From: Akkermansia muciniphila
GTDB taxonomy: Bacteria > Verrucomicrobiota > Verrucomicrobiia > Limisphaerales > UBA9464
NCBI GenBank assembly: GCA_945898055.1
Contig: CAMDGV010000013.1
Span: forward strand, 1 to 64,000
Direction of reading: 5' to 3'
Length of the DNA: 64,000 nt
Shown: positions 1 to 64,000 of the stretch, one piece after another
Position numbering within the stretch: the first letter of the stretch is position 1
How the letters are laid out: each line of letters starts with the position of its first letter
Translations under genes and position numbers: made by a program
Notes under the pieces: model-generated
Seen by the model: the letters and a program-made list of their open reading frames with translations, nothing else
The model's database searches: none
Told to the model about the DNA's origin: nothing

Positions 1-444
1 GATTCGCATCAATCCAGCCCTGCAGCCATGGTAAATCCCCGGGCGCAATTTGACGCCCCTGTAATGCAAATTCAGTTTCGATGCGCCGACTGTGGCCCGT
101 ACCGAAGAGATAGTCCAGCTAAACCACCAACAACTTCGGGATGCACGGAGAACTGGGCCGTGCATCCCGTAATTTATTCTGCTCGACGAGAATCAGGAAA
201 GAGGCGCTTTTTGACAGCTTTGGGCAAAGGTGAGAATGAGAATCCGTTTATGGAGATTGTAGGATTTGTTGTATCCCAATTTTTGGTTGGTTGCTGGGTT
301 TGGGCCTGAACTTCTTAGGTGAGATCGGTTCAATTGAGATCGTCGAGCGCTTGCTTGGAATTCTCAGACGAGGTATGTCCATCCTATTGAGTTTAGCAAA
401 ATGAGAGTTTCAATCAGTTTTGTATCGGATGACTCAAAATTTCT
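1..444. other. Gene-free left edge
   Basis: No supportable gene lies here. A 93-codon open frame (28-309, +) has no recognisable domain, no ribosome binding site and a composition that does not look like a protein, so it was left out. The region presumably holds the promoter of the FmdB-like gene that starts at 445, but no convincing -35/-10 pair was seen. A TTGACA occurs near 211 without a matching -10 at the right distance. Confidence 0.5.
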
Positions 445-954
445 ATGCCGATTTACGAATTTGCCTGTTCTAAATGTCGCAAAGTTTTCTCATTCCTGAG
501 CAAACGCATTGCCGTAACGGGAACTCCTAAATGCCCTAAATGCGGTTCTAAAAAACTGAGCAAAGAGATAAGTCGCTTTGCTATGATTTCAGGTGCCCCG
601 GAACCCGTTGCTTCGACCCCAACCGGGGCCGAAGAGGATATGCCGATGCCGGATTTTGAAGATCCAAAGGTAGCAAGAGCCATGTCTGAAATGGAAAATG
701 CAATGGATCATTTGGACGAAAATAATCCGCGGCATATGGCGGTGATGCTTCGCAAGATGAAAGATGTCATGCCGGAGGGTTCGATTCCTAAAGAATTTGA
801 TGTGGCACTAAAGAGACTGGAGGCGGGTGAAGATCCTGATAAAATCGAAGCGGATATGGGCGATGTTTTAGGTGGTTTAATGGGTGACGGGACTCCTTCC
901 GCGGACGGGGGTGATGGGCCATATTCGAAAGACGCCGGGCTCTACGATTACTAG
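445..954 (+). CDS. FmdB-family zinc ribbon protein
   Basis: Small cytosolic protein of 169 residues with an N-terminal FmdB/CxxC_CxxC_SSSS zinc ribbon. It opens with MPIYEFAC, and Cys8/Cys11 and Cys30/Cys33 make the two CxxC knuckles expected to bind zinc. The family is named after FmdB, a proposed regulator of the formamidase operon, but most members have no proven role. The remaining ~120 residues are acidic and Met/Asp/Gly-rich with no domain recognised; many FmdB-like proteins are only 60-110 residues, so this tail is long. ATG start; no strong Shine-Dalgarno sequence. It stands alone, about 200 bases before the DNA repair gene on the same strand. Confidence 0.8.
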   Translation: MPIYEFACSKCRKVFSFLSKRIAVTGTPKCPKCGSKKLSKEISRFAMISGAPEPVASTPTGAEEDMPMPDFEDPKVARAMSEMENAMDHLDENNPRHMAVMLRKMKDVMPEGSIPKEFDVALKRLEAGEDPDKIEADMGDVLGGLMGDGTPSADGGDGPYSKDAGLYDY

Positions 955-1152
955 GAGTTGATTTGAACGAGGGGAATTGGAGCCATTCGCTGAGTTGACA
1001 GAAGTGCCTGGTAATCACTTGTAGTCGCCAGAGGAAGTCCCTTCTTCTTCTGACCCCAAAGTTCATTGATCTATTTGTTCAACGCTCGCTTAAGTCCAGT
1101 GATCCACTTATTGACCCTCTCTGATTCTGAGTTTGTTGACCTGCGTCAGCGG

Positions 1153-1677
1153 ATGAATTGGGGCTGGGTTGAAAGCCCTTTTGGGTTGTGTTCGTTGGGT
1201 TGGACAAAGCAGGGGATTGTTCATTTAGCTTTTCATGCTGATTTTACCGATCGCAATGTGCACAGGCCTACCTTCAGTCACCGAAGCCAAGACTGGGCTT
1301 TGCTTGATTCAAATCGCGATGACGCGACCGCTCAGACTTTCGGCAACCGGGTTTATCAGCCCGAATTGTTTCTCACTCCATTGACTGTCTTGGTTGGTGG
1401 AACCGTTTTTCAGAGGACGGTCTGGCAGGCTTTAACCCAAATACATTGCGGCAGCGTCGTTAGTTATCGCTGTTTAGCGCAAAAAATTGGAAATCCGAGA
1501 GCGGCGCGCGCGGTTGGGGCAGCCTGTTCAGCCAATCCAGTTGGGTACCTGATTCCTTGTCATCGGGTGATTCTAGCATCGGGAGGCATTGAAGGATACC
1601 GCTGGGGAACTGATCGCAAAATGAGGATGCTTGAGGCCGAGGGTTTGCGCGCTTATTCTCACCCGTCGGCACCGTAA
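1153..1677 (+). CDS. ogt: Methylated-DNA--protein-cysteine methyltransferase
   Basis: Suicide repair protein that moves the alkyl group from O6-alkylguanine to its own cysteine. The C-terminal DNA-binding domain is clear: FQRTVWQAL, then the helix-turn-helix recognition stretch NPRAARAVGAAC, then the active-site motif IPCHRVI with acceptor Cys136 (numbered from the ATG at 1153). The frame is open from a TTG at 1066, which would add 29 residues of no recognised family. The ATG at 1153 gives 174 residues and a start (MNWGWVESPFG) that fits where Ogt proteins usually begin, so it was preferred. The gene converges on the EgtD-like gene 75 bases downstream. Exact start uncertain; function firm. 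Confidence 0.88.
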   Translation: MNWGWVESPFGLCSLGWTKQGIVHLAFHADFTDRNVHRPTFSHRSQDWALLDSNRDDATAQTFGNRVYQPELFLTPLTVLVGGTVFQRTVWQALTQIHCGSVVSYRCLAQKIGNPRAARAVGAACSANPVGYLIPCHRVILASGGIEGYRWGTDRKMRMLEAEGLRAYSHPSAP

Positions 1678-1752
1678 AGACTCTCTATAATTCGGTCGTT
1701 TTCCCCCAGAGTCTACCCCGTTAATCCGTTAGGGTACTGATAACCCTCGCCT

Positions 1753-2823
1753 TCAGGTTCGCTCAAAAAGAAACACGCCTTCCTGCATCGATGGATCGAC
1801 TTTCTGGAAACGTAACGCCAAATCGTGATCAGAGGCGAGCGACTCAACCGCCCTTGTGGTCATACGCAGACTTTCAAAGGCACAAATGGTCTGGCCCGAT
1901 TTCCAAATGACTGGGGTTAAACCAGGTAATTCGACGCGGGTTGGCATTTTTGGTTGCCACTCGACTCGAATTCGCGCCATTTGAGTTTCATTTTTACGAA
2001 CAGGTTCGACCTTATAAAAAACTTCATTGGCAACATTTTGTAGACCGTGAAGTTCGAAGAAAGCAGCGATCCATTCGCGTGTTTCACAGTTATCATACTG
2101 AGGCAGAATGGATGGAAGTCCGAGAGCAATTTCCCCTTCTGAAGCCAGGTTTGCACTGACCACCAAATAATCTCCAGGAGTCGTCCAAGCACGCATTAAA
2201 CTCCAAGCAGCAGTGATGGGTAAGTTGGGTAAAAGTCCGAGGAAAAAAAGGACCCTTCGAAGAGGGGGACGGTTATCGCCAAGGCCATTAGACGCCACTA
2301 ACGAGTGACACCAGTTAGGTTGGCCCAGATTTGCCTCCAGATCGATGACCCCCGCATGCGTGCGGCACCATGGGGAAATTCGCTGGTAACTAACCATGGC
2401 CAGCGTGGGACTGATATCGAGGAGCAAAGCGACTTCAGGCGGTTGCCTTACTGCTTTCAGACAACGGTCCTCTTTTTGTCCACCCCCACATCCCAATGAG
2501 ACAAGAGCCCAAGGTTGCCCTTGGATCTTGTGGCTCAAGGCTTCAAAAAATGTGTCGTAGAGGTCTTGGACTGTTGAACATTGCCGTGCCGGTGACCACG
2601 TTTCGTGCACCGCTAACCATTTCGACGCTTGATAGGGGGAGGTGTAGAGCTCTCCTGTTGGAACCGTTCCGGATTCAAGGGATCGATGCAATCGTCGAAC
2701 TTGCTGGTCAGGCCGGACTGATGCATCCATCCAGAGCGGTACTCCTCCAGATTCAGGGAAATCAGGCCTCAGAGCCGCTGTTGCCGATCTGTTTACTGCC
2801 GACACAGGAATCAATTCGTCCAT
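1753..2823 (-). CDS. EgtD-like (histidine-type) SAM-dependent methyltransferase
   Basis: Protein of 356 residues resembling the Methyltransf_33 family, whose known member EgtD trimethylates the alpha-amino group of L-histidine in ergothioneine synthesis. Visible features are a SAM-binding loop VSLGCGGGQKEDR, a second strand ending LLLDISPTLA (acidic residue for the ribose), and a FFLGLLPNLP segment where EgtD proteins usually have an FLGSTIGNF-like motif. The C-terminus (GVFLFERT) is in the place of the usual terminal strand. No EgtB-type sulfoxide synthase is adjacent, so ergothioneine synthesis cannot be claimed. It could instead be a methyltransferase with another amino-acid-like substrate. 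The family call is moderately sure, the substrate unknown. Confidence 0.65.
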   Translation of the reverse strand: MDELIPVSAVNRSATAALRPDFPESGGVPLWMDASVRPDQQVRRLHRSLESGTVPTGELYTSPYQASKWLAVHETWSPARQCSTVQDLYDTFFEALSHKIQGQPWALVSLGCGGGQKEDRCLKAVRQPPEVALLLDISPTLAMVSYQRISPWCRTHAGVIDLEANLGQPNWCHSLVASNGLGDNRPPLRRVLFFLGLLPNLPITAAWSLMRAWTTPGDYLVVSANLASEGEIALGLPSILPQYDNCETREWIAAFFELHGLQNVANEVFYKVEPVRKNETQMARIRVEWQPKMPTRVELPGLTPVIWKSGQTICAFESLRMTTRAVESLASDHDLALRFQKVDPSMQEGVFLFERT

Positions 2824-3081
2824 TTTGTGCTCAATTCAATCGAATGGGGTTAAGCTTGGAACGAGTCAGTTTCCGATTCCAAGTGTCATTACTCCCGATT
2901 TTTCCGCGACGAAGTGATCTTGGGTGTTGGATAGGTGCGAAAATAAAAGGGCCTTGCTAAGAGGATCCAGCTTGGACTTGCGACTCGGACAGTCAATCGA
3001 TCAGAGCAGGTTCTCATCCTAGACTTGCCAAAGTGGAGCAATCAGGAGCATCTCATCGGGCGGATTCGGTTCAAACTGATC

Positions 3082-4068
3082 ATGTTGTTTCTTTCTCGTA
3101 ATTGGTTTCTTTTTTGCCTGCCGCTCAGTGTCGGTTTGGCTTTTTTCTTTCCCACAGTGGGTGCCGCTCACGGGTGGCTTCAATCGCAGTCCACGACCAA
3201 AATTGCGGTCGTTTGCATTTTTTTACTCCAAGGATTGACCCTTCCTTCTTCCACCTTGAGGAAAGGGCTCACCGACTGGCGATTGCATTTGCTGGTTCAA
3301 GGGGTGACTTTTCTTGCCTTTCCTCTCATCGGCATTGGGTTAAATCAGCTTTTGGGACGCTTCCTGCCCCCGGATCTTGCCCTCGGCTTTCTTTATCTTT
3401 GTGTTCTTCCGTCCACCATATCTTCTTCTGTCGTTCTCACTGGGGTGGCCGGTGGAAATACTGTGGGCGCTCTTTTTAATGCCGTTCTGTCTAATGTTCT
3501 GGGAGTTTTTATCACTCCCCTCTGGATTGCTTGGCTCCTGCGGAGGGAAGGAACTTCGCAGCCTCTGGGTCCTCTTTTTATTGAAATTCTGAGCCTGCTG
3601 TTGGCTCCCTTAATCCTCGGGCAACTTCTTCGCCTGCGCCTTTCGAGATTTATGGATGGCCGCAAAAAAATTGCAGCTAACTTAGCGAGCGGATGTATCT
3701 TATATCTTGTCTTTGCCGCCTTTTGTAATTCGGTTCAATCCAAACTGTGGACGCTCCAAGGACCGAGTGTTCTGGCCCTTGCCTCTGCAGGGGTTCTTCT
3801 TCTTTTTGTGATCGTAGCGGGACTGACCGAAGTTGCTTCGCGCCTGTTAAAGTTGAATCGAGCCGATCACTTGGCTGCCGCTTTTTGTGCCCCGCAAAAA
3901 ACCTTGGCGTCGGGTCTTCCCATGGCCAAAATCATCTTTGATGGACACCCTGCCTTTGGTCTGATCGTGCTGCCTGTGCTGATTTATCATCCACTCCAGT
4001 TGTTCGTCTGTGGGCTTTTAGCCGTTCGTTGGGGACGTTTATCCGCTGAGTCAAAGTCGTCAGAGTAA
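3082..4068 (+). CDS. SBF-like bile acid:sodium symporter family transporter
   Basis: Inner-membrane carrier of about 328 residues with roughly ten hydrophobic segments. It starts near NWFLFCLPLSVGLAFFFP and includes the family pattern VVCIFLLQGLTLP, then a Ser-rich crossover LPSTISSSVVLTGVAGGN and a C-terminal CAPQKTLASGLPMAK. These match the SBF-like group that includes YocS and eukaryotic SLC10A7, rather than true bile-acid carriers. The Gln-Lys-Thr near the C-terminus is typical. The frame is open from a TTG at 3025, but the ATG at 3082 puts the first transmembrane helix close to the N-terminus and was preferred. Substrate unknown. The gene lies 47 bases before ubiD on the same strand and may share a transcript with it. 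Confidence 0.78.
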   Translation: MLFLSRNWFLFCLPLSVGLAFFFPTVGAAHGWLQSQSTTKIAVVCIFLLQGLTLPSSTLRKGLTDWRLHLLVQGVTFLAFPLIGIGLNQLLGRFLPPDLALGFLYLCVLPSTISSSVVLTGVAGGNTVGALFNAVLSNVLGVFITPLWIAWLLRREGTSQPLGPLFIEILSLLLAPLILGQLLRLRLSRFMDGRKKIAANLASGCILYLVFAAFCNSVQSKLWTLQGPSVLALASAGVLLLFVIVAGLTEVASRLLKLNRADHLAAAFCAPQKTLASGLPMAKIIFDGHPAFGLIVLPVLIYHPLQLFVCGLLAVRWGRLSAESKSSE

Positions 4069-4115
4069 AGTCTCGAATCCTTGGCTCTGATTCATTCCGA
4101 TGATAGTCTTGGCCC

Positions 4116-5642
4116 GTGGCTTTCGATTCCTTTAGTGACTGGATTGAACATCTGGACCGAGCAGGTGAATTGCGTCGTATTTCCTACCCGGTAGCGACCG
4201 AGTTGGAGATGACCGAAATCGCCGATCGGGAAATGAAAAAACCGGGCGGTGGTCAAGCGCTTCTTTTCGAAAAACCCACCGTCAATGGCGTTATTTCGCA
4301 GTTCCCTGTAGCCATGAACACCCTCGGTTCTTGGAAACGGATGGCGATGAGCATGAACGCTCTTCGCGTGGATGATGTTGCTGCTGAATTAGGGGGGTTG
4401 ATGAAAGCAAAGCCGCCGTCCTCCATAAAAGAAGCGATGAAGTTACTCGGGCTTGCGCTCGACTTGCGGCACGCCAAACCGCGTCGGGTGAAGACCGGAC
4501 CTTGTAAGGAGGTTATCCATCGCTTCGACGCGCCGGCATCTCGCACTGAACCGTGGCCCGATGCGCCTAATTGGCAGAAGCCGGAATCATTGAACCGACA
4601 ACCACCGACCCTTCTTGATCTGCCAATTCTTCGGTGTTGGCCTCTCGATGGGGGGCGTTTTATGACTTTGCCGTGTGTGGTCACTCGGGATCCAGATACC
4701 GGAGACCGTAATCTCGGGATGTACCGAATCCAGATCTACGATGATCGGACCACCGGTGTTCATTGGCAGTTGCAAAAGGTCGCCGCTCGGCACGGCCGCC
4801 GCTACTACGAGACGGGTAAACGAATGCCAGTAGCGCTCTTTCTGGGGGGGGATCCAATGTACCCCTTCGCGGCCACGGCACCTTTACCCGATGGACTCGA
4901 TGAATTTTTGTTAGCGGGCTATTTGCGAAAAAAAGCGGTAGATCTAGTTCAGTGTGAAACCAATGACCTAGAGGTCCCGGCGAACGCTGATTTCGTGATC
5001 GAAGGTTATGTGGACCCGATCGAACCCCTGCGAATGGAAGGTCCTTTCGGGGATCATACCGGTTACTATACTTTACCCGAGCCGTATCCCGTTTTCCATG
5101 TCACAGCGATTACTCACCGCCACCATGCCATTTATCCAGCGACCATTGTTGGTATTCCTCCGATGGAAGATTTCTATATCGGCGCGGCCTCCGTGAAGCT
5201 GTTTCTGCCTATTTTCCAAATGAACTTTCCTGAGATTGTCGATATCGCACTCCCGGCTGAAGGGACCTTTCATAATCTTGTCTTTGTCTCCATTCGAAAG
5301 ACCTATCCCTATCAAGCTTGCAAAATTATGCATGGTCTGTGGGGGATGGGTCAGATGATGTTCACGAAGTATATCGTGGTGGTAGATCACGACGTTGATG
5401 TTCACACGACCTCTGAAGTTTTGTTCCATCTTTTTGCCGATACCGATCCTCAACGAGATAGTCTTTTCACTCGAGGCCCCTCGGATGTCCTGGATCATGC
5501 AACGAACGAAATTGGCGTGGGCAGCAAGATGGGATTTGATGCCACCCGCAAGCTGCCGGGTGAAGGCTTCAAGCGATCCTGGCCACCTTTGATCCGCATG
5601 GATCCTGCGGTGAAGGCAAAGGTGGATCAGCAAGGCCTTTGA
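4116..5642 (+). CDS. UbiD-family (prenylated-FMN) decarboxylase
   Basis: Cytosolic decarboxylase of 508 residues in the UbiD family, which uses prenylated FMN to decarboxylate aromatic or alpha,beta-unsaturated acids. The family block EGPFGDHTGYY is intact, as are the downstream HVTAITHR and PIFQMNFPEIVDI blocks. In respiratory quinone synthesis UbiD removes the ring carboxyl group, and menaquinone pathways of the futalosine type also use a UbiD-like enzyme, so a quinone role is likely for this organism. No UbiX flavin prenyltransferase is next to it. Translation probably begins at a GTG (4116), MAFDSFSDWIEHL, the usual family N-terminus; there is no Shine-Dalgarno sequence. Substrate not provable from sequence. 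Confidence 0.85.
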   Translation: MAFDSFSDWIEHLDRAGELRRISYPVATELEMTEIADREMKKPGGGQALLFEKPTVNGVISQFPVAMNTLGSWKRMAMSMNALRVDDVAAELGGLMKAKPPSSIKEAMKLLGLALDLRHAKPRRVKTGPCKEVIHRFDAPASRTEPWPDAPNWQKPESLNRQPPTLLDLPILRCWPLDGGRFMTLPCVVTRDPDTGDRNLGMYRIQIYDDRTTGVHWQLQKVAARHGRRYYETGKRMPVALFLGGDPMYPFAATAPLPDGLDEFLLAGYLRKKAVDLVQCETNDLEVPANADFVIEGYVDPIEPLRMEGPFGDHTGYYTLPEPYPVFHVTAITHRHHAIYPATIVGIPPMEDFYIGAASVKLFLPIFQMNFPEIVDIALPAEGTFHNLVFVSIRKTYPYQACKIMHGLWGMGQMMFTKYIVVVDHDVDVHTTSEVLFHLFADTDPQRDSLFTRGPSDVLDHATNEIGVGSKMGFDATRKLPGEGFKRSWPPLIRMDPAVKAKVDQQGL

Positions 5643-6361
5643 TTTGCTTCTGAGGGATGTCTTGGCGGCGGTTCAACGGTGGGAAGAAAAGCTTTTCGAG
5701 AGGAGGGGGCAGAAACTTTGTAATATCTTACCTGACCGCTTTTTGTCTCAGACTAATTGGGTTGGATGCGGCTATTTTTAGCGAACTGAAGCGTAAAGGA
5801 GTCAGTTCTGAATGGCCTTTGTTAGAGCCCACTACTTTCTGGCCTAGACGTTTGCGTCTAGGCGGATTGGGGAAAGTTTCGAAGATAAAACGCCTAGAGA
5901 GGGCCTGCATTGGGCGCAGGAGTTCTGGGGTTTGCTGCCAGTGATCGATGACTTGCGCGAGCGCCTGGAACTGTTCTTGGGATAGTGCTACGGAAACGGA
6001 TTTGGCTTTGACCTTGCGAGTCCATTGGTACGAGGGCCGCCGGTACTTGGTCCGTGATCAGGCGCGTAGCTGTGGCCGATCCAGCCGATCTGAGGGCCAA
6101 AGGATTAAACGATGGAGGAGGCTCTCTGTTCCTCCTCAGTGATGTCGCGTGCGAGAAAGCCCTTGCCACCTCGTTTTACTTGCGCCGCTTCATCTTACCC
6201 TCCACGTCAAAGAAGCAATTTCCTGTCAATAATTGGACGAACATCACGGTGGGAGCCGAGGGCACGGTGTTGGGGGATTTGTCATCGGGTTAAGCTTTTA
6301 TAAAACTGATTCACCCTGAGGGCTGACTTCAGGCGGCTTTTAGGATTAACTCGTGGGGCCG
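5643..6361. other. Gene-free stretch with coding-like fragments
   Basis: About 720 bases between ubiD and tyrS without a supportable gene. Short open frames exist on both strands, but none has a known domain. Two fragments look faintly protein-like: one ending GLLPVIDDLRERLELFLG just before a TAG near 5985, and a later frame reading LNDGGGSLFLLSDVACEKAL (about 6100-6160). They lie in different frames, as expected for a decayed gene, but no family was recognised. A perfect 9-bp hairpin lies at 5842-5863. The tyrS promoter must be in the right part; no clear -35/-10 was seen. Confidence 0.4.
5842..5863. repeat. Perfect 9-bp inverted repeat (hairpin)
   Basis: GCCTAGACG (5842-5850) and CGTCTAGGC (5855-5863) are exact reverse complements around a TTTG loop. 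There is no T-run after either arm, so it is a poor intrinsic terminator. It could be an RNA hairpin in the ubiD 3' region, an operator, or the end of a lost element. A partial copy of the right arm (CGCCTAG) occurs at about 5890. Confidence 0.6.
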
Positions 6362-7660
6362 ATGAACATTTTGGATGAACTGCGCTGGCGTGGGCTCTTC
6401 GCCGACTGCACCGATACCGATGCCTTGACGACACGCCTCGCCGAGGGGCCCTTGACCTTATACTGTGGCTTTGACCCCACGGCTGACACTCTGCATGTCG
6501 GTAATCTGGTGCCGCTCTTGTGTCTCCGACGCTTTCAATTAGCGGGCCATCTTCCAATTGCCTTAGCAGGTGGGGCAACGGGGATGATCGGAGATCCTAG
6601 TGGTCGATCAGCCGAGCGAAATCTACTTACATCGGAGGTTCTTCAACACAATATCGCATCAATTAAGGGGCAACTCGCTCGATTCCTCGACTTCGAGGCT
6701 CCGGGAAATCCAGCTCGATTGGTGGACAATTACGACTGGTTTTCACCAATTTCGTACCTCGAATTCCTCCGCGATGTGGGCAAGCACTTCACGGTAAATT
6801 GGATGATTGCCAAGGAATCTGTGAGGTCCCGAATGGAAGATCGGGACAATGGTATTAGCTACACCGAGTTTAGCTACATGCTGCTGCAAGCGTATGATTT
6901 TTATTACTTGCGCAAGGAAATGACCTGCGAATTACAGATCGGCGCGACCGATCAATGGGGAAATATTACCGCTGGATCGGAGCTTTGCCGTCGCCGCTTG
7001 GGCACGACCGTCTGGGGACTGACCCTTCCTCTCCTAACCAAAGCGGACGGCACAAAATATGGTAAGAGTGCCTCGGGGGCAGTGTGGTTAGATCCTAAAC
7101 GAACCAGTCCCTATCGCTTCTATCAATTCTTTGTGCAGAGCGACGATCGCGACATCATCAAACTACTAAAAGTTCTTACCTTTCTTTCTCAAGAGGAGAT
7201 TGTCGCTTTGGAGTCCGAATTGGTGGCTAACCCGGGTGCTCGAGCTCCGCACAAGGCTTTAGCTCGAGCCGTAACCGATTTAGTTCACGGTGAGGCGGCG
7301 ACCTCAGAGGCTATTCGGGCGAGTGAAATTCTCTTTGGCGGCGACCTCACCGGAGTGGGGGAAAGCACTTTTAATGAACTTCTAGGCGAAGTACCCACTC
7401 ACTTTGTGGCAGCGGATCGCTTGGAAAATGAGGGTATGCCCCTGCTTGAACTCTTGGTTCAAGCCGGGCTTTGTGCCAGTAAGGGACAGGCTCGAACTGA
7501 CATTCAAGGGGGTGGAGTTTCCGTCAATAACGTTCGATCAACCGGTGTCCAGCAACATCTGACCTCCATCGACTTGCTGTTTGGCCAGCATCTCCTTCTC
7601 AGAAAAGGGAAACGAAATTATGTGGTTGTGACTGTGAAAAAGGATTCCGCAATGCTCTAA
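6362..7660 (+). CDS. tyrS: Tyrosine--tRNA ligase
   Basis: Class I aminoacyl-tRNA synthetase charging tRNA-Tyr. Residues 33-48 read LYCGFDPTADTLHVGN, the TyrRS version of the HIGH motif (His45-Val-Gly-Asn48). The KMSKS-type loop is KYGKS at 232-236. The tyrosine pocket block YDFYYLRKEM and GATDQWGNI are present. A C-terminal S4 RNA-binding domain covers roughly the last 70 residues (LVQAGLCASKGQARTDIQ and onward). At 432 residues it is a normal bacterial length. A GTG at 6353 is three codons upstream, but the ATG at 6362 (MNILDEL) is the more usual start. No T-box leader was seen. It is flanked by gene-poor DNA and probably transcribed alone. Confidence 0.95.
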   Translation: MNILDELRWRGLFADCTDTDALTTRLAEGPLTLYCGFDPTADTLHVGNLVPLLCLRRFQLAGHLPIALAGGATGMIGDPSGRSAERNLLTSEVLQHNIASIKGQLARFLDFEAPGNPARLVDNYDWFSPISYLEFLRDVGKHFTVNWMIAKESVRSRMEDRDNGISYTEFSYMLLQAYDFYYLRKEMTCELQIGATDQWGNITAGSELCRRRLGTTVWGLTLPLLTKADGTKYGKSASGAVWLDPKRTSPYRFYQFFVQSDDRDIIKLLKVLTFLSQEEIVALESELVANPGARAPHKALARAVTDLVHGEAATSEAIRASEILFGGDLTGVGESTFNELLGEVPTHFVAADRLENEGMPLLELLVQAGLCASKGQARTDIQGGGVSVNNVRSTGVQQHLTSIDLLFGQHLLLRKGKRNYVVVTVKKDSAML

Positions 7661-7919
7661 ACGAAAGTAAAACTCGTCTTTTTAAATAACCTCCATTTAC
7701 AGGCGGACCCGGGGGGCATATTCTCCGTCTTCAACCCTGCAATCCTTGCCTAATGGACCTTTCTATCGACACCCTTGAAGTTAGTTTTGAGGGTTTTCCT
7801 GTTAGAATACTGCTCTGGCCACTTCGGCATCGGGCCTTCTTTCAGCTGGTTTCAGGGTGTTCTGATGGACGTATTTCTTGTTTCTAAATTCTGCGTTAAA
7901 ACCTCCAATTGACATCACT

Positions 7920-8816
7920 ATGATCCGTTTCTTTTCCAGAGCATCTTTTGCCGCCATCGGAGGAGCTTTGGCCTGGTCCCTCGTGGCGCAGGCTGCGGAT
8001 GCCCCCATCAAACACCGGCTCTTATTCACCGAATACGGTCAAGGCCCAAACCGTTTCATCGAGTTGGACAAAAATGGGAATCAAATTTGGGAATTCACTC
8101 CCCCGAGTACGACCGTTATTTTTCAGGTTTTGACCAATGGAAACATTCTATTTGGCTACGGGGGCAAGCCGACCGGGGTGCGTGAAATTACTTCACGAGG
8201 GAAAACTATTTTTGATTATCAGAGTCAATCTAAACAAGTGTTTGGCACCGAACGTTTGGCTAATGGGAACACACTCGTAGCCGAGCAGGGGCCTCCGCAG
8301 GCGGTCGAGGTCGATGCCAAAGGTAAAATCGTCCACATAACCCCGCTGCTGACCAGTCAGTCAGAGTATCATCTGCAGGTTCGCAATATTCACAAACTTG
8401 CCAATGGCAACATCCTCGCTGCGCACGAGGGGGAAGGGGCGGTGCGCGAAGTAGATCCTCAGGGGCACCTTGTCTGGGAGTTTACGGGGGTGACCAATGC
8501 CGGGGATGCGCAGCGACTTTCTAACGGGAATACCCTGATTTCTTGCGGCACACAAAAGCGGGTGATCGAGGTCACTCCAGATAAAAAGATCGTCTGGGAG
8601 TTCGGCCCGAACGATGCCCCAGAACTCAATCTGACCTGGGTTTCTAGCCTGCAACAGTTGAAAAATGGCAATCTCTTGATTGGTAATTTTCTACGCGGTC
8701 AAGAGGGCCACGGCGCTCATGCATTTGAGGTTTCGCGCAAGAAAAAAGTGGTCTGGAAATGGACGGATCATACTTTTATTAAATCGCTGACCACGGTTCG
8801 GGTCCTCGGCGAATAA
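7920..8816 (+). CDS. Secreted beta-propeller protein (PQQ-like/arylsulfotransferase-like repeats)
   Basis: Exported protein of 298 residues. The signal peptide runs about MIRFFSRASFAAIGGALAWS through VAQAADA. After it come at least five copies of a propeller-type unit in which a strand such as QVLTNGNILF, ERLANGNTLV, HKLANGNILA, QRLSNGNTLI or QQLKNGNLLI is followed by an EVD..G..VWEF strand. The LxNGNxL signature is typical of PQQ-like and arylsulfotransferase-like propellers that are common in PVC bacteria and mostly unstudied. The frame is open from 7878, but the ATG at 7920 places the signal peptide at the N-terminus. It sits 42 bases before the dehydrogenase that begins the catabolic block and may be its first gene. 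No active site can be assigned. Confidence 0.75.
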   Translation: MIRFFSRASFAAIGGALAWSLVAQAADAPIKHRLLFTEYGQGPNRFIELDKNGNQIWEFTPPSTTVIFQVLTNGNILFGYGGKPTGVREITSRGKTIFDYQSQSKQVFGTERLANGNTLVAEQGPPQAVEVDAKGKIVHITPLLTSQSEYHLQVRNIHKLANGNILAAHEGEGAVREVDPQGHLVWEFTGVTNAGDAQRLSNGNTLISCGTQKRVIEVTPDKKIVWEFGPNDAPELNLTWVSSLQQLKNGNLLIGNFLRGQEGHGAHAFEVSRKKKVVWKWTDHTFIKSLTTVRVLGE

Positions 8817-8858
8817 TCGAGCACTCTGCCTCTTGAGATCACTTCCGAATTTGTCTTT

Positions 8859-9845
8859 ATGTTAAAAGTTGCGATTACCGATTATACCTTTGCCGATCTT
8901 GACTTGGAGCTAGCGATCTTGGCGCCCTCGGCCGAGGTCACTTCGCTCAAAGCGAAGCGGTCGACCTCTGAATTGGCCGAGTTAGTCCACGGCGCCGATG
9001 CTGTCATCACCCAGTTTGCCACGATCAATGAGGAAGTGATCCAGGCGATGAACAAAGCGCGGGTGATTGTGCGTTACGGAATTGGCTTTGATAACGTCGA
9101 TATCGAAGCCGCTCGGCGGCGAGGCATTCCGGTGTGTAATATCCCTGATTACTGTGTCGATGAAGTCGCTGATCACGCCTTGGCGTTCATTTTAGCGACG
9201 ACGCGGCAGGTGATCCCAAACACCCTCCACTTGCGCGCCCAGCAATGGGGATTGGCCGTGCCCGTGCGCTCTATGCAGGCATTGAAATATTTGACCGTCG
9301 GCATCATCGGATTCGGTCGAATCGGGCGCGAAGTTGTTCAACGACTTCTGGCCTTCAAGACGCGCGTTCTGGTGTTCGACCCGGTGGTTGCAGAGGAAGA
9401 AATTACAAAAGTCGGTGCGGTAGTTGCAGCGTCTTTCGAGGAACTATTAGCCCAAAGCGATATTGTTTCGCCTCATTGTCCCTCCACGCCAAAAACCAAA
9501 AAAATGTTCAATGCCGCAGCCTTCGCAAAAATGAAGGAAGGTGCCATTTTTATCAATGTAAGTCGGGGAGATTTGATCGAGAGCAACGCGTTGATTGAGG
9601 CTTTAGAAAGCGGTAAACTCGGTGGCGTAGCTTTAGATGTGTTTGATCCTGAACCCATCCCCACCGACAGCCTGATTTTGCAGAGGCCCAATGTCATCCT
9701 CGCTGCTCACGTCGCCTCAGTAAGTCCAACAGCGGTGAAGACACTGCGGGAAACGGCCGCACGGATTGCACTCAAGGCGTTGCACGAGGAGCCTTTACCT
9801 AATGTCGTCAATGGCGTGACGCTCCGCCGTTCAATAGTTGGCTGA
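8859..9845 (+). CDS. D-isomer-specific 2-hydroxyacid dehydrogenase
   Basis: NAD-dependent dehydrogenase of 328 residues, of the phosphoglycerate dehydrogenase/CtBP group. The Rossmann fingerprint is GIIGFGRIGREVV. The catalytic Arg lies in INVSRGDLIES, the Glu in DVFDPEP and the His in ILAAHVAS, so the triad is complete. Such enzymes interconvert 2-oxo acids and D-2-hydroxy acids. There is no ACT or other regulatory domain, which argues against a biosynthetic SerA. Neighbours on both sides are 26-42 bases away on the same strand, so it probably belongs to the catabolic operon, where it could act on a hydroxy-acid product such as lactate, glycerate or a related compound (inference). ATG start, no Shine-Dalgarno sequence. 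Confidence 0.87.
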   Translation: MLKVAITDYTFADLDLELAILAPSAEVTSLKAKRSTSELAELVHGADAVITQFATINEEVIQAMNKARVIVRYGIGFDNVDIEAARRRGIPVCNIPDYCVDEVADHALAFILATTRQVIPNTLHLRAQQWGLAVPVRSMQALKYLTVGIIGFGRIGREVVQRLLAFKTRVLVFDPVVAEEEITKVGAVVAASFEELLAQSDIVSPHCPSTPKTKKMFNAAAFAKMKEGAIFINVSRGDLIESNALIEALESGKLGGVALDVFDPEPIPTDSLILQRPNVILAAHVASVSPTAVKTLRETAARIALKALHEEPLPNVVNGVTLRRSIVG

Positions 9846-9871
9846 TTTAACTTCTTTGCTTTCATTAGCCT

Positions 9872-11392
9872 GTGTCCGGTTTTTCTTCCTATTCAGAGCC
9901 GTCGATTGATACGCCCGAGGTCATTCTTATTGGCAGCGGGATTATGTCGGCCAATCTCGGGGTGATGCTCAAGTGCTTGGAGCCACGGTTGAAGATTCAG
10001 TTGTTTGAAGTCACGGACGATTTGGCCCAGGAAAGTTCCGATGGTTGGAATAATGCGGGTACCGGTCATGCAGGTCTTTGCGAGCTGAGTTATACGCCGA
10101 AACGTGAAGCTAACGGCTCGGTGAATGTCTCCAACGCGATCTCGATCTTTGAGCAATTCGAACATTCAAAGCAGTTCTGGAGTTACGCGGTTGCTAAAGG
10201 GTTAGCGCGAAGTGCTGGAGAGTTTATTCATAGTGTCCCCCATATTGGTTTTGCTGAAGGTCAAGAGGACGTCGACTTTTTACGAGCGCGTCATCAAGCA
10301 ATGGCGGATCATCACTTCTTCAAGTCGATGGACTATTCTGTCGATCCACAGACCCTTTCCGCTTGGGCACCCTTAGTCATCGAAGGTCGGGAGGCCGGCC
10401 CAGTCGCGGCGACCCGAGCCATTGGGGGTACCGAGGTCGATTTCGGGAGACTCTCGCGGAGTTTGCTGGGTTGGCTTGCGCAACAGGAGGGGTGTAGTGT
10501 CGCCGCCGGACATCGGGTCACCCGTTTGCGTAAAACTTCCACAGGCTGGACCGTAGCGGTCACCCAGGTCGCTTCGGGCGAGCAACGACTGCATCGCGCT
10601 CCCTTTGTTTTTGTTGGTGCTGGCGGTGGGAGTTTACCTCTCCTCCAAACGGCTCATCTCGTCGAAACACACGGGATGGCTGGCTTCCCGATTGGGGGCC
10701 AATGGTTGGTGTGCGATACCCCCGAAGTGGTGGCGCGTCATGCTGCTAAGGTCTATGGCCGAGTGCCTCCCTCGATGCCCAGTCTCGGGGGCCCCCATTT
10801 GGATCGTCGAAGGCTGAACCAGCAGAACCAATTACTCTTTGGGCCTTTTGCCTCTTGGACCACTCAGTTTCTCCATAAAACAGGCCGCCACACCGACCTT
10901 CCCTTGTCAATCCGGCCCGGCAATCTGAGTACTTTAATCAAGACAGGCCTACACGCTTATCCTCTCGTTCGCTATCTGATTGCGCAAGGGTTGCAAAGTA
11001 TGTCCGACCGTATTGCGACCTTGCGGACATTTTATCCTCGAGCACAGGCTTCGGACTGGCGTTTAATTGAGGCGGGTATTCGAGTGCAATCTCTCAAAAA
11101 ATCGGATCACGGTGCCCTCTCTTTTGGGACCTCTGTCTTCACCCCTGCTGACCGGTCGCTGGCCGCTCTTTTAGGTGCCTCACCTGGGGCTTCCGTCTCG
11201 GTGCCGATTGCTCTCGAAGTCATCAAGAAATGTTTGCCCCACTTGCTCGAGACCCCTTTAGGGCATTCACGGATGAAAGCGATGATCCCCACCTATGACG
11301 AAGACCTAAAACAGTCCTCTAATGCCGATCGATTTGAAAGTGTCCAAGCCGCGACAGACGCGCTTCTGGAACTAAAACCGACGCGTAAATAG
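9872..11392 (+). CDS. mqo: Malate:quinone oxidoreductase family protein
   Basis: FAD-dependent, membrane-associated dehydrogenase of 506 residues that in known members oxidises L-malate and passes electrons to quinone. The FAD-binding N-terminus is VILIGSGIMSANLGVMLK. The family block SSDGWNNAGTGHAGLCEL follows, and FVFVGAGGGSLPLL and QWLVCD are further Mqo signatures. Length is typical (about 490-550). The likely start is a GTG at 9872; the spacing from the upstream dehydrogenase is 26 bases. An Mqo inside a sugar-acid operon is unusual, since mqo is normally on its own. Some Mqo-family proteins are thought to oxidise other 2-hydroxy acids, so the true substrate here may not be malate. Confidence 0.88.
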   Translation: MSGFSSYSEPSIDTPEVILIGSGIMSANLGVMLKCLEPRLKIQLFEVTDDLAQESSDGWNNAGTGHAGLCELSYTPKREANGSVNVSNAISIFEQFEHSKQFWSYAVAKGLARSAGEFIHSVPHIGFAEGQEDVDFLRARHQAMADHHFFKSMDYSVDPQTLSAWAPLVIEGREAGPVAATRAIGGTEVDFGRLSRSLLGWLAQQEGCSVAAGHRVTRLRKTSTGWTVAVTQVASGEQRLHRAPFVFVGAGGGSLPLLQTAHLVETHGMAGFPIGGQWLVCDTPEVVARHAAKVYGRVPPSMPSLGGPHLDRRRLNQQNQLLFGPFASWTTQFLHKTGRHTDLPLSIRPGNLSTLIKTGLHAYPLVRYLIAQGLQSMSDRIATLRTFYPRAQASDWRLIEAGIRVQSLKKSDHGALSFGTSVFTPADRSLAALLGASPGASVSVPIALEVIKKCLPHLLETPLGHSRMKAMIPTYDEDLKQSSNADRFESVQAATDALLELKPTRK

Positions 11393-11455
11393 ACGATTTA
11401 GGCATTTCGATACTGTGTTTTTTTAAAACCGACCTAAACTTTACTCATCGCCCTG

Positions 11456-12226
11456 ATGATTCACTTAACTGATAAAATTGCGATCGTTACTGGGGCCGGC
11501 TCTGGCATTGGGGCGGCGATCGCTGTCTGTTTCGCGGAGGCAGGAGCTCGAGTGTATGTGGCTGATTGTAATGAAATAGCCGCGTTAGCAACGGTAGAAA
11601 TAATCGAGCAAAAGGGAGGTTGGGCCCGCGCTCAGTTCGTGGATATCGCTCAACAATCGGCGTGCAACTCACTCATCGAACAGGTGCTTTTGGAGAATAA
11701 CCAGCGCTGCGATGTGCTGGTGAATAACGCTGGAGTCGGGCACGTTGGGACTATTTTGACCACGGACCCATCCGATCTAGAACGGCTTTGGCAGATCAAT
11801 TTGCGAGGGGCTTATTTTCTCAGTCGCGCGGTGTTGCCAGCCATGATCGCTCAACGGTCTGGTTCGATTATTCATGTGGCTTCCATCGCCGGCGTAATGG
11901 GAATGGAAGCTCGATTTGCTTACACCGTCACCAAACACGCCGTGGTGGGAATGACCCGTGCTATGGCGATGGATTATGGAACCACGGGCGTTCGTATCAA
12001 TTGCATCTGTCCGGGCCGAGTACAAACCCCCTTCGTTGCCGCCCGACTGCTGGAATATCCGGATCCAGAGGCGTATCTGCGCCAAATGGAAGCCCCTCAC
12101 GCGATGAAGCGAATGGCTCAACCCTTCGAGATTGCCTCCGCAGCCCTCTATCTGGCGAGTGATGCTTCCTCCTTTGTGACTGGCAGTGCGATGGTCGTCG
12201 ATGGAGGCTACACGGCCGGTAAATAG
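11456..12226 (+). CDS. SDR-family oxidoreductase (first of two)
   Basis: Classical short-chain dehydrogenase of 256 residues. The cofactor loop is TGAGSGIGAAIA; an Asp after the second strand (VYVADC) suggests NAD rather than NADP. NNAGVG is present, and the catalytic Ser and Tyr-x3-Lys (S-x12-Y in SIAGVMGMEARFAYTVTK) are intact. The C-terminus SSFVTGSAMVVDGGYTAGK is typical. It precedes the FAH-family hydrolase by 36 bases. This pairing resembles oxidative fucose/rhamnose-type pathways, in which an SDR oxidises a 2-keto-3-deoxy acid at C4 and an FAH enzyme cleaves the diketo acid. That role is inference; the substrate cannot be read from sequence. Confidence 0.88.
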   Translation: MIHLTDKIAIVTGAGSGIGAAIAVCFAEAGARVYVADCNEIAALATVEIIEQKGGWARAQFVDIAQQSACNSLIEQVLLENNQRCDVLVNNAGVGHVGTILTTDPSDLERLWQINLRGAYFLSRAVLPAMIAQRSGSIIHVASIAGVMGMEARFAYTVTKHAVVGMTRAMAMDYGTTGVRINCICPGRVQTPFVAARLLEYPDPEAYLRQMEAPHAMKRMAQPFEIASAALYLASDASSFVTGSAMVVDGGYTAGK

Positions 12227-12262
12227 TCAGTTGGATAGAAATTCTCTTACCCTTTTATTTTT

Positions 12263-13072
12263 ATGCGCATTATTCGTTATCAAGATCCACACGGTATCAT
12301 CCACTACGCATCGCAACAAAGTGACGGATCAGCTCTGCAGATTCTCGGCGATATTTTTGGTGAGTATCAGGTCACCGACATTGCCGCGCAGATAAGTAAG
12401 TTACTGGCACCGATTGCGCCGCCCGTCCTTTTTTGTATTGGATTAAATTATAGGCGTCATGCTGAGGAAGGCCGAGCACCGATCCCAGAGTTTCCCATCC
12501 TTTTTATGAAATCACCTGCGGCAGTTCAGAATCCAGGTGACGCCATTATTTTGCCCCGTCATTTGAACAGTGACGAAGTGGATTATGAATGTGAATTGGC
12601 CGTGGTGATCGGGAAGCGGTGTAAGAATGTGTCGAAAGAAGAGGCCTTAGACTTTGTCCTAGGCTACACCTGTGCCAACGATGTGAGTGCTCGAGATTGG
12701 CAAATCAAACGGGGCGGGAGCCAGTGGTGTCGTGGTAAAACCTTCGACACCTTTGCTCCACTTGGCCCCTGTCTGGTGCTTAAGGATGAAATTCCCAATC
12801 CAAATACGCTCGGGATTAAGACCGTGCTCAATGGGAAAACCATGCAGGACTGGAATACGAACGACATGATCTTTGACGTACCGACATTGATCGCTTTTCT
12901 CAGCGGCAGCACAACGTTAGTCCCTGGCACCGTCATTCTGACTGGGACGCCCCACGGGATCGGGGCGGCCATGAAGCCACCGGTATTCCTGCAAGCGGGC
13001 GACACCGTGACCATTGAGATTGAGAAAATTGGATCTTTGACCAACCCAGTGGTGGCTGAGTCGGCACTGTAG
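12263..13072 (+). CDS. Fumarylacetoacetate hydrolase (FAH) family protein
   Basis: Protein of 269 residues with an N-terminal ~60-residue cap and a C-terminal FAH fold. The start of the fold is FCIGLNYRRHAEE, and the metal-binding acidic residues are in DYECELAVVIGK and CANDVSARDWQ. KTFDTFAPLGPCLV and VILTGTPHGIG complete the family pattern. Known relatives hydrolyse C-C bonds in acylpyruvates and 2,4-diketo-3-deoxy sugar acids, giving pyruvate and a second acid. Coming just after an SDR and before an MFS carrier, a hydrolase of a diketo sugar acid is a reasonable guess, with ureidoglycolate lyase or an acylpyruvase as alternatives. ATG start, no Shine-Dalgarno sequence. Confidence 0.87.
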   Translation: MRIIRYQDPHGIIHYASQQSDGSALQILGDIFGEYQVTDIAAQISKLLAPIAPPVLFCIGLNYRRHAEEGRAPIPEFPILFMKSPAAVQNPGDAIILPRHLNSDEVDYECELAVVIGKRCKNVSKEEALDFVLGYTCANDVSARDWQIKRGGSQWCRGKTFDTFAPLGPCLVLKDEIPNPNTLGIKTVLNGKTMQDWNTNDMIFDVPTLIAFLSGSTTLVPGTVILTGTPHGIGAAMKPPVFLQAGDTVTIEIEKIGSLTNPVVAESAL

Positions 13073-13094
13073 GCGTTTACTAAACCGCCTGCTT

Positions 13095-14420
13095 ATGTCC
13101 CAGAGCCTGCCCATCGATTCCGGCGCCCTTCGCAAAAAGGTCGCTTGGCGAGTGCTCCCCTTGGTTTTCATGCTTTATATTGTCTCGTATTTGGACCGCG
13201 CCAATGTGGCCTTTGCTAAACTACGAATGGCCGGAGATTTAAAATTTACGGAAGGGGTTTTTGGTTTGGGAATTAGTGTGTTTTTTATCGGTTATCTGTT
13301 TCTTGAAATACCGGGGGCCTTGCTCGTTGAACGATGGAGCGCGCGAAAGTGGTTTTCACGTATTTTGATCACTTGGGGCTGCATTTCAGCGCTTACCGCT
13401 TTTGTGCAAACGCCGACCCAATTTTATCTGGTGCGCTTCTTTTTAGGGGTGGCAGAGGCCGGATTTTTTCCGGGTATTATTGTCTATTTCACCCACTGGT
13501 TTGCGCAAGAAGATCGCACCCGAGCTCTCTCAGGACTCCTGATGGCCGTTCCATTTAGTCTGGCCTTGGGAGCTCCCGTCTCAGCGTTGCTCCTGGATGT
13601 TCATTGGTTGGGTTTGTTAGGGTGGCAATGGCTTTTCATCGTGGAAAGCCTGCCGGCGATTGCCCTTGGCATCGGGGTACTGTGGTGGTTGACGGATCGC
13701 CCGCAGGATGCCCAGTGGCTGACCCCGGCGGAACGTGATTATTTGGATGCGGTACTCAGAAAAGAGGCTGAAGCTAAAGAGGTCGGTGGGAAAATTAGCA
13801 TTCTGCAAGCTCTTCGCTTACCGACGGTCTGGCTCTTGGTGCTCGGCGTTCTTGTCGCAAATAGTGGAGGGTACGCACTGACTTTTTGGCTTCCGACAAC
13901 TGTGAAAAATCTCTCGGGCGGTTCAGATCGAGCTACTTTGCTCTATAGCGGACTGTATTACACCTGCGGTATGGTGGGGGTCTTTGTCTCAGGTCAATCG
14001 GCAGACCGCACCGGTGATCGGAAATGGCATGCAGTGGGTGGAATGCTTGGGACCGGCCTATTGCTTTCGTGCAGTGTGATTCCGGGACAAAATTTTCCCC
14101 TGCAAATGATGTGGCTCTGTCTCACCGCACTCAGCGCGTTTTTCTGGATTTCTCCCTTCTGGACCTTACCGACTTTGACCCTGAATGCGTCCGCGGCGGC
14201 GGTGGCGATTGGATTAATTAATATGGCGGCGAACCTCGCCGGCTATCTTGGGAATCATGCCACGGGATGGTTAAGATCTCAGGGTTACGGGGAAAGAATC
14301 TGCCTTCTCTTTCTTGCCGCTTGCTTTGTGGCGGGTGCCGGGATTATTAGCGGGCTAAAAATTAATCCAGCACCAAAGCGACTCACCGACTTTCAATCGC
14401 CTTTGACCAAACTGAAGTGA
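13095..14420 (+). CDS. MFS transporter, anion:cation symporter (ACS) family
   Basis: Inner-membrane carrier of 441 residues with about twelve transmembrane helices. The first helix region, LVFMLYIVSYLDRANVAFAK, is the classical ACS-family opening (YLDRxNxxFA), and EIPGALLVERWSARKW and RFFLGVAEAGFFPGIIVY are also diagnostic. ACS carriers take up small organic anions such as hexuronates, galactonate, tartrate and phthalate, usually with protons. The position between the FAH hydrolase (22 bases) and the E1 gene (36 bases) points to uptake of the pathway substrate, most likely a sugar acid. Specificity is inferred from family and context only. Confidence 0.9.
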   Translation: MSQSLPIDSGALRKKVAWRVLPLVFMLYIVSYLDRANVAFAKLRMAGDLKFTEGVFGLGISVFFIGYLFLEIPGALLVERWSARKWFSRILITWGCISALTAFVQTPTQFYLVRFFLGVAEAGFFPGIIVYFTHWFAQEDRTRALSGLLMAVPFSLALGAPVSALLLDVHWLGLLGWQWLFIVESLPAIALGIGVLWWLTDRPQDAQWLTPAERDYLDAVLRKEAEAKEVGGKISILQALRLPTVWLLVLGVLVANSGGYALTFWLPTTVKNLSGGSDRATLLYSGLYYTCGMVGVFVSGQSADRTGDRKWHAVGGMLGTGLLLSCSVIPGQNFPLQMMWLCLTALSAFFWISPFWTLPTLTLNASAAAVAIGLINMAANLAGYLGNHATGWLRSQGYGERICLLFLAACFVAGAGIISGLKINPAPKRLTDFQSPLTKLK

Positions 14421-14456
14421 TAAATGATCCCGTTTCTCATCCAACTTGATTTCTGA

Positions 14457-16445
14457 ATGACGCTCTCTTCTTCACGCCCGGAACTTCATTTGTACCGCAC
14501 TCTGCTGCTCATTCGACTTGTCGAGGAACGGTTGGCAAAATCGCATCAACGCGGACTAATCCATGGAGCGTGTCATACCTATGTCGGTCAGGAGGCCATT
14601 GCCACCGGAGTCTGTGCGCATTTGCGAGATGACGATGCGATCTTTAGCACTCACCGAGGGCATGGACACGCCTTAGCAAAGGGGTTGGATGCAGTGCAAC
14701 TGATAGCCGAACTCTATGGACGAGAAATCGGTTGCTCCCGCGGGCGTGGGGGCTCGATGCATTTGTTTGCACCAGAAATTGGATTACTGGGAACGAGTGG
14801 CATCGTCGGGCCCTGTATCTTGCAAGCAACGGGTGCGGGCTACGGCTTCAAGCTGATGAAAACCGATCGTGTCGCCGTTGCTTTCTTTGGCGATGGAGCC
14901 GTCAATAATGGGGCCTTTCATGAAGGACTGAACATGGCCAGCATCTGGAAACTTCCCGTCCTGTTTGTCTGTGAAAACAATCAATTCGCGACGGAAGTCC
15001 CTTTTGCCAGTGTCGCAGGCAATTCCAGTGTGGCAGCACGGGGCATCGCCTATGGACTGCCGTCGGTGGAAGTCGATGGGAACAATGTCCTCGCGGTAGC
15101 CTCCCTTGCTGGCGAGGCTATTCAGCGTGCTCGGAACGGCGAAGGTCCCACCCTCATTGAATGCAAAACCTATCGCACCCGACCGCACGCTGAAGGGATG
15201 GGAGACTTTACTTACCGCAGTCGTGAAGAGGTCGAGTTGTGGAAAAACCAATGCCCGATTGCTCGACTGAAACAGCATCTGCTTGACCAAAATTTAGCGA
15301 GCCTAGCAGAGATCGAGGCGATCGGATTAGAGCTAGCTCAACAGACTGACGCCGCCCATCAATTGGCGGAGCAGAGTGCTTATCCTGCGCCCGAGACGGC
15401 GACAGATCACGTTTTTGCTGCCGTTTCAGGGTTGGGGTCGCGCGATAGTCCAGAGGATCCTGGTTCGACTCGAGAATTGACCTTTATGAAGGCCACTCTT
15501 GAAGCGTTGACTGAGGAAATGGCTAAAAATCCAAAGATTTTTGTCTTAGGGGAGGGGATAGGAGTGCGAGGCGGCAACTTTGCAACGACGAGTGGCTTGT
15601 ATGGGATTTACGGTCCTGAACGCTTGCGCGACACTCCGATCTGCGAGCGCGGTTTTGTCGGTCTTGCCGGTGGGGCAGCGATGGCGGGCACCCGGCCGGT
15701 TGTGGATTTTATGTTCGCGGATTTTGTGCTCGATGCAGCGGGGGAAATCATTAATCAAATTGCAAAAATGCAATATATGAGCAGTGGGCGTCTGAAGATG
15801 CCGGTCCTCCTTCGTGGCTGCATCGGAGTGGGGCACGCTGCCGCCACTCACCACTCGGGCAGTTACTACGCGATGTACGCCAACTTCCCCGGTCTCCGTG
15901 TAGTGGTGCCATCATCGCCTCGGGATGCAAAAGGGCTTTTGAAGACGGCACTCACTTGTGATGATCCCGTTCTTTTTCTTGAACATCGCGAGTTAATGAC
16001 GCTGAAAGGCCCGGTGCCCGAAGAGGAATACTTCATCGATTTCGGCCAAGCTGCGGTGGTTCGCTCAGGAACAGATATCACGGTAGTGGCTCTCGCTTTG
16101 ATGGTTCATAAGACTCTGGCCGCTTGTGCGACTTTGGATGCCGAAGGACTCTCGGTCGAACTGATCGATCCACGCACGGTAGCCCCACTTGACGCAGAAA
16201 CGATTTTGAAATCGGTCGCTAAAACCGGGCGATTATTGATTGTTGATGAATCCTTTGGTCCCTGCGGAATTGGTGCGGAAATTGCCGCTCAACTCGCAGA
16301 TCGTGGCTTCGATTTTCTCGATGCCCCCATCCGACGTCTTAACGGTAAACAGTCTCCCACACCCTACAGTCCTTCGCTCGAGGCGGTGGTTGTGCCGACT
16401 GTTGAAACCATCGCTCAAGCCATTCGTGATTTGTGCGCAGACTAA
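14457..16445 (+). CDS. Fused alpha-beta E1 of a 2-oxoacid dehydrogenase complex
   Basis: Thiamine-diphosphate enzyme of 662 residues that decarboxylates a 2-oxo acid and passes the acyl unit to the lipoyl group of E2. Residues 1 to about 320 are the alpha half: FSTHRGHGHALAKG, SRGRGGSMHLF, and the ThDP motif beginning GDG at 145-147 (GDGAVNNGAFHEG). The beta half begins near residue 342 (MKATLEALTEEM) with FVLGEGIG, ERGFVGLAGGAAMAGTRPV and VLLRGCIGVGHAAATHHSG. Both halves look complete. Separate alpha and beta genes are the rule in acetoin and pyruvate dehydrogenase operons, so the fusion is notable. The E2 gene follows by 15 bases; no E3 gene is nearby. The substrate could be pyruvate or a longer 2-oxo acid. 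Confidence 0.9.
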   Translation: MTLSSSRPELHLYRTLLLIRLVEERLAKSHQRGLIHGACHTYVGQEAIATGVCAHLRDDDAIFSTHRGHGHALAKGLDAVQLIAELYGREIGCSRGRGGSMHLFAPEIGLLGTSGIVGPCILQATGAGYGFKLMKTDRVAVAFFGDGAVNNGAFHEGLNMASIWKLPVLFVCENNQFATEVPFASVAGNSSVAARGIAYGLPSVEVDGNNVLAVASLAGEAIQRARNGEGPTLIECKTYRTRPHAEGMGDFTYRSREEVELWKNQCPIARLKQHLLDQNLASLAEIEAIGLELAQQTDAAHQLAEQSAYPAPETATDHVFAAVSGLGSRDSPEDPGSTRELTFMKATLEALTEEMAKNPKIFVLGEGIGVRGGNFATTSGLYGIYGPERLRDTPICERGFVGLAGGAAMAGTRPVVDFMFADFVLDAAGEIINQIAKMQYMSSGRLKMPVLLRGCIGVGHAAATHHSGSYYAMYANFPGLRVVVPSSPRDAKGLLKTALTCDDPVLFLEHRELMTLKGPVPEEEYFIDFGQAAVVRSGTDITVVALALMVHKTLAACATLDAEGLSVELIDPRTVAPLDAETILKSVAKTGRLLIVDESFGPCGIGAEIAAQLADRGFDFLDAPIRRLNGKQSPTPYSPSLEAVVVPTVETIAQAIRDLCAD

Positions 16446-16460
16446 TTAACCCGTCCTAAA

Positions 16461-17633
16461 ATGCCCGTCGAAATCACCTTGCCAAGGCTCGGTTGGTCTA
16501 TGGAAGAGGGCACCTTTCTCGGGTGGCTCAAAAAGGACGGTGACACCGTTCAGGAAGGCGAACCGATTTTTTCCCTGGAAAATGAGAAAGCCGCACAAGA
16601 CGTCGAGTCGACCGACTGGGGCATCTTGTCTATCCTCTCCTCCGCTCCGAAGTCGGGTGCTGTCGTTAAAGTGGGCTGTCTGCTGGGGTATTTGCTAAAA
16701 CCAGGGGAGGCCCTTCCACTCGTAATCTCGCCAATCAGTGCCGTGACCGTGTCTGCTGCGGCGAGTCCTCGATCGCTTTTTAACGCACCGACTCGGCCGC
16801 ATCAGAAGGGGGCTCCGGCCAGTCCACGGGCACGTCGTGCGGCGAGGGAAAACCAGATTGATTTAGCGACCCTTCATTCAACCGGTCGCGGGGGGCGTAT
16901 TCGAGAACGTGATGTCCTTGCCAAGGTCGGTTCGAAGCCTTTGGCCCAGTCGCAGACGGTGCCGATCACCGCCCTCAGACGCACCATCGCTGAACGGATG
17001 CTGCAGAGCCTTCAAAAGACGGCCCCGGTGACCCTCCACTGCCGTTGCGATGCCACAAGTTTGGTGGCACTGCGTCTTCGACTGAAAGCTATCGACTCAG
17101 AGATTGCTGTTCCTAGTTACACGGACATCATCGCAAAGCTAACCGCCAGCGCACTGAGCAATCACCCAATGCTCGCTGGTCGCTGGGATGATCCGTGTAT
17201 CCGATTACCGGATGCGATTCATATCGGGGTCGCCGTCGACACAGAACAAGGTTTGGTCGTACCGGTCTTGCGTAATGTGTCAGATTTAAGTTTATCTGAG
17301 ATCGCTCAGCAGTCGCATCGCCTGATCAAATTGGCTCGAAACAGAGGTCTGAAACCTGCCGACGTGCAAGGGAGTTGCTTCACCCTGACCAACCTTGGGC
17401 ACTTGGGTATCGAAGCCTTCACGCCGATTATTAACTACCCTGAAACAGCCATCCTAGGACTGGGCGCCATTGTTCGTGACCCCGTCGCCTTAGCCGATGG
17501 CACGCTCACCGCTCGAGACCAATTAACTCTTAGCTTAACCTTTGATCATCGCATCGTTGATGGAGCACCGGCGGCCCGCTTTTTGCAGAACTTGCGTCAA
17601 TCTATTGAAGCTCCTCTTGACTGGTTACTCTAA
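16461..17633 (+). CDS. Dihydrolipoamide acyltransferase (E2)
   Basis: E2 core of a 2-oxoacid dehydrogenase complex, 390 residues. Domains in order are one lipoyl domain (1-80; attachment site Lys43 in LENEKAAQD), a Pro/Ala-rich linker, a peripheral-subunit-binding domain (about 120-156, ASPRARRAARENQI through GRIRERDVL), and the catalytic domain. The catalytic motif is intact: His363 and Asp367 in FDHRIVDGAP. The single lipoyl domain and short length fit acetoin-type or small pyruvate-type complexes. It is encoded right after the fused E1 and must borrow a lipoamide dehydrogenase from elsewhere in the genome. Family firm, acyl substrate unknown. Confidence 0.9.
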   Translation: MPVEITLPRLGWSMEEGTFLGWLKKDGDTVQEGEPIFSLENEKAAQDVESTDWGILSILSSAPKSGAVVKVGCLLGYLLKPGEALPLVISPISAVTVSAAASPRSLFNAPTRPHQKGAPASPRARRAARENQIDLATLHSTGRGGRIRERDVLAKVGSKPLAQSQTVPITALRRTIAERMLQSLQKTAPVTLHCRCDATSLVALRLRLKAIDSEIAVPSYTDIIAKLTASALSNHPMLAGRWDDPCIRLPDAIHIGVAVDTEQGLVVPVLRNVSDLSLSEIAQQSHRLIKLARNRGLKPADVQGSCFTLTNLGHLGIEAFTPIINYPETAILGLGAIVRDPVALADGTLTARDQLTLSLTFDHRIVDGAPAARFLQNLRQSIEAPLDWLL

Positions 17634-17657
17634 TTTTCAGTGGTCCCTTGATCCTCT

Positions 17658-18437
17658 ATGCAAGCCAACCTCCAGAACCAAGTCGCCCTAGTCACCGGTG
17701 CCGCTAACGGGATCGGTCGAGCCATTGCTGACCGGTTTGTGATCAATGGGGCCACCGTTTTTTACACCGATGTTCATTCAGTCGCCGTCGAGGCGGCAGC
17801 AAAACAAGGCGGCGGACAAGCTTTGGTCTTAGATGTGACTCAGCCTGCACAAATTGAATCGGCTCTGCGCACCGTGCTAGATCGCGTTGGACGCTTGGAT
17901 ATTGTGGTCAATAACGCCGGGATTAATACCCTCGGACATCGCGTTACCATCGATGAATTCCCGCGTGAAGAATGGGATCGAATCATTGCTGTTGACCTGA
18001 CCGGTCTTTACGAAGTGAGCCGTGCCGCGGCAAAAATCATGCGGATCCAGCAGAGTGGGCGCATTATTAACATTTCATCCGTTGCCGGACTTGTACCGCT
18101 CAGACTGCAATGCGCCTTCACCGCTGCCAAGGCGGGTGTCAATAATCTGACTCGTGCCATGGCCATAGAACTCGGGCAGGACGGTATTTTGGTTAATGCG
18201 ATCGCTCCGGGGTCGATTATGACCGATGGCACAAAAAAACTATTCTATGCTGAAGGCGGTTTGTTCCATAGCAACGTTCAGCGACTGATCGATCATATCC
18301 CCCTCGGCCGCCCCGGAACTGTCGATGAAATTGCGGTTGCGGCCCTCTTTCTTGCTGCACCAGAAAACACCTTCACCACCGGCCATATCTTAGTGGTCGA
18401 TGGAGGTTGGACTGCAGGTTATCTTCGAGAATTTTAA
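17658..18437 (+). CDS. SDR-family protein with Phe in place of the catalytic Tyr
   Basis: Short-chain dehydrogenase fold of 259 residues. The cofactor loop TGAANGIGRAIA, the Asp at the end of the second strand (VFYTDV), NNAGIN and a C-terminal TTGHILVVDGGW are all present. However, the active-site YxxxK position reads CAFTAAKAG: residue 154 is Phe (codon TTC at 18117-18119), with Lys158 and Ser141 in place. Tyr is the acid/base in nearly all classical SDRs, so this copy may be inactive, work by another mechanism, or bind without turnover; a sequencing error (TAC to TTC) would also explain it. Spacing from E2 is 24 bases, in the same operon. Fold firm, activity doubtful. Confidence 0.85.
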   Translation: MQANLQNQVALVTGAANGIGRAIADRFVINGATVFYTDVHSVAVEAAAKQGGGQALVLDVTQPAQIESALRTVLDRVGRLDIVVNNAGINTLGHRVTIDEFPREEWDRIIAVDLTGLYEVSRAAAKIMRIQQSGRIINISSVAGLVPLRLQCAFTAAKAGVNNLTRAMAIELGQDGILVNAIAPGSIMTDGTKKLFYAEGGLFHSNVQRLIDHIPLGRPGTVDEIAVAALFLAAPENTFTTGHILVVDGGWTAGYLREF

Positions 18438-18472
18438 AGTCATTTGTCAGGTTGATAGTAAATTAAACCAAT

Positions 18473-19510
18473 ATGAACCGTCGCTCTTTCCTCGCCACCG
18501 CCGCCACCGCGGTTAGTGCCACCGCCACCGCAATCGGTTCACAAAGAGACTGGACCGGTCGAGAACCGGTTCGCTACCCCGATCCAGACATTCAGTCCCT
18601 TAACCCTCGGTTTGAAAAATACAAAATTGGGAATACTCCGATAAAGCGTGAATGGACCGGCGGGCTCTGGACCGAAGGGGTCGCTTGGAGCGGGAGCGGA
18701 CGTTATTTAATCTGGAGCGATATCCCTAATAACCGCCAGATGCGTTGGTTGGAAGAAGACGCGCACGTGAGTGTTTTTCGCAATCCTTCGGGGCACAGCA
18801 ATGGCAACACCTTCGATTGGCAGGGGCGTCAAATTTCCTGCGAACACAGTGGGCGCCGCGTTGTTCGGTATGAGTTAAACGGTACCCTCTCAGTGCTCGC
18901 CGAGACTTGGGAAGGGAAACCCTTTAACGCGCCCAATGATCCGGTGGTACATCCGGACGGAGGGATTTGGTTTACCGATCCAGGCTACGGCAGTATGGGC
19001 AATTACGAGGGAAATAAAGCCGAACTCGAAATCAAAGAGGCTGTTTATCGAATTGATCCTGTGACGACCAAAATCCAGAGGGTTACTGACGATTTACATA
19101 AGCCGAATGGTCTCTGTTTCTCGCCGGACTATAAAAAACTTTATATTAGTGAGACCGGTGGTCCTGATCCGAAGGGTATTCGCATTTATGATGTCCTTGA
19201 CGGCAAAAAACTCAAAGGAGGGCGTCTCTTTACCCTTATGCCGCTCCATTTAACGGGCCCCAAGGGAGTGGCCGATGGGATGCGTACCGATGTGGATGGC
19301 AATCTTTGGGCCAGCGCCGGTTGGGGTGGAGAGGGCTTTGACGGTGTTCATATTTTTGCACCTGACGGAGTGCGAATCGGGAAGATTTTGTTGCCGGAGC
19401 CAGGCTCAAATGTTTGTTTTGGCGGTGCTCGAAGAAATCGTCTCTTCATTACCGCGGGCCAATCACTCTACTCTGTCTACGTCGAAACAAAGGGAGCACA
19501 CATTGCTTAA
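18473..19510 (+). CDS. SMP-30/gluconolactonase-family protein, Tat-exported
   Basis: Six-bladed propeller lactonase family, 345 residues. It begins MNRRSFLATAATAV, a twin-arginine (Tat) signal, so it should act in the periplasm. Family landmarks are WTEGVAWSGSGRYLIWSDIP, the metal-site block FNAPNDPVVHPDGGIWFTDP, and HKPNGLCFSPDYKKLYISET. Relatives open gluconolactone or other sugar lactones with a divalent cation. In this operon it would turn an external lactone into the aldonate that the ACS carrier (13095-14420) imports (inference). ATG start with an A/T-rich leader and no Shine-Dalgarno sequence. It lies 35 bases after the second SDR. Confidence 0.87.
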   Translation: MNRRSFLATAATAVSATATAIGSQRDWTGREPVRYPDPDIQSLNPRFEKYKIGNTPIKREWTGGLWTEGVAWSGSGRYLIWSDIPNNRQMRWLEEDAHVSVFRNPSGHSNGNTFDWQGRQISCEHSGRRVVRYELNGTLSVLAETWEGKPFNAPNDPVVHPDGGIWFTDPGYGSMGNYEGNKAELEIKEAVYRIDPVTTKIQRVTDDLHKPNGLCFSPDYKKLYISETGGPDPKGIRIYDVLDGKKLKGGRLFTLMPLHLTGPKGVADGMRTDVDGNLWASAGWGGEGFDGVHIFAPDGVRIGKILLPEPGSNVCFGGARRNRLFITAGQSLYSVYVETKGAHIA

Positions 19511-19652
19511 AACAGGTTCCCTCACTTTAGGTCAAGATCCACAAAAGATTAGCACAGTGGGGGCCTTGGTGAACAAAGCTCTCGATGCTAAACTGCCCTC
19601 AATCGAAAGCCGGATCAGTCGAATCAATCTCTCCTTTCATTGCCTTTTGAAT

Positions 19653-22600
19653 ATGTTCCGATCAATCAGCCTCCGTGCCACTTTTTTATTTGTGGCTTTA
19701 ATCTCGCTTGTGGCCGGGCGGGCGGAGGTCACTTTTCAGCCTCAAGCTACGGTTCTTTTTTATGGGAATTCATTGATTGAACGCTTGAGCGAGCAGGGTG
19801 AACTTGAGGCGCTGATCCAATTAACGCAGCCGGATAAAAACCTGCGCTTTGTCAGTTTTGCCTGGACTGGTGACGAAGTGGGCTACCGGTTGCGGCCCGA
19901 AGGCTATGAGGCGCATATGAAGTCGCTCATCCAGTTGTGGCCCGCCAAAGTGGTGATCGTGGGCTTCGGAATGAACGAGTCCTTTGCCGGTGCGCTTGGG
20001 TTGGCGGATTTCCGTCAACAGTTAGAGCTCTATCTTAATCAGTTGGCCCGTTTTCACCCCGCAGCTCAATGGGTCTTGCTGTCTCCTACGGCGGTAGAAT
20101 CAGGTGGACAGGGACCCGATCGTGTCGCCCGCAATCGGGACCTCGCCTTGTACGCGCAGGCTGTGGGTGAAACGGCAAAGGCACGTAATGCGGTGTTCGT
20201 TGATTTGTTCACTGCCAGTCAGCAGGCGTATGCCACGAGTCAAGTACGACTGACCGCCAACGGATTGCATCTCAATGACGCGGGTAATCGGCAGATGGCG
20301 AGGTTCATCGCCGCTGCGCTTCTCGGTGAGTCGGCAGTGGCAAAGGTGCCTTCGGTGCGGATAGCAGAGGTGGCTAAGGCAGTAGCTCGAAAAAACTATT
20401 ATGTGGCGGAAGTTGTTCGCCCGAAAAATGCCGATCTGTATTACGGCGTCCGGAAACGGGCTGAGGAGAATGCGACTGAAATTCCTCGTTACCACCAGAT
20501 GATTGCAGCGACAGAAGCCGTAGTTCAGAAACTTGTGACCCAGCCTGCAAGGAAGTTTGCTGATCAACCTCTTCCGTGGTTGCCACCGCTCGAAGCGATC
20601 AAGGGTCGGGACGATGGTAAAAGCACCGGTATCATTCGGCCTCCCGCAGAGGCCTTGGCAGAATTTAAGGTTGCCGAGGGATTTAAGGTCAGTCTTTTCG
20701 CCTCAGAAGTGGAATTTCCTGAGTTGAAAAATCCCGTTCAAATTGCCTTCGACGCCCGAGGACGGCTTTGGGTTGTGACGATGCCCTCTTTTCCTCATAC
20801 CGTTCCAGGGTTGCCTCCCCAGGATAAAATTCTCCTGCTGGAAGACACTGATCACGATGGTAAAGCAGACACCTGTACCACCTTTGCCGAAGGGTTAGAT
20901 GCACTGGACGGAATCGCCTTTAGTGAATGGGGCGTGATTGTTTCCGAGCAACCGAAACTCTGGTTAATGACCGATACCAACGGTGACGGTAAAGCGGACA
21001 CAAAAAGTGAGCTTTTTCGGGGCATCGACGTCACTGATTCGCATCATGGCGGAATGATTGCCACGGATCCTCTAGGACATGTTTTGTTTTGCGACGGGGT
21101 CTTCCACCGTTCCCAACTGGAGACTCCTTTTGGTGTTGTGCGCGGTATTGATGCCACGACTTATCGACTCAACCCCCGCAGCGGTCGGGTTGAAACAGAA
21201 TGGCAAAGCAACACCCCGAATCCGTGGAAAATTACCTATGATCGGACGGGTAATATTTTTCAAATGTATGGGGACGGTATCCCACTGGATACGCTGCTCC
21301 TTACTTGGACCCCGCTCGGCGTTTATCATCCCTTCGGCCACGGCAATACCGGCAGCAATGGTAAAGGATCGGCTGCGGCCAGTATTTCTAGTGTGAACTT
21401 TCCCGTGGAGTATCAACAAGGCATGGTAACGGCGTCGCTGCTCGGTAATTACACGGTTTCACTTTGGAAATATGATTATGACCAAGGGCGGGTTCATGGC
21501 TCGCAGCGGCTCGATGTTGTTTCCTCACCTAACGCCGCATTTCGGCCGGCCGATGTCGCCTTCGGCATGGATGGGGCCCTCTACATTTCAGATTTTTGCA
21601 GCCCGATAATTGGTCATGCCCAACATGCCATGCGGGACCCGAATTGGGATCACGAACATGGTCGGATCTGGCGAGCAGTGTATCAGGGGCGTCCGCTCCT
21701 TAAGCAGTTCCCACGTATCGAAGGTGCAACGGTTCCGACGCTGCTCGCGCTTCTCCAAGATCCCCAGGATATTGTTCGTCATCATGCTCGCATCGAACTT
21801 AGGAAATCGGGTCAGGCTATTATCCCGACCCTCGATAAGTGGATTGCCGCACTCGACCGTGAAAAACCCGAGTTTGATCAGTCGGCGTTGGAAGCCCTCT
21901 TTGTCGCTGAAGGACTTGAACAAACGCGACCCGCTTTGCTGACAGAACTGCTGAAATCCAAATCGGCACTGCATCGCGGTGCAGCTGTTCGCATGGTGCG
22001 TTTCCAAGGAGACAGATTGCCTAACACCGCCGATCTCCTTCATCAGATGGCAACCGACTCTCATCCCCGTGTACAGATGGAAGTGGTGGATGCGATTGCA
22101 CATTTGCGTCCCACGTTACCCGCAGTGGAACACGCACTCCACGCGCTCAAGACCCAACACGAAGACGTTCAGCACATGCTGGGGGACCTTAAGCACGGAA
22201 CCAAGCCCGCCATAGGCCGCAGTGTGCCTGTCCTCGAAATAGCGCCAGAAACGCAACTCACTCAGTGGCTCGATATCGGCAACGGCACGCGTCGAACTTT
22301 CGTCCAAGCCGATAACGCACAGGCGGCTGTTCTGTCTGTTCGCTATGGCTATCTCGATGTTCAGGTCAATGGGGTCCAACTTCTCTCTACGGATTCGATG
22401 TGGATCAATGATCAACAAGTGCAACTAGACCTTCGAACCGGCCTTAATGTGATCGACATCACCTTCCGTAAAACTAAAAAGAAACCGTCTGTTTTTCTTT
22501 ATGATCCATTAGGGCAACGGTTGGTCAGCGCTCACCCGGCCGCCGATGCCAAGAATCTCGCCAGCCTGCTCGATCAATTTGACAAGGCTAACGCGAATCT

Positions 22601-22976
22601 AGGCGATGCCCTGATTGTTCAGGCTGTCCCAAACAAGATGCAGTTTGCTCCTAAAGAACTCCGGGTGAAATCGGGGACAAAGGTACGTCTCATCTTCGAG
22701 AATCCAGATCTGATGTTGCACAATCTTCTCATTCTCGCGCCGGGTTCGGCTGACGAAGTGGGTGCTCTTGCTGACCAGATGGCCACCAAGGCCAATAGTC
22801 TCTCGCAGGGCTATATTCCTGCATCCAAAAAAGTTCTCTATGCAACCCCTCTCGTCCAGCCGCGTCAAAAGGCAGAACTTCGCTTCGTTGCCCCGACTGA
22901 ACCGGGACGTTACCCGTACCTTTGTACCTTTCCTGGTCACTGGCGGATGATGCGCGGGGTGCTGGTGGTGGAGTAA
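19653..22976 (+). CDS. SGNH hydrolase - PVC dehydrogenase propeller - HEAT - cupredoxin fusion
   Basis: Exported multidomain protein of 1107 residues. Order: signal peptide (1-24); SGNH/GDSL-type hydrolase (about 33-230; FYGNSLIERL with Ser40, a GMNE block III, and NGLHLNDAG with His); a linker; a PVC-type dehydrogenase propeller (about 335-660; FKVAEGFKVSLFASEV, RLWVVTMPSFP, Asp/Gly-rich DTDHDGKADT and DTNGDGKADT); HEAT-like repeats; and a C-terminal cupredoxin (about 985-1107). The cupredoxin ligands are complete: His1023, Cys1091, His1096 and Met1100 in LCTFPGHWRMM, the azurin pattern. Related PVC proteins usually end in a cytochrome c domain. The frame is open from 19275, but the start at 19653 carries the signal peptide and avoids a long overlap with the lactonase gene. 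Likely a periplasmic sugar oxidase handing electrons to copper. Confidence 0.85.
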   Translation: MFRSISLRATFLFVALISLVAGRAEVTFQPQATVLFYGNSLIERLSEQGELEALIQLTQPDKNLRFVSFAWTGDEVGYRLRPEGYEAHMKSLIQLWPAKVVIVGFGMNESFAGALGLADFRQQLELYLNQLARFHPAAQWVLLSPTAVESGGQGPDRVARNRDLALYAQAVGETAKARNAVFVDLFTASQQAYATSQVRLTANGLHLNDAGNRQMARFIAAALLGESAVAKVPSVRIAEVAKAVARKNYYVAEVVRPKNADLYYGVRKRAEENATEIPRYHQMIAATEAVVQKLVTQPARKFADQPLPWLPPLEAIKGRDDGKSTGIIRPPAEALAEFKVAEGFKVSLFASEVEFPELKNPVQIAFDARGRLWVVTMPSFPHTVPGLPPQDKILLLEDTDHDGKADTCTTFAEGLDALDGIAFSEWGVIVSEQPKLWLMTDTNGDGKADTKSELFRGIDVTDSHHGGMIATDPLGHVLFCDGVFHRSQLETPFGVVRGIDATTYRLNPRSGRVETEWQSNTPNPWKITYDRTGNIFQMYGDGIPLDTLLLTWTPLGVYHPFGHGNTGSNGKGSAAASISSVNFPVEYQQGMVTASLLGNYTVSLWKYDYDQGRVHGSQRLDVVSSPNAAFRPADVAFGMDGALYISDFCSPIIGHAQHAMRDPNWDHEHGRIWRAVYQGRPLLKQFPRIEGATVPTLLALLQDPQDIVRHHARIELRKSGQAIIPTLDKWIAALDREKPEFDQSALEALFVAEGLEQTRPALLTELLKSKSALHRGAAVRMVRFQGDRLPNTADLLHQMATDSHPRVQMEVVDAIAHLRPTLPAVEHALHALKTQHEDVQHMLGDLKHGTKPAIGRSVPVLEIAPETQLTQWLDIGNGTRRTFVQADNAQAAVLSVRYGYLDVQVNGVQLLSTDSMWINDQQVQLDLRTGLNVIDITFRKTKKKPSVFLYDPLGQRLVSAHPAADAKNLASLLDQFDKANANLGDALIVQAVPNKMQFAPKELRVKSGTKVRLIFENPDLMLHNLLILAPGSADEVGALADQMATKANSLSQGYIPASKKVLYATPLVQPRQKAELRFVAPTEPGRYPYLCTFPGHWRMMRGVLVVE

Positions 22977-23021
22977 AAATCGCCTCTTTTCTTCACTCAA
23001 CGGCTCTGCTGGGGCCCCGAC

Positions 23022-23057
23022 ACCTCTCCCTCGTCAAAGAGCGAGCGAGGGAGAGGT
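23022..23057. terminator. 12-bp perfect inverted repeat between convergent genes
   Basis: ACCTCTCCCTCG (23022-23033) pairs exactly with CGAGGGAGAGGT (23046-23057) around a 12-base loop. It lies in the 90-base gap between two convergent genes, the right place for a two-way terminator. Neither strand has a T-run after the stem, so it may work as a strong RNA-protecting hairpin or with Rho instead. A GGGGCCCC palindrome sits just to the left (23011-23018). Confidence 0.55.
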
Positions 23058-23066
23058 CGAGTCAGT

Positions 23067-24578
23067 TCAGGCTAAGCAACGACGAAAACCTGCATTCAAG
23101 GCATCGCGGTCCAGATTTCGGCCGATAAAAACTAACTGGCTTTTGCGATCTAGTTCACTCTTCCAAGGGCGGTCTGGTTTGCCTTCAAAAAGCATATGAA
23201 CTCCTTGGAACACAAAGCGATTGGACTGGCCTTTGATGTTCAGAATTCCTTTCATTCTAAAAATATCTTGTCCCTTGGATTGCAGGAGTTCGCTTAGCCA
23301 AGCATTGAGCTTCTTGGAATCTAACTCGCGACGCTCCTCGATGCCGACACTAGTCACACTCTCGTCGTGAGTATGAGCGTGGGTATGACCGCCATGTTCG
23401 TGAATATGACCTGGCTCAATCGCTGTTCCCTCTTTCTCAAGGCGCCCCTTAAACTCATCGAGTCCATGCTGGGTAAACAAGGCGTAATTACCGTGCGCAG
23501 GAATCCGAACCGTCGCAGTCAATCCGTCTTCTCCGAGGATCAGTTTATGTAAGATTTTTCCGGGTTTAATCACCCCACCCTGACGAACTGCGGTACCGAT
23601 GCCTCCAAAAACAATTTCCGCAATCGACTCAGCTTCATGCAAAGCGTCGTGCATTCCTCCGTCGCACTCTTTGTCCTCTTCGTGCCCATGCTCGTGCCCA
23701 TGCTCGTGCCCATGCTCGTGCCCATGCTCGTGCCCATGCTCGTGCCCATGCTCGTGCCCATGCTCGTGTTCGTGTTCGTGTTCGTGTTCGTGCTCGTCAT
23801 GGGAATGAGTGTCTAGCTGCAATAGCACCACTCCCATTAGGGCATCTGGGCCCGCTTCAAGCCGGAGGAGGTGATCGCCAGTCTCCAAGTGATAGGTTGC
23901 ACTCCATTCAAACGGCAGGGATTTCTCGAGAAAATCTCCATCCAGAGTTAGTTTATGGTCGAGGTCAAACGCATGGATATCGATGACTTGCTCCACCGAT
24001 AAATTAGATTGCTGCGTATGATGAAACGGAGCGACCGCATTAATGGCTCGAAGCTGTTTCTCCAGATGGGCTAATTCATCGGGGGTGACCAAGTCGATTT
24101 TGTTCAACACAATTCGATCAGCAAAGGCCACTTGTTGTTTGGCTTCTGGGGCTTCGTGCAAATGGAGTGGTAGATGTTTGACATCGACCAAAGTCACAAT
24201 GCCGTCCAAACGGAAATGCTCCTTGATTTCATCGTCACTGAAGAAGGTCTGCGCGACCGGCCCTGGGTCAGCCAACCCGGTGGTCTCGACTAGCACATAG
24301 TCAAACCGATCCTTTCGTTTTAAGAGTTGACCAAGGATTCGGATGAGGTCGCCGCGGACGGTACAACAGAGGCATCCGTTGTTCATTTCGAAGATTTCCT
24401 CATCTGCTTGGATCACCAGTTCATTATCAATACCGATTTCACCAAATTCATTCTCGATGACGGCAATTCGTTTACCGTGTTTAGCGGTAAGAATTCGATT
24501 GAGAAGCGTGGTCTTTCCTGAGCCGAGGAATCCGGTAAGGACCGTGACCGGAATGCGCGTAGCTGGGTTGGTGGGCAT
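23067..24578 (-). CDS. CobW/COG0523-family GTPase with a long His-rich metal-binding loop
   Basis: Metal-chaperone GTPase of 503 residues (G3E family). The Walker A is [10 protein letters not shown] (15-24), the family motif CLCC covers 69-72 ([13 protein letters not shown]), the Walker B region is [10 protein letters not shown], and NKIDLV is the guanine-specificity motif. A CobW C-terminal domain follows (about 340-490). Between the domains, residues ~261-300 are a run of alternating His and Glu/Gly; a second His cluster ([15 protein letters not shown]) follows. COG0523 proteins insert or traffic Zn, Co or other metals, and His-rich members are mostly linked to zinc. The length exceeds the usual 320-400 because of the His region. 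No cobalamin or nitrile hydratase genes are near, so zinc is the best guess. Confidence 0.88.
23681..23797 (-). repeat. In-frame tandem repeat coding for the His-rich loop
   Basis: On the + strand, seven exact copies of the 12-mer CGTGCCCATGCT run from 23681 to 23764, followed by four copies of the 6-mer CGTGTT (23765-23788) and one variant. Read on the minus strand they give Gly-His-Glu-His units and then Glu-His pairs. The identity at third codon positions shows recent expansion by slippage or unequal exchange; the unit lengths (12 and 6) keep the frame. Confidence 0.9.
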
Positions 24579-24622
24579 AACGAGGAGCGAAGATTGCTCG
24601 AATTTATATTAAATGGCAAACA

Positions 24623-24641
24623 CACGGAAACAAAGTCCGTG
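24623..24641. promoter_or_regulatory. Inverted repeat between divergent genes (possible operator)
   Basis: CACGGA (24623-24628) and TCCGTG (24636-24641) are exact reverse complements separated by seven bases, in the 83-base gap between the cobW-like gene and the divergent methyltransferase gene. A/T-rich TATATTAA on its left could be a -10 for the cobW side. It is the right size for a dimeric repressor or an RNA hairpin. It does not match a known Zur box, so its link to metal control is a guess. Confidence 0.3.
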
Positions 24642-24661
24642 AACAACTATCTCGTCCTTAA

Positions 24662-25336
24662 ATGAACTCGCCGCTCGATTCAGATCTCATAAAATGTATT
24701 TTGGCCGAGGATGACGCTGGGTTTGATCAGATTTTTCCTGACCGGATTCGTGCCCTCTCCCGCGTCCATTGGACGCCTCTCGCTGTGGTCCGAAAAGCAG
24801 CGGCGTTCCTCGTGCAAACCCCAAGAACTAGAGTGCTCGACCTCGGGTGCGGCCCGGGAAAATTTTGTATCGCAGGTGCCCTGTTCACCGAAGGCTCTTT
24901 TTGCGGCGTTGAACAGCGACGGCGCCTCTGTCAAATCGCTTGGAAGATTATTAAGACTCAGCGTTTGGCTAATACTGAGATCTTTCACGCTCCAATTAAC
25001 GCTCTGTCGTTTAGCAATTTTGATGCTTTTTATCTTTTTAATCCGTTCGCGGAACACCTTCCATCCGCTGTGCAGGACCGGATTGACGACACGATCGATC
25101 TATCCGAATCGCGCTATGACCAGTCTGTCTTGCACGTCTCGACCGAGCTTCGCAAAGCTCCTTGGGGCACCCGCGTGGTGACCTATTGCGGGAGTGACGA
25201 CGTAATTCCATCGGATTACGAATGTGTCGTTGGGGATTTGCATGGAAAACTACGCTTCTGGGAAAAGCGGGCTAATCGCAAGGACTCTGGGCAAGAGAAG
25301 TCGATGGAAGTCATGAGCGCCCTGACCACACTCTAA
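24662..25336 (+). CDS. Class I SAM-dependent methyltransferase
   Basis: Protein of 224 residues with a Rossmann methyltransferase core. Motif I is VLDLGCGPGKFCIAG, the acidic residue of motif II is in FCGVEQRR, and FYLFNPFAEHLP is in the motif IV position, resembling the NPPF/DPPY-type loops of amino- or small-molecule methyltransferases. An N-terminal helical region of about 55 residues precedes the core. The target (nucleic acid, protein or small molecule) cannot be told. Its start is 83 bases from that of the divergent CobW-like gene. ATG start. Confidence 0.75.
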   Translation: MNSPLDSDLIKCILAEDDAGFDQIFPDRIRALSRVHWTPLAVVRKAAAFLVQTPRTRVLDLGCGPGKFCIAGALFTEGSFCGVEQRRRLCQIAWKIIKTQRLANTEIFHAPINALSFSNFDAFYLFNPFAEHLPSAVQDRIDDTIDLSESRYDQSVLHVSTELRKAPWGTRVVTYCGSDDVIPSDYECVVGDLHGKLRFWEKRANRKDSGQEKSMEVMSALTTL

Positions 25337-25522
25337 TGTTAGAAAACCACTCTACTTCTTAAAAATAGTGTGAAGACTTTTTCTCTGAGAGTTTATTGAT
25401 ATTTATTTGGAACTAAGGAACTGGAAAGAATGCCGGGCAGTTTCAGCAGAAAAAACGAGACCTCTCTGGCGTGATTCAAAAAATGATAGCAGAATCCAAC
25501 AGCGTCCGCTGCCTCTTTCCTC

Positions 25523-27922
25523 ATGGTCTCAGTTTTTCATCTCATCACTAATCGAACCACTGGGTGGCTAGGGTTGCTCGGTGCTTTGCTTTTCGTGGCC
25601 TGCAGTCCCGACAGATATTCCAAGTCCACACCAAGGATATCGGCTCGTTCTGGCGAACTGATTTACCGGCAGGACTGTGCTCGGTGCCATGGCGATCATG
25701 GTCAAGGAGTGGCCGGCAAGTATGATGAGACTCTGCATGGCGAACAGTCAGTGGACTCTTTAACCCGCTATATTCACCGCACAATGCCGGAGGATCGTCG
25801 GCAAAAAGCGTCCGAACCCGATGCATTAGCCGTGGCTCAGTATCTTCATGCGGCGTTCTATTCTCCGCAGGCTCGACTGCGTGCCACCTCCAGTCGCCTT
25901 GAATTGGTCCGTCTCACCAACCGGCAGTTCCGCGAATCAATTGCCGATTTGGTCGGCAGCTTTGGTCCGATGCAACAAGCGAAAACGGGAGGCGGACTGG
26001 TTGCCGAATACTTTCAATCCGACGGCATGAATAAGAAGAAGAAAAGTATTTTGAAACGTCAGGATTCGGTGGTGGACTTCGACTTTAAAAATGGGAGTCC
26101 GGCTGAAGATATTTCCGCCGATCAGTTTTCCATCGCTTGGACGGGATCCCTGCGAGTGCCGGAGACCGGTGAATATCAATTTCGTCTTACCACACCCAAT
26201 GGGGCCCGGCTTTATTTAAACACGGATTTGGCCGCTGGAGATTCGAATCGTCGCGATGATTCCGATGCCAAACGAGAGCAGTCTTTGATTGATTTGTGGG
26301 TAAGCTCAGGTGGCGTCTCTCGACAGGGGATCGCTCAAGCCTTTTTTCTTGGAGGGCGTACCTATCCCATCCGATTGGATTTCTTCAAATTCAAGGAGAA
26401 AACAGCTTCACTTCGATTGGAGTGGAAACTGCCGGACGGGCCTTGGTCGATTATTCCTGCTGCGGCTTTTTCGCCGGAGATTTCCACCGTCACACTGGTG
26501 GTTGGGACGGCTTTTCCGGCGGATGATCGCAGTCATGGTTATGAACGCGGGAGTTCTATTTCAAAGGAATGGCATCAAGCGGTCACCAAAGCAGCCACGG
26601 AAACCGCGGAATCAATTGTGAGCCGTCTCACTCGTCTTGCGGACATCCCCGCTTCGGTAACCAACCCAGTTGATCGTGTTGCCCGGATGCAGACCTTCTG
26701 CGCCAACTTTTCCTCGCGCGCTTTCCGTCATCCTTTGAGCCCATCTTTGCGGACAAATCTGATGGGTCGCACCTTTGAATCGGGGATTGATCCCGAAGCT
26801 TCGGTCAAACGTTGGCTTCTTTTCACTCTGACTTCTCCTCGATTTCTCTATCCTGAAGCCGCGCTCGTCGACTGGAGTGACGACTTAAATAAGTCATTGC
26901 AAACAGCCTCTCGTTTAGGCTTGGCGCTGTGGGATAGTCTTCCAGATGCGACCCTCCTTGAGGCGGCAAAAACGGGAACTCTAGTGACTTCAGAACAAGT
27001 CCGAGTTCAGGCGGAACGGATGCTGCAAGACCCTCGAGCGCGGAGTAAACTGAAGGACTTTTTCCATCATTGGTTGGCAATGTCTGAGGGAGGCGACCTC
27101 GCCAAAGATCCCCAAGCCTATCCTGGGTTTGATCCCCTCCTTGTCGCAGATCTGCGGGAGTCTCTCGATCAATTTGTGGAAGAGGTGGTCTGGAGTCCAA
27201 AGTCCGACTTCCGTGAGCTTCTTTTGGCCGATTATCTTTTTTTAAACCGACGTCTCGCTGCTTTTTATGGAGCGCAATCGGTCGAAGGAGAGAGTTTTCA
27301 GCGAGTGACCTTTGAACCCGAAAAGCGCGCAGGAATTCTGACTCACCCTTTTCTGCTTTCGACTTTTTCCTATCATAAATCATCTTCACCGATTCATCGA
27401 GGGGTCTTTATCACGCGCACTATTTTGGGTCGATTTCTCAAACCGCCACCGATGGCAATTGAATTTATGGATGACCGGTTTGATCCGACTTGGACTATGC
27501 GTCAAAAGGTGACTGAACTGACTGGAAAGCCGACTTGTATGGCGTGCCACGCGACCATTAATCCGTTGGGATTTAGTCTCGAACAGTTCGATGCGGTGGG
27601 ACGATTTCGAGATCGAGACAATGCCAAACCGGTGGATGCTCAGTCGGAGTACACGGCGGCGGACGGTCGGGTGATCACCCTCAAAAATCCTCGCGACTTA
27701 GCCGTGCATGCGGCTCAAAGTCGTGACGCCCGCATGGGTTTTATCCGGCAACTTTTTCAGCACACGCTCCACCAATCGCCCTCGGCCTACGGTTCGAATA
27801 TCCTTCAAGAACTGGATGCCGATTTTCTCAAGGCCGATTGCAATATCCAGACTTTGCTGGTTGAAATTACTGTCAGAGGCGCCTTGCAAAGGGTCCCCAA
27901 GAAATCCATGAACCAACCATGA
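25523..27922 (+). CDS. DUF1592/DUF1588-type cytochrome protein with PA14 domain
   Basis: Exported 799-residue protein typical of planctomycetes and verrucomicrobia. The N-terminus has a lipoprotein-like signal ending FVAC27. A c-type haem domain follows (CARCH, Cys52-Cys55-His56), then DUF1587 ([15 protein letters not shown]), a PA14 carbohydrate-binding domain (about 155-325; GLVAEYFQ through TPNGARLYL), DUF1595, DUF1592 ([12 protein letters not shown]), DUF1588 with a second haem-like motif CMACH (Cys672-His676, near [13 protein letters not shown]), and DUF1585. Its stop overlaps the start of the DUF1552 gene by four bases, so the two are translated together. The function of these pairs is unproven; carbohydrate-linked electron transfer at the outer envelope is a reasonable inference. 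Confidence 0.88.
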
Positions 27923-29229
27923 ACCTAACCACACGCCGCCGGTTTCTCGGAGATGCGGGTCTTTCTGCTGCGCTCCTTCCCTTTGTCACCGGCCTGTCAT
28001 CACTGCAGGCTCGCAGCACTCCTGTAAAGCAGCGGATCGTCTTTATATTTACCCCCAATGGGATTGTACCACCCGATTTCTGGCCAGAGGAAACCGGAGC
28101 CAAATTCACCCTGAAGCGAATTCTCGAGCCCTTGGCTCCTTTTCAGGAAAAGACTCTAATATTGCAGGGACTAAGCAACCGAGTCCGTGGTGATGGTGAC
28201 GGTCACATGCGTGGAATGAGTTGTCTCCTGACCGGGATCGAACTGTTTCCTGGCAATATTCAAGGAGGATCCGATACCCCAGCGGGTTGGGCTAGTGGGC
28301 CTTCAATTGATCAGGAAGTGGCTCAATTCCTTCAGTCGAATTCCCAGACACGCACCCGTTTCGGGTCGATCGAACTCGGGGTTGCTGTACCGAACAAAGC
28401 CGATCCATGGACCCGGTGGACCTATGCGGGCCCAAACCAACCGATCGCCCCAATTTCAGATCCTTATGCGGTTTTTGAGCGCTTGTACGGTCAGGTGAAG
28501 GACCGTGAAAATCTAAGTAGCATCCTCGATAGTCTGCGTCAGGACCTGCGTCGGTTGTCGGGGAAATTGAGTCGGGAAGACAAGGTTCTACTGGAACAGC
28601 ACGCCACCTTTGTCCGCGCGATGGAGGGGGATCTAGCGGAAGTCAATCGGCAAAAGTTACACCAACCTGCGCCTCGATTAGAGGCGGGTGTCGGCACCGA
28701 TAACGAGTCTATGCCAAAGGCCTCTGCACTTCAGATTGAGCTCTTGGTTAATGCTTTTTCCAATGATCTGTGTCGCGTTGCCTCGCTGCAATATACAAGC
28801 TCCGTGGGCCAAGCACGGATGCGCTGGTTGGGGATCGACGAGGGGCATCATTCCCTTTCACACGATCCCGATCTCAACACCGGTTCGCAAGAAAAGCTGG
28901 TGAAGATTAACCGATGGTTCTGTGAACAAGTCGCAAGCCTTGCCTCCCGACTCGCTGCGACACCTGAACCCGGCGGCACTGGCTCAATGCTTGACCACAC
29001 CACTCTTCTTTGGACCAACGAACTGGGAAAAGGCAACAGCCATAGCCATGATAATATCCCCTTCGTCTTGGTCGGGGGCGGCCTAGGTTTCAACATGGGG
29101 CAATCTCTTAAACTCTCCGGCACTCCCCATAACCGTCTTTGGCTCTCCATTGCTCACGCCTTTGGCCATCAGACAAAAACCTTTGGAAAGCCGAGCCTTT
29201 GCGAAGCAGGCCCACTGAGTTTGTCTTAA
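27919..29229 (+). CDS. DUF1552 domain protein, Tat-exported
   Basis: Protein of 436 residues starting [20 protein letters not shown], a twin-arginine signal. The rest matches DUF1552, a family always found beside DUF1592-type proteins: [35 protein letters not shown] and [12 protein letters not shown]. The fold is related to DUF1501/sulfatase-like alkaline-phosphatase folds; activity is not known. The ATG overlaps the TGA of the upstream gene (ATGA), so expression is coupled. The twin-arginine signal implies folding before export, perhaps with a cofactor or as a complex with its partner. Confidence 0.88.
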
Positions 29230-29421
29230 AGCGCGTCAAGGCTTTCCAACCAATACCGTTCCACCTCGGAGCCCAAGGAGACGGTTCTCCCCAGACTTTC
29301 TAGTCGGTTAAGTCACGGTTTCGAAGAGTCCATTCTAGAGGCGGTTAAAAACGGCATTTGCCACCCCAACCGGGTTTGTGTGTCAATTGCATCTTGTTTT
29401 AACGGTCCCACTCATTTGTTT

Positions 29422-30624
29422 ATGAGCCCTCAAAGCCCTCTCCTGACCCGTCGCCAAGTTTTGACAGTGCTCGGCGCCCTGCCTTTGGGTGCTGCCGGTT
29501 GCCGTATTGAGAGCAAAACAGGGTCAATCGTAGGTTCAAATGAAAAAGGCCGGTTTACAGCAAATGGAAAAGTAATGACCTCAGAACGCTCTGTTTTTGG
29601 AACCTTACCCGATGGTCGGGAGGCTCACCTCTATGTCTTCCGCAACGCCAACGGGACAACGCTGAAGTTCACTAACTACGGACTGATCGTCACCGAACTT
29701 CATGCCCGCGATCGAGCCGGCCAATTGGGGAATGTGGTGCTGGGCTTTGAGACCTTGCAGCGGTATTTGCAGGGGCACCCTTTCTTTGGAGTTGTCGCTG
29801 GTCGCTACGCCAATCGAATCGCTCTCGGCAAATTCAACTTGGATGGCAAGGAATACAGCTTAGCCGTCAATAATGGAGCGAACCATCTTCATGGCGGTTT
29901 GCTTGGCTTTGATAAACGGCTTTGGACCGCGAGCGAGGTTCAGATCTCCGCCGCCGGTATTTCTCTTGATTTAAGTTACATTAGCCCGGATGGCGAAGAG
30001 GGCTATCCCGGGACTTTAGCAGTGACGGTCACTTACACGCTAACTCACGATGATACTTGGCGGATCGAATACCGCGCGGTGACCGATGCTCCGACGATCT
30101 TGAACCTGACTAATCACAGTTACTTCAATCTCTTGGGCCGAGGCGACGTGTTGCAGCACGAGCTTCAGATTGAGGCCGATACTGTAACCGCAGTGGATGA
30201 TGGACTTATTCCCACGGGGCAGTTTTTTCCAGTGAAAGGCACCGGCCTCGATTTTACTCACTTGAGGGCGATTGGTTCCCACGGAATGCGAGGGGGTTTG
30301 AAGTCACCGGGGTATGACCATAACTTTGTTCTTCGGCACGGGGGTGGGACGATGGGGCGCGCCGCACGGGTGGTTGAGCGAGGCAGCGGTCGGACCATGG
30401 AATGTCATACTCGTCAACCTGGAGTGCAATTATGGACCTTCAATTCTGATCCAAATCCAGAACTCATTTGCACCGGTGGCGTTCAAGTGCCACGGCACGG
30501 CGGTTTCTGCTTGGAGACCCAGCACTATCCTGACTCGATTCATCATCCCCATTTCCCCACCTGCGTGCTCCGGCCTGGGGAAACCTTTTCGAACCAAACT
30601 GAATATCGGTTTGGAACTTTGTAA
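29422..30624 (+). CDS. galM: Aldose 1-epimerase (galactose mutarotase)
   Basis: Mutarotase that interconverts alpha and beta anomers of aldoses. Family blocks: VVAGRYANRIALGKF, NGANHLHGGLLGFDK, EEGYPGTLAVTVTY, the catalytic His block ILNLTNHSYFNLLG, YDHNFVLRHG, and the catalytic Glu near the C-terminus in GFCLETQHYPDSIHHP. From the ATG at 29422 (400 residues) the N-terminus is MSPQSPLLTRRQVLTVLGAL then GAAGC: twin arginines plus a lipobox, so this copy should be a Tat-exported lipoprotein. Most GalM proteins are cytosolic; extracellular forms are known. The frame is open from a GTG at 29380. It fits with the sugar-acid operon and the PA14 protein upstream in handling external sugars. Confidence 0.88.
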   Translation: MSPQSPLLTRRQVLTVLGALPLGAAGCRIESKTGSIVGSNEKGRFTANGKVMTSERSVFGTLPDGREAHLYVFRNANGTTLKFTNYGLIVTELHARDRAGQLGNVVLGFETLQRYLQGHPFFGVVAGRYANRIALGKFNLDGKEYSLAVNNGANHLHGGLLGFDKRLWTASEVQISAAGISLDLSYISPDGEEGYPGTLAVTVTYTLTHDDTWRIEYRAVTDAPTILNLTNHSYFNLLGRGDVLQHELQIEADTVTAVDDGLIPTGQFFPVKGTGLDFTHLRAIGSHGMRGGLKSPGYDHNFVLRHGGGTMGRAARVVERGSGRTMECHTRQPGVQLWTFNSDPNPELICTGGVQVPRHGGFCLETQHYPDSIHHPHFPTCVLRPGETFSNQTEYRFGTL

Positions 30625-30651
30625 ATAGCCGGTGCGCAAGAAGTTTTAGCC

Positions 30652-30990
30652 TCATCCGGGGGGCCAACCCAAAGGGCGACCTCCAAGCAAATGACAATGG
30701 AGATGGGGGACTGTTTCGCCGCCATCGCTTCCGTTATTTATCACCAATCGATAACCGGTCTCGGCGATCCCAAGTTTACGAGCCACAAGCGGTACGGTCA
30801 GGAGGAGATGCCCAAGAACGCCGACATCGCTCGGTTGGACTTCGCCCATGCGGGGGATCACTTTTTTGGGAATAAGGAGGACATGAATAGGTGCCTTCGG
30901 AAAAATATCGTGAAAAGCGATAACCTGATCATCTTCATAGACAATTTCCGCAGGAATTTGACGAGCGATAATTCGTTCAAAGAGTGTCAT
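30652..30990 (-). CDS. HIT-family (HinT-like) nucleotide hydrolase
   Basis: Histidine-triad protein of 112 residues. The signature HLHCHLLGG has the three His at 96, 98 and 100, and the N-terminus (FERIIARQIPAEIVYEDDQV) with FHDIFPKAPIHVLLIPKK is the HinT pattern. HinT proteins hydrolyse purine nucleoside phosphoramidates. It is transcribed towards the mutarotase gene and has no obvious partners. Length is normal for the family. Confidence 0.92.
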   Translation of the reverse strand: MTLFERIIARQIPAEIVYEDDQVIAFHDIFPKAPIHVLLIPKKVIPRMGEVQPSDVGVLGHLLLTVPLVARKLGIAETGYRLVINNGSDGGETVPHLHCHLLGGRPLGWPPG

Positions 30991-31286
30991 TGATTCGGTA
31001 AAGCATTAAAGAAGTCTGACAAAATCGCTAGGCGGATTACTGATAGGAAATTGCTTATCTGACTGGGGAGGGGAAAGGCTAGCAACGGGTGGCTCGCTCG
31101 GGAGTTGGCTGGGGAGTGCGCTGGCGGTTAGCCAATCCGTCAGCCGTCTGCGTCGTCTGGGTGGTCCAGTCGTGGATTTGGTGGAGCAACTGAATGAAAG
31201 ACTTAAGACCTGCCCCCGTTTTCAGCTCTGCTGGGCGATCTACGTTTTGGAAAGCTCGGCTTTCCGTCTGGGTCGCCGTCATCCCT

Positions 31287-31427
31287 ATGGCCCGGTTAGG
31301 TGGTTATCTGGATCGAGGGTGTGCGGGTGATGGTCCGCTGGGGTTGGAGGCTTTCTGGACCGGTCCTTTGTTGAGGCCCGTCGACGCTCTCGCCTCCGAC
31401 AACTTTCAGGGGAGGAAGAAGGGTTAA
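31287..31427 (+). mobile_element. C-terminal remnant of an IS4-like transposase
   Basis: A 47-codon stretch reads MARLGGYLDRGCAGDGPLGL and on to EAFWTG, resembling the terminal ARLGGFLxRKGDGxPG..LWRG segment of IS4/Tn5-type transposases. The DDE catalytic parts are missing, no terminal inverted repeats were seen, and the reading frame upstream (to 31194) does not look like transposase. This is therefore a small relic left by a deleted element, not an active IS. It lies next to a broken EF-hand gene. Confidence 0.45.
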
Positions 31428-31430
31428 GGA

Positions 31431-31854
31431 TTGAATCGATTCACCTCGAGACGATTACTGTTCGTTTTGCCTCTCGGTTTGCTGCCAAAGTTACGGTCAA
31501 GTGAGATCGAGATGGCAATCCCACGATCACACGAACCGAGATGGCTCAATCATGGGAACCTAGTATGCCGAATGGACTCGATCGACTTCATCCAGCTTGA
31601 CCCCAGCTGTTCTTAGGAAAGAACTTCGAGGCTGGGATGATTTAGGACTCATCGGGCGCTCGGTTCCTGCGGAGTCTCGAGCGCGTCGGATTCTTTCGCA
31701 ACTGGATCGAGATCGTAGCGGAGGGTTGTCGCGATCCGAGTTTTCTGGTGGCTTTCTATTTTGGTTTACCGCGTGGATTAAATCGGTCTCTGGCCAAATG
31801 GGTGTCGCCTCAATCACCGATGATTTGACCATCGAAATACTTTCGTCGCACTAG
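31431..31854 (+). pseudogene. Broken EF-hand calcium-binding protein gene
   Basis: Two EF-hand loops lie in two different frames. The first, DRDGNPTITRTEM, begins right after a TGA (31502-31504), and the open stretch before it runs back to 31331 in the same frame. TGG in place of TGA would give a continuous KWDRDGN, a common EF-hand entry. That frame ends at a TGA at 31598. The second loop, LDRDRSGGLSRSEF, is in the frame running 31597-31854 that ends EILSSH. A nonsense change plus a frameshift near 31595 would explain the layout. EF-hand proteins are frequent in PVC bacteria. Alternative: two unrelated short genes, which is less likely. The upstream part overlaps the transposase relic, so a transposition event may have damaged it. 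Confidence 0.45.
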
Positions 31855-31931
31855 AGATCGGATTTGACCTCGCCGACCATATCTAGCCAATCTAACCCCC
31901 TACTCGGAGCCGTTTGTTTCCCTTTTCACCT

Positions 31932-32378
31932 ATGAGCTCAACCCATGTTCCCTTAATTAGTTCTGGCACAGTTGGTCCCCTTGGCGTCCTTCACTTGCCA
32001 CGCCTTTGGCTAAAAGCATCCTTGGAGTCCCGTGGCCTTCTGGCCTCTGGCTATCCCGGCATTGGAGGTGGTTATGATATGATGGTGATCACCGGTCTCG
32101 GACTGGAGGCAGATGCGGTTCGTGCTTTTCTTGCTGCATCACGACCCACGTATCCTCAGTTCGAGGCGTGGATTAAGGCCCAACCGGGCGCCAAGCTCAC
32201 CAACGCTAATATCTACGCGTTGAACCTTTCGATCAGCGGTTACATTCACGCTGACGAAGTTCGAAAGGGGATTCTCGATGCAAACCAATTACCCGATGAT
32301 GGCTCACATTTACCCGATGCCATTCATTTGAATAATTTGGACGACTGGTTTGAATTTCATCAGGCGGTTCTGAAGTAA
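31932..32378 (+). CDS. DUF5069 domain protein
   Basis: Protein of about 148 residues, recognised as DUF5069 by GVLHLPRLWLKASLESRGLL, GGYDMMVITGLGLEADAVRAF and the C-terminal DDWFEFHQAV. The family is found in verrucomicrobia and planctomycetes and has no known function. There is no signal peptide or membrane segment, so it is probably cytosolic. The frame is open six codons upstream (31914); the ATG at 31932 was chosen. It has no close neighbours on the same strand other than the radical SAM gene 190 bases on. Confidence 0.7.
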   Translation: MSSTHVPLISSGTVGPLGVLHLPRLWLKASLESRGLLASGYPGIGGGYDMMVITGLGLEADAVRAFLAASRPTYPQFEAWIKAQPGAKLTNANIYALNLSISGYIHADEVRKGILDANQLPDDGSHLPDAIHLNNLDDWFEFHQAVLK

Positions 32379-32569
32379 AAGCCCGCCTAAGAACCGGACG
32401 CGCACCATCTGGGGTGCCGTTCGGTTCGAAAAGGTAACTGGGGAATTTGATTCAGTGTCCAGCGGTTAGTTTTTAGCGAAAGTGCTCGGGGTATTAGCCA
32501 AAAGACCGAACTACTCGAACAAAGAGTTGCGATAAAGACCGATTCGCAGACTCTTTCAACCTCGCGTCG

Positions 32570-33769
32570 ATGACTTTACCTGTTCCTACTTCCACAGCAT
32601 CACTCTCGGTGACCGAATCCACTCTTAAGGTCGGGTCGACGCGGGTACCCGACGATCTGAGCGTCCCAGTGGCTCGGCCGAAGACCGATTTTTTCGGTTT
32701 GGTGCGTGATGTGTTTACCCACGGCGGGCCTGGGTATTTGCAATTTGCGATTACCAATCTTTGCAATGCCGATTGCGGGTTCTGTGGCTTTGCCCGCAGC
32801 CAATTTGACCCCAAGAAACGGCGGTCAGTCACTTTACAAGAGGCGATCGACGCCATTGATATCGCCAAAAAAAACCATATTGGCTACATCCTCTTTGTTG
32901 GCGGTGAACCTCTCGTTCATAAGGAACTTCGGGCAATGGTGCGTCACGCGGCTCGGCAGGGTATTCGTCCGATGATTTGCACCAACGGTGGGCTGTGGAC
33001 CGAGGAGAATATGAGGGCCTTAGCCAGCGATGGATTAAGCAGCGTGATTATGTCGATCGACGCTCACGACATTTCGGTGCATGAAAAGAACCGTGGATTA
33101 CCCGACGTTTGCAGGAAAATTAAGCGAGCAAATGAGTTCTTTCCCACGGTAGGAGTGCAAACCACGGCGAGCATCACCGCTAGTCGCTTGATCGATGACT
33201 ACGGCAAACTTCCCGCCTTTCTCGCCGACCTTGGCTTTAAGAATTGCACCTTTAGCTATCCACTGACCGATCTAAAGAGCAGTTACCTCAGTTTCAGCGA
33301 AGGTGGGTTGGTGAGTTTTACGCGGGATGAACTCATTGGAGTTTTCGATAAAATCAAGCGGATGAAGAAAACGAGCGGGTTCCCTGTGATGAACCCGACC
33401 GAGTCTTTGGACGAAATGCAGAGGCATTTGCGTGGTGAAACTGAGCAATTTGGATGTCTAGGAGGTTACAAATATTTTTATCTCGATTGGCATATGAATC
33501 TCTACCGTTGCCATTTCTGGGAGACGCCGATGTGTAATGTTTACGAATGGGATGAGACAAAGTTGGTGCGAGACGGGTGTACGCGTTGTCTGATTGATTG
33601 TTATCGAGATCCTAGTGTGCTGCAGTTTGTGGCGGTCAACGCTATGGACACATGGCAGGCCTTGAAACGAGGTCAAATCGTCAAAGCAACTCGACACCTG
33701 TTCGATCCTCGCAATTTGACCTCCATTAAAGCCGTCGCGGAAGAATTTAAGTGGGTAATTAAAGTCTAG
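32570..33769 (+). CDS. Radical SAM enzyme with C-terminal Cys cluster
   Basis: Protein of 399 residues. The radical SAM motif CX3CX2C is in ITNLCNADCGFCGFARS and is preceded by about 60 residues with a Ser/Thr-rich start. The GGEPL motif (ILFVGGEPLVHKEL) is standard. Near the C-terminus several Cys (CLGGYKYF, YRCHFW, PMCNVYEWDE, CTRCLIDCYRD) form a cluster like the SPASM/twitch regions that bind extra Fe-S clusters. Such enzymes modify peptides, sugars or lipids; nothing adjacent suggests a substrate. It was compared with the hopanoid enzyme HpnH but lacks a clear match. ATG start, no Shine-Dalgarno sequence. Confidence 0.8.
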   Translation: MTLPVPTSTASLSVTESTLKVGSTRVPDDLSVPVARPKTDFFGLVRDVFTHGGPGYLQFAITNLCNADCGFCGFARSQFDPKKRRSVTLQEAIDAIDIAKKNHIGYILFVGGEPLVHKELRAMVRHAARQGIRPMICTNGGLWTEENMRALASDGLSSVIMSIDAHDISVHEKNRGLPDVCRKIKRANEFFPTVGVQTTASITASRLIDDYGKLPAFLADLGFKNCTFSYPLTDLKSSYLSFSEGGLVSFTRDELIGVFDKIKRMKKTSGFPVMNPTESLDEMQRHLRGETEQFGCLGGYKYFYLDWHMNLYRCHFWETPMCNVYEWDETKLVRDGCTRCLIDCYRDPSVLQFVAVNAMDTWQALKRGQIVKATRHLFDPRNLTSIKAVAEEFKWVIKV

Positions 33770-34078
33770 ATCCAACGGGGGGGAGTCTCTCGATGTTTTT
33801 GATTTCGCCTTAAAGAACGTCTGCCGCAATCAGACCGCAGGGCCTTTACTGGGACTTTCTCTTTAGATTTTCTCTCCACACTTTAATCTTAATGGGCAGG
33901 ACTTCGAATAGTTAGCCGCATAAATGAGCCGATGCTCCAGTAGTTTCTTATCAGCCTTTGAGTTCGGTAATTGCAGAATGAATCCAACTCAGGTCTACTT
34001 TCTCTCTCGGACTGGCGGGAGGCAATGAGTTTCCCGCTCAGACTGATCGCTTAGCTAATCGCGGAGTCCATTGACTGC
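33770..34078. other. Gene-free gap before infA
   Basis: About 310 bases with no supportable gene. A weak 6-bp hairpin (GCGGGA at 34015-34020, TCCCGC at 34032-34037) lies 40 bases before the infA start and could influence its translation. No convincing -35/-10 was found. Confidence 0.4.
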
Positions 34079-34291
34079 ATGGAAGAACATATCGAAGTCG
34101 AGGGTAAAGTGAATTCAGTTCTTGCCGGAACCATGTTCCGAGTTGAACTAGATAACAAACATATCGTACTGGCCACAATCTCTGGTAAAATGCGCAAGCG
34201 TTTCGTCCGACTAACTCCGGGAGACCGTGTGAAAATGGAGATGTCACCTTATGACCTGAATAAGGCGCGTATCACCTGGCGAATAGGCTGA
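34079..34291 (+). CDS. infA: Translation initiation factor IF-1
   Basis: Single OB-fold protein of 70 residues that binds the ribosomal A site during initiation. The sequence [39 protein letters not shown] and [14 protein letters not shown] matches IF-1 throughout. Length is normal (about 70-73). It stands alone rather than beside rpmJ/rpsM, as infA often does. The unusual ATIS (commonly AHIS) and MEMSPYD suggest a somewhat divergent copy; a second infA elsewhere in the genome is possible. A strong intrinsic terminator follows it at 34318. Confidence 0.92.
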
Positions 34292-34317
34292 TTCACACCC
34301 TCCTAAGACAGAATTCA

Positions 34318-34340
34318 GGCATCCTTATTGGGTGCCTTTT
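34318..34340 (+). terminator. Intrinsic terminator after infA
   Basis: GGCATCC (34318-34324) pairs with GGGTGCC (34330-34336; one G-T pair) around a TTATT loop, followed by TTTT. It lies 27 bases after the infA stop and is a good Rho-independent terminator. Confidence 0.75.
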
Positions 34341-34578
34341 GTGTTGGGCAAAACTCTGAGTCCTAGAGGTGCCGTTCGCGGGCGCCTCACCAAACCACTA
34401 CTCCCTGTCCTTGATTTGGCACCTTCAAAGGTAGGGTCAAAATAAAGACTCCCCTGTGCAGATTTAAGTGACTAACGCAAGGGGTCGAAAGGTGATTTTG
34501 AAAGATTTATTAACAGCAAGGACCGAATGACACTGCTTCAGTCCTCTCACGTTCGAGGTTTGAATCCGCCGCCCAAAA

Positions 34579-36393
34579 TCATCCCTTGGTCCAAGCGGCC
34601 ATAAACATTCCATTGCCGCCAGTTTGTTGAGGCCAGAGGTGCATCTGGGTCACTGGAGGTTCGTCAGGCTGAAAGGGATTCATCATAGCCAAGGTCTCAA
34701 ATTCAGGACGCTCATTGGTGAACCAATCAGCCACTTGCGAGGTTTCGTCGTTGGTCAAGGTACAGGCCGAGTAGATGAGTCGCCCGCCAGGTTTGAGTGA
34801 GTCAGCTACATTCATTAACAAGCGCTTTTGGATAGCGGCCAGTTCCTCGACATCTCGCAACGTTGTGGTCCAGCGTGAATGAGGATTGCGACCCCATGTG
34901 CCAATGCCAGAACAAGGGGCATCCACGAGAATACCGTCAAAACGGGTTTTAGTCGGTGGAATCTCTCCCCCATCCCAGTGGACAGCCCGATAGTTAAAGC
35001 ATTTGGCTCGACCGGTGCGTTGCCGGAGTCGTTCGAGCCGCCACTCGGCACGGTCGCTCGCCCAAATGAGGCTTTTGCCCCCAATCAGACTGGAGAGGTG
35101 CAGCGTTTTGCCGCCTTCGCCAGCACATGCGTCCCACCAGATTTCCGGTGGATGCGGATTGCAGACTAAACCGACTGCCTGCGAGGCGAGATCTTGAATT
35201 TCGTAAGCCCCAGACTGAAAGCCTCGATCGAGGAAAAGATCGGCGCGGCCCGTGTAACGGAGGGAATCCGGAAGGGGACCAGGTTCGGTATCGCGGAGTT
35301 GATAAATGGTTTCTTCAGTAAAAGCCGGCCGGCAACGAAGCCAGAGCGAGGGTTCGGTTTGAACAGCACGGGCTAATTCGGCGGTGACAGGCATGTGTGC
35401 AGCGGCCCAATCAGGGAGGCTACGTTCAACGAGCTCAGCGTCGGAAAAGGAACTGGGTTCCTTGGAGAAACGATTTGCAAATTCGATCCCTTCACGAATG
35501 CGATCTTCGAGCGGGTGCTCGTGATTCATCCACCGTTGCCAGCGAAAGAAACTAAACACGGCTCGGCTGATCCAAGCCGCATCGTAAGGAGAGAGACCTC
35601 GTCGTCGGTAGAGGGTCTGTCGAAGCACCATATCGGCTGGATTTTCATCCGAGGTGCGATCGACGATTCGAGCCGCCAACTGGAGAGGCGTCATCTGGGA
35701 GGGCATGGAGCCCTGAGGATCGTGATCGACGTGTCCGGCTTGCTGCCCCTCTTCTGGGCGGGGAGGGGGAGTCCGCTGTGGTAACGTTCTTTGACTGTAC
35801 TCCGGACGCGGTGGACGAACCGGGGCAGAGTTTTGGCTAGGGCGGGAGGAATGACGTGGATCCCGGCGCGGATCAAATCGGGCATCGGGATTATTATCCT
35901 GACGCGGAGCAGAGCGATTGTCGTCTCGGTTACTTTGGCGTGGGGTGGGAGGACGGGAGTGAGCGGTAGGGGAACGGGAACCTGAAGAGCCACCACCGGA
36001 TGACAATGGACGTCGTTCAAGGCGCTCACGTTGTACCCTCATCCAGAACGGTTCATTCCGACGAGGGCCCTCACTGGAACCACTTTGATTTTGATCGGGC
36101 TCACCCACTGGTACGCGACTGGCGTCGAAGGATCTCGGAAGCGGGGATAAAAGGCTTTCAGATTTGCTGGGTTGAATCGGGTGATGAGACTCAGACCGCC
36201 CGATTGAGCCGGAGTCCGACACTCGATCCGGTAGGGTTCCGGATGCTGGGGTTCCAGGGACGGGCTTCCATTCGCGGCGAGGCTCTTCGCGAATAGCACG
36301 GCCATCACCTCGGACTTTTCGAGGATAACCGCGCCGTTTGTTGGACGACGGGAGGTCGGAGGGATCGGGAGTTGCGGACGGATCAGAATTCAT
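34579..36393 (-). CDS. RsmB/NOP-family rRNA m5C methyltransferase with long disordered N-terminus
   Basis: Protein of 604 residues. The C-terminal ~360 residues are a RsmB/Nol1-Nop2-Sun type RNA cytosine-5 methyltransferase: SAM-binding WWDACAGEGGKTLHLSSLIG, motif IV DAPCSGIGTWGRNP with its Cys, and the catalytic motif VI Cys in YSACTLTNDET. A helical NusB-like or recognition region precedes it. The first ~235 residues are a Pro/Arg/Ser/Gln-rich, low-complexity, probably disordered and strongly basic tail, absent from ordinary RsmB proteins. The start overlaps the stop of the TPR gene by four bases, so the two form an operon. rRNA target is likely but not proven; the tail may aid RNA binding. 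Confidence 0.87.
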   Translation of the reverse strand: MNSDPSATPDPSDLPSSNKRRGYPRKVRGDGRAIREEPRREWKPVPGTPASGTLPDRVSDSGSIGRSESHHPIQPSKSESLLSPLPRSFDASRVPVGEPDQNQSGSSEGPRRNEPFWMRVQRERLERRPLSSGGGSSGSRSPTAHSRPPTPRQSNRDDNRSAPRQDNNPDARFDPRRDPRHSSRPSQNSAPVRPPRPEYSQRTLPQRTPPPRPEEGQQAGHVDHDPQGSMPSQMTPLQLAARIVDRTSDENPADMVLRQTLYRRRGLSPYDAAWISRAVFSFFRWQRWMNHEHPLEDRIREGIEFANRFSKEPSSFSDAELVERSLPDWAAAHMPVTAELARAVQTEPSLWLRCRPAFTEETIYQLRDTEPGPLPDSLRYTGRADLFLDRGFQSGAYEIQDLASQAVGLVCNPHPPEIWWDACAGEGGKTLHLSSLIGGKSLIWASDRAEWRLERLRQRTGRAKCFNYRAVHWDGGEIPPTKTRFDGILVDAPCSGIGTWGRNPHSRWTTTLRDVEELAAIQKRLLMNVADSLKPGGRLIYSACTLTNDETSQVADWFTNERPEFETLAMMNPFQPDEPPVTQMHLWPQQTGGNGMFMAAWTKG

Positions 36394-37217
36394 TTCGTCA
36401 AGCGGCGTGCGTGGACACGGGCGACTTCGCCCATATAATCGTCGCGCGGAGCCGAAGCGGCCGCAGCGCGAATATGTTCTCCGGCTTTCTCGTGGTCTCC
36501 AGCGGCCTCAAAATAAAGGCCCAGATACAGATGTGCGTAGAAAAGATGGCGTGCTCGGTCACGCGGTGCCGCCTTGGTTGTCTCAGCGGCCTTGAGGACA
36601 TCCTCAGGTTTGGCTAGGCCAGCAAAAAGTTGCTGAACCTCTTTCATGGGAACACGGGTATCGCCCTGTACCTCAATCAAAGATTTGCGGGCCTTTTCCA
36701 GTCCTTGTTCACGGGCGGAACAGAGAAAATGCCAAGCAGCATTCTCGACGTCTTCAGGATTTACCGTTTTGTGGATTTCGAATTGGCGACGGCCGTCAGC
36801 GAACCGTCCTGCATAATACAGGGCGATTCCTCGTTGCCAATTTTGTGGGACCAACCGCGGCTCAAGCTCATTGGCTCGATCGAAATCAATGAGTGACTTC
36901 TCAATTTCATTCCTGCGGAAATAGATCATTGCTCGCTCCTGAACCAAGCGAGGCGATTTGGGCTCGCGCTGAATGGCCTCTGTGAAATCGGCTAGAGCCC
37001 CTTTTTCATCCCCGTTCATCGCACGAAGTTGAGCGCGAGCATGCCACGCCCGAGCGTTGGAGGGTTCAGCCTTGACCACTTGATTTAAAATGAGAAGGGC
37101 ATTGGTGCGATCGCCTCTGCTAGAGGCCGCAAAGGCTGCTTCGAGCGTCGCGACATCCGCCGCGCGACAGAACCCTGCAGCAAAGACCAAAAAGAAAAAG
37201 ATCCAACGCGTCGACAT
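36390..37217 (-). CDS. Exported TPR-repeat protein
   Basis: Protein of 275 residues from the ATG at 37217 (the frame opens at 37244). A signal peptide (MSTRWIFFFLVFAAGFCRAA) is followed by several TPR helices: ARAWHARAQLRAMNGDEKGA, SPRLVQERAMIYFRRNEIEK, and a C-terminal pair ending MGEVARVHARRL. TPR proteins are scaffolds; the function here is unknown. It overlaps the RsmB-like gene by ATGA, linking an exported scaffold with an RNA methyltransferase in one message, which is a surprising pairing. Confidence 0.8.
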   Translation of the reverse strand: MSTRWIFFFLVFAAGFCRAADVATLEAAFAASSRGDRTNALLILNQVVKAEPSNARAWHARAQLRAMNGDEKGALADFTEAIQREPKSPRLVQERAMIYFRRNEIEKSLIDFDRANELEPRLVPQNWQRGIALYYAGRFADGRRQFEIHKTVNPEDVENAAWHFLCSAREQGLEKARKSLIEVQGDTRVPMKEVQQLFAGLAKPEDVLKAAETTKAAPRDRARHLFYAHLYLGLYFEAAGDHEKAGEHIRAAAASAPRDDYMGEVARVHARRLTK

Positions 37218-37787
37218 GGATTTAAGTATTGTCTTAGCGGTCAATCAGAGCGAGCCGAATCTGGCGAAGTATAACCAATCGACGCAGGGCGTTCAGAGAC
37301 CCCGAAGTGATCAGTTTTTTTCTGACCGCCCAAGGGAGTCGGGGTCAATCGATCGATCCTCAGGCATTTGTGTCTTAAAAGGCGTGTAAAAGCAACCGAG
37401 CAAGTCCGAGGAACAAAGCGTGTCGCGGTTCCCGTGCTCCCACCCCAACTGACAGAGCTGATCCTCGGCTTCGCATCCCGACCCAACCTGTGTTCACGGC
37501 CAAGGGCCGTTTTGGCCTGGCGCCAGTGTGCGGCCGAATGGGCTACTTGAATGGTCAGCTTACCCAATGGTTGCGCCTGAGTCTCGTTGTTCAAACCGAC
37601 AGGGGTATTCACCACCTTAGGACCACATTTTCAGCGGTTTATGTTTAGCCGTTTCTTCCCCCCTCTCATCGGCCCTTTCCAACTCCCAGCCAAACGACCT
37701 AGGAGGTAACTGGTATTTTTAATCCGCGATTGACGCCGACGGAGTGTTCCCATATTTAATTTAAACCTACCTACCAAGGAAACCGAT
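37218..37787. other. Gene-free stretch with inverted repeats; promoter at right end
   Basis: About 570 bases without a supportable gene. A 124-codon minus-strand frame (37241-37615) has no known domain and was rejected. An 8-bp inverted repeat, GACCCCGA (37298-37305) and TCGGGGTC (37339-37346), is separated by 33 bases. The right end carries the pseudopilin promoter (37730-37758). Confidence 0.4.
37730..37758 (+). promoter_or_regulatory. Sigma70-like promoter of the pseudopilin operon
   Basis: TTGACG (37730-37735) and TATTTA (37753-37758) are 17 bases apart, the ideal spacing for a housekeeping promoter. Transcription would begin near 37765, about 20 bases before the ATG. An AAGGA ribosome binding site (37776-37780) lies seven bases before the start codon, one of the few clear ones in the window. 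Confidence 0.55.
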
Positions 37788-38726
37788 ATGCCCAATCTCA
37801 ATTCCATTCGGAGACGATTGATTCCGTCACCATTTCACTCCCAACAAAAGGGATTTACCCTGATCGAACTGCTGGTTGTTATCGCTATTATAGCCATTTT
37901 GGCCGGCATGCTTTTGCCTGCCTTAGCCAAGGCGAAGGATCGGGCCCTTTCGGCCGTGGATCTAAGTGGATGCAAGCAGATCATGTTGAGTTCGCATATG
38001 TTTGGTTCCGATAACCAAGACGATCTTCCGGGCCCGACATGGGGGCTAACTGGTTGCAAGACGGGATGGGCTTATTCTGCAGTGAACGACGGGACGGCAG
38101 GGGCGTCGACGCTTGGAGTCGCTCTTCCGGCAGCAATTCCAGGAGGGGCAGGCGATAGCAAAGCCCCGTTTTCTCCAGGATCAAAGTCGCTCGCTCAGCA
38201 ACCCTTTTTTATGATGGGGCAATTGGGTCGTTATTTGACCACTCCCAAGGTTTTGTTTTGCCCAAAGGATTCGGCAGAAATTGGTGCCCAAAAGAAGGCT
38301 GAGTGGACTGGGCGCGATGTGAAGCTGACCAGCTATACTTTTAACGGTTGCATCATCGATCTCGGCAATCTCGCAGGCTACGAAAGCGGTAAGGCCCGGA
38401 AGATTAATAATTTTCGTCCCCAAGATATTTTGTTTTGGGAGACAGCTGAGGCGGAACCTTTTCTCTTCAATGATGCTGGCAATCAGCCCACGGAGGGTAT
38501 TTCTCAACGGCACCGCGCTAGCCGCTACAAACGTGGGGTTCTAAATGAAGATTGGGGTGGTCAATCAGGGATAGGGAGAATGGATGGGAGCGCTAGTTTT
38601 ATTCGGTATAAGCAGTTCACTGAAATGGGTGGCGGCACACCGCAGGGGATGCCGGTTGGGATCAAAGCCATTCCTCCGGCCTCAGAAAGTAATGACGTCT
38701 GGATTGGGCCTGCTTACAAACGTTGA
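37788..38726 (+). CDS. Type II secretion/type IV pilin-like protein (DUF1559-like pseudopilin)
   Basis: Protein of 312 residues with a class III prepilin signal: a basic leader ending QQKG, then [19 protein letters not shown] and [10 protein letters not shown], the classical PVC version. Prepilin peptidase should cut after the Gly and methylate the Phe. The C-terminal globular part has no known fold beyond the DUF1559-like pseudopilin group. These proteins are present in many copies in PVC genomes and have no proven role. It is the first gene of a short series with a lipoprotein and an FG-GAP/UnbV protein. Clear ribosome binding site (AAGGA) and promoter. Confidence 0.88.
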   Translation: MPNLNSIRRRLIPSPFHSQQKGFTLIELLVVIAIIAILAGMLLPALAKAKDRALSAVDLSGCKQIMLSSHMFGSDNQDDLPGPTWGLTGCKTGWAYSAVNDGTAGASTLGVALPAAIPGGAGDSKAPFSPGSKSLAQQPFFMMGQLGRYLTTPKVLFCPKDSAEIGAQKKAEWTGRDVKLTSYTFNGCIIDLGNLAGYESGKARKINNFRPQDILFWETAEAEPFLFNDAGNQPTEGISQRHRASRYKRGVLNEDWGGQSGIGRMDGSASFIRYKQFTEMGGGTPQGMPVGIKAIPPASESNDVWIGPAYKR

Positions 38727-38754
38727 AGACGGACAGAAAAACGCACAAAAAGTG

Positions 38755-39111
38755 ATGAAGCATTTGATTCGCTGGTCTTTGTTAGTACTGATTTTGGGTC
38801 TAGTGGGTGCCTGTTCCAAAAAGAAGACAGCAGCCGAGGCCCCTGCCGGCGCAGAAGCAGCAGCAACTGCCGCAACTGATGAGACTCCATCTGCCGCTGC
38901 GGTGGTTGCTGCCGCTCCCGAAGTTGCTACTAAGCGGGACTGGGATGCGGTGGTTAAGGAGGTGGCGCAACTTAAGATGCAACGATCCCTGACAGACGAG
39001 AAGCGTGCCCATATGTTTCAGCTCCAAGACGAGCTGACGGCGGCAGCAACCAGTGATCCGCGCGCGCGGCAGGCTTATCAAAATCTTTCGCAGATTTTGA
39101 ATGGTCGTTGA
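38755..39111 (+). CDS. Small lipoprotein with Ala-rich linker
   Basis: Protein of 118 residues. The signal MKHLIRWSLLVLILGLVGAC ends in a lipobox with the Cys acceptor at position 20, followed by Ser-Lys-Lys-Lys, so it should be anchored in the inner or outer membrane. An Ala/Glu/Pro-rich linker of about 35 residues leads to a small helical domain (RDWDAVVKEVAQLKMQRSL and QLQDELTAAATSD). The longer frame from 38584 overlaps the pseudopilin and was rejected; a GTG directly upstream of the ATG (38752) is possible. It lies 28 bases after the pseudopilin gene and ends at the hairpin at 39131. Function unknown. Confidence 0.7.
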   Translation: MKHLIRWSLLVLILGLVGACSKKKTAAEAPAGAEAAATAATDETPSAAAVVAAAPEVATKRDWDAVVKEVAQLKMQRSLTDEKRAHMFQLQDELTAAATSDPRARQAYQNLSQILNGR

Positions 39112-39130
39112 CTCTTAAAATACCCCATCG

Positions 39131-39155
39131 AGCGCCCAGTTATCTGGGCGCTTTT
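39131..39155 (+). terminator. Perfect 9-bp terminator hairpin just before the UnbV gene
   Basis: AGCGCCCAG (39131-39139) and CTGGGCGCT (39144-39152) pair exactly around TTAT, followed by TTT. It begins 20 bases after the lipoprotein stop, and the ATG of the next gene is only ten bases after it. It therefore sits in the leader of the FG-GAP/UnbV gene and must end or reduce read-through into it, or block its initiation site. Confidence 0.7.
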
Positions 39156-39161
39156 GCTTTA

Positions 39162-41336
39162 ATGAGTCGTCGTTTAATCCTGCTTTTCCTCCTTTTAAGT
39201 GGAGTGGGCACTTGGGCACTGGTGCGGATTCATTTAACTCGCACTCCCCAAGCACGGTTGGCAGGACTGGCCGAACAGTCCGCCGCTCGGTTTATCCGCT
39301 TCCGAGATGCGGAATCTTTGGCGGAAGGATCACTGTGGGCACCCATGGCATTCGTTGGCCGCTTGGAACAATCGATTGTAAGTCGAGTCGAGTCAGCACT
39401 CGCGACGGGGGATCTCGATCGTCTGTTTCCAGGTCTTAATCGGGAATTAGATCGGCCGAGCAGTCTGCCTTTAATTTGGCTAAAAGTGGATGTCCTCTCG
39501 GTCAGGACGAATGTTCCAACCGCGTCGGGCGCGCCTTCGATCGAGGCTCGCTTGCGGGGTGAAGCCGTTTTTCGATCTTTACCTCCGTCTTCAGCGGTTC
39601 CTCGGTCTTTAACGACGGTCGCCATTCGATTCACCGCCCAAACCGCATGGACACTTTCCGTTGAACCTGTTCCTCAAGAACTAAAAGTTGAAGAGAATGA
39701 ACGATCAGAATCAGCCGCGTCTGCCTTTCGTTTGTGGGCTGATTTACTGATTCCAACGAACGGGGTGGGCTTATTTGTTGACCCATTACTCTTTGAGACT
39801 CGAGCGAGTGGTCCGCGGCTGTCGTTGGCTGGAGCAGGACAAGTCGCCGTTCTTAAAGAGGGAATTTGGCAATTAGAACCGGCTGACTTTGGTCCGCCAG
39901 AACGGGTTATCGCCGCCGTCCTTACTGATGTGGATAGAGATGGGGTCCGAGAAGTCGTCATCGCCGATTCGATTGGGTTGCGTCGCTATCGAAATCAAGT
40001 TTGGGAACGGCTCTGGACTTCTCCATCTCAGCTTCGTCATCCCCAATCCCTGAGTGCGGGCGATATCGATGGAGATGGTGACCTAGACCTGTGGCTAACT
40101 CAGTATCGTCCGCCCTATGTGGGTGGTCAGTTTCCAACGCCTTATTTCGATGCAAATGATGGAGCCTCTTCTTTTCTACTTCGCAACGATGGCGATCATT
40201 TTACCGATGTGACCGAATCGTCAGGATTGGGTTCGAAACGTTTTCGCAGGACTTATAGTGCTTCCCTGCTCGACTTGGATGCCGACGGTGATTTGGACCT
40301 CGTCAATGTCAGTGACTTCGCCGGTTTGGATAGTTATCGGAACGACGGGAAGGGGCAATTTACCGATATCACGGCGGCCCTCGGTCAGACCCGTCACTCC
40401 TTTGGAATGGCTCATGCCGTCGCCGATTTTAATGGCGATGCGCGCCCAGATTTGTTGGTCATTGGTATGGATTCGCCGGTGGCGTCGCAGCTGGATTCCT
40501 TGGGGCTAGGCCGTGCCGATTTTCAGGGACATACCCTACGTCGAGCGGCAATGAGCTTTGGGAATCGAGTCTTTATTGGAGGTGCACCCTCGAATGGCGG
40601 GTTGGCTTTGGACTCGACTGATCGGGGCAGAGCTTTGCGCTATGGGGGATGGGCTTGGGGGGTAGCTCTTCTTGATTGGAACAATGATGGCTTGGAGGAT
40701 ATTTCAATGGTCAATGGTCACGAAACCTTCTCAAACCGTCTCGATTTTGAGCGTCAGTTTTGGCAGCACGATATTTATGTCGGCACCTCGGTGAAGGATC
40801 CGGCCGTGTTGATGTATTTTAGTCAGGCCGCTGAGAGGCGTCAGCAGAACGGTTTATCGTACGGCGGTTGGCAGGCAAATCGTTTATTCACGGCCGGTAA
40901 AGAAGGTCGCTACTCGGATGAGGCATGGATCCTTGGAACAGCACTGACCGAGGACTGTCGGAATAGTGTGGCAGGCGATTTTGATAGTGACGGGCGGATG
41001 GACCTAGCAGTGACCACTTACGAACAATGGCCTGTGATTCGTCAGAGACTTGTTATTTTACGCAACGAAGCGCCGACGCGCGGGAATTGGATTGGATATC
41101 GATTTGAAGGTGCGACTTCGGGTACCCGTGTGGAACTAGAAACTCATTCTGGAGTACGACGTCGATGGTTCATAAACGGCGATTCCTATCGAGCACAGTC
41201 GGATTCCGAAGCTCATTTTGGATTGGGGAATGAAGGGGAAATCATCAAGGCGGAATGGGTTTTGAGTGAGGCTCGACGGGTCAAGTTGCCCTTAAAAACG
41301 AGGCTATGGCACCGAATTCAGTCGGCGAATCCGTAG
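39162..41336 (+). CDS. FG-GAP/VCBS repeat protein with ASPIC/UnbV C-terminus
   Basis: Exported or membrane-anchored protein of 725 residues; MSRRLILLFLLLSGVGTWAL is a signal peptide or anchor. After a ~220-residue N-terminal region come FG-GAP/VCBS repeats with calcium-binding Asp loops (DVDRDGVREV, DIDGDGDLDLWL, DLDADGDLDLVNV, DFNGDARPDLLV, DWNNDGLEDI and DFDSDGRMDLAV), then the ASPIC/UnbV domain (RGNWIGYRFEG, GVRRRWFINGDSYRAQSD, HFGLGNEGEI). Such propellers are often integrin-like adhesins or carbohydrate-binding proteins. It follows the pseudopilin and lipoprotein genes, separated by a hairpin terminator. The start at 39162 (not the open-frame start at 39108) avoids overlap with the lipoprotein and gives the signal. 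Precise role unknown. Confidence 0.88.
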   Translation: MSRRLILLFLLLSGVGTWALVRIHLTRTPQARLAGLAEQSAARFIRFRDAESLAEGSLWAPMAFVGRLEQSIVSRVESALATGDLDRLFPGLNRELDRPSSLPLIWLKVDVLSVRTNVPTASGAPSIEARLRGEAVFRSLPPSSAVPRSLTTVAIRFTAQTAWTLSVEPVPQELKVEENERSESAASAFRLWADLLIPTNGVGLFVDPLLFETRASGPRLSLAGAGQVAVLKEGIWQLEPADFGPPERVIAAVLTDVDRDGVREVVIADSIGLRRYRNQVWERLWTSPSQLRHPQSLSAGDIDGDGDLDLWLTQYRPPYVGGQFPTPYFDANDGASSFLLRNDGDHFTDVTESSGLGSKRFRRTYSASLLDLDADGDLDLVNVSDFAGLDSYRNDGKGQFTDITAALGQTRHSFGMAHAVADFNGDARPDLLVIGMDSPVASQLDSLGLGRADFQGHTLRRAAMSFGNRVFIGGAPSNGGLALDSTDRGRALRYGGWAWGVALLDWNNDGLEDISMVNGHETFSNRLDFERQFWQHDIYVGTSVKDPAVLMYFSQAAERRQQNGLSYGGWQANRLFTAGKEGRYSDEAWILGTALTEDCRNSVAGDFDSDGRMDLAVTTYEQWPVIRQRLVILRNEAPTRGNWIGYRFEGATSGTRVELETHSGVRRRWFINGDSYRAQSDSEAHFGLGNEGEIIKAEWVLSEARRVKLPLKTRLWHRIQSANP

Positions 41337-41908
41337 GCGTAACGGGGAGGGATAATAGAAAAAACGAAAGGGGATCGTTCACTCTGTGGCGATCTGAAGA
41401 CTCACCCGAAACCGATACGCCGGCGACAGTTTGTCGACAGCGTCGAGAGAGAGTGGGTCTTAGGGACAGGCGCAGCTACCGTTTTCTCTGACCGACTTGA
41501 TACCGTCACAAGGACCCCAAGAGGTCGGTTGCACAGCTGCCGAGTCAATCGAGGGTTGGAATGGCTGAGACTGAGTCACTTTTAAAACCTAACTTCGTCC
41601 GAAGGATCTGAAGTCATTTCCATCAAAGTGAATTCCAGTTTCGTCCTAGAACGGGTGGCCAAACCGCCCTTGGTGAAGTACCCACTACTCGGAGGCTTTG
41701 ACGAACTGGGCTGATGCGGCGAGACTAGTAAAAAGGATACGCAATTTTGTTCGTAGACTTGAGGATAGGAACGACGTCGGACCTTTTGGTCAGAGGACAA
41801 TTTTTTCTGACAAAATGACCTTTTCCGGAAGGGCCTCGCCGGCATGAGTCTCAAATTGTGGACTCGGGCCCATCGCTCACAGCTCTGAGCGGACGTTGAC
41901 TATTCTCA
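41337..41908. other. Gene-free stretch
   Basis: About 570 bases with no supportable gene. A minus-strand 90-codon frame (41582-41854) ends TLMEMTSDPSDEVRF, a faint resemblance to the prepilin FTLMEM core, but the position and flanks do not support a pilin. No promoter, repeat or RNA was recognised. Confidence 0.4.
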
Positions 41909-43183
41909 TTACAATCGTCCATCAGCAGCCCCCAGAGGAAGGATGCTCTTGACGTCAAACACCACTGCTCCTGGTATTCCCCATGCCTTGATGCCAAGTT
42001 CACCTAGTTCAATAAATTGTCGGTGGCCCACCGCAATTACGATGGCGCTGTAGAGTCCCGCATTGGGTACTTGGAGCAGGCATTGCAGAGCGTATTCGTG
42101 CAGTGCATCGGCACTATCAATCCACGGGTCGTACACATCGACTTGAGTGTTGTAGCCGTGAAAGGTTTTCACGATGTCTACTACCTTGCTGTTTCGCACG
42201 TCTGGACAGTTTTCTTTGAAAGCTAATCCCAAAATCAGGATTCGGCTGTTGAGCACGGAAATCCCCTTGCGAAGCATGAGCTTCACGGTTTCGTCAGCGA
42301 CATAAGAGGCCATACCGTCATTGATGCGGCGGCCCGCCGAGATAAATTCAGGGTGGTACCCCACCTCCTGCGCCTTGTGGATGAGGTAGTACGGATCGAC
42401 GCCAATGCAGTGGCCGCCGACCAAGCCGGGGCGGAATGGAAGGAAGTTCCACTTGGTACCTGCGGCCTGCAGCACCTCGAGGGTGTCTAAGTCCAACTTC
42501 CGGAAAATGAGACTGAGCTCGTTCATCAATGCGATGTTAAGATCGCGCTGGGTGTTTTCGATCACCTTGGCTGCTTCCGCCACCTTGATACTGCTGGCCT
42601 TGTAGGTTCCAGCAGTGATGATTTGCTTGTAAAGCTGATCTACCTCTTCGGCCACTGCGGGCGTGCTACCGCTCGTGACCTTTTTGATCGTCGGCAGTCG
42701 GTGCTCCTTGTCGCCTGGGTTGATGCGCTCGGGGCTGTAGCCGCAAAAGAAGTCTTGATTGAACTTCAGGCCGCTGAACTTTTCCAGTACCGGCACGCAA
42801 ACCTCTTCAGTCGCTCCTGGGTAGACAGTCGACTCAAAAATAACAATATCACCGATCTTAAGTGCTCTACCCAGAGTTTCGCTGGCCTTAAGCAGCGGCG
42901 TCAGGTCGGGCCGATTGGTCTGATCTACTGGAGTAGGCACAGTAACAATGAAGATCTGGACCTGTTGTAGATCACTTAGATTACAACTGTAGCTAAGTTG
43001 GACAGCAAGCTTGAGTTCTTCCGACGAACATTCCAACGTACGATCATGGCCTGATTGAAGCTCTGCAATTCGAACTCCATTTACGTCAAATCCTATCACA
43101 GGACGAACTTTCCCAAATTCGACCGCAAGTGGCAGTCCTACATAACCGAGACCGATGATGGCAATGATTTTACTTGTATCCAT
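41909..43183 (-). CDS. TviB-type UDP-sugar 6-dehydrogenase
   Basis: Nucleotide sugar dehydrogenase of 424 residues related to TviB/WbpO, which oxidise UDP-GlcNAc or UDP-GalNAc to the uronic acid for capsule or O-antigen. The NAD-binding loop is IAIIGLGYVGLPLAVEFG. The catalytic block is PGLVGGHCIGVDPYYL with nucleophile Cys259, and GYSPERINPGD and FKENCPDVRNSKV complete the pattern. The start at 43183 (MDTSKII) rather than 43231 fits the family. No glycosyltransferases or other polysaccharide genes are near, so it is an isolated member of a capsule pathway. It is preceded upstream by A/T-rich DNA and may have been acquired. Confidence 0.88.
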   Translation of the reverse strand: MDTSKIIAIIGLGYVGLPLAVEFGKVRPVIGFDVNGVRIAELQSGHDRTLECSSEELKLAVQLSYSCNLSDLQQVQIFIVTVPTPVDQTNRPDLTPLLKASETLGRALKIGDIVIFESTVYPGATEEVCVPVLEKFSGLKFNQDFFCGYSPERINPGDKEHRLPTIKKVTSGSTPAVAEEVDQLYKQIITAGTYKASSIKVAEAAKVIENTQRDLNIALMNELSLIFRKLDLDTLEVLQAAGTKWNFLPFRPGLVGGHCIGVDPYYLIHKAQEVGYHPEFISAGRRINDGMASYVADETVKLMLRKGISVLNSRILILGLAFKENCPDVRNSKVVDIVKTFHGYNTQVDVYDPWIDSADALHEYALQCLLQVPNAGLYSAIVIAVGHRQFIELGELGIKAWGIPGAVVFDVKSILPLGAADGRL

Positions 43184-43491
43184 ATATTTGTCAGCCTGAC
43201 CGATTATTTCCGCTCGTTTACGACCGCACATCCTGATTCCAAGTCTCGAATTTTTTACAATTCGTATCTTAGCTGGTCCTATGTTAATAGAAGCTATTAC
43301 TGTTTTAGTAAAAAGTATGCCGCCTTAGATCTAGCCTGCTCTCGCTGCCAAATTTTTAAAATAGTAAGCGAATAAAGTCAAACCAGAGAAGGTTTCAGCA
43401 GAAAGTTTTTATTGGCGGTGGTGAAGGATTTACCACGATCCTCAGGAGAATTTTTATCCCCTCAGGAGAGGCTAGTAAAAAATTCCTGTTA
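43184..43491. other. A/T-rich intergenic region between two minus-strand genes
   Basis: About 300 bases, visibly richer in A/T than the coding DNA around it, with no gene. It must hold the promoter of the nucleotide sugar dehydrogenase. A 10-bp direct repeat CCTCAGGAGA occurs at 43440-43449 and 43460-43469. The last part overlaps the 3' end of the aldolase gene. No terminator was seen. Confidence 0.4.
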
Positions 43492-44331
43492 TCAGTAACT
43501 TTGAGTGAGAAAAACCTCTGCTTGGACCGCCGTAGCGCCGTCATGAACGATGGCCATTAAGGCCCGGGTCATCCCCGCTGGGTTGACGTGCTGAATGATG
43601 TTCCGGCCGTACACAATCCCTGAAGCCCCTTGGATAATTAGGGTCTCGGTACGATTCAAAATCTCGGTGTCTGACGCCTTCCCACCGCCGCGCACCAACA
43701 CCGGAATTCCACCGGCGATTGCCACAACGCGATGATACACTGAAACGTCGTCGGTTGGGTCTGCCTTAATAATATCAGCCCCTAATTCCACGGCTTGTCG
43801 GACCAAAGGCAGGATTTTCTCGAGATCGCCATCGACCATGTACCCGCCCGCTTTGGTGTTAGACTGAAACACCAGCGGTTCAATCATCAAAGGCATAGCG
43901 TACCGATCACACTCCGGTTTAATTCGCAGAATATTTTGGATGCACTGATCTGTAACCTCGGGTTGTCCTGGAATTCGGAACAAATTGACCACCACACAGG
44001 TTGCATCGACTCGCAAAGCTTGTTCGATGGGTTGTTCAATCATTCGACTAAAAAGAGTTCTGGGTAGGTCTTGCCCATAAACATTCGCCACATCTGTCCG
44101 TAACACCAAGGCTGGCTTCTCCTTGCCCGCAATCATCTGCAGATGCCGTGCTTGCCCAAGAGTCAACTGAATGGCATCAGGCGCCGCCGAAACCACCGTT
44201 CGGACCGACGCTCCAATATCTTCGATGCCAGCGAGGAACCCGCGTTCGTTAAAGAAGCCATGATCGATCGCCACATCAAAGCAACGGGCGGACTTAGGAT
44301 TAAAAAGACGGTTGAGTCGGAACTGTTTCAT
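43492..44331 (-). CDS. DeoC/LacD/LsrF-type class I aldolase family protein
   Basis: TIM-barrel aldolase of 279 residues from the ATG at 44331 (MKQFRLNRLF). Family blocks are FDVAIDHGF near the N-terminus, the Schiff-base Lys189 in GADIIKADPTDD, IPVLVRGGGKASD and SGIVYGRNIIQH, matching class I archaeal-type fructose-bisphosphate aldolase, LsrF (AI-2 thiolase) and ADH-synthase relatives. Substrate cannot be told from sequence; there are no lsr or aromatic genes nearby. The open frame begins at 44364, but the later Met matches family length better. Divergent from RNase D. Confidence 0.8.
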   Translation of the reverse strand: MKQFRLNRLFNPKSARCFDVAIDHGFFNERGFLAGIEDIGASVRTVVSAAPDAIQLTLGQARHLQMIAGKEKPALVLRTDVANVYGQDLPRTLFSRMIEQPIEQALRVDATCVVVNLFRIPGQPEVTDQCIQNILRIKPECDRYAMPLMIEPLVFQSNTKAGGYMVDGDLEKILPLVRQAVELGADIIKADPTDDVSVYHRVVAIAGGIPVLVRGGGKASDTEILNRTETLIIQGASGIVYGRNIIQHVNPAGMTRALMAIVHDGATAVQAEVFLTQSY

Positions 44332-44498
44332 TTGACGGTTGAACGATGGAAACGTCCAAGCCAACCGCCAATACCAATGTTGATAAATTTTTCTTTTTCA
44401 CCCAATTTTGCCTCAGTCATCGGTGATTCGCTTTTTTTGCAAAACTCTCTAGATTTCAGTCTTCACGGGTCCTCATTCCGTGTTCAGTTTTACAACAC

Positions 44499-45560
44499 GT
44501 GATCAGTACCACCTCCGAATCGCGGGAGTTTGCCGCCCGAATGCATCAGGCAGAATGGATAGCTCTCGATACTGAGGCCGATTCTCTCCATGCCTATCCA
44601 GAGAAATTATGCCTCCTCCAAATCGCAATTCCCGGTGCGGCTGTTCTAGTGGATCCTCTGGCTGATCTTCACATGGAACCGGTCTGGGATGCCATGGACG
44701 GTCATGAACTTATCTTCCACGCCGCTGATTACGACCTGCGACTCCTCTTTCGTGGCCATCATTTCCGACCTCATCGTCTCTTTGATACCATGCTCGCCGC
44801 CCGTTTACTCGGCGAACCTCGCTTTGGTCTCAATGATATCCTCACGAAACAACTCGGTATAACTCTGGAAAAGGGAGCCCAAAAAGCAAATTGGGGTTTG
44901 CGGCCCCTCACCGATAAAATGATCGAGTACGCCCTCAACGACGTACTCCATTTGCATCCTCTCGCCGAAGCTCTCCGTCAGCGTCTGACCGATCTCGGGC
45001 GCCTCGATTGGCACCAACAAACCTGCAATCGGCTGATCGACGACTGCTGCGTTCCCCAGCAAATTGACGACAATGCGGTTTGGAGAACTCGCGGTCATGA
45101 TAAACTGTCCCCACTCGGTTTAGCTGTCCTCCGCGAAATTTGGCTCTGGCGCGAAAAAGAGGCTCTTCGCACCGGGCGACCTCCTTTCTTCATTCTTCCA
45201 CACGAACGGCTCACCTCTCTCGCCGACGAAGCCTCAGTGAAGGGCTCGAGTCGAGGCTTGGATTTTCCTCATTTTCTGACTTCCAAACGGCGCTCTGGTC
45301 TGACCACTGCCGTTGATCGAGGACTCGATACCCCAGAGGGCCGTCTTCCCCAGCCTATTCGGACCGATTCACGCCGTATGTCGCGATCTGAACTCGACGA
45401 AGCGGAACGTCTGGGCCAACGACGGGATGCTCGGGCGACTGAACTCAATCTGGATCCAACCTTGGTCGCTTCTAAGGCTACCTTATTCGCTCTCGGACGA
45501 CGAGATCCCCAAGCTTGGAAAGCCCTCTTGCCGTGGCAACGGGCCTTGCTAGCCGACTAA
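44499..45560 (+). CDS. rnd: Ribonuclease D
   Basis: 3'-5' exoribonuclease that trims tRNA precursors. The DEDD residues are visible: Asp24 and Glu26 in WIALDTEADS, an Asp in LIFHAADYDLRLLF, and the Tyr-x3-Asp motif in EYALNDVLHLHPL. An HRDC domain follows (about 205-285; LREIWLWREKEALRTGRPPF), then a basic C-terminal helix-rich tail. At 353 residues it is close to E. coli RNase D (375). The start is a GTG at 44499 with no Shine-Dalgarno sequence; it is divergent from the aldolase gene. Confidence 0.88.
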   Translation: MISTTSESREFAARMHQAEWIALDTEADSLHAYPEKLCLLQIAIPGAAVLVDPLADLHMEPVWDAMDGHELIFHAADYDLRLLFRGHHFRPHRLFDTMLAARLLGEPRFGLNDILTKQLGITLEKGAQKANWGLRPLTDKMIEYALNDVLHLHPLAEALRQRLTDLGRLDWHQQTCNRLIDDCCVPQQIDDNAVWRTRGHDKLSPLGLAVLREIWLWREKEALRTGRPPFFILPHERLTSLADEASVKGSSRGLDFPHFLTSKRRSGLTTAVDRGLDTPEGRLPQPIRTDSRRMSRSELDEAERLGQRRDARATELNLDPTLVASKATLFALGRRDPQAWKALLPWQRALLAD

Positions 45561-45731
45561 CCTGCAGTCCTTCTTCCTCGCCTTATGGTTCTGGATTTGT
45601 GTCCTAGTCCACTTCCAGATTGCGGCTCAGACCTGCCAGTGCTCAGCAATAATGAGATGAATCCTTTTTATCCAACCCGCTAACTTCGGATTTCCTCGCC
45701 TTCTCGCCCTGTCAATCCGTAGAAGGGACTT

Positions 45732-46904
45732 GTGCATTCCCTCCATCATCTTCGTGCGGGTGTTATCGGCACTGGCTTTATCGGCCCGGTCCATATCGAA
45801 GCCCTCCGCCGACTCGGAGTTCAGGTCTTGGCTGTCTGTGGTTCCACTCGGTCGGCTCACGCGTGCGCCGAGCGCTGGGGCATTCCAGAGGTCTATGGAG
45901 ACTACGATTTTCAAGCCCTAATCCACTCGCCCAATGTCGATGTCGTTCATATTACTTCCCCCAATAAGGCTCATGTCGAACAAGCTTTGGCCGCCCTCAA
46001 AGCCGGTAAACATGTGATTTGTGAAAAGCCTCTGGGGATGAACACCCGGGAAACCGCTCGGATTCTCAAAGCGACCCGCCACCCCAAGGCTCCGGTCTTC
46101 GCCGTCAATTACATGTGCCGCTTCTTTCCCGCTGTTCTTCAGATGCGCGCCCTGATCGCTCGGGGTGATTTGGGCCGAATTCTTCATGTTCAAGGTCACT
46201 TTTTTCAAGATTGGCTGCTCCATGAAACAGACTATAATTGGCGCATTCTAGCGGCTGAAGGGGGCAAACTCCGCGCCATTGGCGACATTGGGACTCATTG
46301 GATTGATACGGTTTCTTTTATACTTGGATCCAAGGTTGAACGGGTTTTTGCCCATTTAGAAACCGCCCACCAACAAAGGCGTCGCCCCACCTCGGAAGTC
46401 CAAACTTTCGCTTTAATCGATCCTTCTCAGACCGTCCCTTATCAGGTCGATACCGAAGACTTCGGGAGTCTTTTGCTTAAATTCGGCGACTCGGATCACG
46501 GCTTCGCTCGAAATGTGCACGCCAATGCCTCTATTTCACAGGTTGCGGCCGGTTGGAAATGTAGCCTCGCTCTTGGTATTTACGGAACTAAAGGCAGTCT
46601 TCGTTGGGATTTTGAGCAACCGAACGAACTCCATTTTGGACGTCGAGATCAACCTAATCAATTGCTTCAACGCGGCACCGCTGGTTTCTCGGAAGACATT
46701 GCCGGTTTTACCGATTATCCTGGCGGTCATCCTGAGGGCTTTTCTGATAGCCACAAAATGCACTACCGCGCTGTTTATCAGCATATCGCTAGCGATCGTA
46801 CCACCCCGATCTTGTTCGCCACCGCCGCCGAGGGGCATCACGAGGTGCGCCTTTGTGAGGCGGTGCTTCGCAGTAGCCAACGCGGCCGTTGGATACCGGT
46901 CTAA
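45732..46904 (+). CDS. Gfo/Idh/MocA-family oxidoreductase
   Basis: NAD(P)-dependent sugar or cyclitol dehydrogenase family, 390 residues. The Rossmann motif is AGVIGTGFIGPVH, the diagnostic EKP motif is in HVICEKPLGMNTRET, and the C-terminal substrate domain includes GDIGTHWIDTVSF with a His typical of the active site. Enzymes of this group oxidise hydroxyls in glucose, inositol and other cyclic sugars, and are plentiful in PVC bacteria. There is no signal peptide. The start is a GTG at 45732 without a Shine-Dalgarno sequence. It stands alone after RNase D (171 bases); no substrate can be assigned. Confidence 0.88.
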   Translation: MHSLHHLRAGVIGTGFIGPVHIEALRRLGVQVLAVCGSTRSAHACAERWGIPEVYGDYDFQALIHSPNVDVVHITSPNKAHVEQALAALKAGKHVICEKPLGMNTRETARILKATRHPKAPVFAVNYMCRFFPAVLQMRALIARGDLGRILHVQGHFFQDWLLHETDYNWRILAAEGGKLRAIGDIGTHWIDTVSFILGSKVERVFAHLETAHQQRRRPTSEVQTFALIDPSQTVPYQVDTEDFGSLLLKFGDSDHGFARNVHANASISQVAAGWKCSLALGIYGTKGSLRWDFEQPNELHFGRRDQPNQLLQRGTAGFSEDIAGFTDYPGGHPEGFSDSHKMHYRAVYQHIASDRTTPILFATAAEGHHEVRLCEAVLRSSQRGRWIPV

Positions 46905-47007
46905 TGCCAAGGATCAATCAGGAACTCTAACTCAGAACTCTCTTTGCACTTGAGTCAAAACCCTCTTTTTTCCTCTGGAATTCAGGCTAAGATCCCCTCC
47001 GCAAAAG

Positions 47008-47553
47008 TCAGGGAGGCAAAATCTCGACAATTTCGGCAAGGGTCGATCCGTTCGAGGCAGAAAGAGTGTTTCTGCGTCCGTACAAAGGGACCAGGCCTTC
47101 CACTCTTAAGGCAGATCGGATCAGGTCATCTCCAAGGGTTCTAAAAAAGGCGGAGGGTTGGCTGCGATAGGGTATTCCGCTCGCATTCAGTATTCCGCCC
47201 AAGGGCAAGTGTGCCTCGATAATTTGCGCGCACCAAGGCTCCGGAATCCCCTTCAACAACACTCGACTCGCCCCAAATTCCACGGGGCGATCGCTCTTAT
47301 TTAGCGCCAAGACCACGGTTCGGGAATAGGTCAGCCCTTCTTGCATCTGATCCAATAACCGAAGATGGATCGGTGACTGATGGTGTGCTTCGAGGGTCCG
47401 CGTCATATCTCGGTGATGCACCAGCAAGGTCTGGTAGGGCTCCGGCAGCATTGGTCCCTCAATAAGCTCAAATTTAGGCAGCGCCAGCCCTGCTCTAGAA
47501 TACAAATTCCAAAGGGGCCCCCAAATCTCTTTATCGGTCGCGTCTCCCATCAA
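47008..47553 (-). CDS. Unrecognised protein, possibly chorismate lyase-like
   Basis: Protein of 181 residues with no signal peptide and no certain family. The layout (LLVHHRDMTRTLEAHHQSPI, a strand YSRTVVLALN, then VEFGASRVLLKG and a C-terminal PSAFFRTLGDDLIRSALR) loosely recalls the chorismate lyase/UTRA fold, where a ring of strands is followed by a conserved LG..L region. The resemblance is by eye and weak. It sits alone, convergent with the Gfo/Idh/MocA gene. It could be involved in an aromatic acid pathway together with the UbiD-like protein at 4116, but nothing shows that. Existence as a gene is likely from length and composition. Confidence 0.5.
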   Translation of the reverse strand: MMGDATDKEIWGPLWNLYSRAGLALPKFELIEGPMLPEPYQTLLVHHRDMTRTLEAHHQSPIHLRLLDQMQEGLTYSRTVVLALNKSDRPVEFGASRVLLKGIPEPWCAQIIEAHLPLGGILNASGIPYRSQPSAFFRTLGDDLIRSALRVEGLVPLYGRRNTLSASNGSTLAEIVEILPP

Positions 47554-47691
47554 AACTCAAGCCGCTCAAGTCTAGGGCCACTGGATGGCCACGGTAAGAG
47601 CTGACCCTAGTCGAGTGGTCGAGCAATGTCCCGCCTGATCCAATCAAGAAATGAGGCCATTAAGGTCTGCCACTAAGGCTACCTCGAAGGC

Positions 47692-48471
47692 TCAATTGGG
47701 ATCCTCGTCGGGATCGAGGGTCCAAACAATCTGAGCCTGTGGTACCGATGCTTTCCCTAAGGTCGGACTTCCAACAACGGTATCAATCACTCGATTCCCT
47801 CTTAAATTCTCCGAGTGACCATCGGCAAAAGTAAGATTACCGCTTTGATTATGTCGCGCCGAAAATCGGCTCGCAAAAGCGAAAGGCTGCCCATTGTAAT
47901 TTGCTTGGTTTACATGGAATTTAGGTTCTCCAGGAAGACCCGACTCCGTAAAGGTTACCGTCTGTGCGGGCCTTTGAATGGCACTCAACCGAGGTCTGAT
48001 CTCGTTACGAATCAGCTTTGAATTCATCGCCAATGAAAAAAAAGGAGAGGCCACCCGTACGGTTAGAGTCGGTAATTTGGAGGAGGGACAGGTGAAAATT
48101 GAGCCCTTTTCGTAGAAACCTCCCCCATTTGTGGCATAATCTTTGACGGCTCGAATCCCTATTCGGGGGGGTATCACATTACACCAAAGGTCCGAGTTAC
48201 TGACATTTTGAGCTTGGGTCCAAGTCAATTGGTCCTGCCCGACGGGCTTCTCGCGTGGCAATAGTTCAAGGTTATCCTCTGCATAGATCATCAACCCTAG
48301 ACCCCATTGCTTTTGCTGATTTAAACAGGCAATGCGTAAAGCGCTTCCTTTAGCCTTGGCTAAGGCGGGCAACAGCATTCCTGCCAAAATCGCGATAATC
48401 GCAATCACGACGAGAAGTTCAATTAAGGTGAACCCCTTCTCTTTTCTCTGGGATTGTTGAAGCACTTTCAT
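47692..48471 (-). CDS. Pseudopilin (DUF1559-like) coupled to a lamin-tail-domain gene
   Basis: Protein of 259 residues with a leader RKEKG and the core [19 protein letters not shown], then [10 protein letters not shown]. The C-terminus has [16 protein letters not shown], the H-x9-DG type pattern seen in PVC pseudopilins. Its ATG overlaps the stop of the upstream gene by four bases (ATGA), so it is translated from the same message as the lamin-tail/Ig protein. It probably forms part of a pseudopilus or surface fibre; the function is not known. Confidence 0.88.
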
Positions 48472-50414
48472 TCTGCAATCACCCGAAATAAGGCCCCACC
48501 AAGATCGCTCGGCAGACGATATGAAAACAGGGTCGCTCCATTCAAAAGCGGTTTAATCGGTGACTCAACTGTCTCCCATGCAGTTGTTCCAATGCCCTGT
48601 CTCTGCAGGCGATAGGTTCGGCCCATCTCACCAGAAAATCGGAGGCTCAAGGTGTTGACCTCAAGGCCAACGGTCAAAAACGGAGGCACGGGTGGCCTCA
48701 CCGCTGGCTGGGACCCAATACGACCTGGCGAACCTAACTCAGGAACACCTGCCAACGTCCCAGGAGCTTGGTAGACTCCATTGATCCCGAGCACACTCAA
48801 GGATCCAAACACCCCGGTTTCGGGCAGATAATTAAAACTGACACCCGGTTCGCCTGCCGGAAAATCAACCGCAGCGATTGTATCGGAATTTACCATTGAA
48901 CTCGCATTCCAAAGTCGCAGTCCATCGCCAGCAGAACTTAATCCAATTCCGCTGCCGGTATAGGTGATAATCTTTAACCCAACAGGAAGTTCGTTTGTGC
49001 CCCACCATTGACGGAACTGCTCTGGGGTTAATCGTTCGACAAAAATGACCGATTCTCCCGGTGCAATGAACAGATTCGTCTGCGTCACAACCAAGGCCGC
49101 TGCTAGGCTCGCACTATTGTCGTCAAAGCGCCATCCAGTGAGCAAGGCGGGGACAGGTGCGAAGGATGTTAATTCCCACCAGTCCTCGGGACCAAAGCCA
49201 TTTCGATCAATGAATCCGGGATCCAATACGGTCCGCGCATTACTTACTTCGGTAATCCGGATGTCTGGACGACCCAGCACGGTCAGCACAGCCGAATTCG
49301 TGACTGCCCCCAAGCCATTGGATGCCACCACGGTGTAGACTCCGCCGCGATCGGATTTTACGACGCCTAAATTGAAAGTTTCGCCGTTTTGTCCAGTCAC
49401 CGCGACCCCATCCACAAACCAAGCATACTGCGGCTGAGGAACCCCAGTTGCCACGACTTCCCAAGTCAGGTTGGCCCCAGCAAAAAGGGTGGTGTTGGTA
49501 AGAACTTTCGTGAAAATTGGGGCGGCGGGTTTCTCGGACAATTGAAGTTCCACCGGTTCACTGAGGCGACTCTCCAACCCATTGTCCAAGGCCACCGTAT
49601 ACACCCCAACTTTGCTGACGTCGAAGGAACTCAATCGCAATCTCGATTCGGTGGCTCCAGTTATATTAATTCCGCTCTGACGCCATTGGTATCTCGGTCG
49701 TGGTAACCCCGCTGCCTCGATCACCAGTTCAAAGGAATCTCCAGGGTTTACCGCCTGACCTCGCGTCAGACTCAAGACCGAAAGTGGAATGGACGCTGGC
49801 TTTACGCCGGGTGATCCACCATCCGCAGTCTCATTCGAGGCCCAAGCTCCACCCTTTCCAATCGCGCTCCGCGCCGTCATTAAACCAGTCAAACTATCCG
49901 GTACAAAACTCTGGGTGTTTGTTCCTGATGCACCAAAATCTACCGTGACAACGGGTGATGCCGACGAATCAGAACCGGACCGCCATAAGCGGATGCCATC
50001 GCCAGTGGAACTGAGTCCAATACTTGTGGCGGTGTAGGTGACCACCGTTACCGTTTCCATCAAATTTGGGCCCCACCAAGAACGAAATTGAGAAGGTTCC
50101 AATCCTTCTACAAAAATCGCCGATTCGCCCGGACCCAAGATCAGGGCTGGCAAAATAACCGATCCATTGGTTGTTCCGCCGGTCGTGTCATTAAAAATCC
50201 AACCCGTCAGATCCACCGAGGTAGTTCCGTAATTGCTTAGCTCCCACCAGTCGGCATGCGCCGGAGGATTGCTTCCCACGGTTTGATTTGAATGAACTTC
50301 CGTGACTGACAATTGAGCCAAGGCATTGGTCGCGATCAGAGAAGCCGCCAAGAAAATGGAACGACCGAAAGAATGAGAGGTTTGAGTCACGGTAAGGAGT
50401 GTAAAACTGAACAC
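48468..50414 (-). CDS. Secreted protein with two lamin-tail domains and two Ig-like domains
   Basis: Protein of 648 residues. After a signal region ([18 protein letters not shown]) comes a lamin-tail domain ([42 protein letters not shown]), two Ig-like domains (about 215-300 and 305-390; [30 protein letters not shown]), a second LTD ([39 protein letters not shown]), and a C-terminal sandwich. LTDs bind surfaces or are found in bacterial exported proteins of unclear role. The two LTDs are clearly related to each other (for example [14 protein letters not shown] and [14 protein letters not shown]), so an internal duplication is likely. Start is a GTG at 50414. Its stop overlaps the pseudopilin ATG, giving one message. 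Confidence 0.85.
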
Positions 50415-50732
50415 TTAATTTCTCCTACTTTGGGTGAAAAACAGTGGACTCCGATGGCTTTAAAGTGACATTCGCGTTACATCCATTTTCTGTAAATGCG
50501 CGGGTGCTCGTCGATTAGACGATGGCTCGATGGCAGCGTTGAGTTTTCGGTGATGAACTCACTTCAGTGCCCATGCCTAGGCCCTGAGTCCTTCAGGGCG
50601 CACGCAATCCGAGGGGCCCCCTAGGTCTTGGCGGCGATTGGATTTCGACCAGCCCACGCCGCTTCGAAGAAAGAAAGATGCGACTTATAAGTTCTTGGAC
50701 TGAGCGGCAGGATTAGTCCATTTTTCGCACAG
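50415..50732. other. Intergenic region between divergent genes, with a hairpin
   Basis: About 320 bases between the lamin-tail gene and the Xer recombinase gene, transcribed away from each other. It must hold both promoters. A 7-bp perfect hairpin lies at 50581-50599 and a GGGGCCCC palindrome at about 50613-50620. No gene. Confidence 0.45.
50581..50599. repeat. Perfect 7-bp hairpin GCCCTGA/TCAGGGC
   Basis: GCCCTGA (50581-50587) and TCAGGGC (50593-50599) pair exactly around GTCCT. No T-run follows. It may be a dispersed intergenic repeat of the REP type, but no second copy was noticed in the window. Confidence 0.5.
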
Positions 50733-51653
50733 ATGCTGGAACCTATGATCGAGGAATTTCTGGTTCATCTGCGGCATGAACGCGGATTGGCGGCGCACAC
50801 CCAGAGGACTTACTCCGCTTTGCTGTCGAGGTTTGCGCGCTGGGCCCAGTTTGTCGGAGTCACGCATTGGAAGGAGTTTAAAGCCGCGCAATTAACCACG
50901 TACTTAGAGCATGAACGTGGACGGGAGTTAGAGGATTTTGGTTCCACCGCAGAGGCTAGACTGAGTGCATCGAGCCTTTACCTCCAAGTGGCAGCCATTC
51001 GCGCCTTCTTTCGATTTACGACGAACGAAGGGTTTGTGGCGGAAAATCCAGCTGAAAATCTTTCCTTTCCACGCCGTTGGAAGCAGGTGCCTAGAGCCTT
51101 GTCGGAGGAAGAAATTGGGCAACTGTTGGCAGAACCGTCCGAGGCTACGCCAGCACTGCTTTGTACTCATGCCATTTTAGAAACTGCCTACGCCTGTGGA
51201 CTGCGTTTGGCCGAACTACGGGGACTACGAGTCGAACAATTGCATCTTACCGCGGGTTTCCTCACGGTAATCGGTAAAGGCGATAAAGAACGGGTGGTGC
51301 CCATCGGGCGAACCGCCATTAGCGCCCTTGAACGTTATCTTGCGGTACGTTCCGAGCTGGTTCGTCCAAGAACGCCATCGGCTGTATTTTTAACGGGTCA
51401 CGGCACCGCTTTTGCCCACGTGACTCTCTGGAAGAGGATCACTCAAGCGGCCCAACGCGCGGGCATTCAACGGAAGGTGACCCCCCATATGCTGAGACAC
51501 AGTTTTGCGACTCATCTTTTATCGCATGGAGCTGATTTGCGGGTGATCCAAGAGTTGCTCGGGCATGCGAGTGTGGCGACAACCGAAATTTATACGCAGG
51601 TGGCAACCGACCGACTTCGAGACGTTCACGAGGCCCATCATCCGCGTCCTTAG
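50733..51653 (+). CDS. Tyrosine recombinase XerC/XerD
   Basis: Site-specific recombinase of 306 residues that resolves chromosome dimers. The N-terminal SAM-like core-binding domain (FLVHLRHERGLAAHTQRTYS) is followed by the catalytic domain, with an Arg in CGLRLAELRGL, a Lys in GKGDKERVV, His252 and Arg255 in HMLRHSFATH, His278 in LGHASVATTE, and the nucleophile Tyr287 in IYTQV. The full set is intact, and length and pattern fit housekeeping XerC or XerD rather than a phage integrase. No att site or phage genes are near. A second Met (MIEEFL) is four codons in; either could be the start. Confidence 0.9.
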   Translation: MLEPMIEEFLVHLRHERGLAAHTQRTYSALLSRFARWAQFVGVTHWKEFKAAQLTTYLEHERGRELEDFGSTAEARLSASSLYLQVAAIRAFFRFTTNEGFVAENPAENLSFPRRWKQVPRALSEEEIGQLLAEPSEATPALLCTHAILETAYACGLRLAELRGLRVEQLHLTAGFLTVIGKGDKERVVPIGRTAISALERYLAVRSELVRPRTPSAVFLTGHGTAFAHVTLWKRITQAAQRAGIQRKVTPHMLRHSFATHLLSHGADLRVIQELLGHASVATTEIYTQVATDRLRDVHEAHHPRP

Positions 51654-51705
51654 TCTCCCGCAAAGGGCTTGCGAAGCTCAGCATCCATTCAAAGATCAAA
51701 GGATT

Positions 51706-53040
51706 TCACGATGAGTTTTTTGCCCTCCGCAAGACCAAAACTCGTCGAGTCGCAGGGGTTATCTTAAATTCATCTCCTGGTGGGAGACCTTCGACCCAAG
51801 CAATAGAACCTTGCAGCGTCGCCAGAATCCAGCGTTTTGAACGTTCTAGCACGGGCACTTTTTGGTTGATAAAAATGTTCTGTAATCGTGCTGCTTGGCT
51901 CATCCCTAGGCTCCGAAAAATGTCTCCAGCCTGACGGGTTCTCAGTGTTACTTTGGGGCCTAATGTATCGGCATCGAGTTGCTCGGTGCCTGAATCAAAG
52001 GGAAGGGGACTGCTTCGAATTTCCCAGCTCAGTAGACCCTCGGGGAGGACGATGGAACCGTCGTGATCAATCTGAAGATGGACAGGTTTCTGGCTTTTAG
52101 TTCGGGAGCGAAGAGTCGTGGACCTAGGCGACCTTTCCGCAGCTTGAAGAGGCGGGAGAGTTATGCGACGAAGGCGAATTCGTTCCAAGGTTTCAAAGTC
52201 GACATCTTGGCCTAACTCCCAGAGTTCCTGCCGAAGAACCGTGCGTTGCAGAGCTAAGGGCAAAGCAGAATAAGGGCGGGCACCCTTGCGACGGCGCCAT
52301 TTAATGGCTTCGTCACGTAGAAAATCAGATTCAGCCGCTGCAATCTCGGATATCCGATTGAGGATCCGAGGCAAAGCTGGGGTGTAGTTTTTTTTGAGAT
52401 AAGGCAACAATCGGTACCGCACTCGATTGCGAGGAATACCGGGATCTTTATTCGAAATATCCTCACGAAAAGGCACTTGGTGCTTCCGGGCAAAGGCGAC
52501 AATTTCCGCTCGCGTAAAACACAGAAAAGGCCTTAAAAGAAGGATTCGCGGATCCGAAGGCGATACCCCACAAGCACGCATACCCGCAAAGCCATCCGAA
52601 CCGGCTCCGCGCAATAATTTCAAAAGAAACCATTCCGCTTGGTCATCTGCATGATGAGCAAGGAGCAGGTGGTGAATTCCGAGTGAGTGAGCGGTTTCCG
52701 CAAAGAAGCGATGTCGCAAACGTCGAGCGGTCATTTCAAGGGACTCACCACCCGTCCGAGCTGACCCTCGAACTTCGATCCGACCCGAGACTAGTGGCAC
52801 ACCCAATTTCGAACAGGCTTTTTCGACCAAGGCGGCATCGAGATCAGCCTCGCTTCCTCTCAGACCGTGATGACAATGGGTCGCATGCAAGGTCCAACGA
52901 GCTTTAGCAGCCAATCGAGCCAAAGCATGGAGCAAGACCATAGAATCAATGCCGCCCGAAACAGCCAGCACCAGACCCATAGGGCCGCAAGCCAAGTCGT
53001 CGCGCATCCGGTCCAGAAGGCGGTGAAGAAAGCCATCCAC
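51706..53040 (-). CDS. tilS: tRNA(Ile)-lysidine synthase
   Basis: ATP-dependent enzyme that puts lysidine on C34 of tRNA-Ile2. The PP-loop is VLAVSGGIDSMVLL (Ser28-Gly-Gly-Ile-Asp-Ser33), followed by HATHCHHGLRGSEAD and LLAHHADDQAEWFLLKLLRG. A C-terminal TilS substrate-binding domain includes VTLRTRQAGDIF and INQKVPVLERSKRW. Length 444 is normal. It converges on the Xer gene and is divergent from lptD (99 bases between). There is no ftsH or hpt gene next to it, as in some other bacteria. Confidence 0.9.
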   Translation of the reverse strand: MDGFLHRLLDRMRDDLACGPMGLVLAVSGGIDSMVLLHALARLAAKARWTLHATHCHHGLRGSEADLDAALVEKACSKLGVPLVSGRIEVRGSARTGGESLEMTARRLRHRFFAETAHSLGIHHLLLAHHADDQAEWFLLKLLRGAGSDGFAGMRACGVSPSDPRILLLRPFLCFTRAEIVAFARKHQVPFREDISNKDPGIPRNRVRYRLLPYLKKNYTPALPRILNRISEIAAAESDFLRDEAIKWRRRKGARPYSALPLALQRTVLRQELWELGQDVDFETLERIRLRRITLPPLQAAERSPRSTTLRSRTKSQKPVHLQIDHDGSIVLPEGLLSWEIRSSPLPFDSGTEQLDADTLGPKVTLRTRQAGDIFRSLGMSQAARLQNIFINQKVPVLERSKRWILATLQGSIAWVEGLPPGDEFKITPATRRVLVLRRAKNSS

Positions 53041-53138
53041 GATGGAGAGAGGTTAGCGAGAGGGTAGGGGATCGACGAGACAGAACCTCTCGTGGGTTGC
53101 TCCTAAGCCTCGACTCTGCGTAAGCTTAGAAAGTTAAG

Positions 53139-55340
53139 ATGAATTACACACGTCATGCCGCCCGGTTTTTAGGCACCCTTGCGGCGTTAGTCTTTCCTCT
53201 GAAAGCCGCTGAAACGGCGGTTGATTCGAGCATTGTTGTCCAGTCGAAAGATGGATTCAGTGAAGTTGAAATGTCGCCTGACGCCAAGACCGCAACGGCG
53301 AAGAACGGGGTGGTGGTCCAGTGGATGGGCAGTACCGTTTCGGCCCAAACAATTGCGATCGATCAAGAAGGTGGGACTGCTTTCGCTGACGGCGACGTGG
53401 TAGTGGAATACATCGATGACAAAGGGGGCAATCAGCGTTGGAAGGGGAGCAAAGTCCGTTATGATTTTAAGAATAAACGCATTGAGGCGGAGAATTTCCG
53501 TTTCGGTCGCAGTCCCTTCTTTATTGGGGGGCAAAAGGTCGAAGTTTCACAGAGCACCACGAATCAAGTAGTAACGCAAGCGACTCTAACTACCGACGAT
53601 ATTTCATCGCCATCCTATCGAATTCAGGCCCGACGCCTGACAATTACGGCTGATAAAACCATCGTTGCTGAGAATGCTTTGCTCTATTTGGGCAAAGTTC
53701 CGGTGATGTATTTCCCTAAGTACACGCGGAAAGCGGACTCACATTCCAATTTTTGGACGGCCTCCCCCGGTTACAGAAGTCTCTACGGAGCCTTTTTTCT
53801 AAGCAGTTATCATTGGCAATTAAAGACCAATTTAAACGCTGATTTAGATCTGGATTACCGACAACGCCGAGGGGTGGGTGGGGGACCACGATTTTCCTTT
53901 GATACCGATAACTTAGGCAAGGGTGGCGGCGGGTTTTATTATTTGCGCGATCAGGCGCCGGAATTGAGTTCTTTTAATGGGCCGATTGATCCCGACCGCT
54001 ATCGATTTGATTTGCGGCATTCGATTACCAACGACGACGGATTTGAATTCAAGGGTTTGGTTCAAGGGCAAAGTGATCCCCGGGTCTGGCGCGATTTCTT
54101 TGAACGCGAATTCCGGAGCAATCCACAGCCCAAGTCCTTTATTGAAGCCGGTAAAGCTTGGTCGAACTGGTCGCTGGATCTGTTGACTCAGGTGCAGGTC
54201 AACGACTTCTTCACCACGGTCGAGCGATTACCCGACATTCGGTTCAAGGGGTATCGTCAGCAGATCGGAGAGACGCCGCTGTACTATGAGAGCGAAAATT
54301 CACTGGCCTATCTGCGATACCGAGACGCATTGCCTGGTGGCACGAACTATGCGGCTTTTCGAGCCGATTCGTATCATCAGATTCTGGCACCAGAAACGTA
54401 TTTTGGATGGCTCAACGTGACACCGAGGGCAGGTGGGCGATTGACCCATTACGGGGAACCGGAAGGGAATGGGGATATAAAATCTGCACGAGATCGCTGG
54501 GTTATCAATAGCGGTGTGGATGTTGGCACCAAGGCTTCGCAAGTCTGGCCTGGGATTTCTAATCGGGTACTCGATATGAACGGAATGCGTCATATTGCTG
54601 AGCCGACGATCAGCTATGTTTATGTGCCACAACCGGACAAGACACCGCTTGAGATTCCTCAATTTGATCGTGAATTGATCTCGCCGCGACTGTTGCCGGT
54701 CCATTTTCCAGATTACACCCAAATCGACTCGGTCGATTCCCAGAACACGTTACGGATGGGGCTACGGAATAAGATTCAAACGAAGCGCTCTGGGATAGTG
54801 GAGAACGTGATGAATTGGGCGGTGTTGACCGACTGGCGACTGCGACCACGCGATGATCAGAATACTTTCCCAGACATTTACTCGGACTTCGACTTTACCC
54901 CACGTCAATGGATCACTTTGACTTCAGAGACTCGTTACGATCCGAGCACCCAATCGTATCGAGAGAGCAATCATCGAGTGACCCTAACCCCAGACGAGTG
55001 GATTGACTGGAGTGTAGGTCACCGGTATTTGAGAGATGATTTCCAGACATACGGGACTGGTAATAACGTGATTTTTAGCAGTGTCTTCATGCGATTCAAC
55101 GAGAACTGGGGAGCTCGATTAGCTCATCAATTTGAGACCCGCGACGGAGTGCTGGAAGAACAGCAGTATCAGATTTACCGAGACCTAAGGAGTTGGACCG
55201 CGGCACTGGGTGTACGGTTGCGAGATAACCGCACTGGCAAGTCGGATTGGACCGTTGGATTGACCTTCTCGCTGAAAGCCTTTCCTCGCTTTGGCCTCGG
55301 TGAAGACCGCAATAACGCGATGTTGATGTTAGGCAGGTAA
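53139..55340 (+). CDS. lptD: LPS-assembly outer-membrane protein LptD, cysteine-free
   Basis: Outer-membrane beta-barrel of 733 residues that inserts LPS into the outer leaflet together with LptE. After a signal peptide comes an OstA/LptA-like jellyroll (about 30-220; AKNGVVVQWMG, GTAFADGDVVVEY) and then the barrel (FPKYTRKADSHSNFW onward, ending LGLGEDRNN-like). The protein has no cysteine at all, whereas E. coli LptD needs two disulfides to mature. Its presence shows a lipopolysaccharide-bearing outer membrane. ATG start; it is followed by a gap and the DUF1501 gene on the other strand. An 8-bp inverted repeat (GAGAGGTT 53047-53054, AACCTCTC 53084-53091) lies upstream. Confidence 0.88.
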   Translation: MNYTRHAARFLGTLAALVFPLKAAETAVDSSIVVQSKDGFSEVEMSPDAKTATAKNGVVVQWMGSTVSAQTIAIDQEGGTAFADGDVVVEYIDDKGGNQRWKGSKVRYDFKNKRIEAENFRFGRSPFFIGGQKVEVSQSTTNQVVTQATLTTDDISSPSYRIQARRLTITADKTIVAENALLYLGKVPVMYFPKYTRKADSHSNFWTASPGYRSLYGAFFLSSYHWQLKTNLNADLDLDYRQRRGVGGGPRFSFDTDNLGKGGGGFYYLRDQAPELSSFNGPIDPDRYRFDLRHSITNDDGFEFKGLVQGQSDPRVWRDFFEREFRSNPQPKSFIEAGKAWSNWSLDLLTQVQVNDFFTTVERLPDIRFKGYRQQIGETPLYYESENSLAYLRYRDALPGGTNYAAFRADSYHQILAPETYFGWLNVTPRAGGRLTHYGEPEGNGDIKSARDRWVINSGVDVGTKASQVWPGISNRVLDMNGMRHIAEPTISYVYVPQPDKTPLEIPQFDRELISPRLLPVHFPDYTQIDSVDSQNTLRMGLRNKIQTKRSGIVENVMNWAVLTDWRLRPRDDQNTFPDIYSDFDFTPRQWITLTSETRYDPSTQSYRESNHRVTLTPDEWIDWSVGHRYLRDDFQTYGTGNNVIFSSVFMRFNENWGARLAHQFETRDGVLEEQQYQIYRDLRSWTAALGVRLRDNRTGKSDWTVGLTFSLKAFPRFGLGEDRNNAMLMLGR

Positions 55341-55519
55341 AGGGATCAAGGAACCGATCCGCCGAAGCGTCGCAACAGTGAAGTCGCTGACGAACCTAAA
55401 CTAACAAGAGACTTAAACGAGGCTCGGTTACTCCCACACCAAAAGTGAATATAACTACTATTGTGCACCTTTAGTCAGGACGGGCACAAAGCGGGTTGAT
55501 CAGTCGGTTGGATTGATCT

Positions 55520-56911
55520 TTAGGAGTTCAAGACGCCCCAGATCGGTTTGGACCCTTTTTCAATCAAGCGGACCGGTCTGCCGTCTATCTCAATTTCTAG
55601 TCGCTCGGAATTCAATCCCAGTTGCCGCAAAATCGTGGCCTGCAAGTCACTGATGTACTGGGGATCTTGGACGGCCCGATATCCTACCTCGTCGGTTGCG
55701 CCGTGAATTGTCCCACCTCGGACCCCGCCGCCCGCTAGCCACGCGGTAAATCCTTTGGGATTGTGGTCGCGCCCAGTGGTATTTTGGGACCATGGGGTCC
55801 GCCCAAATTCACTCGACCAGACAACCAAGGTGTCATCCAACAAGCCTCGTTGCTTTAGATCCTTTAATAAACCAGCAATCGGCCGATCGGTTTGTCGACA
55901 CAAAGGGCCGTGGCTCTCCATATCGTCATGGGCATCCCAAGACCCATTTCCCCTACCTCCAGCGTGACAAACTTGAATGAATCGGACCCCTCGTTCGACC
56001 AAGCGGCGGGCCAATAAGAGCTGCTTGCCGAAGTCGTCCGTTTCAGTTTTTCCAATGCCATACAACTGTTTGATCGACTCGGATTCGGATCCCAAATCGA
56101 CGGCCTCAGGCGCGGAGAGTTGGAGTCGGGCGGCCAGTTCATAGGCCCGGGTTCGAGCGGCAATTGCGGAGTGAACGGCGTACCGTTGTCGGAACTCTTG
56201 GTTCAATGCCTGAAGGGCCTCCACTTGGCGATCTCGTTCTCGTTTGCTGGTTTCTTTGGGAGTCGAAAGGTTGTGAATAGGGACATCTCCATTTTGAAAC
56301 GGCGTTGCCGAAAAAGAGGCTCCCAGATAACCCCCACTCAATTGAACCGGCGACGATGGCTTTCCTAAGGTTACAAACGCGGGAAGATTTTGGTTTTCGC
56401 TACCCAGCGCATAGGAAATCCAGCTTCCCATCGAAGGATGCTCTAGCAATCGATCGCGATGACCGGTCGCCATTTCGATGACCGCTGGGAAATGGTTGGT
56501 TTCATGGCAAAACATCGATCGCACCACCGCAATGTCGTCGATCACCGAACCCACTTCAGGAAACCAATCGGACACGGGAATTCCGGATTGCCCGTAGCGC
56601 CGAAAAGTGCGTTTACACGGGATAACAGGCCGTTTCATTTGGGCCATATTATCACCAAAACCAACGGCATCCATCAAGGTGCCCGCATGACGATTGTCTT
56701 TGGGATCGAAGGTGTCGATGTGGCTGACCCCGCCGCACATAAATAAAAAAATGACCGATCGGGCTCGGGGCGGAAAATCAGCAACGGCTGACTGAATTTT
56801 CCCTTCTGCCGCAAACAAGGCCCCCATAGCTGTCCCAAAAAAGCCCAAGCCCGCTTGGTGCAAAAACTGGCGGCGTCCGATTTGTCCGCAAGGAAATGGG
56901 TTCGGGGTCAT
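55520..56911 (-). CDS. DUF1501 domain protein, Tat-exported
   Basis: Protein of 463 residues, third gene of a minus-strand operon. The twin-arginine signal is GRRQFLHQAGLGFFGTAMGA. DUF1501 landmarks: SVIFLFMCGGVSHIDTFDPK, LPAFVTLG, FIQVCHAGGRGNGSWDAHDD, VVWSSEFGRTPWSQ and GRDHNPKGFTAWLAGGGVRG. The fold is sulfatase/phosphatase-like and function is unknown. Its ATG overlaps the stop of the DUF1549/DUF1553 gene by four bases. The standard PVC partnership with that gene is therefore complete. Confidence 0.88.
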   Translation of the reverse strand: MTPNPFPCGQIGRRQFLHQAGLGFFGTAMGALFAAEGKIQSAVADFPPRARSVIFLFMCGGVSHIDTFDPKDNRHAGTLMDAVGFGDNMAQMKRPVIPCKRTFRRYGQSGIPVSDWFPEVGSVIDDIAVVRSMFCHETNHFPAVIEMATGHRDRLLEHPSMGSWISYALGSENQNLPAFVTLGKPSSPVQLSGGYLGASFSATPFQNGDVPIHNLSTPKETSKRERDRQVEALQALNQEFRQRYAVHSAIAARTRAYELAARLQLSAPEAVDLGSESESIKQLYGIGKTETDDFGKQLLLARRLVERGVRFIQVCHAGGRGNGSWDAHDDMESHGPLCRQTDRPIAGLLKDLKQRGLLDDTLVVWSSEFGRTPWSQNTTGRDHNPKGFTAWLAGGGVRGGTIHGATDEVGYRAVQDPQYISDLQATILRQLGLNSERLEIEIDGRPVRLIEKGSKPIWGVLNS

Positions 56912-59085
56912 GGAATATAAAGGAACTCATCCAAGTTAAATAAAACCCACGCGAAAGTGGGCAACTGCTTAGGCTGGCTATCGAGTAGAGCCAGGGAATG
57001 GCTCCATTCGCTCGGCGTTGGCGGTCGCCCTAAGGCCCAACGAAAACCTAAGACCACCGCGAGATTGAGATCGCCCTGACTTTCTCGTTGTAAACGCTCT
57101 CCAAACAACACCGAAGCACGCTGTCCCAAGGCATTATTCATCTGCCATAAGGCTTGGGGGGCGGTCACGGTCTGAGTCCGACGCAGACACACTTGGCGCC
57201 CATCTTCCACATCGAAAGTCTCCAAATAGTCGGGCATCACCTCTTGAAATGAACGATAGCCCCGCCTTAAAAAAGCCGTTCTCCGACCCGTTTTCTGGGT
57301 TAGAACTGCACTCTCATAGGACTTACCGCCCAAGGAGTAATCCAAGGCTCCTGCCACCTGCAAGAGAGTGTCGCGGAGGGCTTCAGCCTCTAATCGGCGC
57401 AGTGGAAATTTCCAATACTGACGATTGTCTGGATCGATCTTGCGATTACGGGATTCATGCGCTTCGTCGGCCGCTGAAGAACGCTGATAGGTTTCCGATA
57501 AGACAATCAATCGATGAAGCCACTTCTGACTGTAGCCGTGGGCTACAAATTCCGTGGAGAGCCAATCCAATAAGTCGGGATGCACGGGCTTACCCCCTAA
57601 GGACCCAAAATCACTGACCGACCCGTGTAATCCTGTCCCAAAATGCCAATACCAAATTCGGTTAACGAGGACCCGAGCGAACAACGGATTCTCGGGTGCC
57701 GTAAGCCAATCGACAAAAGTTTGACGCCGGCCTTCACGAAATTCTGGAGGGGAATCTGCGAAGGGAAAACCAGGTTTTACTTCCATATCCAGCCTCGGTT
57801 TCGTTGGATCACCCGTGTTCAGCACAAAACTTTTCTCAGCTAGTTTCTTGGAGTCCTCTTCCACTGTGAAAACCACCGGCAAAGGTTCTGGCTTCTTTAG
57901 GGCATCAATCTCTTTTAAAGCCTGATCATAACTTGCCACCCGCTCGGTTGGCATCACCTGCTTAATCTTCGGAGAATCAATCCGCAGAATAGGATAGTAG
58001 TCATCGTAGATTTTCTGTTCATCCACAGTTCTAGTTTCCTCTGACTTCCGGATCGCAGACTGAACATCAGCGGGAAAAGAGAGCACCCGTTCTTCGAAAA
58101 GCTTACGATAATACGGCTCGATTAGTTGCCGCATTTTGTCCACCGCAACCTTCAAACGGCGCTCATACTCATCGACTTTTTCTCCCTGCAGAAACACCTG
58201 TTCCGGTGTCGCTAAATCCAATGGTCGCAAGACCAATGGATCAAACAGGGCTTTCATCGCGTAATAGTCGGACTGCCGGATCGGGTCATAGAAATGGTCA
58301 TGACACTTGGCACAACCCACGGTCATACCCATGAAGGCTGTCGAAATGGTCTCAACCGCTGACAACGCCAACATCTGGTCTTTGTCATTGGAACTCGTTG
58401 CACCGCGCGACAAGAACCCCAAGGCAAAGACATCCTCCGGTCGGGCTTCAACCGCACTCAAATGGCCCGCCGCAGAAATCCCTCGTCGTTTGCGGGCCCG
58501 ATTTCCGAGGATTTGTGCTCGAGCAAAGTCGTCGGCTGGCAAATCGCGGTTGACCGCCGAAATAACCCAGTCCCGCCAATAATGAATCCCGGGTGCCGCG
58601 GGCATATTTTCATCGATATCGGAGTATCGCAGGACATCCAGCCAATGACGTCCATAACGAACTCCATACTGTTCACTGCTTAGCAAGCGTTGAACCACGG
58701 ACCCAGCGGCTTCAGTAGTTTCATCCTTTAGGAAGGCTTCTTGCTCTTCAACAGTGGGAGCCAAACCGGTCAGATCTAAGGTGACACGGCGTAACCATGT
58801 CGACTTATCCGCTCGTCCTACAATTTTTAAGCCCAGACTTTGCTGTTCCACAGCCAGAAAATCATCGATGGAGTTTTCTGAGGGGCTGGCGGTGGACGGA
58901 ACGGCGTGGTGACTCCTTGGTTTAAGCGACCAAAGGGCGTCGCGACTCACCGGTTTTGGAGGGGCGGCGTCGACGAAAAAGGTGAGCACGGCCAGCAACC
59001 CTCCCCGCAATCCAAGAACTGACCACGGTCCTCTCAGCAATGCGTTGGACCGAAGCAAAGCCTTGAGTGAACGACAGGGGGACAT
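56908..59085 (-). CDS. DUF1549/DUF1553 cytochrome-type protein
   Basis: Exported protein of 725 residues. DUF1549 (about 50-260; SIDDFLAVEQQSLGLKIV, WLRRVTLDLTGLAP, RYGRHWLDVLRYSD) is followed by a haem-like motif CAKCHDH (Cys258-Cys261-His262), then DUF1553 (about 430-700; FVDWLTAPENPLFARVLVNR, HFGTGLHGSVSDFGSLGGKP, WLHRLIVLSETYQRSS). The start at 59085 has a ribosome binding site (GAAAGGA, on the minus strand at 59091-59097), so it was preferred to 59127. It follows the PVC cytochrome gene by 52 bases and overlaps the DUF1501 gene, so all three belong to one operon. Substrate unknown. Confidence 0.88.
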   Translation of the reverse strand: MSPCRSLKALLRSNALLRGPWSVLGLRGGLLAVLTFFVDAAPPKPVSRDALWSLKPRSHHAVPSTASPSENSIDDFLAVEQQSLGLKIVGRADKSTWLRRVTLDLTGLAPTVEEQEAFLKDETTEAAGSVVQRLLSSEQYGVRYGRHWLDVLRYSDIDENMPAAPGIHYWRDWVISAVNRDLPADDFARAQILGNRARKRRGISAAGHLSAVEARPEDVFALGFLSRGATSSNDKDQMLALSAVETISTAFMGMTVGCAKCHDHFYDPIRQSDYYAMKALFDPLVLRPLDLATPEQVFLQGEKVDEYERRLKVAVDKMRQLIEPYYRKLFEERVLSFPADVQSAIRKSEETRTVDEQKIYDDYYPILRIDSPKIKQVMPTERVASYDQALKEIDALKKPEPLPVVFTVEEDSKKLAEKSFVLNTGDPTKPRLDMEVKPGFPFADSPPEFREGRRQTFVDWLTAPENPLFARVLVNRIWYWHFGTGLHGSVSDFGSLGGKPVHPDLLDWLSTEFVAHGYSQKWLHRLIVLSETYQRSSAADEAHESRNRKIDPDNRQYWKFPLRRLEAEALRDTLLQVAGALDYSLGGKSYESAVLTQKTGRRTAFLRRGYRSFQEVMPDYLETFDVEDGRQVCLRRTQTVTAPQALWQMNNALGQRASVLFGERLQRESQGDLNLAVVLGFRWALGRPPTPSEWSHSLALLDSQPKQLPTFAWVLFNLDEFLYIP

Positions 59086-59137
59086 AGGTGTCCTTTCAAT
59101 TAACCTTACAAAGGGTGAAGGCTGCAATGGGCAATTT

Positions 59138-61747
59138 CTATCGCAGTTTTAACAACTCCGCTTCGGTCCAAGAATCCTCTCGCTTGGATTCACTTTGGCG
59201 GATGTTGCGGACTAACTCGATGTTAACAGGTTCACCGGTGTGATCCCATTCACGGCGAATATAGGTCAGGACATCGGCGATTTGCCGATCATCGAGGGCT
59301 TCGGCGAGCGCGGGCATATTCAACTCGTACCGGACCCCTTTCACGGTTAGGGCGTCACGAACGCCGTGGAGCACGATTCGGATTAAGCGTTGGTCCGATC
59401 CTAGCACCCACTCTGAATCCACTAGCGGAGGTGCTAGCCCCTCTTGTCCTCGTCCATGGGGTTGATGACAAGCACCACAAAGAGTCGGATAGACCTCACG
59501 TCCTCGCTCAATGCTGGCGGCGAATTCAGCATTAATGGCCCGCACCGGCGTCTGTATTTCCAGCTCCATTCCAGGCTTTCCTGCCCAGGAAAAGAGGGAT
59601 TCCACCTTCTTAAATCGTGAGACGACTTCCGGCTCAATTCGGGTGCGTAAGGCTTTCAATCCCGCGGGTTCGCTCGGAAGCATCAAGGTCTTTTGTTTCG
59701 GACTGCCCGCCACTTTGACCGGAACTGCGGTTAACGCAAAGCCATCGAGAATCGCTACCATCCGACGGTCATTCGGCGGTCGATTGGCTGCCAAGGCTAG
59801 CGTACTTGAAATGGCATCAGCATTGCCCGAGATCATCACACATTGAGCCAGTCGCGAGAATAAAGGTAAGTGATCGTCTCCTCCGATAGGATTGGCCGGG
59901 TCCGTCAATAGCCTCTGGAGAAAAGTGAACTCTCGACCTCGGAGACCGCTCACTGCTGAATCAAATCGCAGCTTAGAACCGGGATAATTCAGCAGCAGAG
60001 ATTGCATCACTGGTTCCGCCTGTGCTGCCGGAAGATCTCCTAAAGTTAAGAGCAGTTGGGAATGAGATTCAGTCGAGAGTCGCCCCACATTCGAATAAAG
60101 GATCTTTAGGAAAGACTCACGCTGAGGGCCTGAGGCCGAGGCACTGAGAACTCTCAAGGCAGCGCGCTGAACTCGAGGGTCGGGATCAGTCAGGGCCGAC
60201 GCTAGAAGTTCCGGTCGGAGGGCTCGCATCCCTTCCAAAGTCCAGAGTGCTTGCACCCGACCTAACGCTGAAGTTGTTGCCGAAATCAGTAATCCGCTGA
60301 GTGCCTTTTCGGTGTCGGGTTCGGGCGACTGAATTAAAAGCCGCTGAGCTGTATCACGCCAAAACCCATTGCTATCGGAGAGTCGACTTAATTTGTCGGC
60401 GAGTGAAGGCCGCTCCGACCACGCTTTGGTTCGCTCAGGTTTCTTGCCGGCATGAACAATCCGATAAATTCGCCCCAGATCCAAAGGCCCCTGCAGTTGC
60501 CGCGATTCAATCTGTTTGCGCAGATAACTGGTCAAATAAATACGGTGTTGGATCAAGCCTCGGGCCATGTCGACAATGTAGAGGGCACCGTCGGGGCCGT
60601 TTTGTAAGGAGACCGGTCGGAAGCGTTCGTCGGTCGAGGTTAGGAACTCCGATTCGGGATAGGCATTGGTTGCCTGCAACACGCCATCGGAGGTTCGAAT
60701 ATGATTGCGGCGAATGAGATTGGCACTGGGTTCACAGAGGAAAACATCTCCCTGATAGTCTTTTGGAAATTGATCACCACGATACACCAGCGGACCACAA
60801 GCGGCTGTGAATTGATCCAAACGCCCGTTTGCCGCGAGTGTCTTGGGTTGGTAACCACGATTCACTCCTGGGTTCACTCGACTTGGCCACACTTTTTGGC
60901 TCGCAGCCAATTGAAAATTGAGTCCGAAGGGTTGCCTTAAATTGGGGTTACGAGCGAGGGCATTCCCCGGCAGTAGGTCCGCTCGGATCTGGTCGGAATT
61001 CGAATTATAGAAGAGTCGCCCTTCATCGTCCTGAGTGATGCCCCACTGCCCACGAAAGGCGGTTTCCTCTGCCACCCAATTGGTCGGCGAGCCGCCCCCG
61101 TGACGATACCGTGTGGTGTGGTTGGCCGAATAAATCCAGTTATCGAGAGCTAAAAGCAGACCATTACTTGCATGTTCCGGATTGGACTTTGCACCAAGCG
61201 ATGGGTTGTTTTGGTTGGCATAATCGGACGATACCAAAAGTTTTTCATCGGCTCGACCGTCTCCGTCGGTATCCCGCATAAACCAAAGGCGCGGAGGTTC
61301 CGCGATCAAGGCGCCCCCATGGGTTAACATGACCGCTCTTGGCATGACTAATTTATCCGCAAAAACCGTGCGACGATCCATCTGGCCGTCCCCATTTAAG
61401 TCACTCAAAATCACCACCGCCCCAAGAGGTTCTGGCTCCCCTGCCCCATCCGATGATCGCATATAGCCCGACATTTCCACCACCCAAAGGCGCCCTTGGT
61501 GATCGAATTGAATGGCGACCGGTGATTTTATAAGAGGTTCGGCAGCGACTAGCTCCGCAGTGAAGCCGAGCGGAAGCCGAAAGGATTTAATTTGATCTTC
61601 AGGTGATAAAACGGGGGCAGTTGGAATAAGGTGCGAAGCGACAACTTCCGACTGGATTTCACCCTGTTTATCTCCGCTTTGTCCAAGGGCTGACCTAGCA
61701 ACCACGGAGGCAACGGCAACGACTAAAAAAAAGAAACGAGGACACAT
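59138..61747 (-). CDS. PVC-type dehydrogenase with HEAT repeats and C-terminal cytochrome c
   Basis: Exported protein of 869 residues, first gene of a minus-strand operon. Order: signal peptide (1-22); dehydrogenase propeller (about 50-430; FRLPLGFTAELVAAEPLIKS, DTDGDGRADEKLL and NGPDGALYIVDMARGLIQHR); HEAT repeats (about 460-640); cytochrome c (CGACH, Cys757-Cys760-His761; PALAEALDDRQIADVLTYIR). This is the standard PVC arrangement. It is the haem counterpart of the cupredoxin fusion at 19653-22976. It probably oxidises a sugar or alcohol in the periplasm. Confidence 0.88.
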   Translation of the reverse strand: MCPRFFFLVVAVASVVARSALGQSGDKQGEIQSEVVASHLIPTAPVLSPEDQIKSFRLPLGFTAELVAAEPLIKSPVAIQFDHQGRLWVVEMSGYMRSSDGAGEPEPLGAVVILSDLNGDGQMDRRTVFADKLVMPRAVMLTHGGALIAEPPRLWFMRDTDGDGRADEKLLVSSDYANQNNPSLGAKSNPEHASNGLLLALDNWIYSANHTTRYRHGGGSPTNWVAEETAFRGQWGITQDDEGRLFYNSNSDQIRADLLPGNALARNPNLRQPFGLNFQLAASQKVWPSRVNPGVNRGYQPKTLAANGRLDQFTAACGPLVYRGDQFPKDYQGDVFLCEPSANLIRRNHIRTSDGVLQATNAYPESEFLTSTDERFRPVSLQNGPDGALYIVDMARGLIQHRIYLTSYLRKQIESRQLQGPLDLGRIYRIVHAGKKPERTKAWSERPSLADKLSRLSDSNGFWRDTAQRLLIQSPEPDTEKALSGLLISATTSALGRVQALWTLEGMRALRPELLASALTDPDPRVQRAALRVLSASASGPQRESFLKILYSNVGRLSTESHSQLLLTLGDLPAAQAEPVMQSLLLNYPGSKLRFDSAVSGLRGREFTFLQRLLTDPANPIGGDDHLPLFSRLAQCVMISGNADAISSTLALAANRPPNDRRMVAILDGFALTAVPVKVAGSPKQKTLMLPSEPAGLKALRTRIEPEVVSRFKKVESLFSWAGKPGMELEIQTPVRAINAEFAASIERGREVYPTLCGACHQPHGRGQEGLAPPLVDSEWVLGSDQRLIRIVLHGVRDALTVKGVRYELNMPALAEALDDRQIADVLTYIRREWDHTGEPVNIELVRNIRQSESKREDSWTEAELLKLR

Positions 61748-61899
61748 AACTTAATCCGCTGGGATCCCAGGCATCACTTTGTGGGTGCTCCAGATCTTGA
61801 CGGTGCTGATAAAGTACATCGGACGCGAATTCTGCCAAGCCGGTTCCTTCAGTCTCGTTCTTGCCATTTGCCTGTCGATACTGGCTTCTTAGTCCAACA

Positions 61900-62226
61900 A
61901 TGAGCGTTTGGATTGATGTTGCAGAGGAATCTAGTCTTCAAGTTGGACACTGTCGTACCGTTGAAGTTCGTGGATTACGACTGGCGTTAGCTCGTCTTCC
62001 TGTCGGCTTTTATGCGGTTGCCGATGCCTGTCCGCATCGGGGCGGCGCACTAGGGGCCGGTTGCCTTGAAGGCACCAAACTCCATTGCCCACTCCATGGA
62101 TGGGGGTTCGATGTCCAAACGGGTGCCTGCGACGAACGTCCAGAAAAGCCGGTTCGCACCTATCTCACGCGGGTCGAAGACGGCCGTGTCTGGGTTCAGT
62201 GCGACGGATCGATCAACTCCATTTAG
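61900..62226 (+). CDS. Rieske [2Fe-2S] ferredoxin-like protein
   Basis: Small protein of 108 residues. The Rieske motifs are CPHRGGALGAG (Cys44, His46) and CPLHGWGFD (Cys63, His66), 16 residues apart. The type resembles NirD/BphF ferredoxins that feed electrons to oxygenases or nitrite reductase. No oxygenase or reductase is adjacent. The open frame starts at 61861, but the ATG at 61900 (MSVWIDVAEE) gives the standard N-terminus. Cytosolic. Confidence 0.9.
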   Translation: MSVWIDVAEESSLQVGHCRTVEVRGLRLALARLPVGFYAVADACPHRGGALGAGCLEGTKLHCPLHGWGFDVQTGACDERPEKPVRTYLTRVEDGRVWVQCDGSINSI

Positions 62227-62355
62227 AGGAGGGCCCTGATCCCGGCTTACCCCACCGCTTACCTCACCGCGACGCCTGATGCGCCCTTCTGATCCTCACC
62301 ACGGTGAGGCACGAGGATCTAGGAACTCGGCAGTTCGAACACAAAAAGCCGTGGA

Positions 62356-63375
62356 TCAAGGTTTAGAAAACTCAACCGTGGCGCTGAGTTCGGGCGTCAA
62401 AAAACGATCCGGCGACAGTATCTGAATTTTGATTTGAAGTGTGCCCTTTTGCCGATTTGCTTCCGGAGCGATCTCGGCAACCACACCGTCGTAGCGTTTA
62501 TGGGCATAGGCCTGTGGAAAGAGAACGCACTTTTGTCCCAAGGAAACTTTGGCGAGATCCGACTCATTAATATCAATCTCGACCTGCAAATCCTTTAGAT
62601 CAGCCACGGCAATTAATGAAGAACTCGGCCCACGCCCGCCACCGAAGGTTTGGGGCGTCACTAGTTCATTGGGATCGACCAGTTTTTCCAGGACAACCCC
62701 GTTTACCGGAGAACGAATGACACACCAATTCAGCCAAGTTTCAATGGTCTTCCGGGTTCCTTGGATTTGTTGAACATGCGCTTCGGCAGAACGCAAATTG
62801 AGACGCGAATCATCGAGAACTTTTTGCATTTCCACCTGACGTTCCACTAGGTCGGTGGTGCGTCGAAGATCCATAAGAGCTCGGTCAACCGCCACTTTAG
62901 CGACCGCCAACAGACCCTCGTTCTCGGCAAGCCGAGCTTGGTACTCGGTGTCATCGAGTACGACGACCACCTGCCCGTTGGTAACGCTGTCACCCTTGCG
63001 CACCCCGATCCACTTGACGACGCCCATAAACCGCGGACTGATCTCAATTCGTTCTCGGGCCACAAGGTAGCCCGAAACAGTGAGCAAGATCCCCTTCCCT
63101 TCGACTCGGTTTGTTGCACCGTCGATCCGCGCTGTTTCCTTCGGGGCGATCGCCTCCGAATTCATGCGGTCAGACGGGGCAACTTCGGCTGGTTTACTTA
63201 CCCCACGCGGTCCCGATTTGGCACCAGACCGATCGTGGTCAGAGGCTCTTGGTACAGCATAAAAAGCAATACCCGCAGTCAGGATCAAAACACCGCAAAA
63301 AATAGACCAAAGAGGTGCTGAGGAACGAGATTTTCGATGCGACGCAATCCGGAGCCGTTCGAGTGAGTCATTCAT
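62356..63375 (-). CDS. HlyD/MacA-family periplasmic adaptor subunit
   Basis: Membrane-fusion protein of 339 residues that links an inner-membrane pump to the outer membrane. An N-terminal anchor (LWSIFCGVLILTAGIAFYAV) is followed by a biotinyl-lipoyl-like domain (GVVKWIGVRKGDSVTNGQVV), a coiled-coil hairpin (about 155-220), a second lipoyl half (CVIRSPVNGVVLEKLV) and a beta-barrel region with DPNELVTPQ and LQVEIDINESDLAKV. Its ATG overlaps the stop of the permease gene by four bases, so permease and adaptor come from one message and should form a MacAB-like exporter. Confidence 0.88.
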   Translation of the reverse strand: MNDSLERLRIASHRKSRSSAPLWSIFCGVLILTAGIAFYAVPRASDHDRSGAKSGPRGVSKPAEVAPSDRMNSEAIAPKETARIDGATNRVEGKGILLTVSGYLVARERIEISPRFMGVVKWIGVRKGDSVTNGQVVVVLDDTEYQARLAENEGLLAVAKVAVDRALMDLRRTTDLVERQVEMQKVLDDSRLNLRSAEAHVQQIQGTRKTIETWLNWCVIRSPVNGVVLEKLVDPNELVTPQTFGGGRGPSSSLIAVADLKDLQVEIDINESDLAKVSLGQKCVLFPQAYAHKRYDGVVAEIAPEANRQKGTLQIKIQILSPDRFLTPELSATVEFSKP

Positions 63376-64000
63376 AAGGATTTGAGGGCTGTAATGACCG
63401 GTAACCGAGCCGCCTTGAGAGCGGGCAACAGGCTTCCGACTAAACCAATTAAGACGGAGAAAACCAGCCCCGTCAGCATAAGATCAGGTGTGACTCGGAA
63501 CTGGTAAACCGTTTCTGAAAAAGATTGGAAATCAATCGTACCGAAAGTGATTCCACGAGCGATCACATAAACATAAAGGCTAAATGAAAGAGCGCAGCCA
63601 AGTAAGCCTCCAAGCCCAGAGAGCACCGCACCTTCGATGAGAAATGAGATGACAATGGAGGAGCGGGAAAAGCCCAAGACTCGCAATGTTCCAATCTCAC
63701 GGGTTCGTGCGGCAACGCTGGCGTACATAGTATTTGTCGCTGCAAAAACCGCCCCTACCGCCATAGCGGTGCCAAGCAGTCCGGCCAAAATATTAAAAGG
63801 TAAGGCTGTCGCTGTTTGTTGACTATAGTACTCCGATTCGGGCTCAGCGCGAAGAGCTAGTCGTCGATCTTGGGTAATGCGCAGGGTCAAAGAACGCTGC
63901 GCTGCTGCATCCTTCGGACGTAAAAGGATACTGGAATACATTTCCCCACGATCAAAGATGGCGCGAGCTTCGTCCGCATCCATCCACCCTTCCGAATCGA
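63372..64000 (-). CDS. MacB/FtsX-type ABC transporter permease (C-terminal part)
   Basis: Partial gene: the frame is open to the window edge, so the start lies beyond 64000. The visible part, about 208 residues, has a periplasmic region and then three transmembrane helices of the FtsX domain: PFNILAGLLGTAMAVGAVFA, TREIGTLRVLGFSRSSIVIS, and a terminal pair ending LPALKAARLPVITALKSL. The ARTREIGTLRVLGFS loop is the family hallmark. With the adaptor downstream it forms an efflux or lipid-export system. The ATPase gene should be further upstream. Confidence 0.88.
   Translation of the reverse strand, partial: DSEGWMDADEARAIFDRGEMYSSILLRPKDAAAQRSLTLRITQDRRLALRAEPESEYYSQQTATALPFNILAGLLGTAMAVGAVFAATNTMYASVAARTREIGTLRVLGFSRSSIVISFLIEGAVLSGLGGLLGCALSFSLYVYVIARGITFGTIDFQSFSETVYQFRVTPDLMLTGLVFSVLIGLVGSLLPALKAARLPVITALKSL

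Follow-up and report, generated by a model that had tools for sequence, protein, structure and literature searches.

A propeller protein of Verrucomicrobiota with a terminal cupredoxin, a candidate glycan oxidoreductase

A 64,000-nucleotide stretch of an Akkermansia muciniphila assembly (contig CAMDGV010000013.1, forward strand), hereafter the window, encodes a protein in which a propeller of a family named for its haem ends in a predicted copper domain. What does such a protein do, and is copper here a replacement for the haem of its relatives? The question reaches beyond one locus, as proteins of the TIGR02604 type occur in many copies (in the source genome, 24 propeller ORFs were classified) and we found biochemistry for only one member. 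On balance, we favor a secreted or periplasmic multidomain oxidoreductase that acts on glycans and whose electrons would exit via a tethered type-1 copper.

Domain architecture

The original prediction placed the gene correctly, with an ATG at 19653 and 1107 codons for amino acids (Table 1). The same frame is open further 5' to an ATG at 19275, but 19653 is taken as the start because 19275 falls within the upstream SMP-30-like gene and because the sequence opening at 19653 resembles a signal peptide, as judged by eye. The name of TIGR02604 implies a CxxCH haem site, and a motif search found none in the window ORF (L031). The same architecture occurs in other Verrucomicrobiota, plus a few Bacteroidota and Planctomycetota. 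The homologue search returned 45 matches, of which the 15 weakest have no locus and were not viewed individually. At least 20 of 288 genomes of the phylum carry a P0001-like protein, with two candidates scored per genome, and a plasmid collection held nine matching records, none exceeding 80% of the query.

Table 1. Features of the gene and of two other genes in the window (residue limits of domains are approximate)
Feature	Coordinates	Strand	Basis
Whole gene, 1107 aa, SGNH-propeller-HEAT-beta-sandwich-cupredoxin	19653..22976	+	ORF check, Pfam, NCBIfam, structure model
N-terminal signal-peptide-like segment, residues 1-23	19653..19721	+	Sequence by eye; model helix 2-21
SGNH-fold domain, residues 33-230	19749..20342	+	Pfam Lipase_GDSL_2 at 37-213 (9.8e-14; 52.7 vs cut-off 32.9); structure matches 3rjt, 4jko
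Six-bladed propeller DUF7133/TIGR02604, residues 331-680	20643..21692	+	Pfam DUF7133, better of two stretches at 331-537 (5.3e-54; 184.4 vs cut-off 27); NCBIfam TIGR02604 (170.8 bits vs cut-off 122.2); profile and structure searches
HEAT-like helical repeats, residues 690-846	21720..22190	+	Pfam HEAT_2 at 761-838 (1.2e-9); helices in model
CBM35-like beta-sandwich, residues 870-965, weak match	22260..22547	+	Best E 3.5e-4, TM about 0.40
Azurin/auracyanin-type cupredoxin, residues 984-1107	22602..22973	+	Pfam Copper-bind at 991-1107 (4.8e-10; 40.2 bits vs cut-off 21.2); PDB match, ligands, structure
His1023 copper ligand	22719..22721	+	Invariant in 69/69 aligned rows
Ligand loop Cys1091-His1096-Met1100	22923..22952	+	Cys, His and Met each invariant in 69/69 rows
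Upstream SMP-30/gluconolactonase-like gene	18473..19510	+	No relative adjoining the gene in any of 31 loci compared
Comparison paralogue, DUF7133 + cytochrome c (CGACH), 869 aa	59138..61747	-	ORF check, Pfam

Copper and haem on a common core

The C-terminal domain is a predicted type-1 copper cupredoxin of the azurin/plastocyanin type (PF00127), as originally proposed, and the four ligands lie exactly at the residues first named. Besides Pfam, the top PDB sequence match of the window protein is auracyanin A (2aan, E 1.3e-11, residues 994-1106), and its modelled cupredoxin fold matches the auracyanins 6kol and 2aan (E 1.3e-8, TM 0.87-0.88 by target length). Both PF00127 matches of the source genome are part of propeller-cupredoxin systems. 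In a quick tree of 57 of 114 sequences, the enzyme-linked cupredoxins split with an SH-aLRT of 99 from one 199-aa protein and six free-standing azurins, the latter being what thinning left of the eight best matches only. The figure of 22 of 66 for fused cupredoxins is a minimum, as the search missed some that turned up elsewhere, for example G223:C1:2099130.

The idea of an exchanged electron-accepting module had been drawn from the haem protein at 59138-61747. This protein is real, with DUF7133 and Cytochrom_C domains on a strand whose complement, the plus strand, is full of stops, but its HEAT match lies under the Pfam cut-off (18.6 vs 27.7). In addition, it falls outside the SGNH clade (row L010 of a free tree of 75 of 128 propellers, near-copies removed), and is thus related without being the closest haem-bearing counterpart. 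The exchange itself is supported: haem and copper alternate on one core, both in the survey and in the trees. In the SGNH-clade tree (56 of 83 sequences), the CYT member L050 is sister to the CUP member L156 with a support of 100/99, and parsimony requires a minimum of four haem/copper changes within the clade under a binary coding that excludes the classes “none” and “open” and counts a cupredoxin as copper also where it stands in tandem or in the next gene. Replacement is, however, not the only arrangement. A cupredoxin and a cytochrome c occur in tandem in L063 (Pfam) and in L093, where the cytochrome is recognized by its CxxCH motif and the contig end cuts the protein; a second system of the source genome is a two-gene version of this tandem with the cupredoxin in the adjacent gene, and 15 Bacteroidota loci have the cupredoxin as a separate adjacent gene. 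Alternation on one core, together with tandem and two-gene forms, amounts to a natural experiment on electron-carrier exchange.

Propeller, cofactor and candidate chemistry

The propeller had been described as a sugar dehydrogenase, which is plausible by its fold and partners but meets difficulties with the expected cofactor. Its best structure match (residues about 329-678) is to the AA12 PQQ dehydrogenases (6i1q, Z 28.2, 289 residues, 2.7 A), followed by PQQ aldose/glucose dehydrogenases at Z 24-27, sGDH being at Z 25; non-redox propellers (Diels-Alderase, SMP-30, DFPase, HHIP) reach Z 23-24, which is 0-3 under the bacterial PQQ enzymes. A profile of the wider family run against the PDB retrieves 2g8s (2.1e-9) and 1c9u (5e-9) after a first row that is a WD-40 protein (9.7e-10), and a profile of the SGNH-clade propellers alone returns teneurin-type NHL and chance matches, with no sGDH at E 0.1. 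By sequence alignment, uncertain by one residue, the position of the catalytic His144 of sGDH is taken by His465 (65 of 67 SGNH-clade members) or His464 (67 of 67), and the quinone-contact Asn229 by Asn523 (67 of 67); Arg631 is also kept in the clade.

These retained residues and the fold would suit an ordinary PQQ-dependent sugar dehydrogenase of the sGDH/AA12 type that scavenges PQQ from other bacteria and uses copper as its acceptor, and the available text of PMC6881789 describes AA12 as likewise devoid of sGDH Lys377. We nevertheless regard this reading as unlikely. The arginine that contacts the quinone in PQQ enzymes (sGDH Arg228, CcPDH Arg430) is conserved to about 94% in AA12 according to the part of PMC6881810 available, but an aligned Arg is present in none of the 67 SGNH-clade members; Pro522 takes its place in the window protein, none of the three residues preceding Asn523 is Arg in the clade's aligned members, and 13 of the 61 family members outside the clade have the arginine. 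Moreover, pqqC was detected in none of 20 genomes that encode a P0001-like protein and rose above cut-off in 6 of 288 genomes of the phylum, in a search controlled by positives within the phylum (the known positive G042 was detected, and none of 14 control genomes gave a signal). The propeller cofactor is probably not self-made PQQ, and the absence of both the arginine and the PQQ genes makes its identity a clear, testable question.

The N-terminal domain had been credited with an added deacetylase or esterase activity. In the window protein, Ser40, Asn108 and His206 are present and, as first noticed, Asn203 occupies the position of the DxxH Asp, leaving the Ser-Asp-His triad incomplete; with these residues, the protein itself may still act as an esterase. 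A bifunctional enzyme, its SGNH domain stripping esters, acetyl or otherwise, and its propeller oxidizing the sugar, would further accord with Ser and His being kept in 30 of 45 CUP-associated members. Across the family, however, the triad is eroded, and the added activity is thus doubtful: Ser and His are both kept in 32 of 67 SGNH domains, with Asp in just 2 of those 32; one or the other is missing in 34, and one more domain is cut at the site. Both are missing in 16 of 20 CYT members, and Ser is absent even from the CUP relatives L034, L077, L083 and L090. We therefore hold such a bifunctional enzyme to be distinctly improbable. Quite unlikely too, in our view, is a propeller with hydrolase or lyase function, either SMP-30-like or that of a beta-galactosidase, and an electron-transfer domain that serves another role such as docking or copper storage. 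The SMP-30 and DFPase folds do come close, and lactose hydrolysis, read by its authors as beta-galactosidase activity, was reported for the TIGR02604 protein Lac161_ORF7, which combines the propeller with HEAT and cytochrome c (PMC5342196, available text). Yet that assay read glucose release, which oxidation followed by cleavage could in principle give as well, and two unrelated kinds of electron carrier alternate at one place and occur in tandem, a pattern better suited to a role in electron transfer than to one in storage or docking.

In the oxidoreductase reading that we prefer, the sGDH/AA12-like propeller would oxidize a sugar, possibly at C3, on carbohydrate probably held by the SGNH-like and CBM35-like domains. 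Electrons from the reduced active site would pass to the tethered C-terminal copper and leave it for either a cytochrome c or the respiratory chain; in relatives, this role would fall to a haem c domain in the corresponding position, to both carriers in tandem or to a next-gene cupredoxin. The likely product would be a keto-glycoside, perhaps a C3-keto one, which a neighboring or fused 3-keto-disaccharide hydrolase could then cleave. The tethered copper may also serve as a built-in reporter, as activity would show as loss of color and allow direct substrate screens.

Gene coupling points toward the same chemistry. In L076, L080 and L081, all from Opitutales, the gene shares a GTGA overlap with that of a 3-keto-disaccharide hydrolase, and among seven scanned paralogues of the source genome two are fused to a 3-keto-disaccharide hydrolase domain and two to ThuA; PF06439 comprises 3-ketoglycoside hydrolases, according to the available text of PMC9007349. 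More tentatively, with the odds against it, these proteins may form a large unrecognized family of secreted glycan 3-dehydrogenases of PVC bacteria and Bacteroidota, having an sGDH-like propeller with a non-PQQ cofactor and a plug-in electron exit (blue copper, haem c or a copper-then-haem relay) that was repeatedly swapped, its copper drawn from one enzyme-tethered cupredoxin lineage whose members likewise occur as fusions with DUF6797 proteins and with 3-keto-disaccharide hydrolases.

As to distribution, the exact 3-keto gene coupling was seen in only three loci of one order. The genes upstream in the window (SDR, FAH-type hydrolase, MFS, E1/E2, SDR and SMP-30 lactonase, 11456-19510), read as an operon, were considered as the enzyme's pathway. 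This was dropped as evidence, since in 31 compared loci, some of them short, the only relative of these genes near the gene is one SDR match in L094.

Comparison with known systems

No published description of the fusion or the family was found in the open-licence PMC literature. In the portions available, the azurin survey PMC8779525 does not contain “fusion”, “multidomain” or “dehydrogenase”, PMC5615132 on PSCyt proteins does not contain “copper” or “dehydrogenase”, and PMC4807772 merely names “membrane-bound dehydrogenases” among highly represented families. Laboratory work on a member of the family was found for Lac161_ORF7 alone, and redox activity in the family is a prediction. Lac161_ORF7 shares the TIGR02604 propeller and HEAT but ends in a cytochrome c and has neither SGNH nor cupredoxin, a comparison made by the domain list of the paper alone (PMC5342196, available text).

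The AA12 enzymes CcPDH and TrAA12 and the bacterial sGDH (PMC6881789, PMC6881810, parts available) share the six-bladed propeller at Z 24-28 and the aligned His and Asn, and CcPDH has its own tethered electron-transfer domain, a cytochrome b. In contrast, the window protein lacks the Arg228 equivalent, has copper for haem and carries extra SGNH, HEAT and CBM-like parts, in a set of carriers with pqqC in 0 of 20. With auracyanin and azurin, its cupredoxin shares the fold, all four copper ligands and the azurin-type spacing of the Cys-His-Met loop, but is one domain of a large enzyme. The lactose 3-dehydrogenase LacABC is not known to be a relative of the window propeller. The likeness lies in the proposed periplasmic oxidation of a glycoside followed by cleavage by a PF06439 (DUF1080) 3-ketoglycoside hydrolase (PMC9007349, available text), whereas the link to the window system is by gene coupling and fusions only. 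With the “PVC-type heme-binding CxxCH proteins” of TIGR02604/DUF7133, the protein shares a propeller over both curated cut-offs, HEAT, a signal-like N terminus and a terminal electron carrier, and it differs from them by a cupredoxin in place of the CxxCH haem, an N-terminal SGNH domain and a CBM35-like domain before the cupredoxin.

The C-terminal copper module and its distribution

The original prediction placed azurin-type ligands (His1023, Cys1091, His1096 and Met1100) at the C terminus of the window protein, and all four lie at these positions and are invariant in the 69 rows of an alignment that counts the window protein twice and includes some near-copies. The Cys-Thr-Phe-Pro-Gly-His run and the Cys-to-His and Cys-to-Met spacing equal the azurin loop given in the title of PDB 2hx9. 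In addition, the AlphaFold2 model of the whole chain is confident (mean pLDDT 88.8, pTM 0.80, 52-row alignment), and its C terminus adopts an auracyanin fold (Foldseek 6kol and 2aan; E 1.3e-8, TM 0.87-0.88 by target). Together, these ligands and this fold support the proposed copper module well. The segment between HEAT and cupredoxin, modelled separately, is a beta-sandwich (pLDDT 87.4) whose top matches, CBM35 modules, are weak (E 3.5e-4, TM ~0.40).

Position and domains of the window protein
Feature	Position	Strand	Length	Basis
Whole gene	19653-22976	+	1107 aa	
GDSL/SGNH	residues 37-213			Pfam/NCBIfam, above curated cut-off
DUF7133/TIGR02604 (propeller)	from residue 331			Pfam/NCBIfam, above curated cut-off
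HEAT_2	residues 761-838			Pfam/NCBIfam, above curated cut-off
Copper-bind	residues 991-1107			Pfam/NCBIfam, above curated cut-off

Similar proteins occur in at least 20 of 288 genomes of the phylum (E <= 1e-60). A species-level scan, one genome each, gave 79 loci, and 34 of these hold an ORF with SGNH, propeller and fused cupredoxin (32 with cupredoxin, 2 with cupredoxin and a CxxCH haem domain in tandem). By record title, the 34 comprise 29 Verrucomicrobiota, 2 Bacteroidota, 2 Planctomycetota and 1 Pseudomonadota (probably misnamed), but such taxon counts are rough, since the genes of L063, L064, L068 and other loci are closely related while their MAG titles (Klebsiella pneumoniae, Prosthecobacter debontii, Akkermansia muciniphila) appear misassigned. 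Fused propeller-cupredoxin proteins without SGNH account for 21 ORFs in 20 loci (17 Bacteroidota, 4 Verrucomicrobiota). A PF00127 search independent of the window protein returned 66 matches in 37 of the 288 genomes, at least 22 of them in frames of at least 850 aa: 12 SGNH-propeller-cupredoxin proteins, 5 DUF6797 proteins by Pfam (2 more by resemblance), 1 protein with 3-keto-disaccharide hydrolase and PA14 domains (1 more by resemblance), and 1 with the cupredoxin N-terminal to a propeller whose DUF7133 and GSDH matches fall below cut-off. The SGNH-propeller-cupredoxin observation holds up and extends further than the sequence alone could reveal. No description of the fusion was found in the open-licence papers searched, and public plasmid records name relatives "SGNH/GDSL hydrolase family protein" or "PVC-type heme-binding CxxCH protein".

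Cupredoxins also end the DUF6797 proteins of L170, L175, L177, L178 and L186, a different redox-type family, several of which have a TIM-barrel or laminin-G match N-terminal. At L182 (3319-6081), one protein combines 3-keto-disaccharide hydrolase, cupredoxin and PA14, and L183 is similar by appearance.

Within the window, 23067-24578 (-) encodes a GTPase of the CobW family whose long insert, rich in His and Glu, may bind metal. The stretch 11456-19510 (+) encodes, in order, an SDR, an FAH-type hydrolase (closest to 2,4-didehydro-3-deoxy-L-rhamnonate hydrolase, below cut-off), an MFS transporter, an E1/E2 2-oxoacid dehydrogenase, an SDR and an SMP-30-like lactonase, which looks like a deoxy-aldonate pathway.

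Exchange of haem and copper

SGNH is present in 67 of 128 classified propeller proteins. Their C termini include both electron-accepting modules (42 cupredoxin, 20 CxxCH), although the choice is not strictly either/or, as 2 carry cupredoxin plus CxxCH; of the rest, 1 has a cupredoxin-cytochrome gene adjoining, 1 has neither and 1 is cut by its contig. With tandem and next-gene cupredoxin forms scored as copper, a careful tree (56 rows from 83) requires a minimum of 4 haem/copper changes in the SGNH clade, most clearly between the sister proteins L156 (copper) and L050 (haem; support 100/99). A quick 75-row tree, in which several long branches are uncertain, gives 6 changes overall, 4 of them inside this clade. 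The proposed module exchange is supported, but in a form that includes tandem and split arrangements rather than exchange alone. The haem-ending protein chosen originally for comparison (L010, 59138-61747) does exist, but it lies on the minus strand and outside the SGNH clade, so closer haem relatives are found elsewhere, such as the L036 group and L153 of the same genome.

The tandem form is seen in L063, a single SGNH-DUF7133-HEAT-Copper-bind-Cytochrom_C frame, and in L093, where CxxCH follows the cupredoxin before the contig ends. The split form occurs on contig C1 of the window's own genome, where an SGNH-propeller-HEAT protein (886-aa frame) is followed, 68 bases past its stop, by the gene of a second protein, 630 aa long, in which Copper-bind and Cytochrom_C each exceed their cut-off. 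This protein and the window protein are the genome's only two PF00127 matches at E <= 0.001, and its 24 classified propeller ORFs comprise 20 CxxCH, 1 fused cupredoxin, 1 next-gene cupredoxin-cytochrome and 2 neither. In 15 Bacteroidota loci, the gene after the propeller protein encodes a cupredoxin (185-234 aa frame). These fused, tandem and adjacent forms argue for propeller and copper domain being a functional pair, for which haem would be a substitute or the following step. In a quick cupredoxin tree (57 from 114; SH-aLRT without bootstrap, free-standing members few), the enzyme-linked domains form one side of a split (SH-aLRT 99), with 6 free-standing azurins and a 199-aa protein on the other.

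Possible activities of the propeller and SGNH domains

The description of the chain as a sugar dehydrogenase is plausible. In VIA-align comparisons, residues 329-678 match AA12 dehydrogenases best (6i1q, Z 28.2 over 289 residues, 2.7 A; 6jt5, 27.8), followed by PQQ aldose dehydrogenase (3a9g, Z 27.1) and sGDH (1qbi, Z 25.4), but propellers without PQQ score only slightly below the bacterial PQQ enzymes (Diels-Alderase 24.0; lactonase-type and DFPase 23-24), and the family profile matches a WD-40 protein (9.7e-10) before 2g8s (2.1e-9) and 1c9u (5e-9). Crystallographic papers describe a His, an Arg and an Asn at the quinone, which in sGDH are residues 144, 228 and 229 (PMC6881789, PMC6881810). 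In the 67 SGNH-clade members, the aligned His (His465 in 65, His464 in 67) and Asn (Asn523 in 67) are kept, but Arg is found in none, either at its aligned position (Pro 50, Ala 10, other 7), an assignment that may be off because the alignment is by sequence, or at the three residues preceding Asn523; 13 of 61 other family members have it. One PQQ contact thus appears to be missing from these propellers. Moreover, a search of the 288 phylum genomes puts pqqC above its cut-off in 6, which all belong to one family, and in none of 20 carriers searched, the own genome included (control genome G042 was positive), so carriers do not make PQQ through pqqC. Dehydrogenase activity is likely but unproven.

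An added deacetylase or esterase is doubtful. Foldseek matches to the SGNH part of the model include the GDSL esterases 3rjt and Axe2 (4jko), and Asn108 (63/67) and Glu109 (66/67) are kept, yet the triad is eroded: position 40 is Ser in 32 of 67 aligned domains (Gly 20, Thr 7, Ala 4, other 3, gap 1), His occupies position 206 in 46, and Asn (43) outnumbers Asp (9) at position 203. Ser and His co-occur in 32 domains, and with Asp in 2. Both are present in 30 of 45 copper-associated members and in 1 of 20 haem members, 16 of which have neither; the copper relatives L034, L077, L083 and L090 lack the Ser. Since the fold is kept while the triad erodes, the domain reads as a binding or structural part; for the window protein, an active domain is possible, though this is not the preferred reading.

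Possible substrates and a characterized relative

Among 7 own-genome paralogues scanned, 2 are fused to 3keto-disac_hyd: L153 (G000:C56, ORF 5895-9653) joins it to SGNH, DUF7133, HEAT and cytochrome c in one chain, and L027 has it with cytochrome c by Pfam, its propeller being detected only by our own profile. ThuA is fused in 2 of the 7 (L146, L148), and L144 has a polysaccharide-deacetylase match below cut-off. In the Opitutales loci L076, L080 and L081, the TGA stop of the cupredoxin gene overlaps the GTG start of a 3keto-disac_hyd-cluster gene (identity from Pfam on the L076 member; signal-like start judged by eye). Such a gene also adjoins at L095, where the window-gene relative (6932-10165) is split among separate frames, whether through decay or misassembly. 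Of the 31 loci compared, 13 have a nearby gene from a sulfatase cluster, annotated via one member. At L074 (5879-12613), the SGNH-propeller-cupredoxin frame runs without a stop into a sulfatase (Pfam), and the 3037-aa frame of L084 (2-9112) likewise continues into one by eye.

PF06439 has been tied to 3-ketoglycoside hydrolysis following a periplasmic lactose 3-dehydrogenase (PMC9007349). The associations with 3keto-disac_hyd suggest that the products are oxidised glycosides, falling short of proving oxidation at C3. The only direct biochemistry we found for such proteins is that of Lac161_ORF7 (TIGR02604, HEAT and cytochrome c), encoded on a clone assigned to Chthoniobacter. This protein released glucose from lactose and was named a beta-galactosidase by its authors (PMC5342196); conceivably, this glucose was released through an oxidation-cleavage route.
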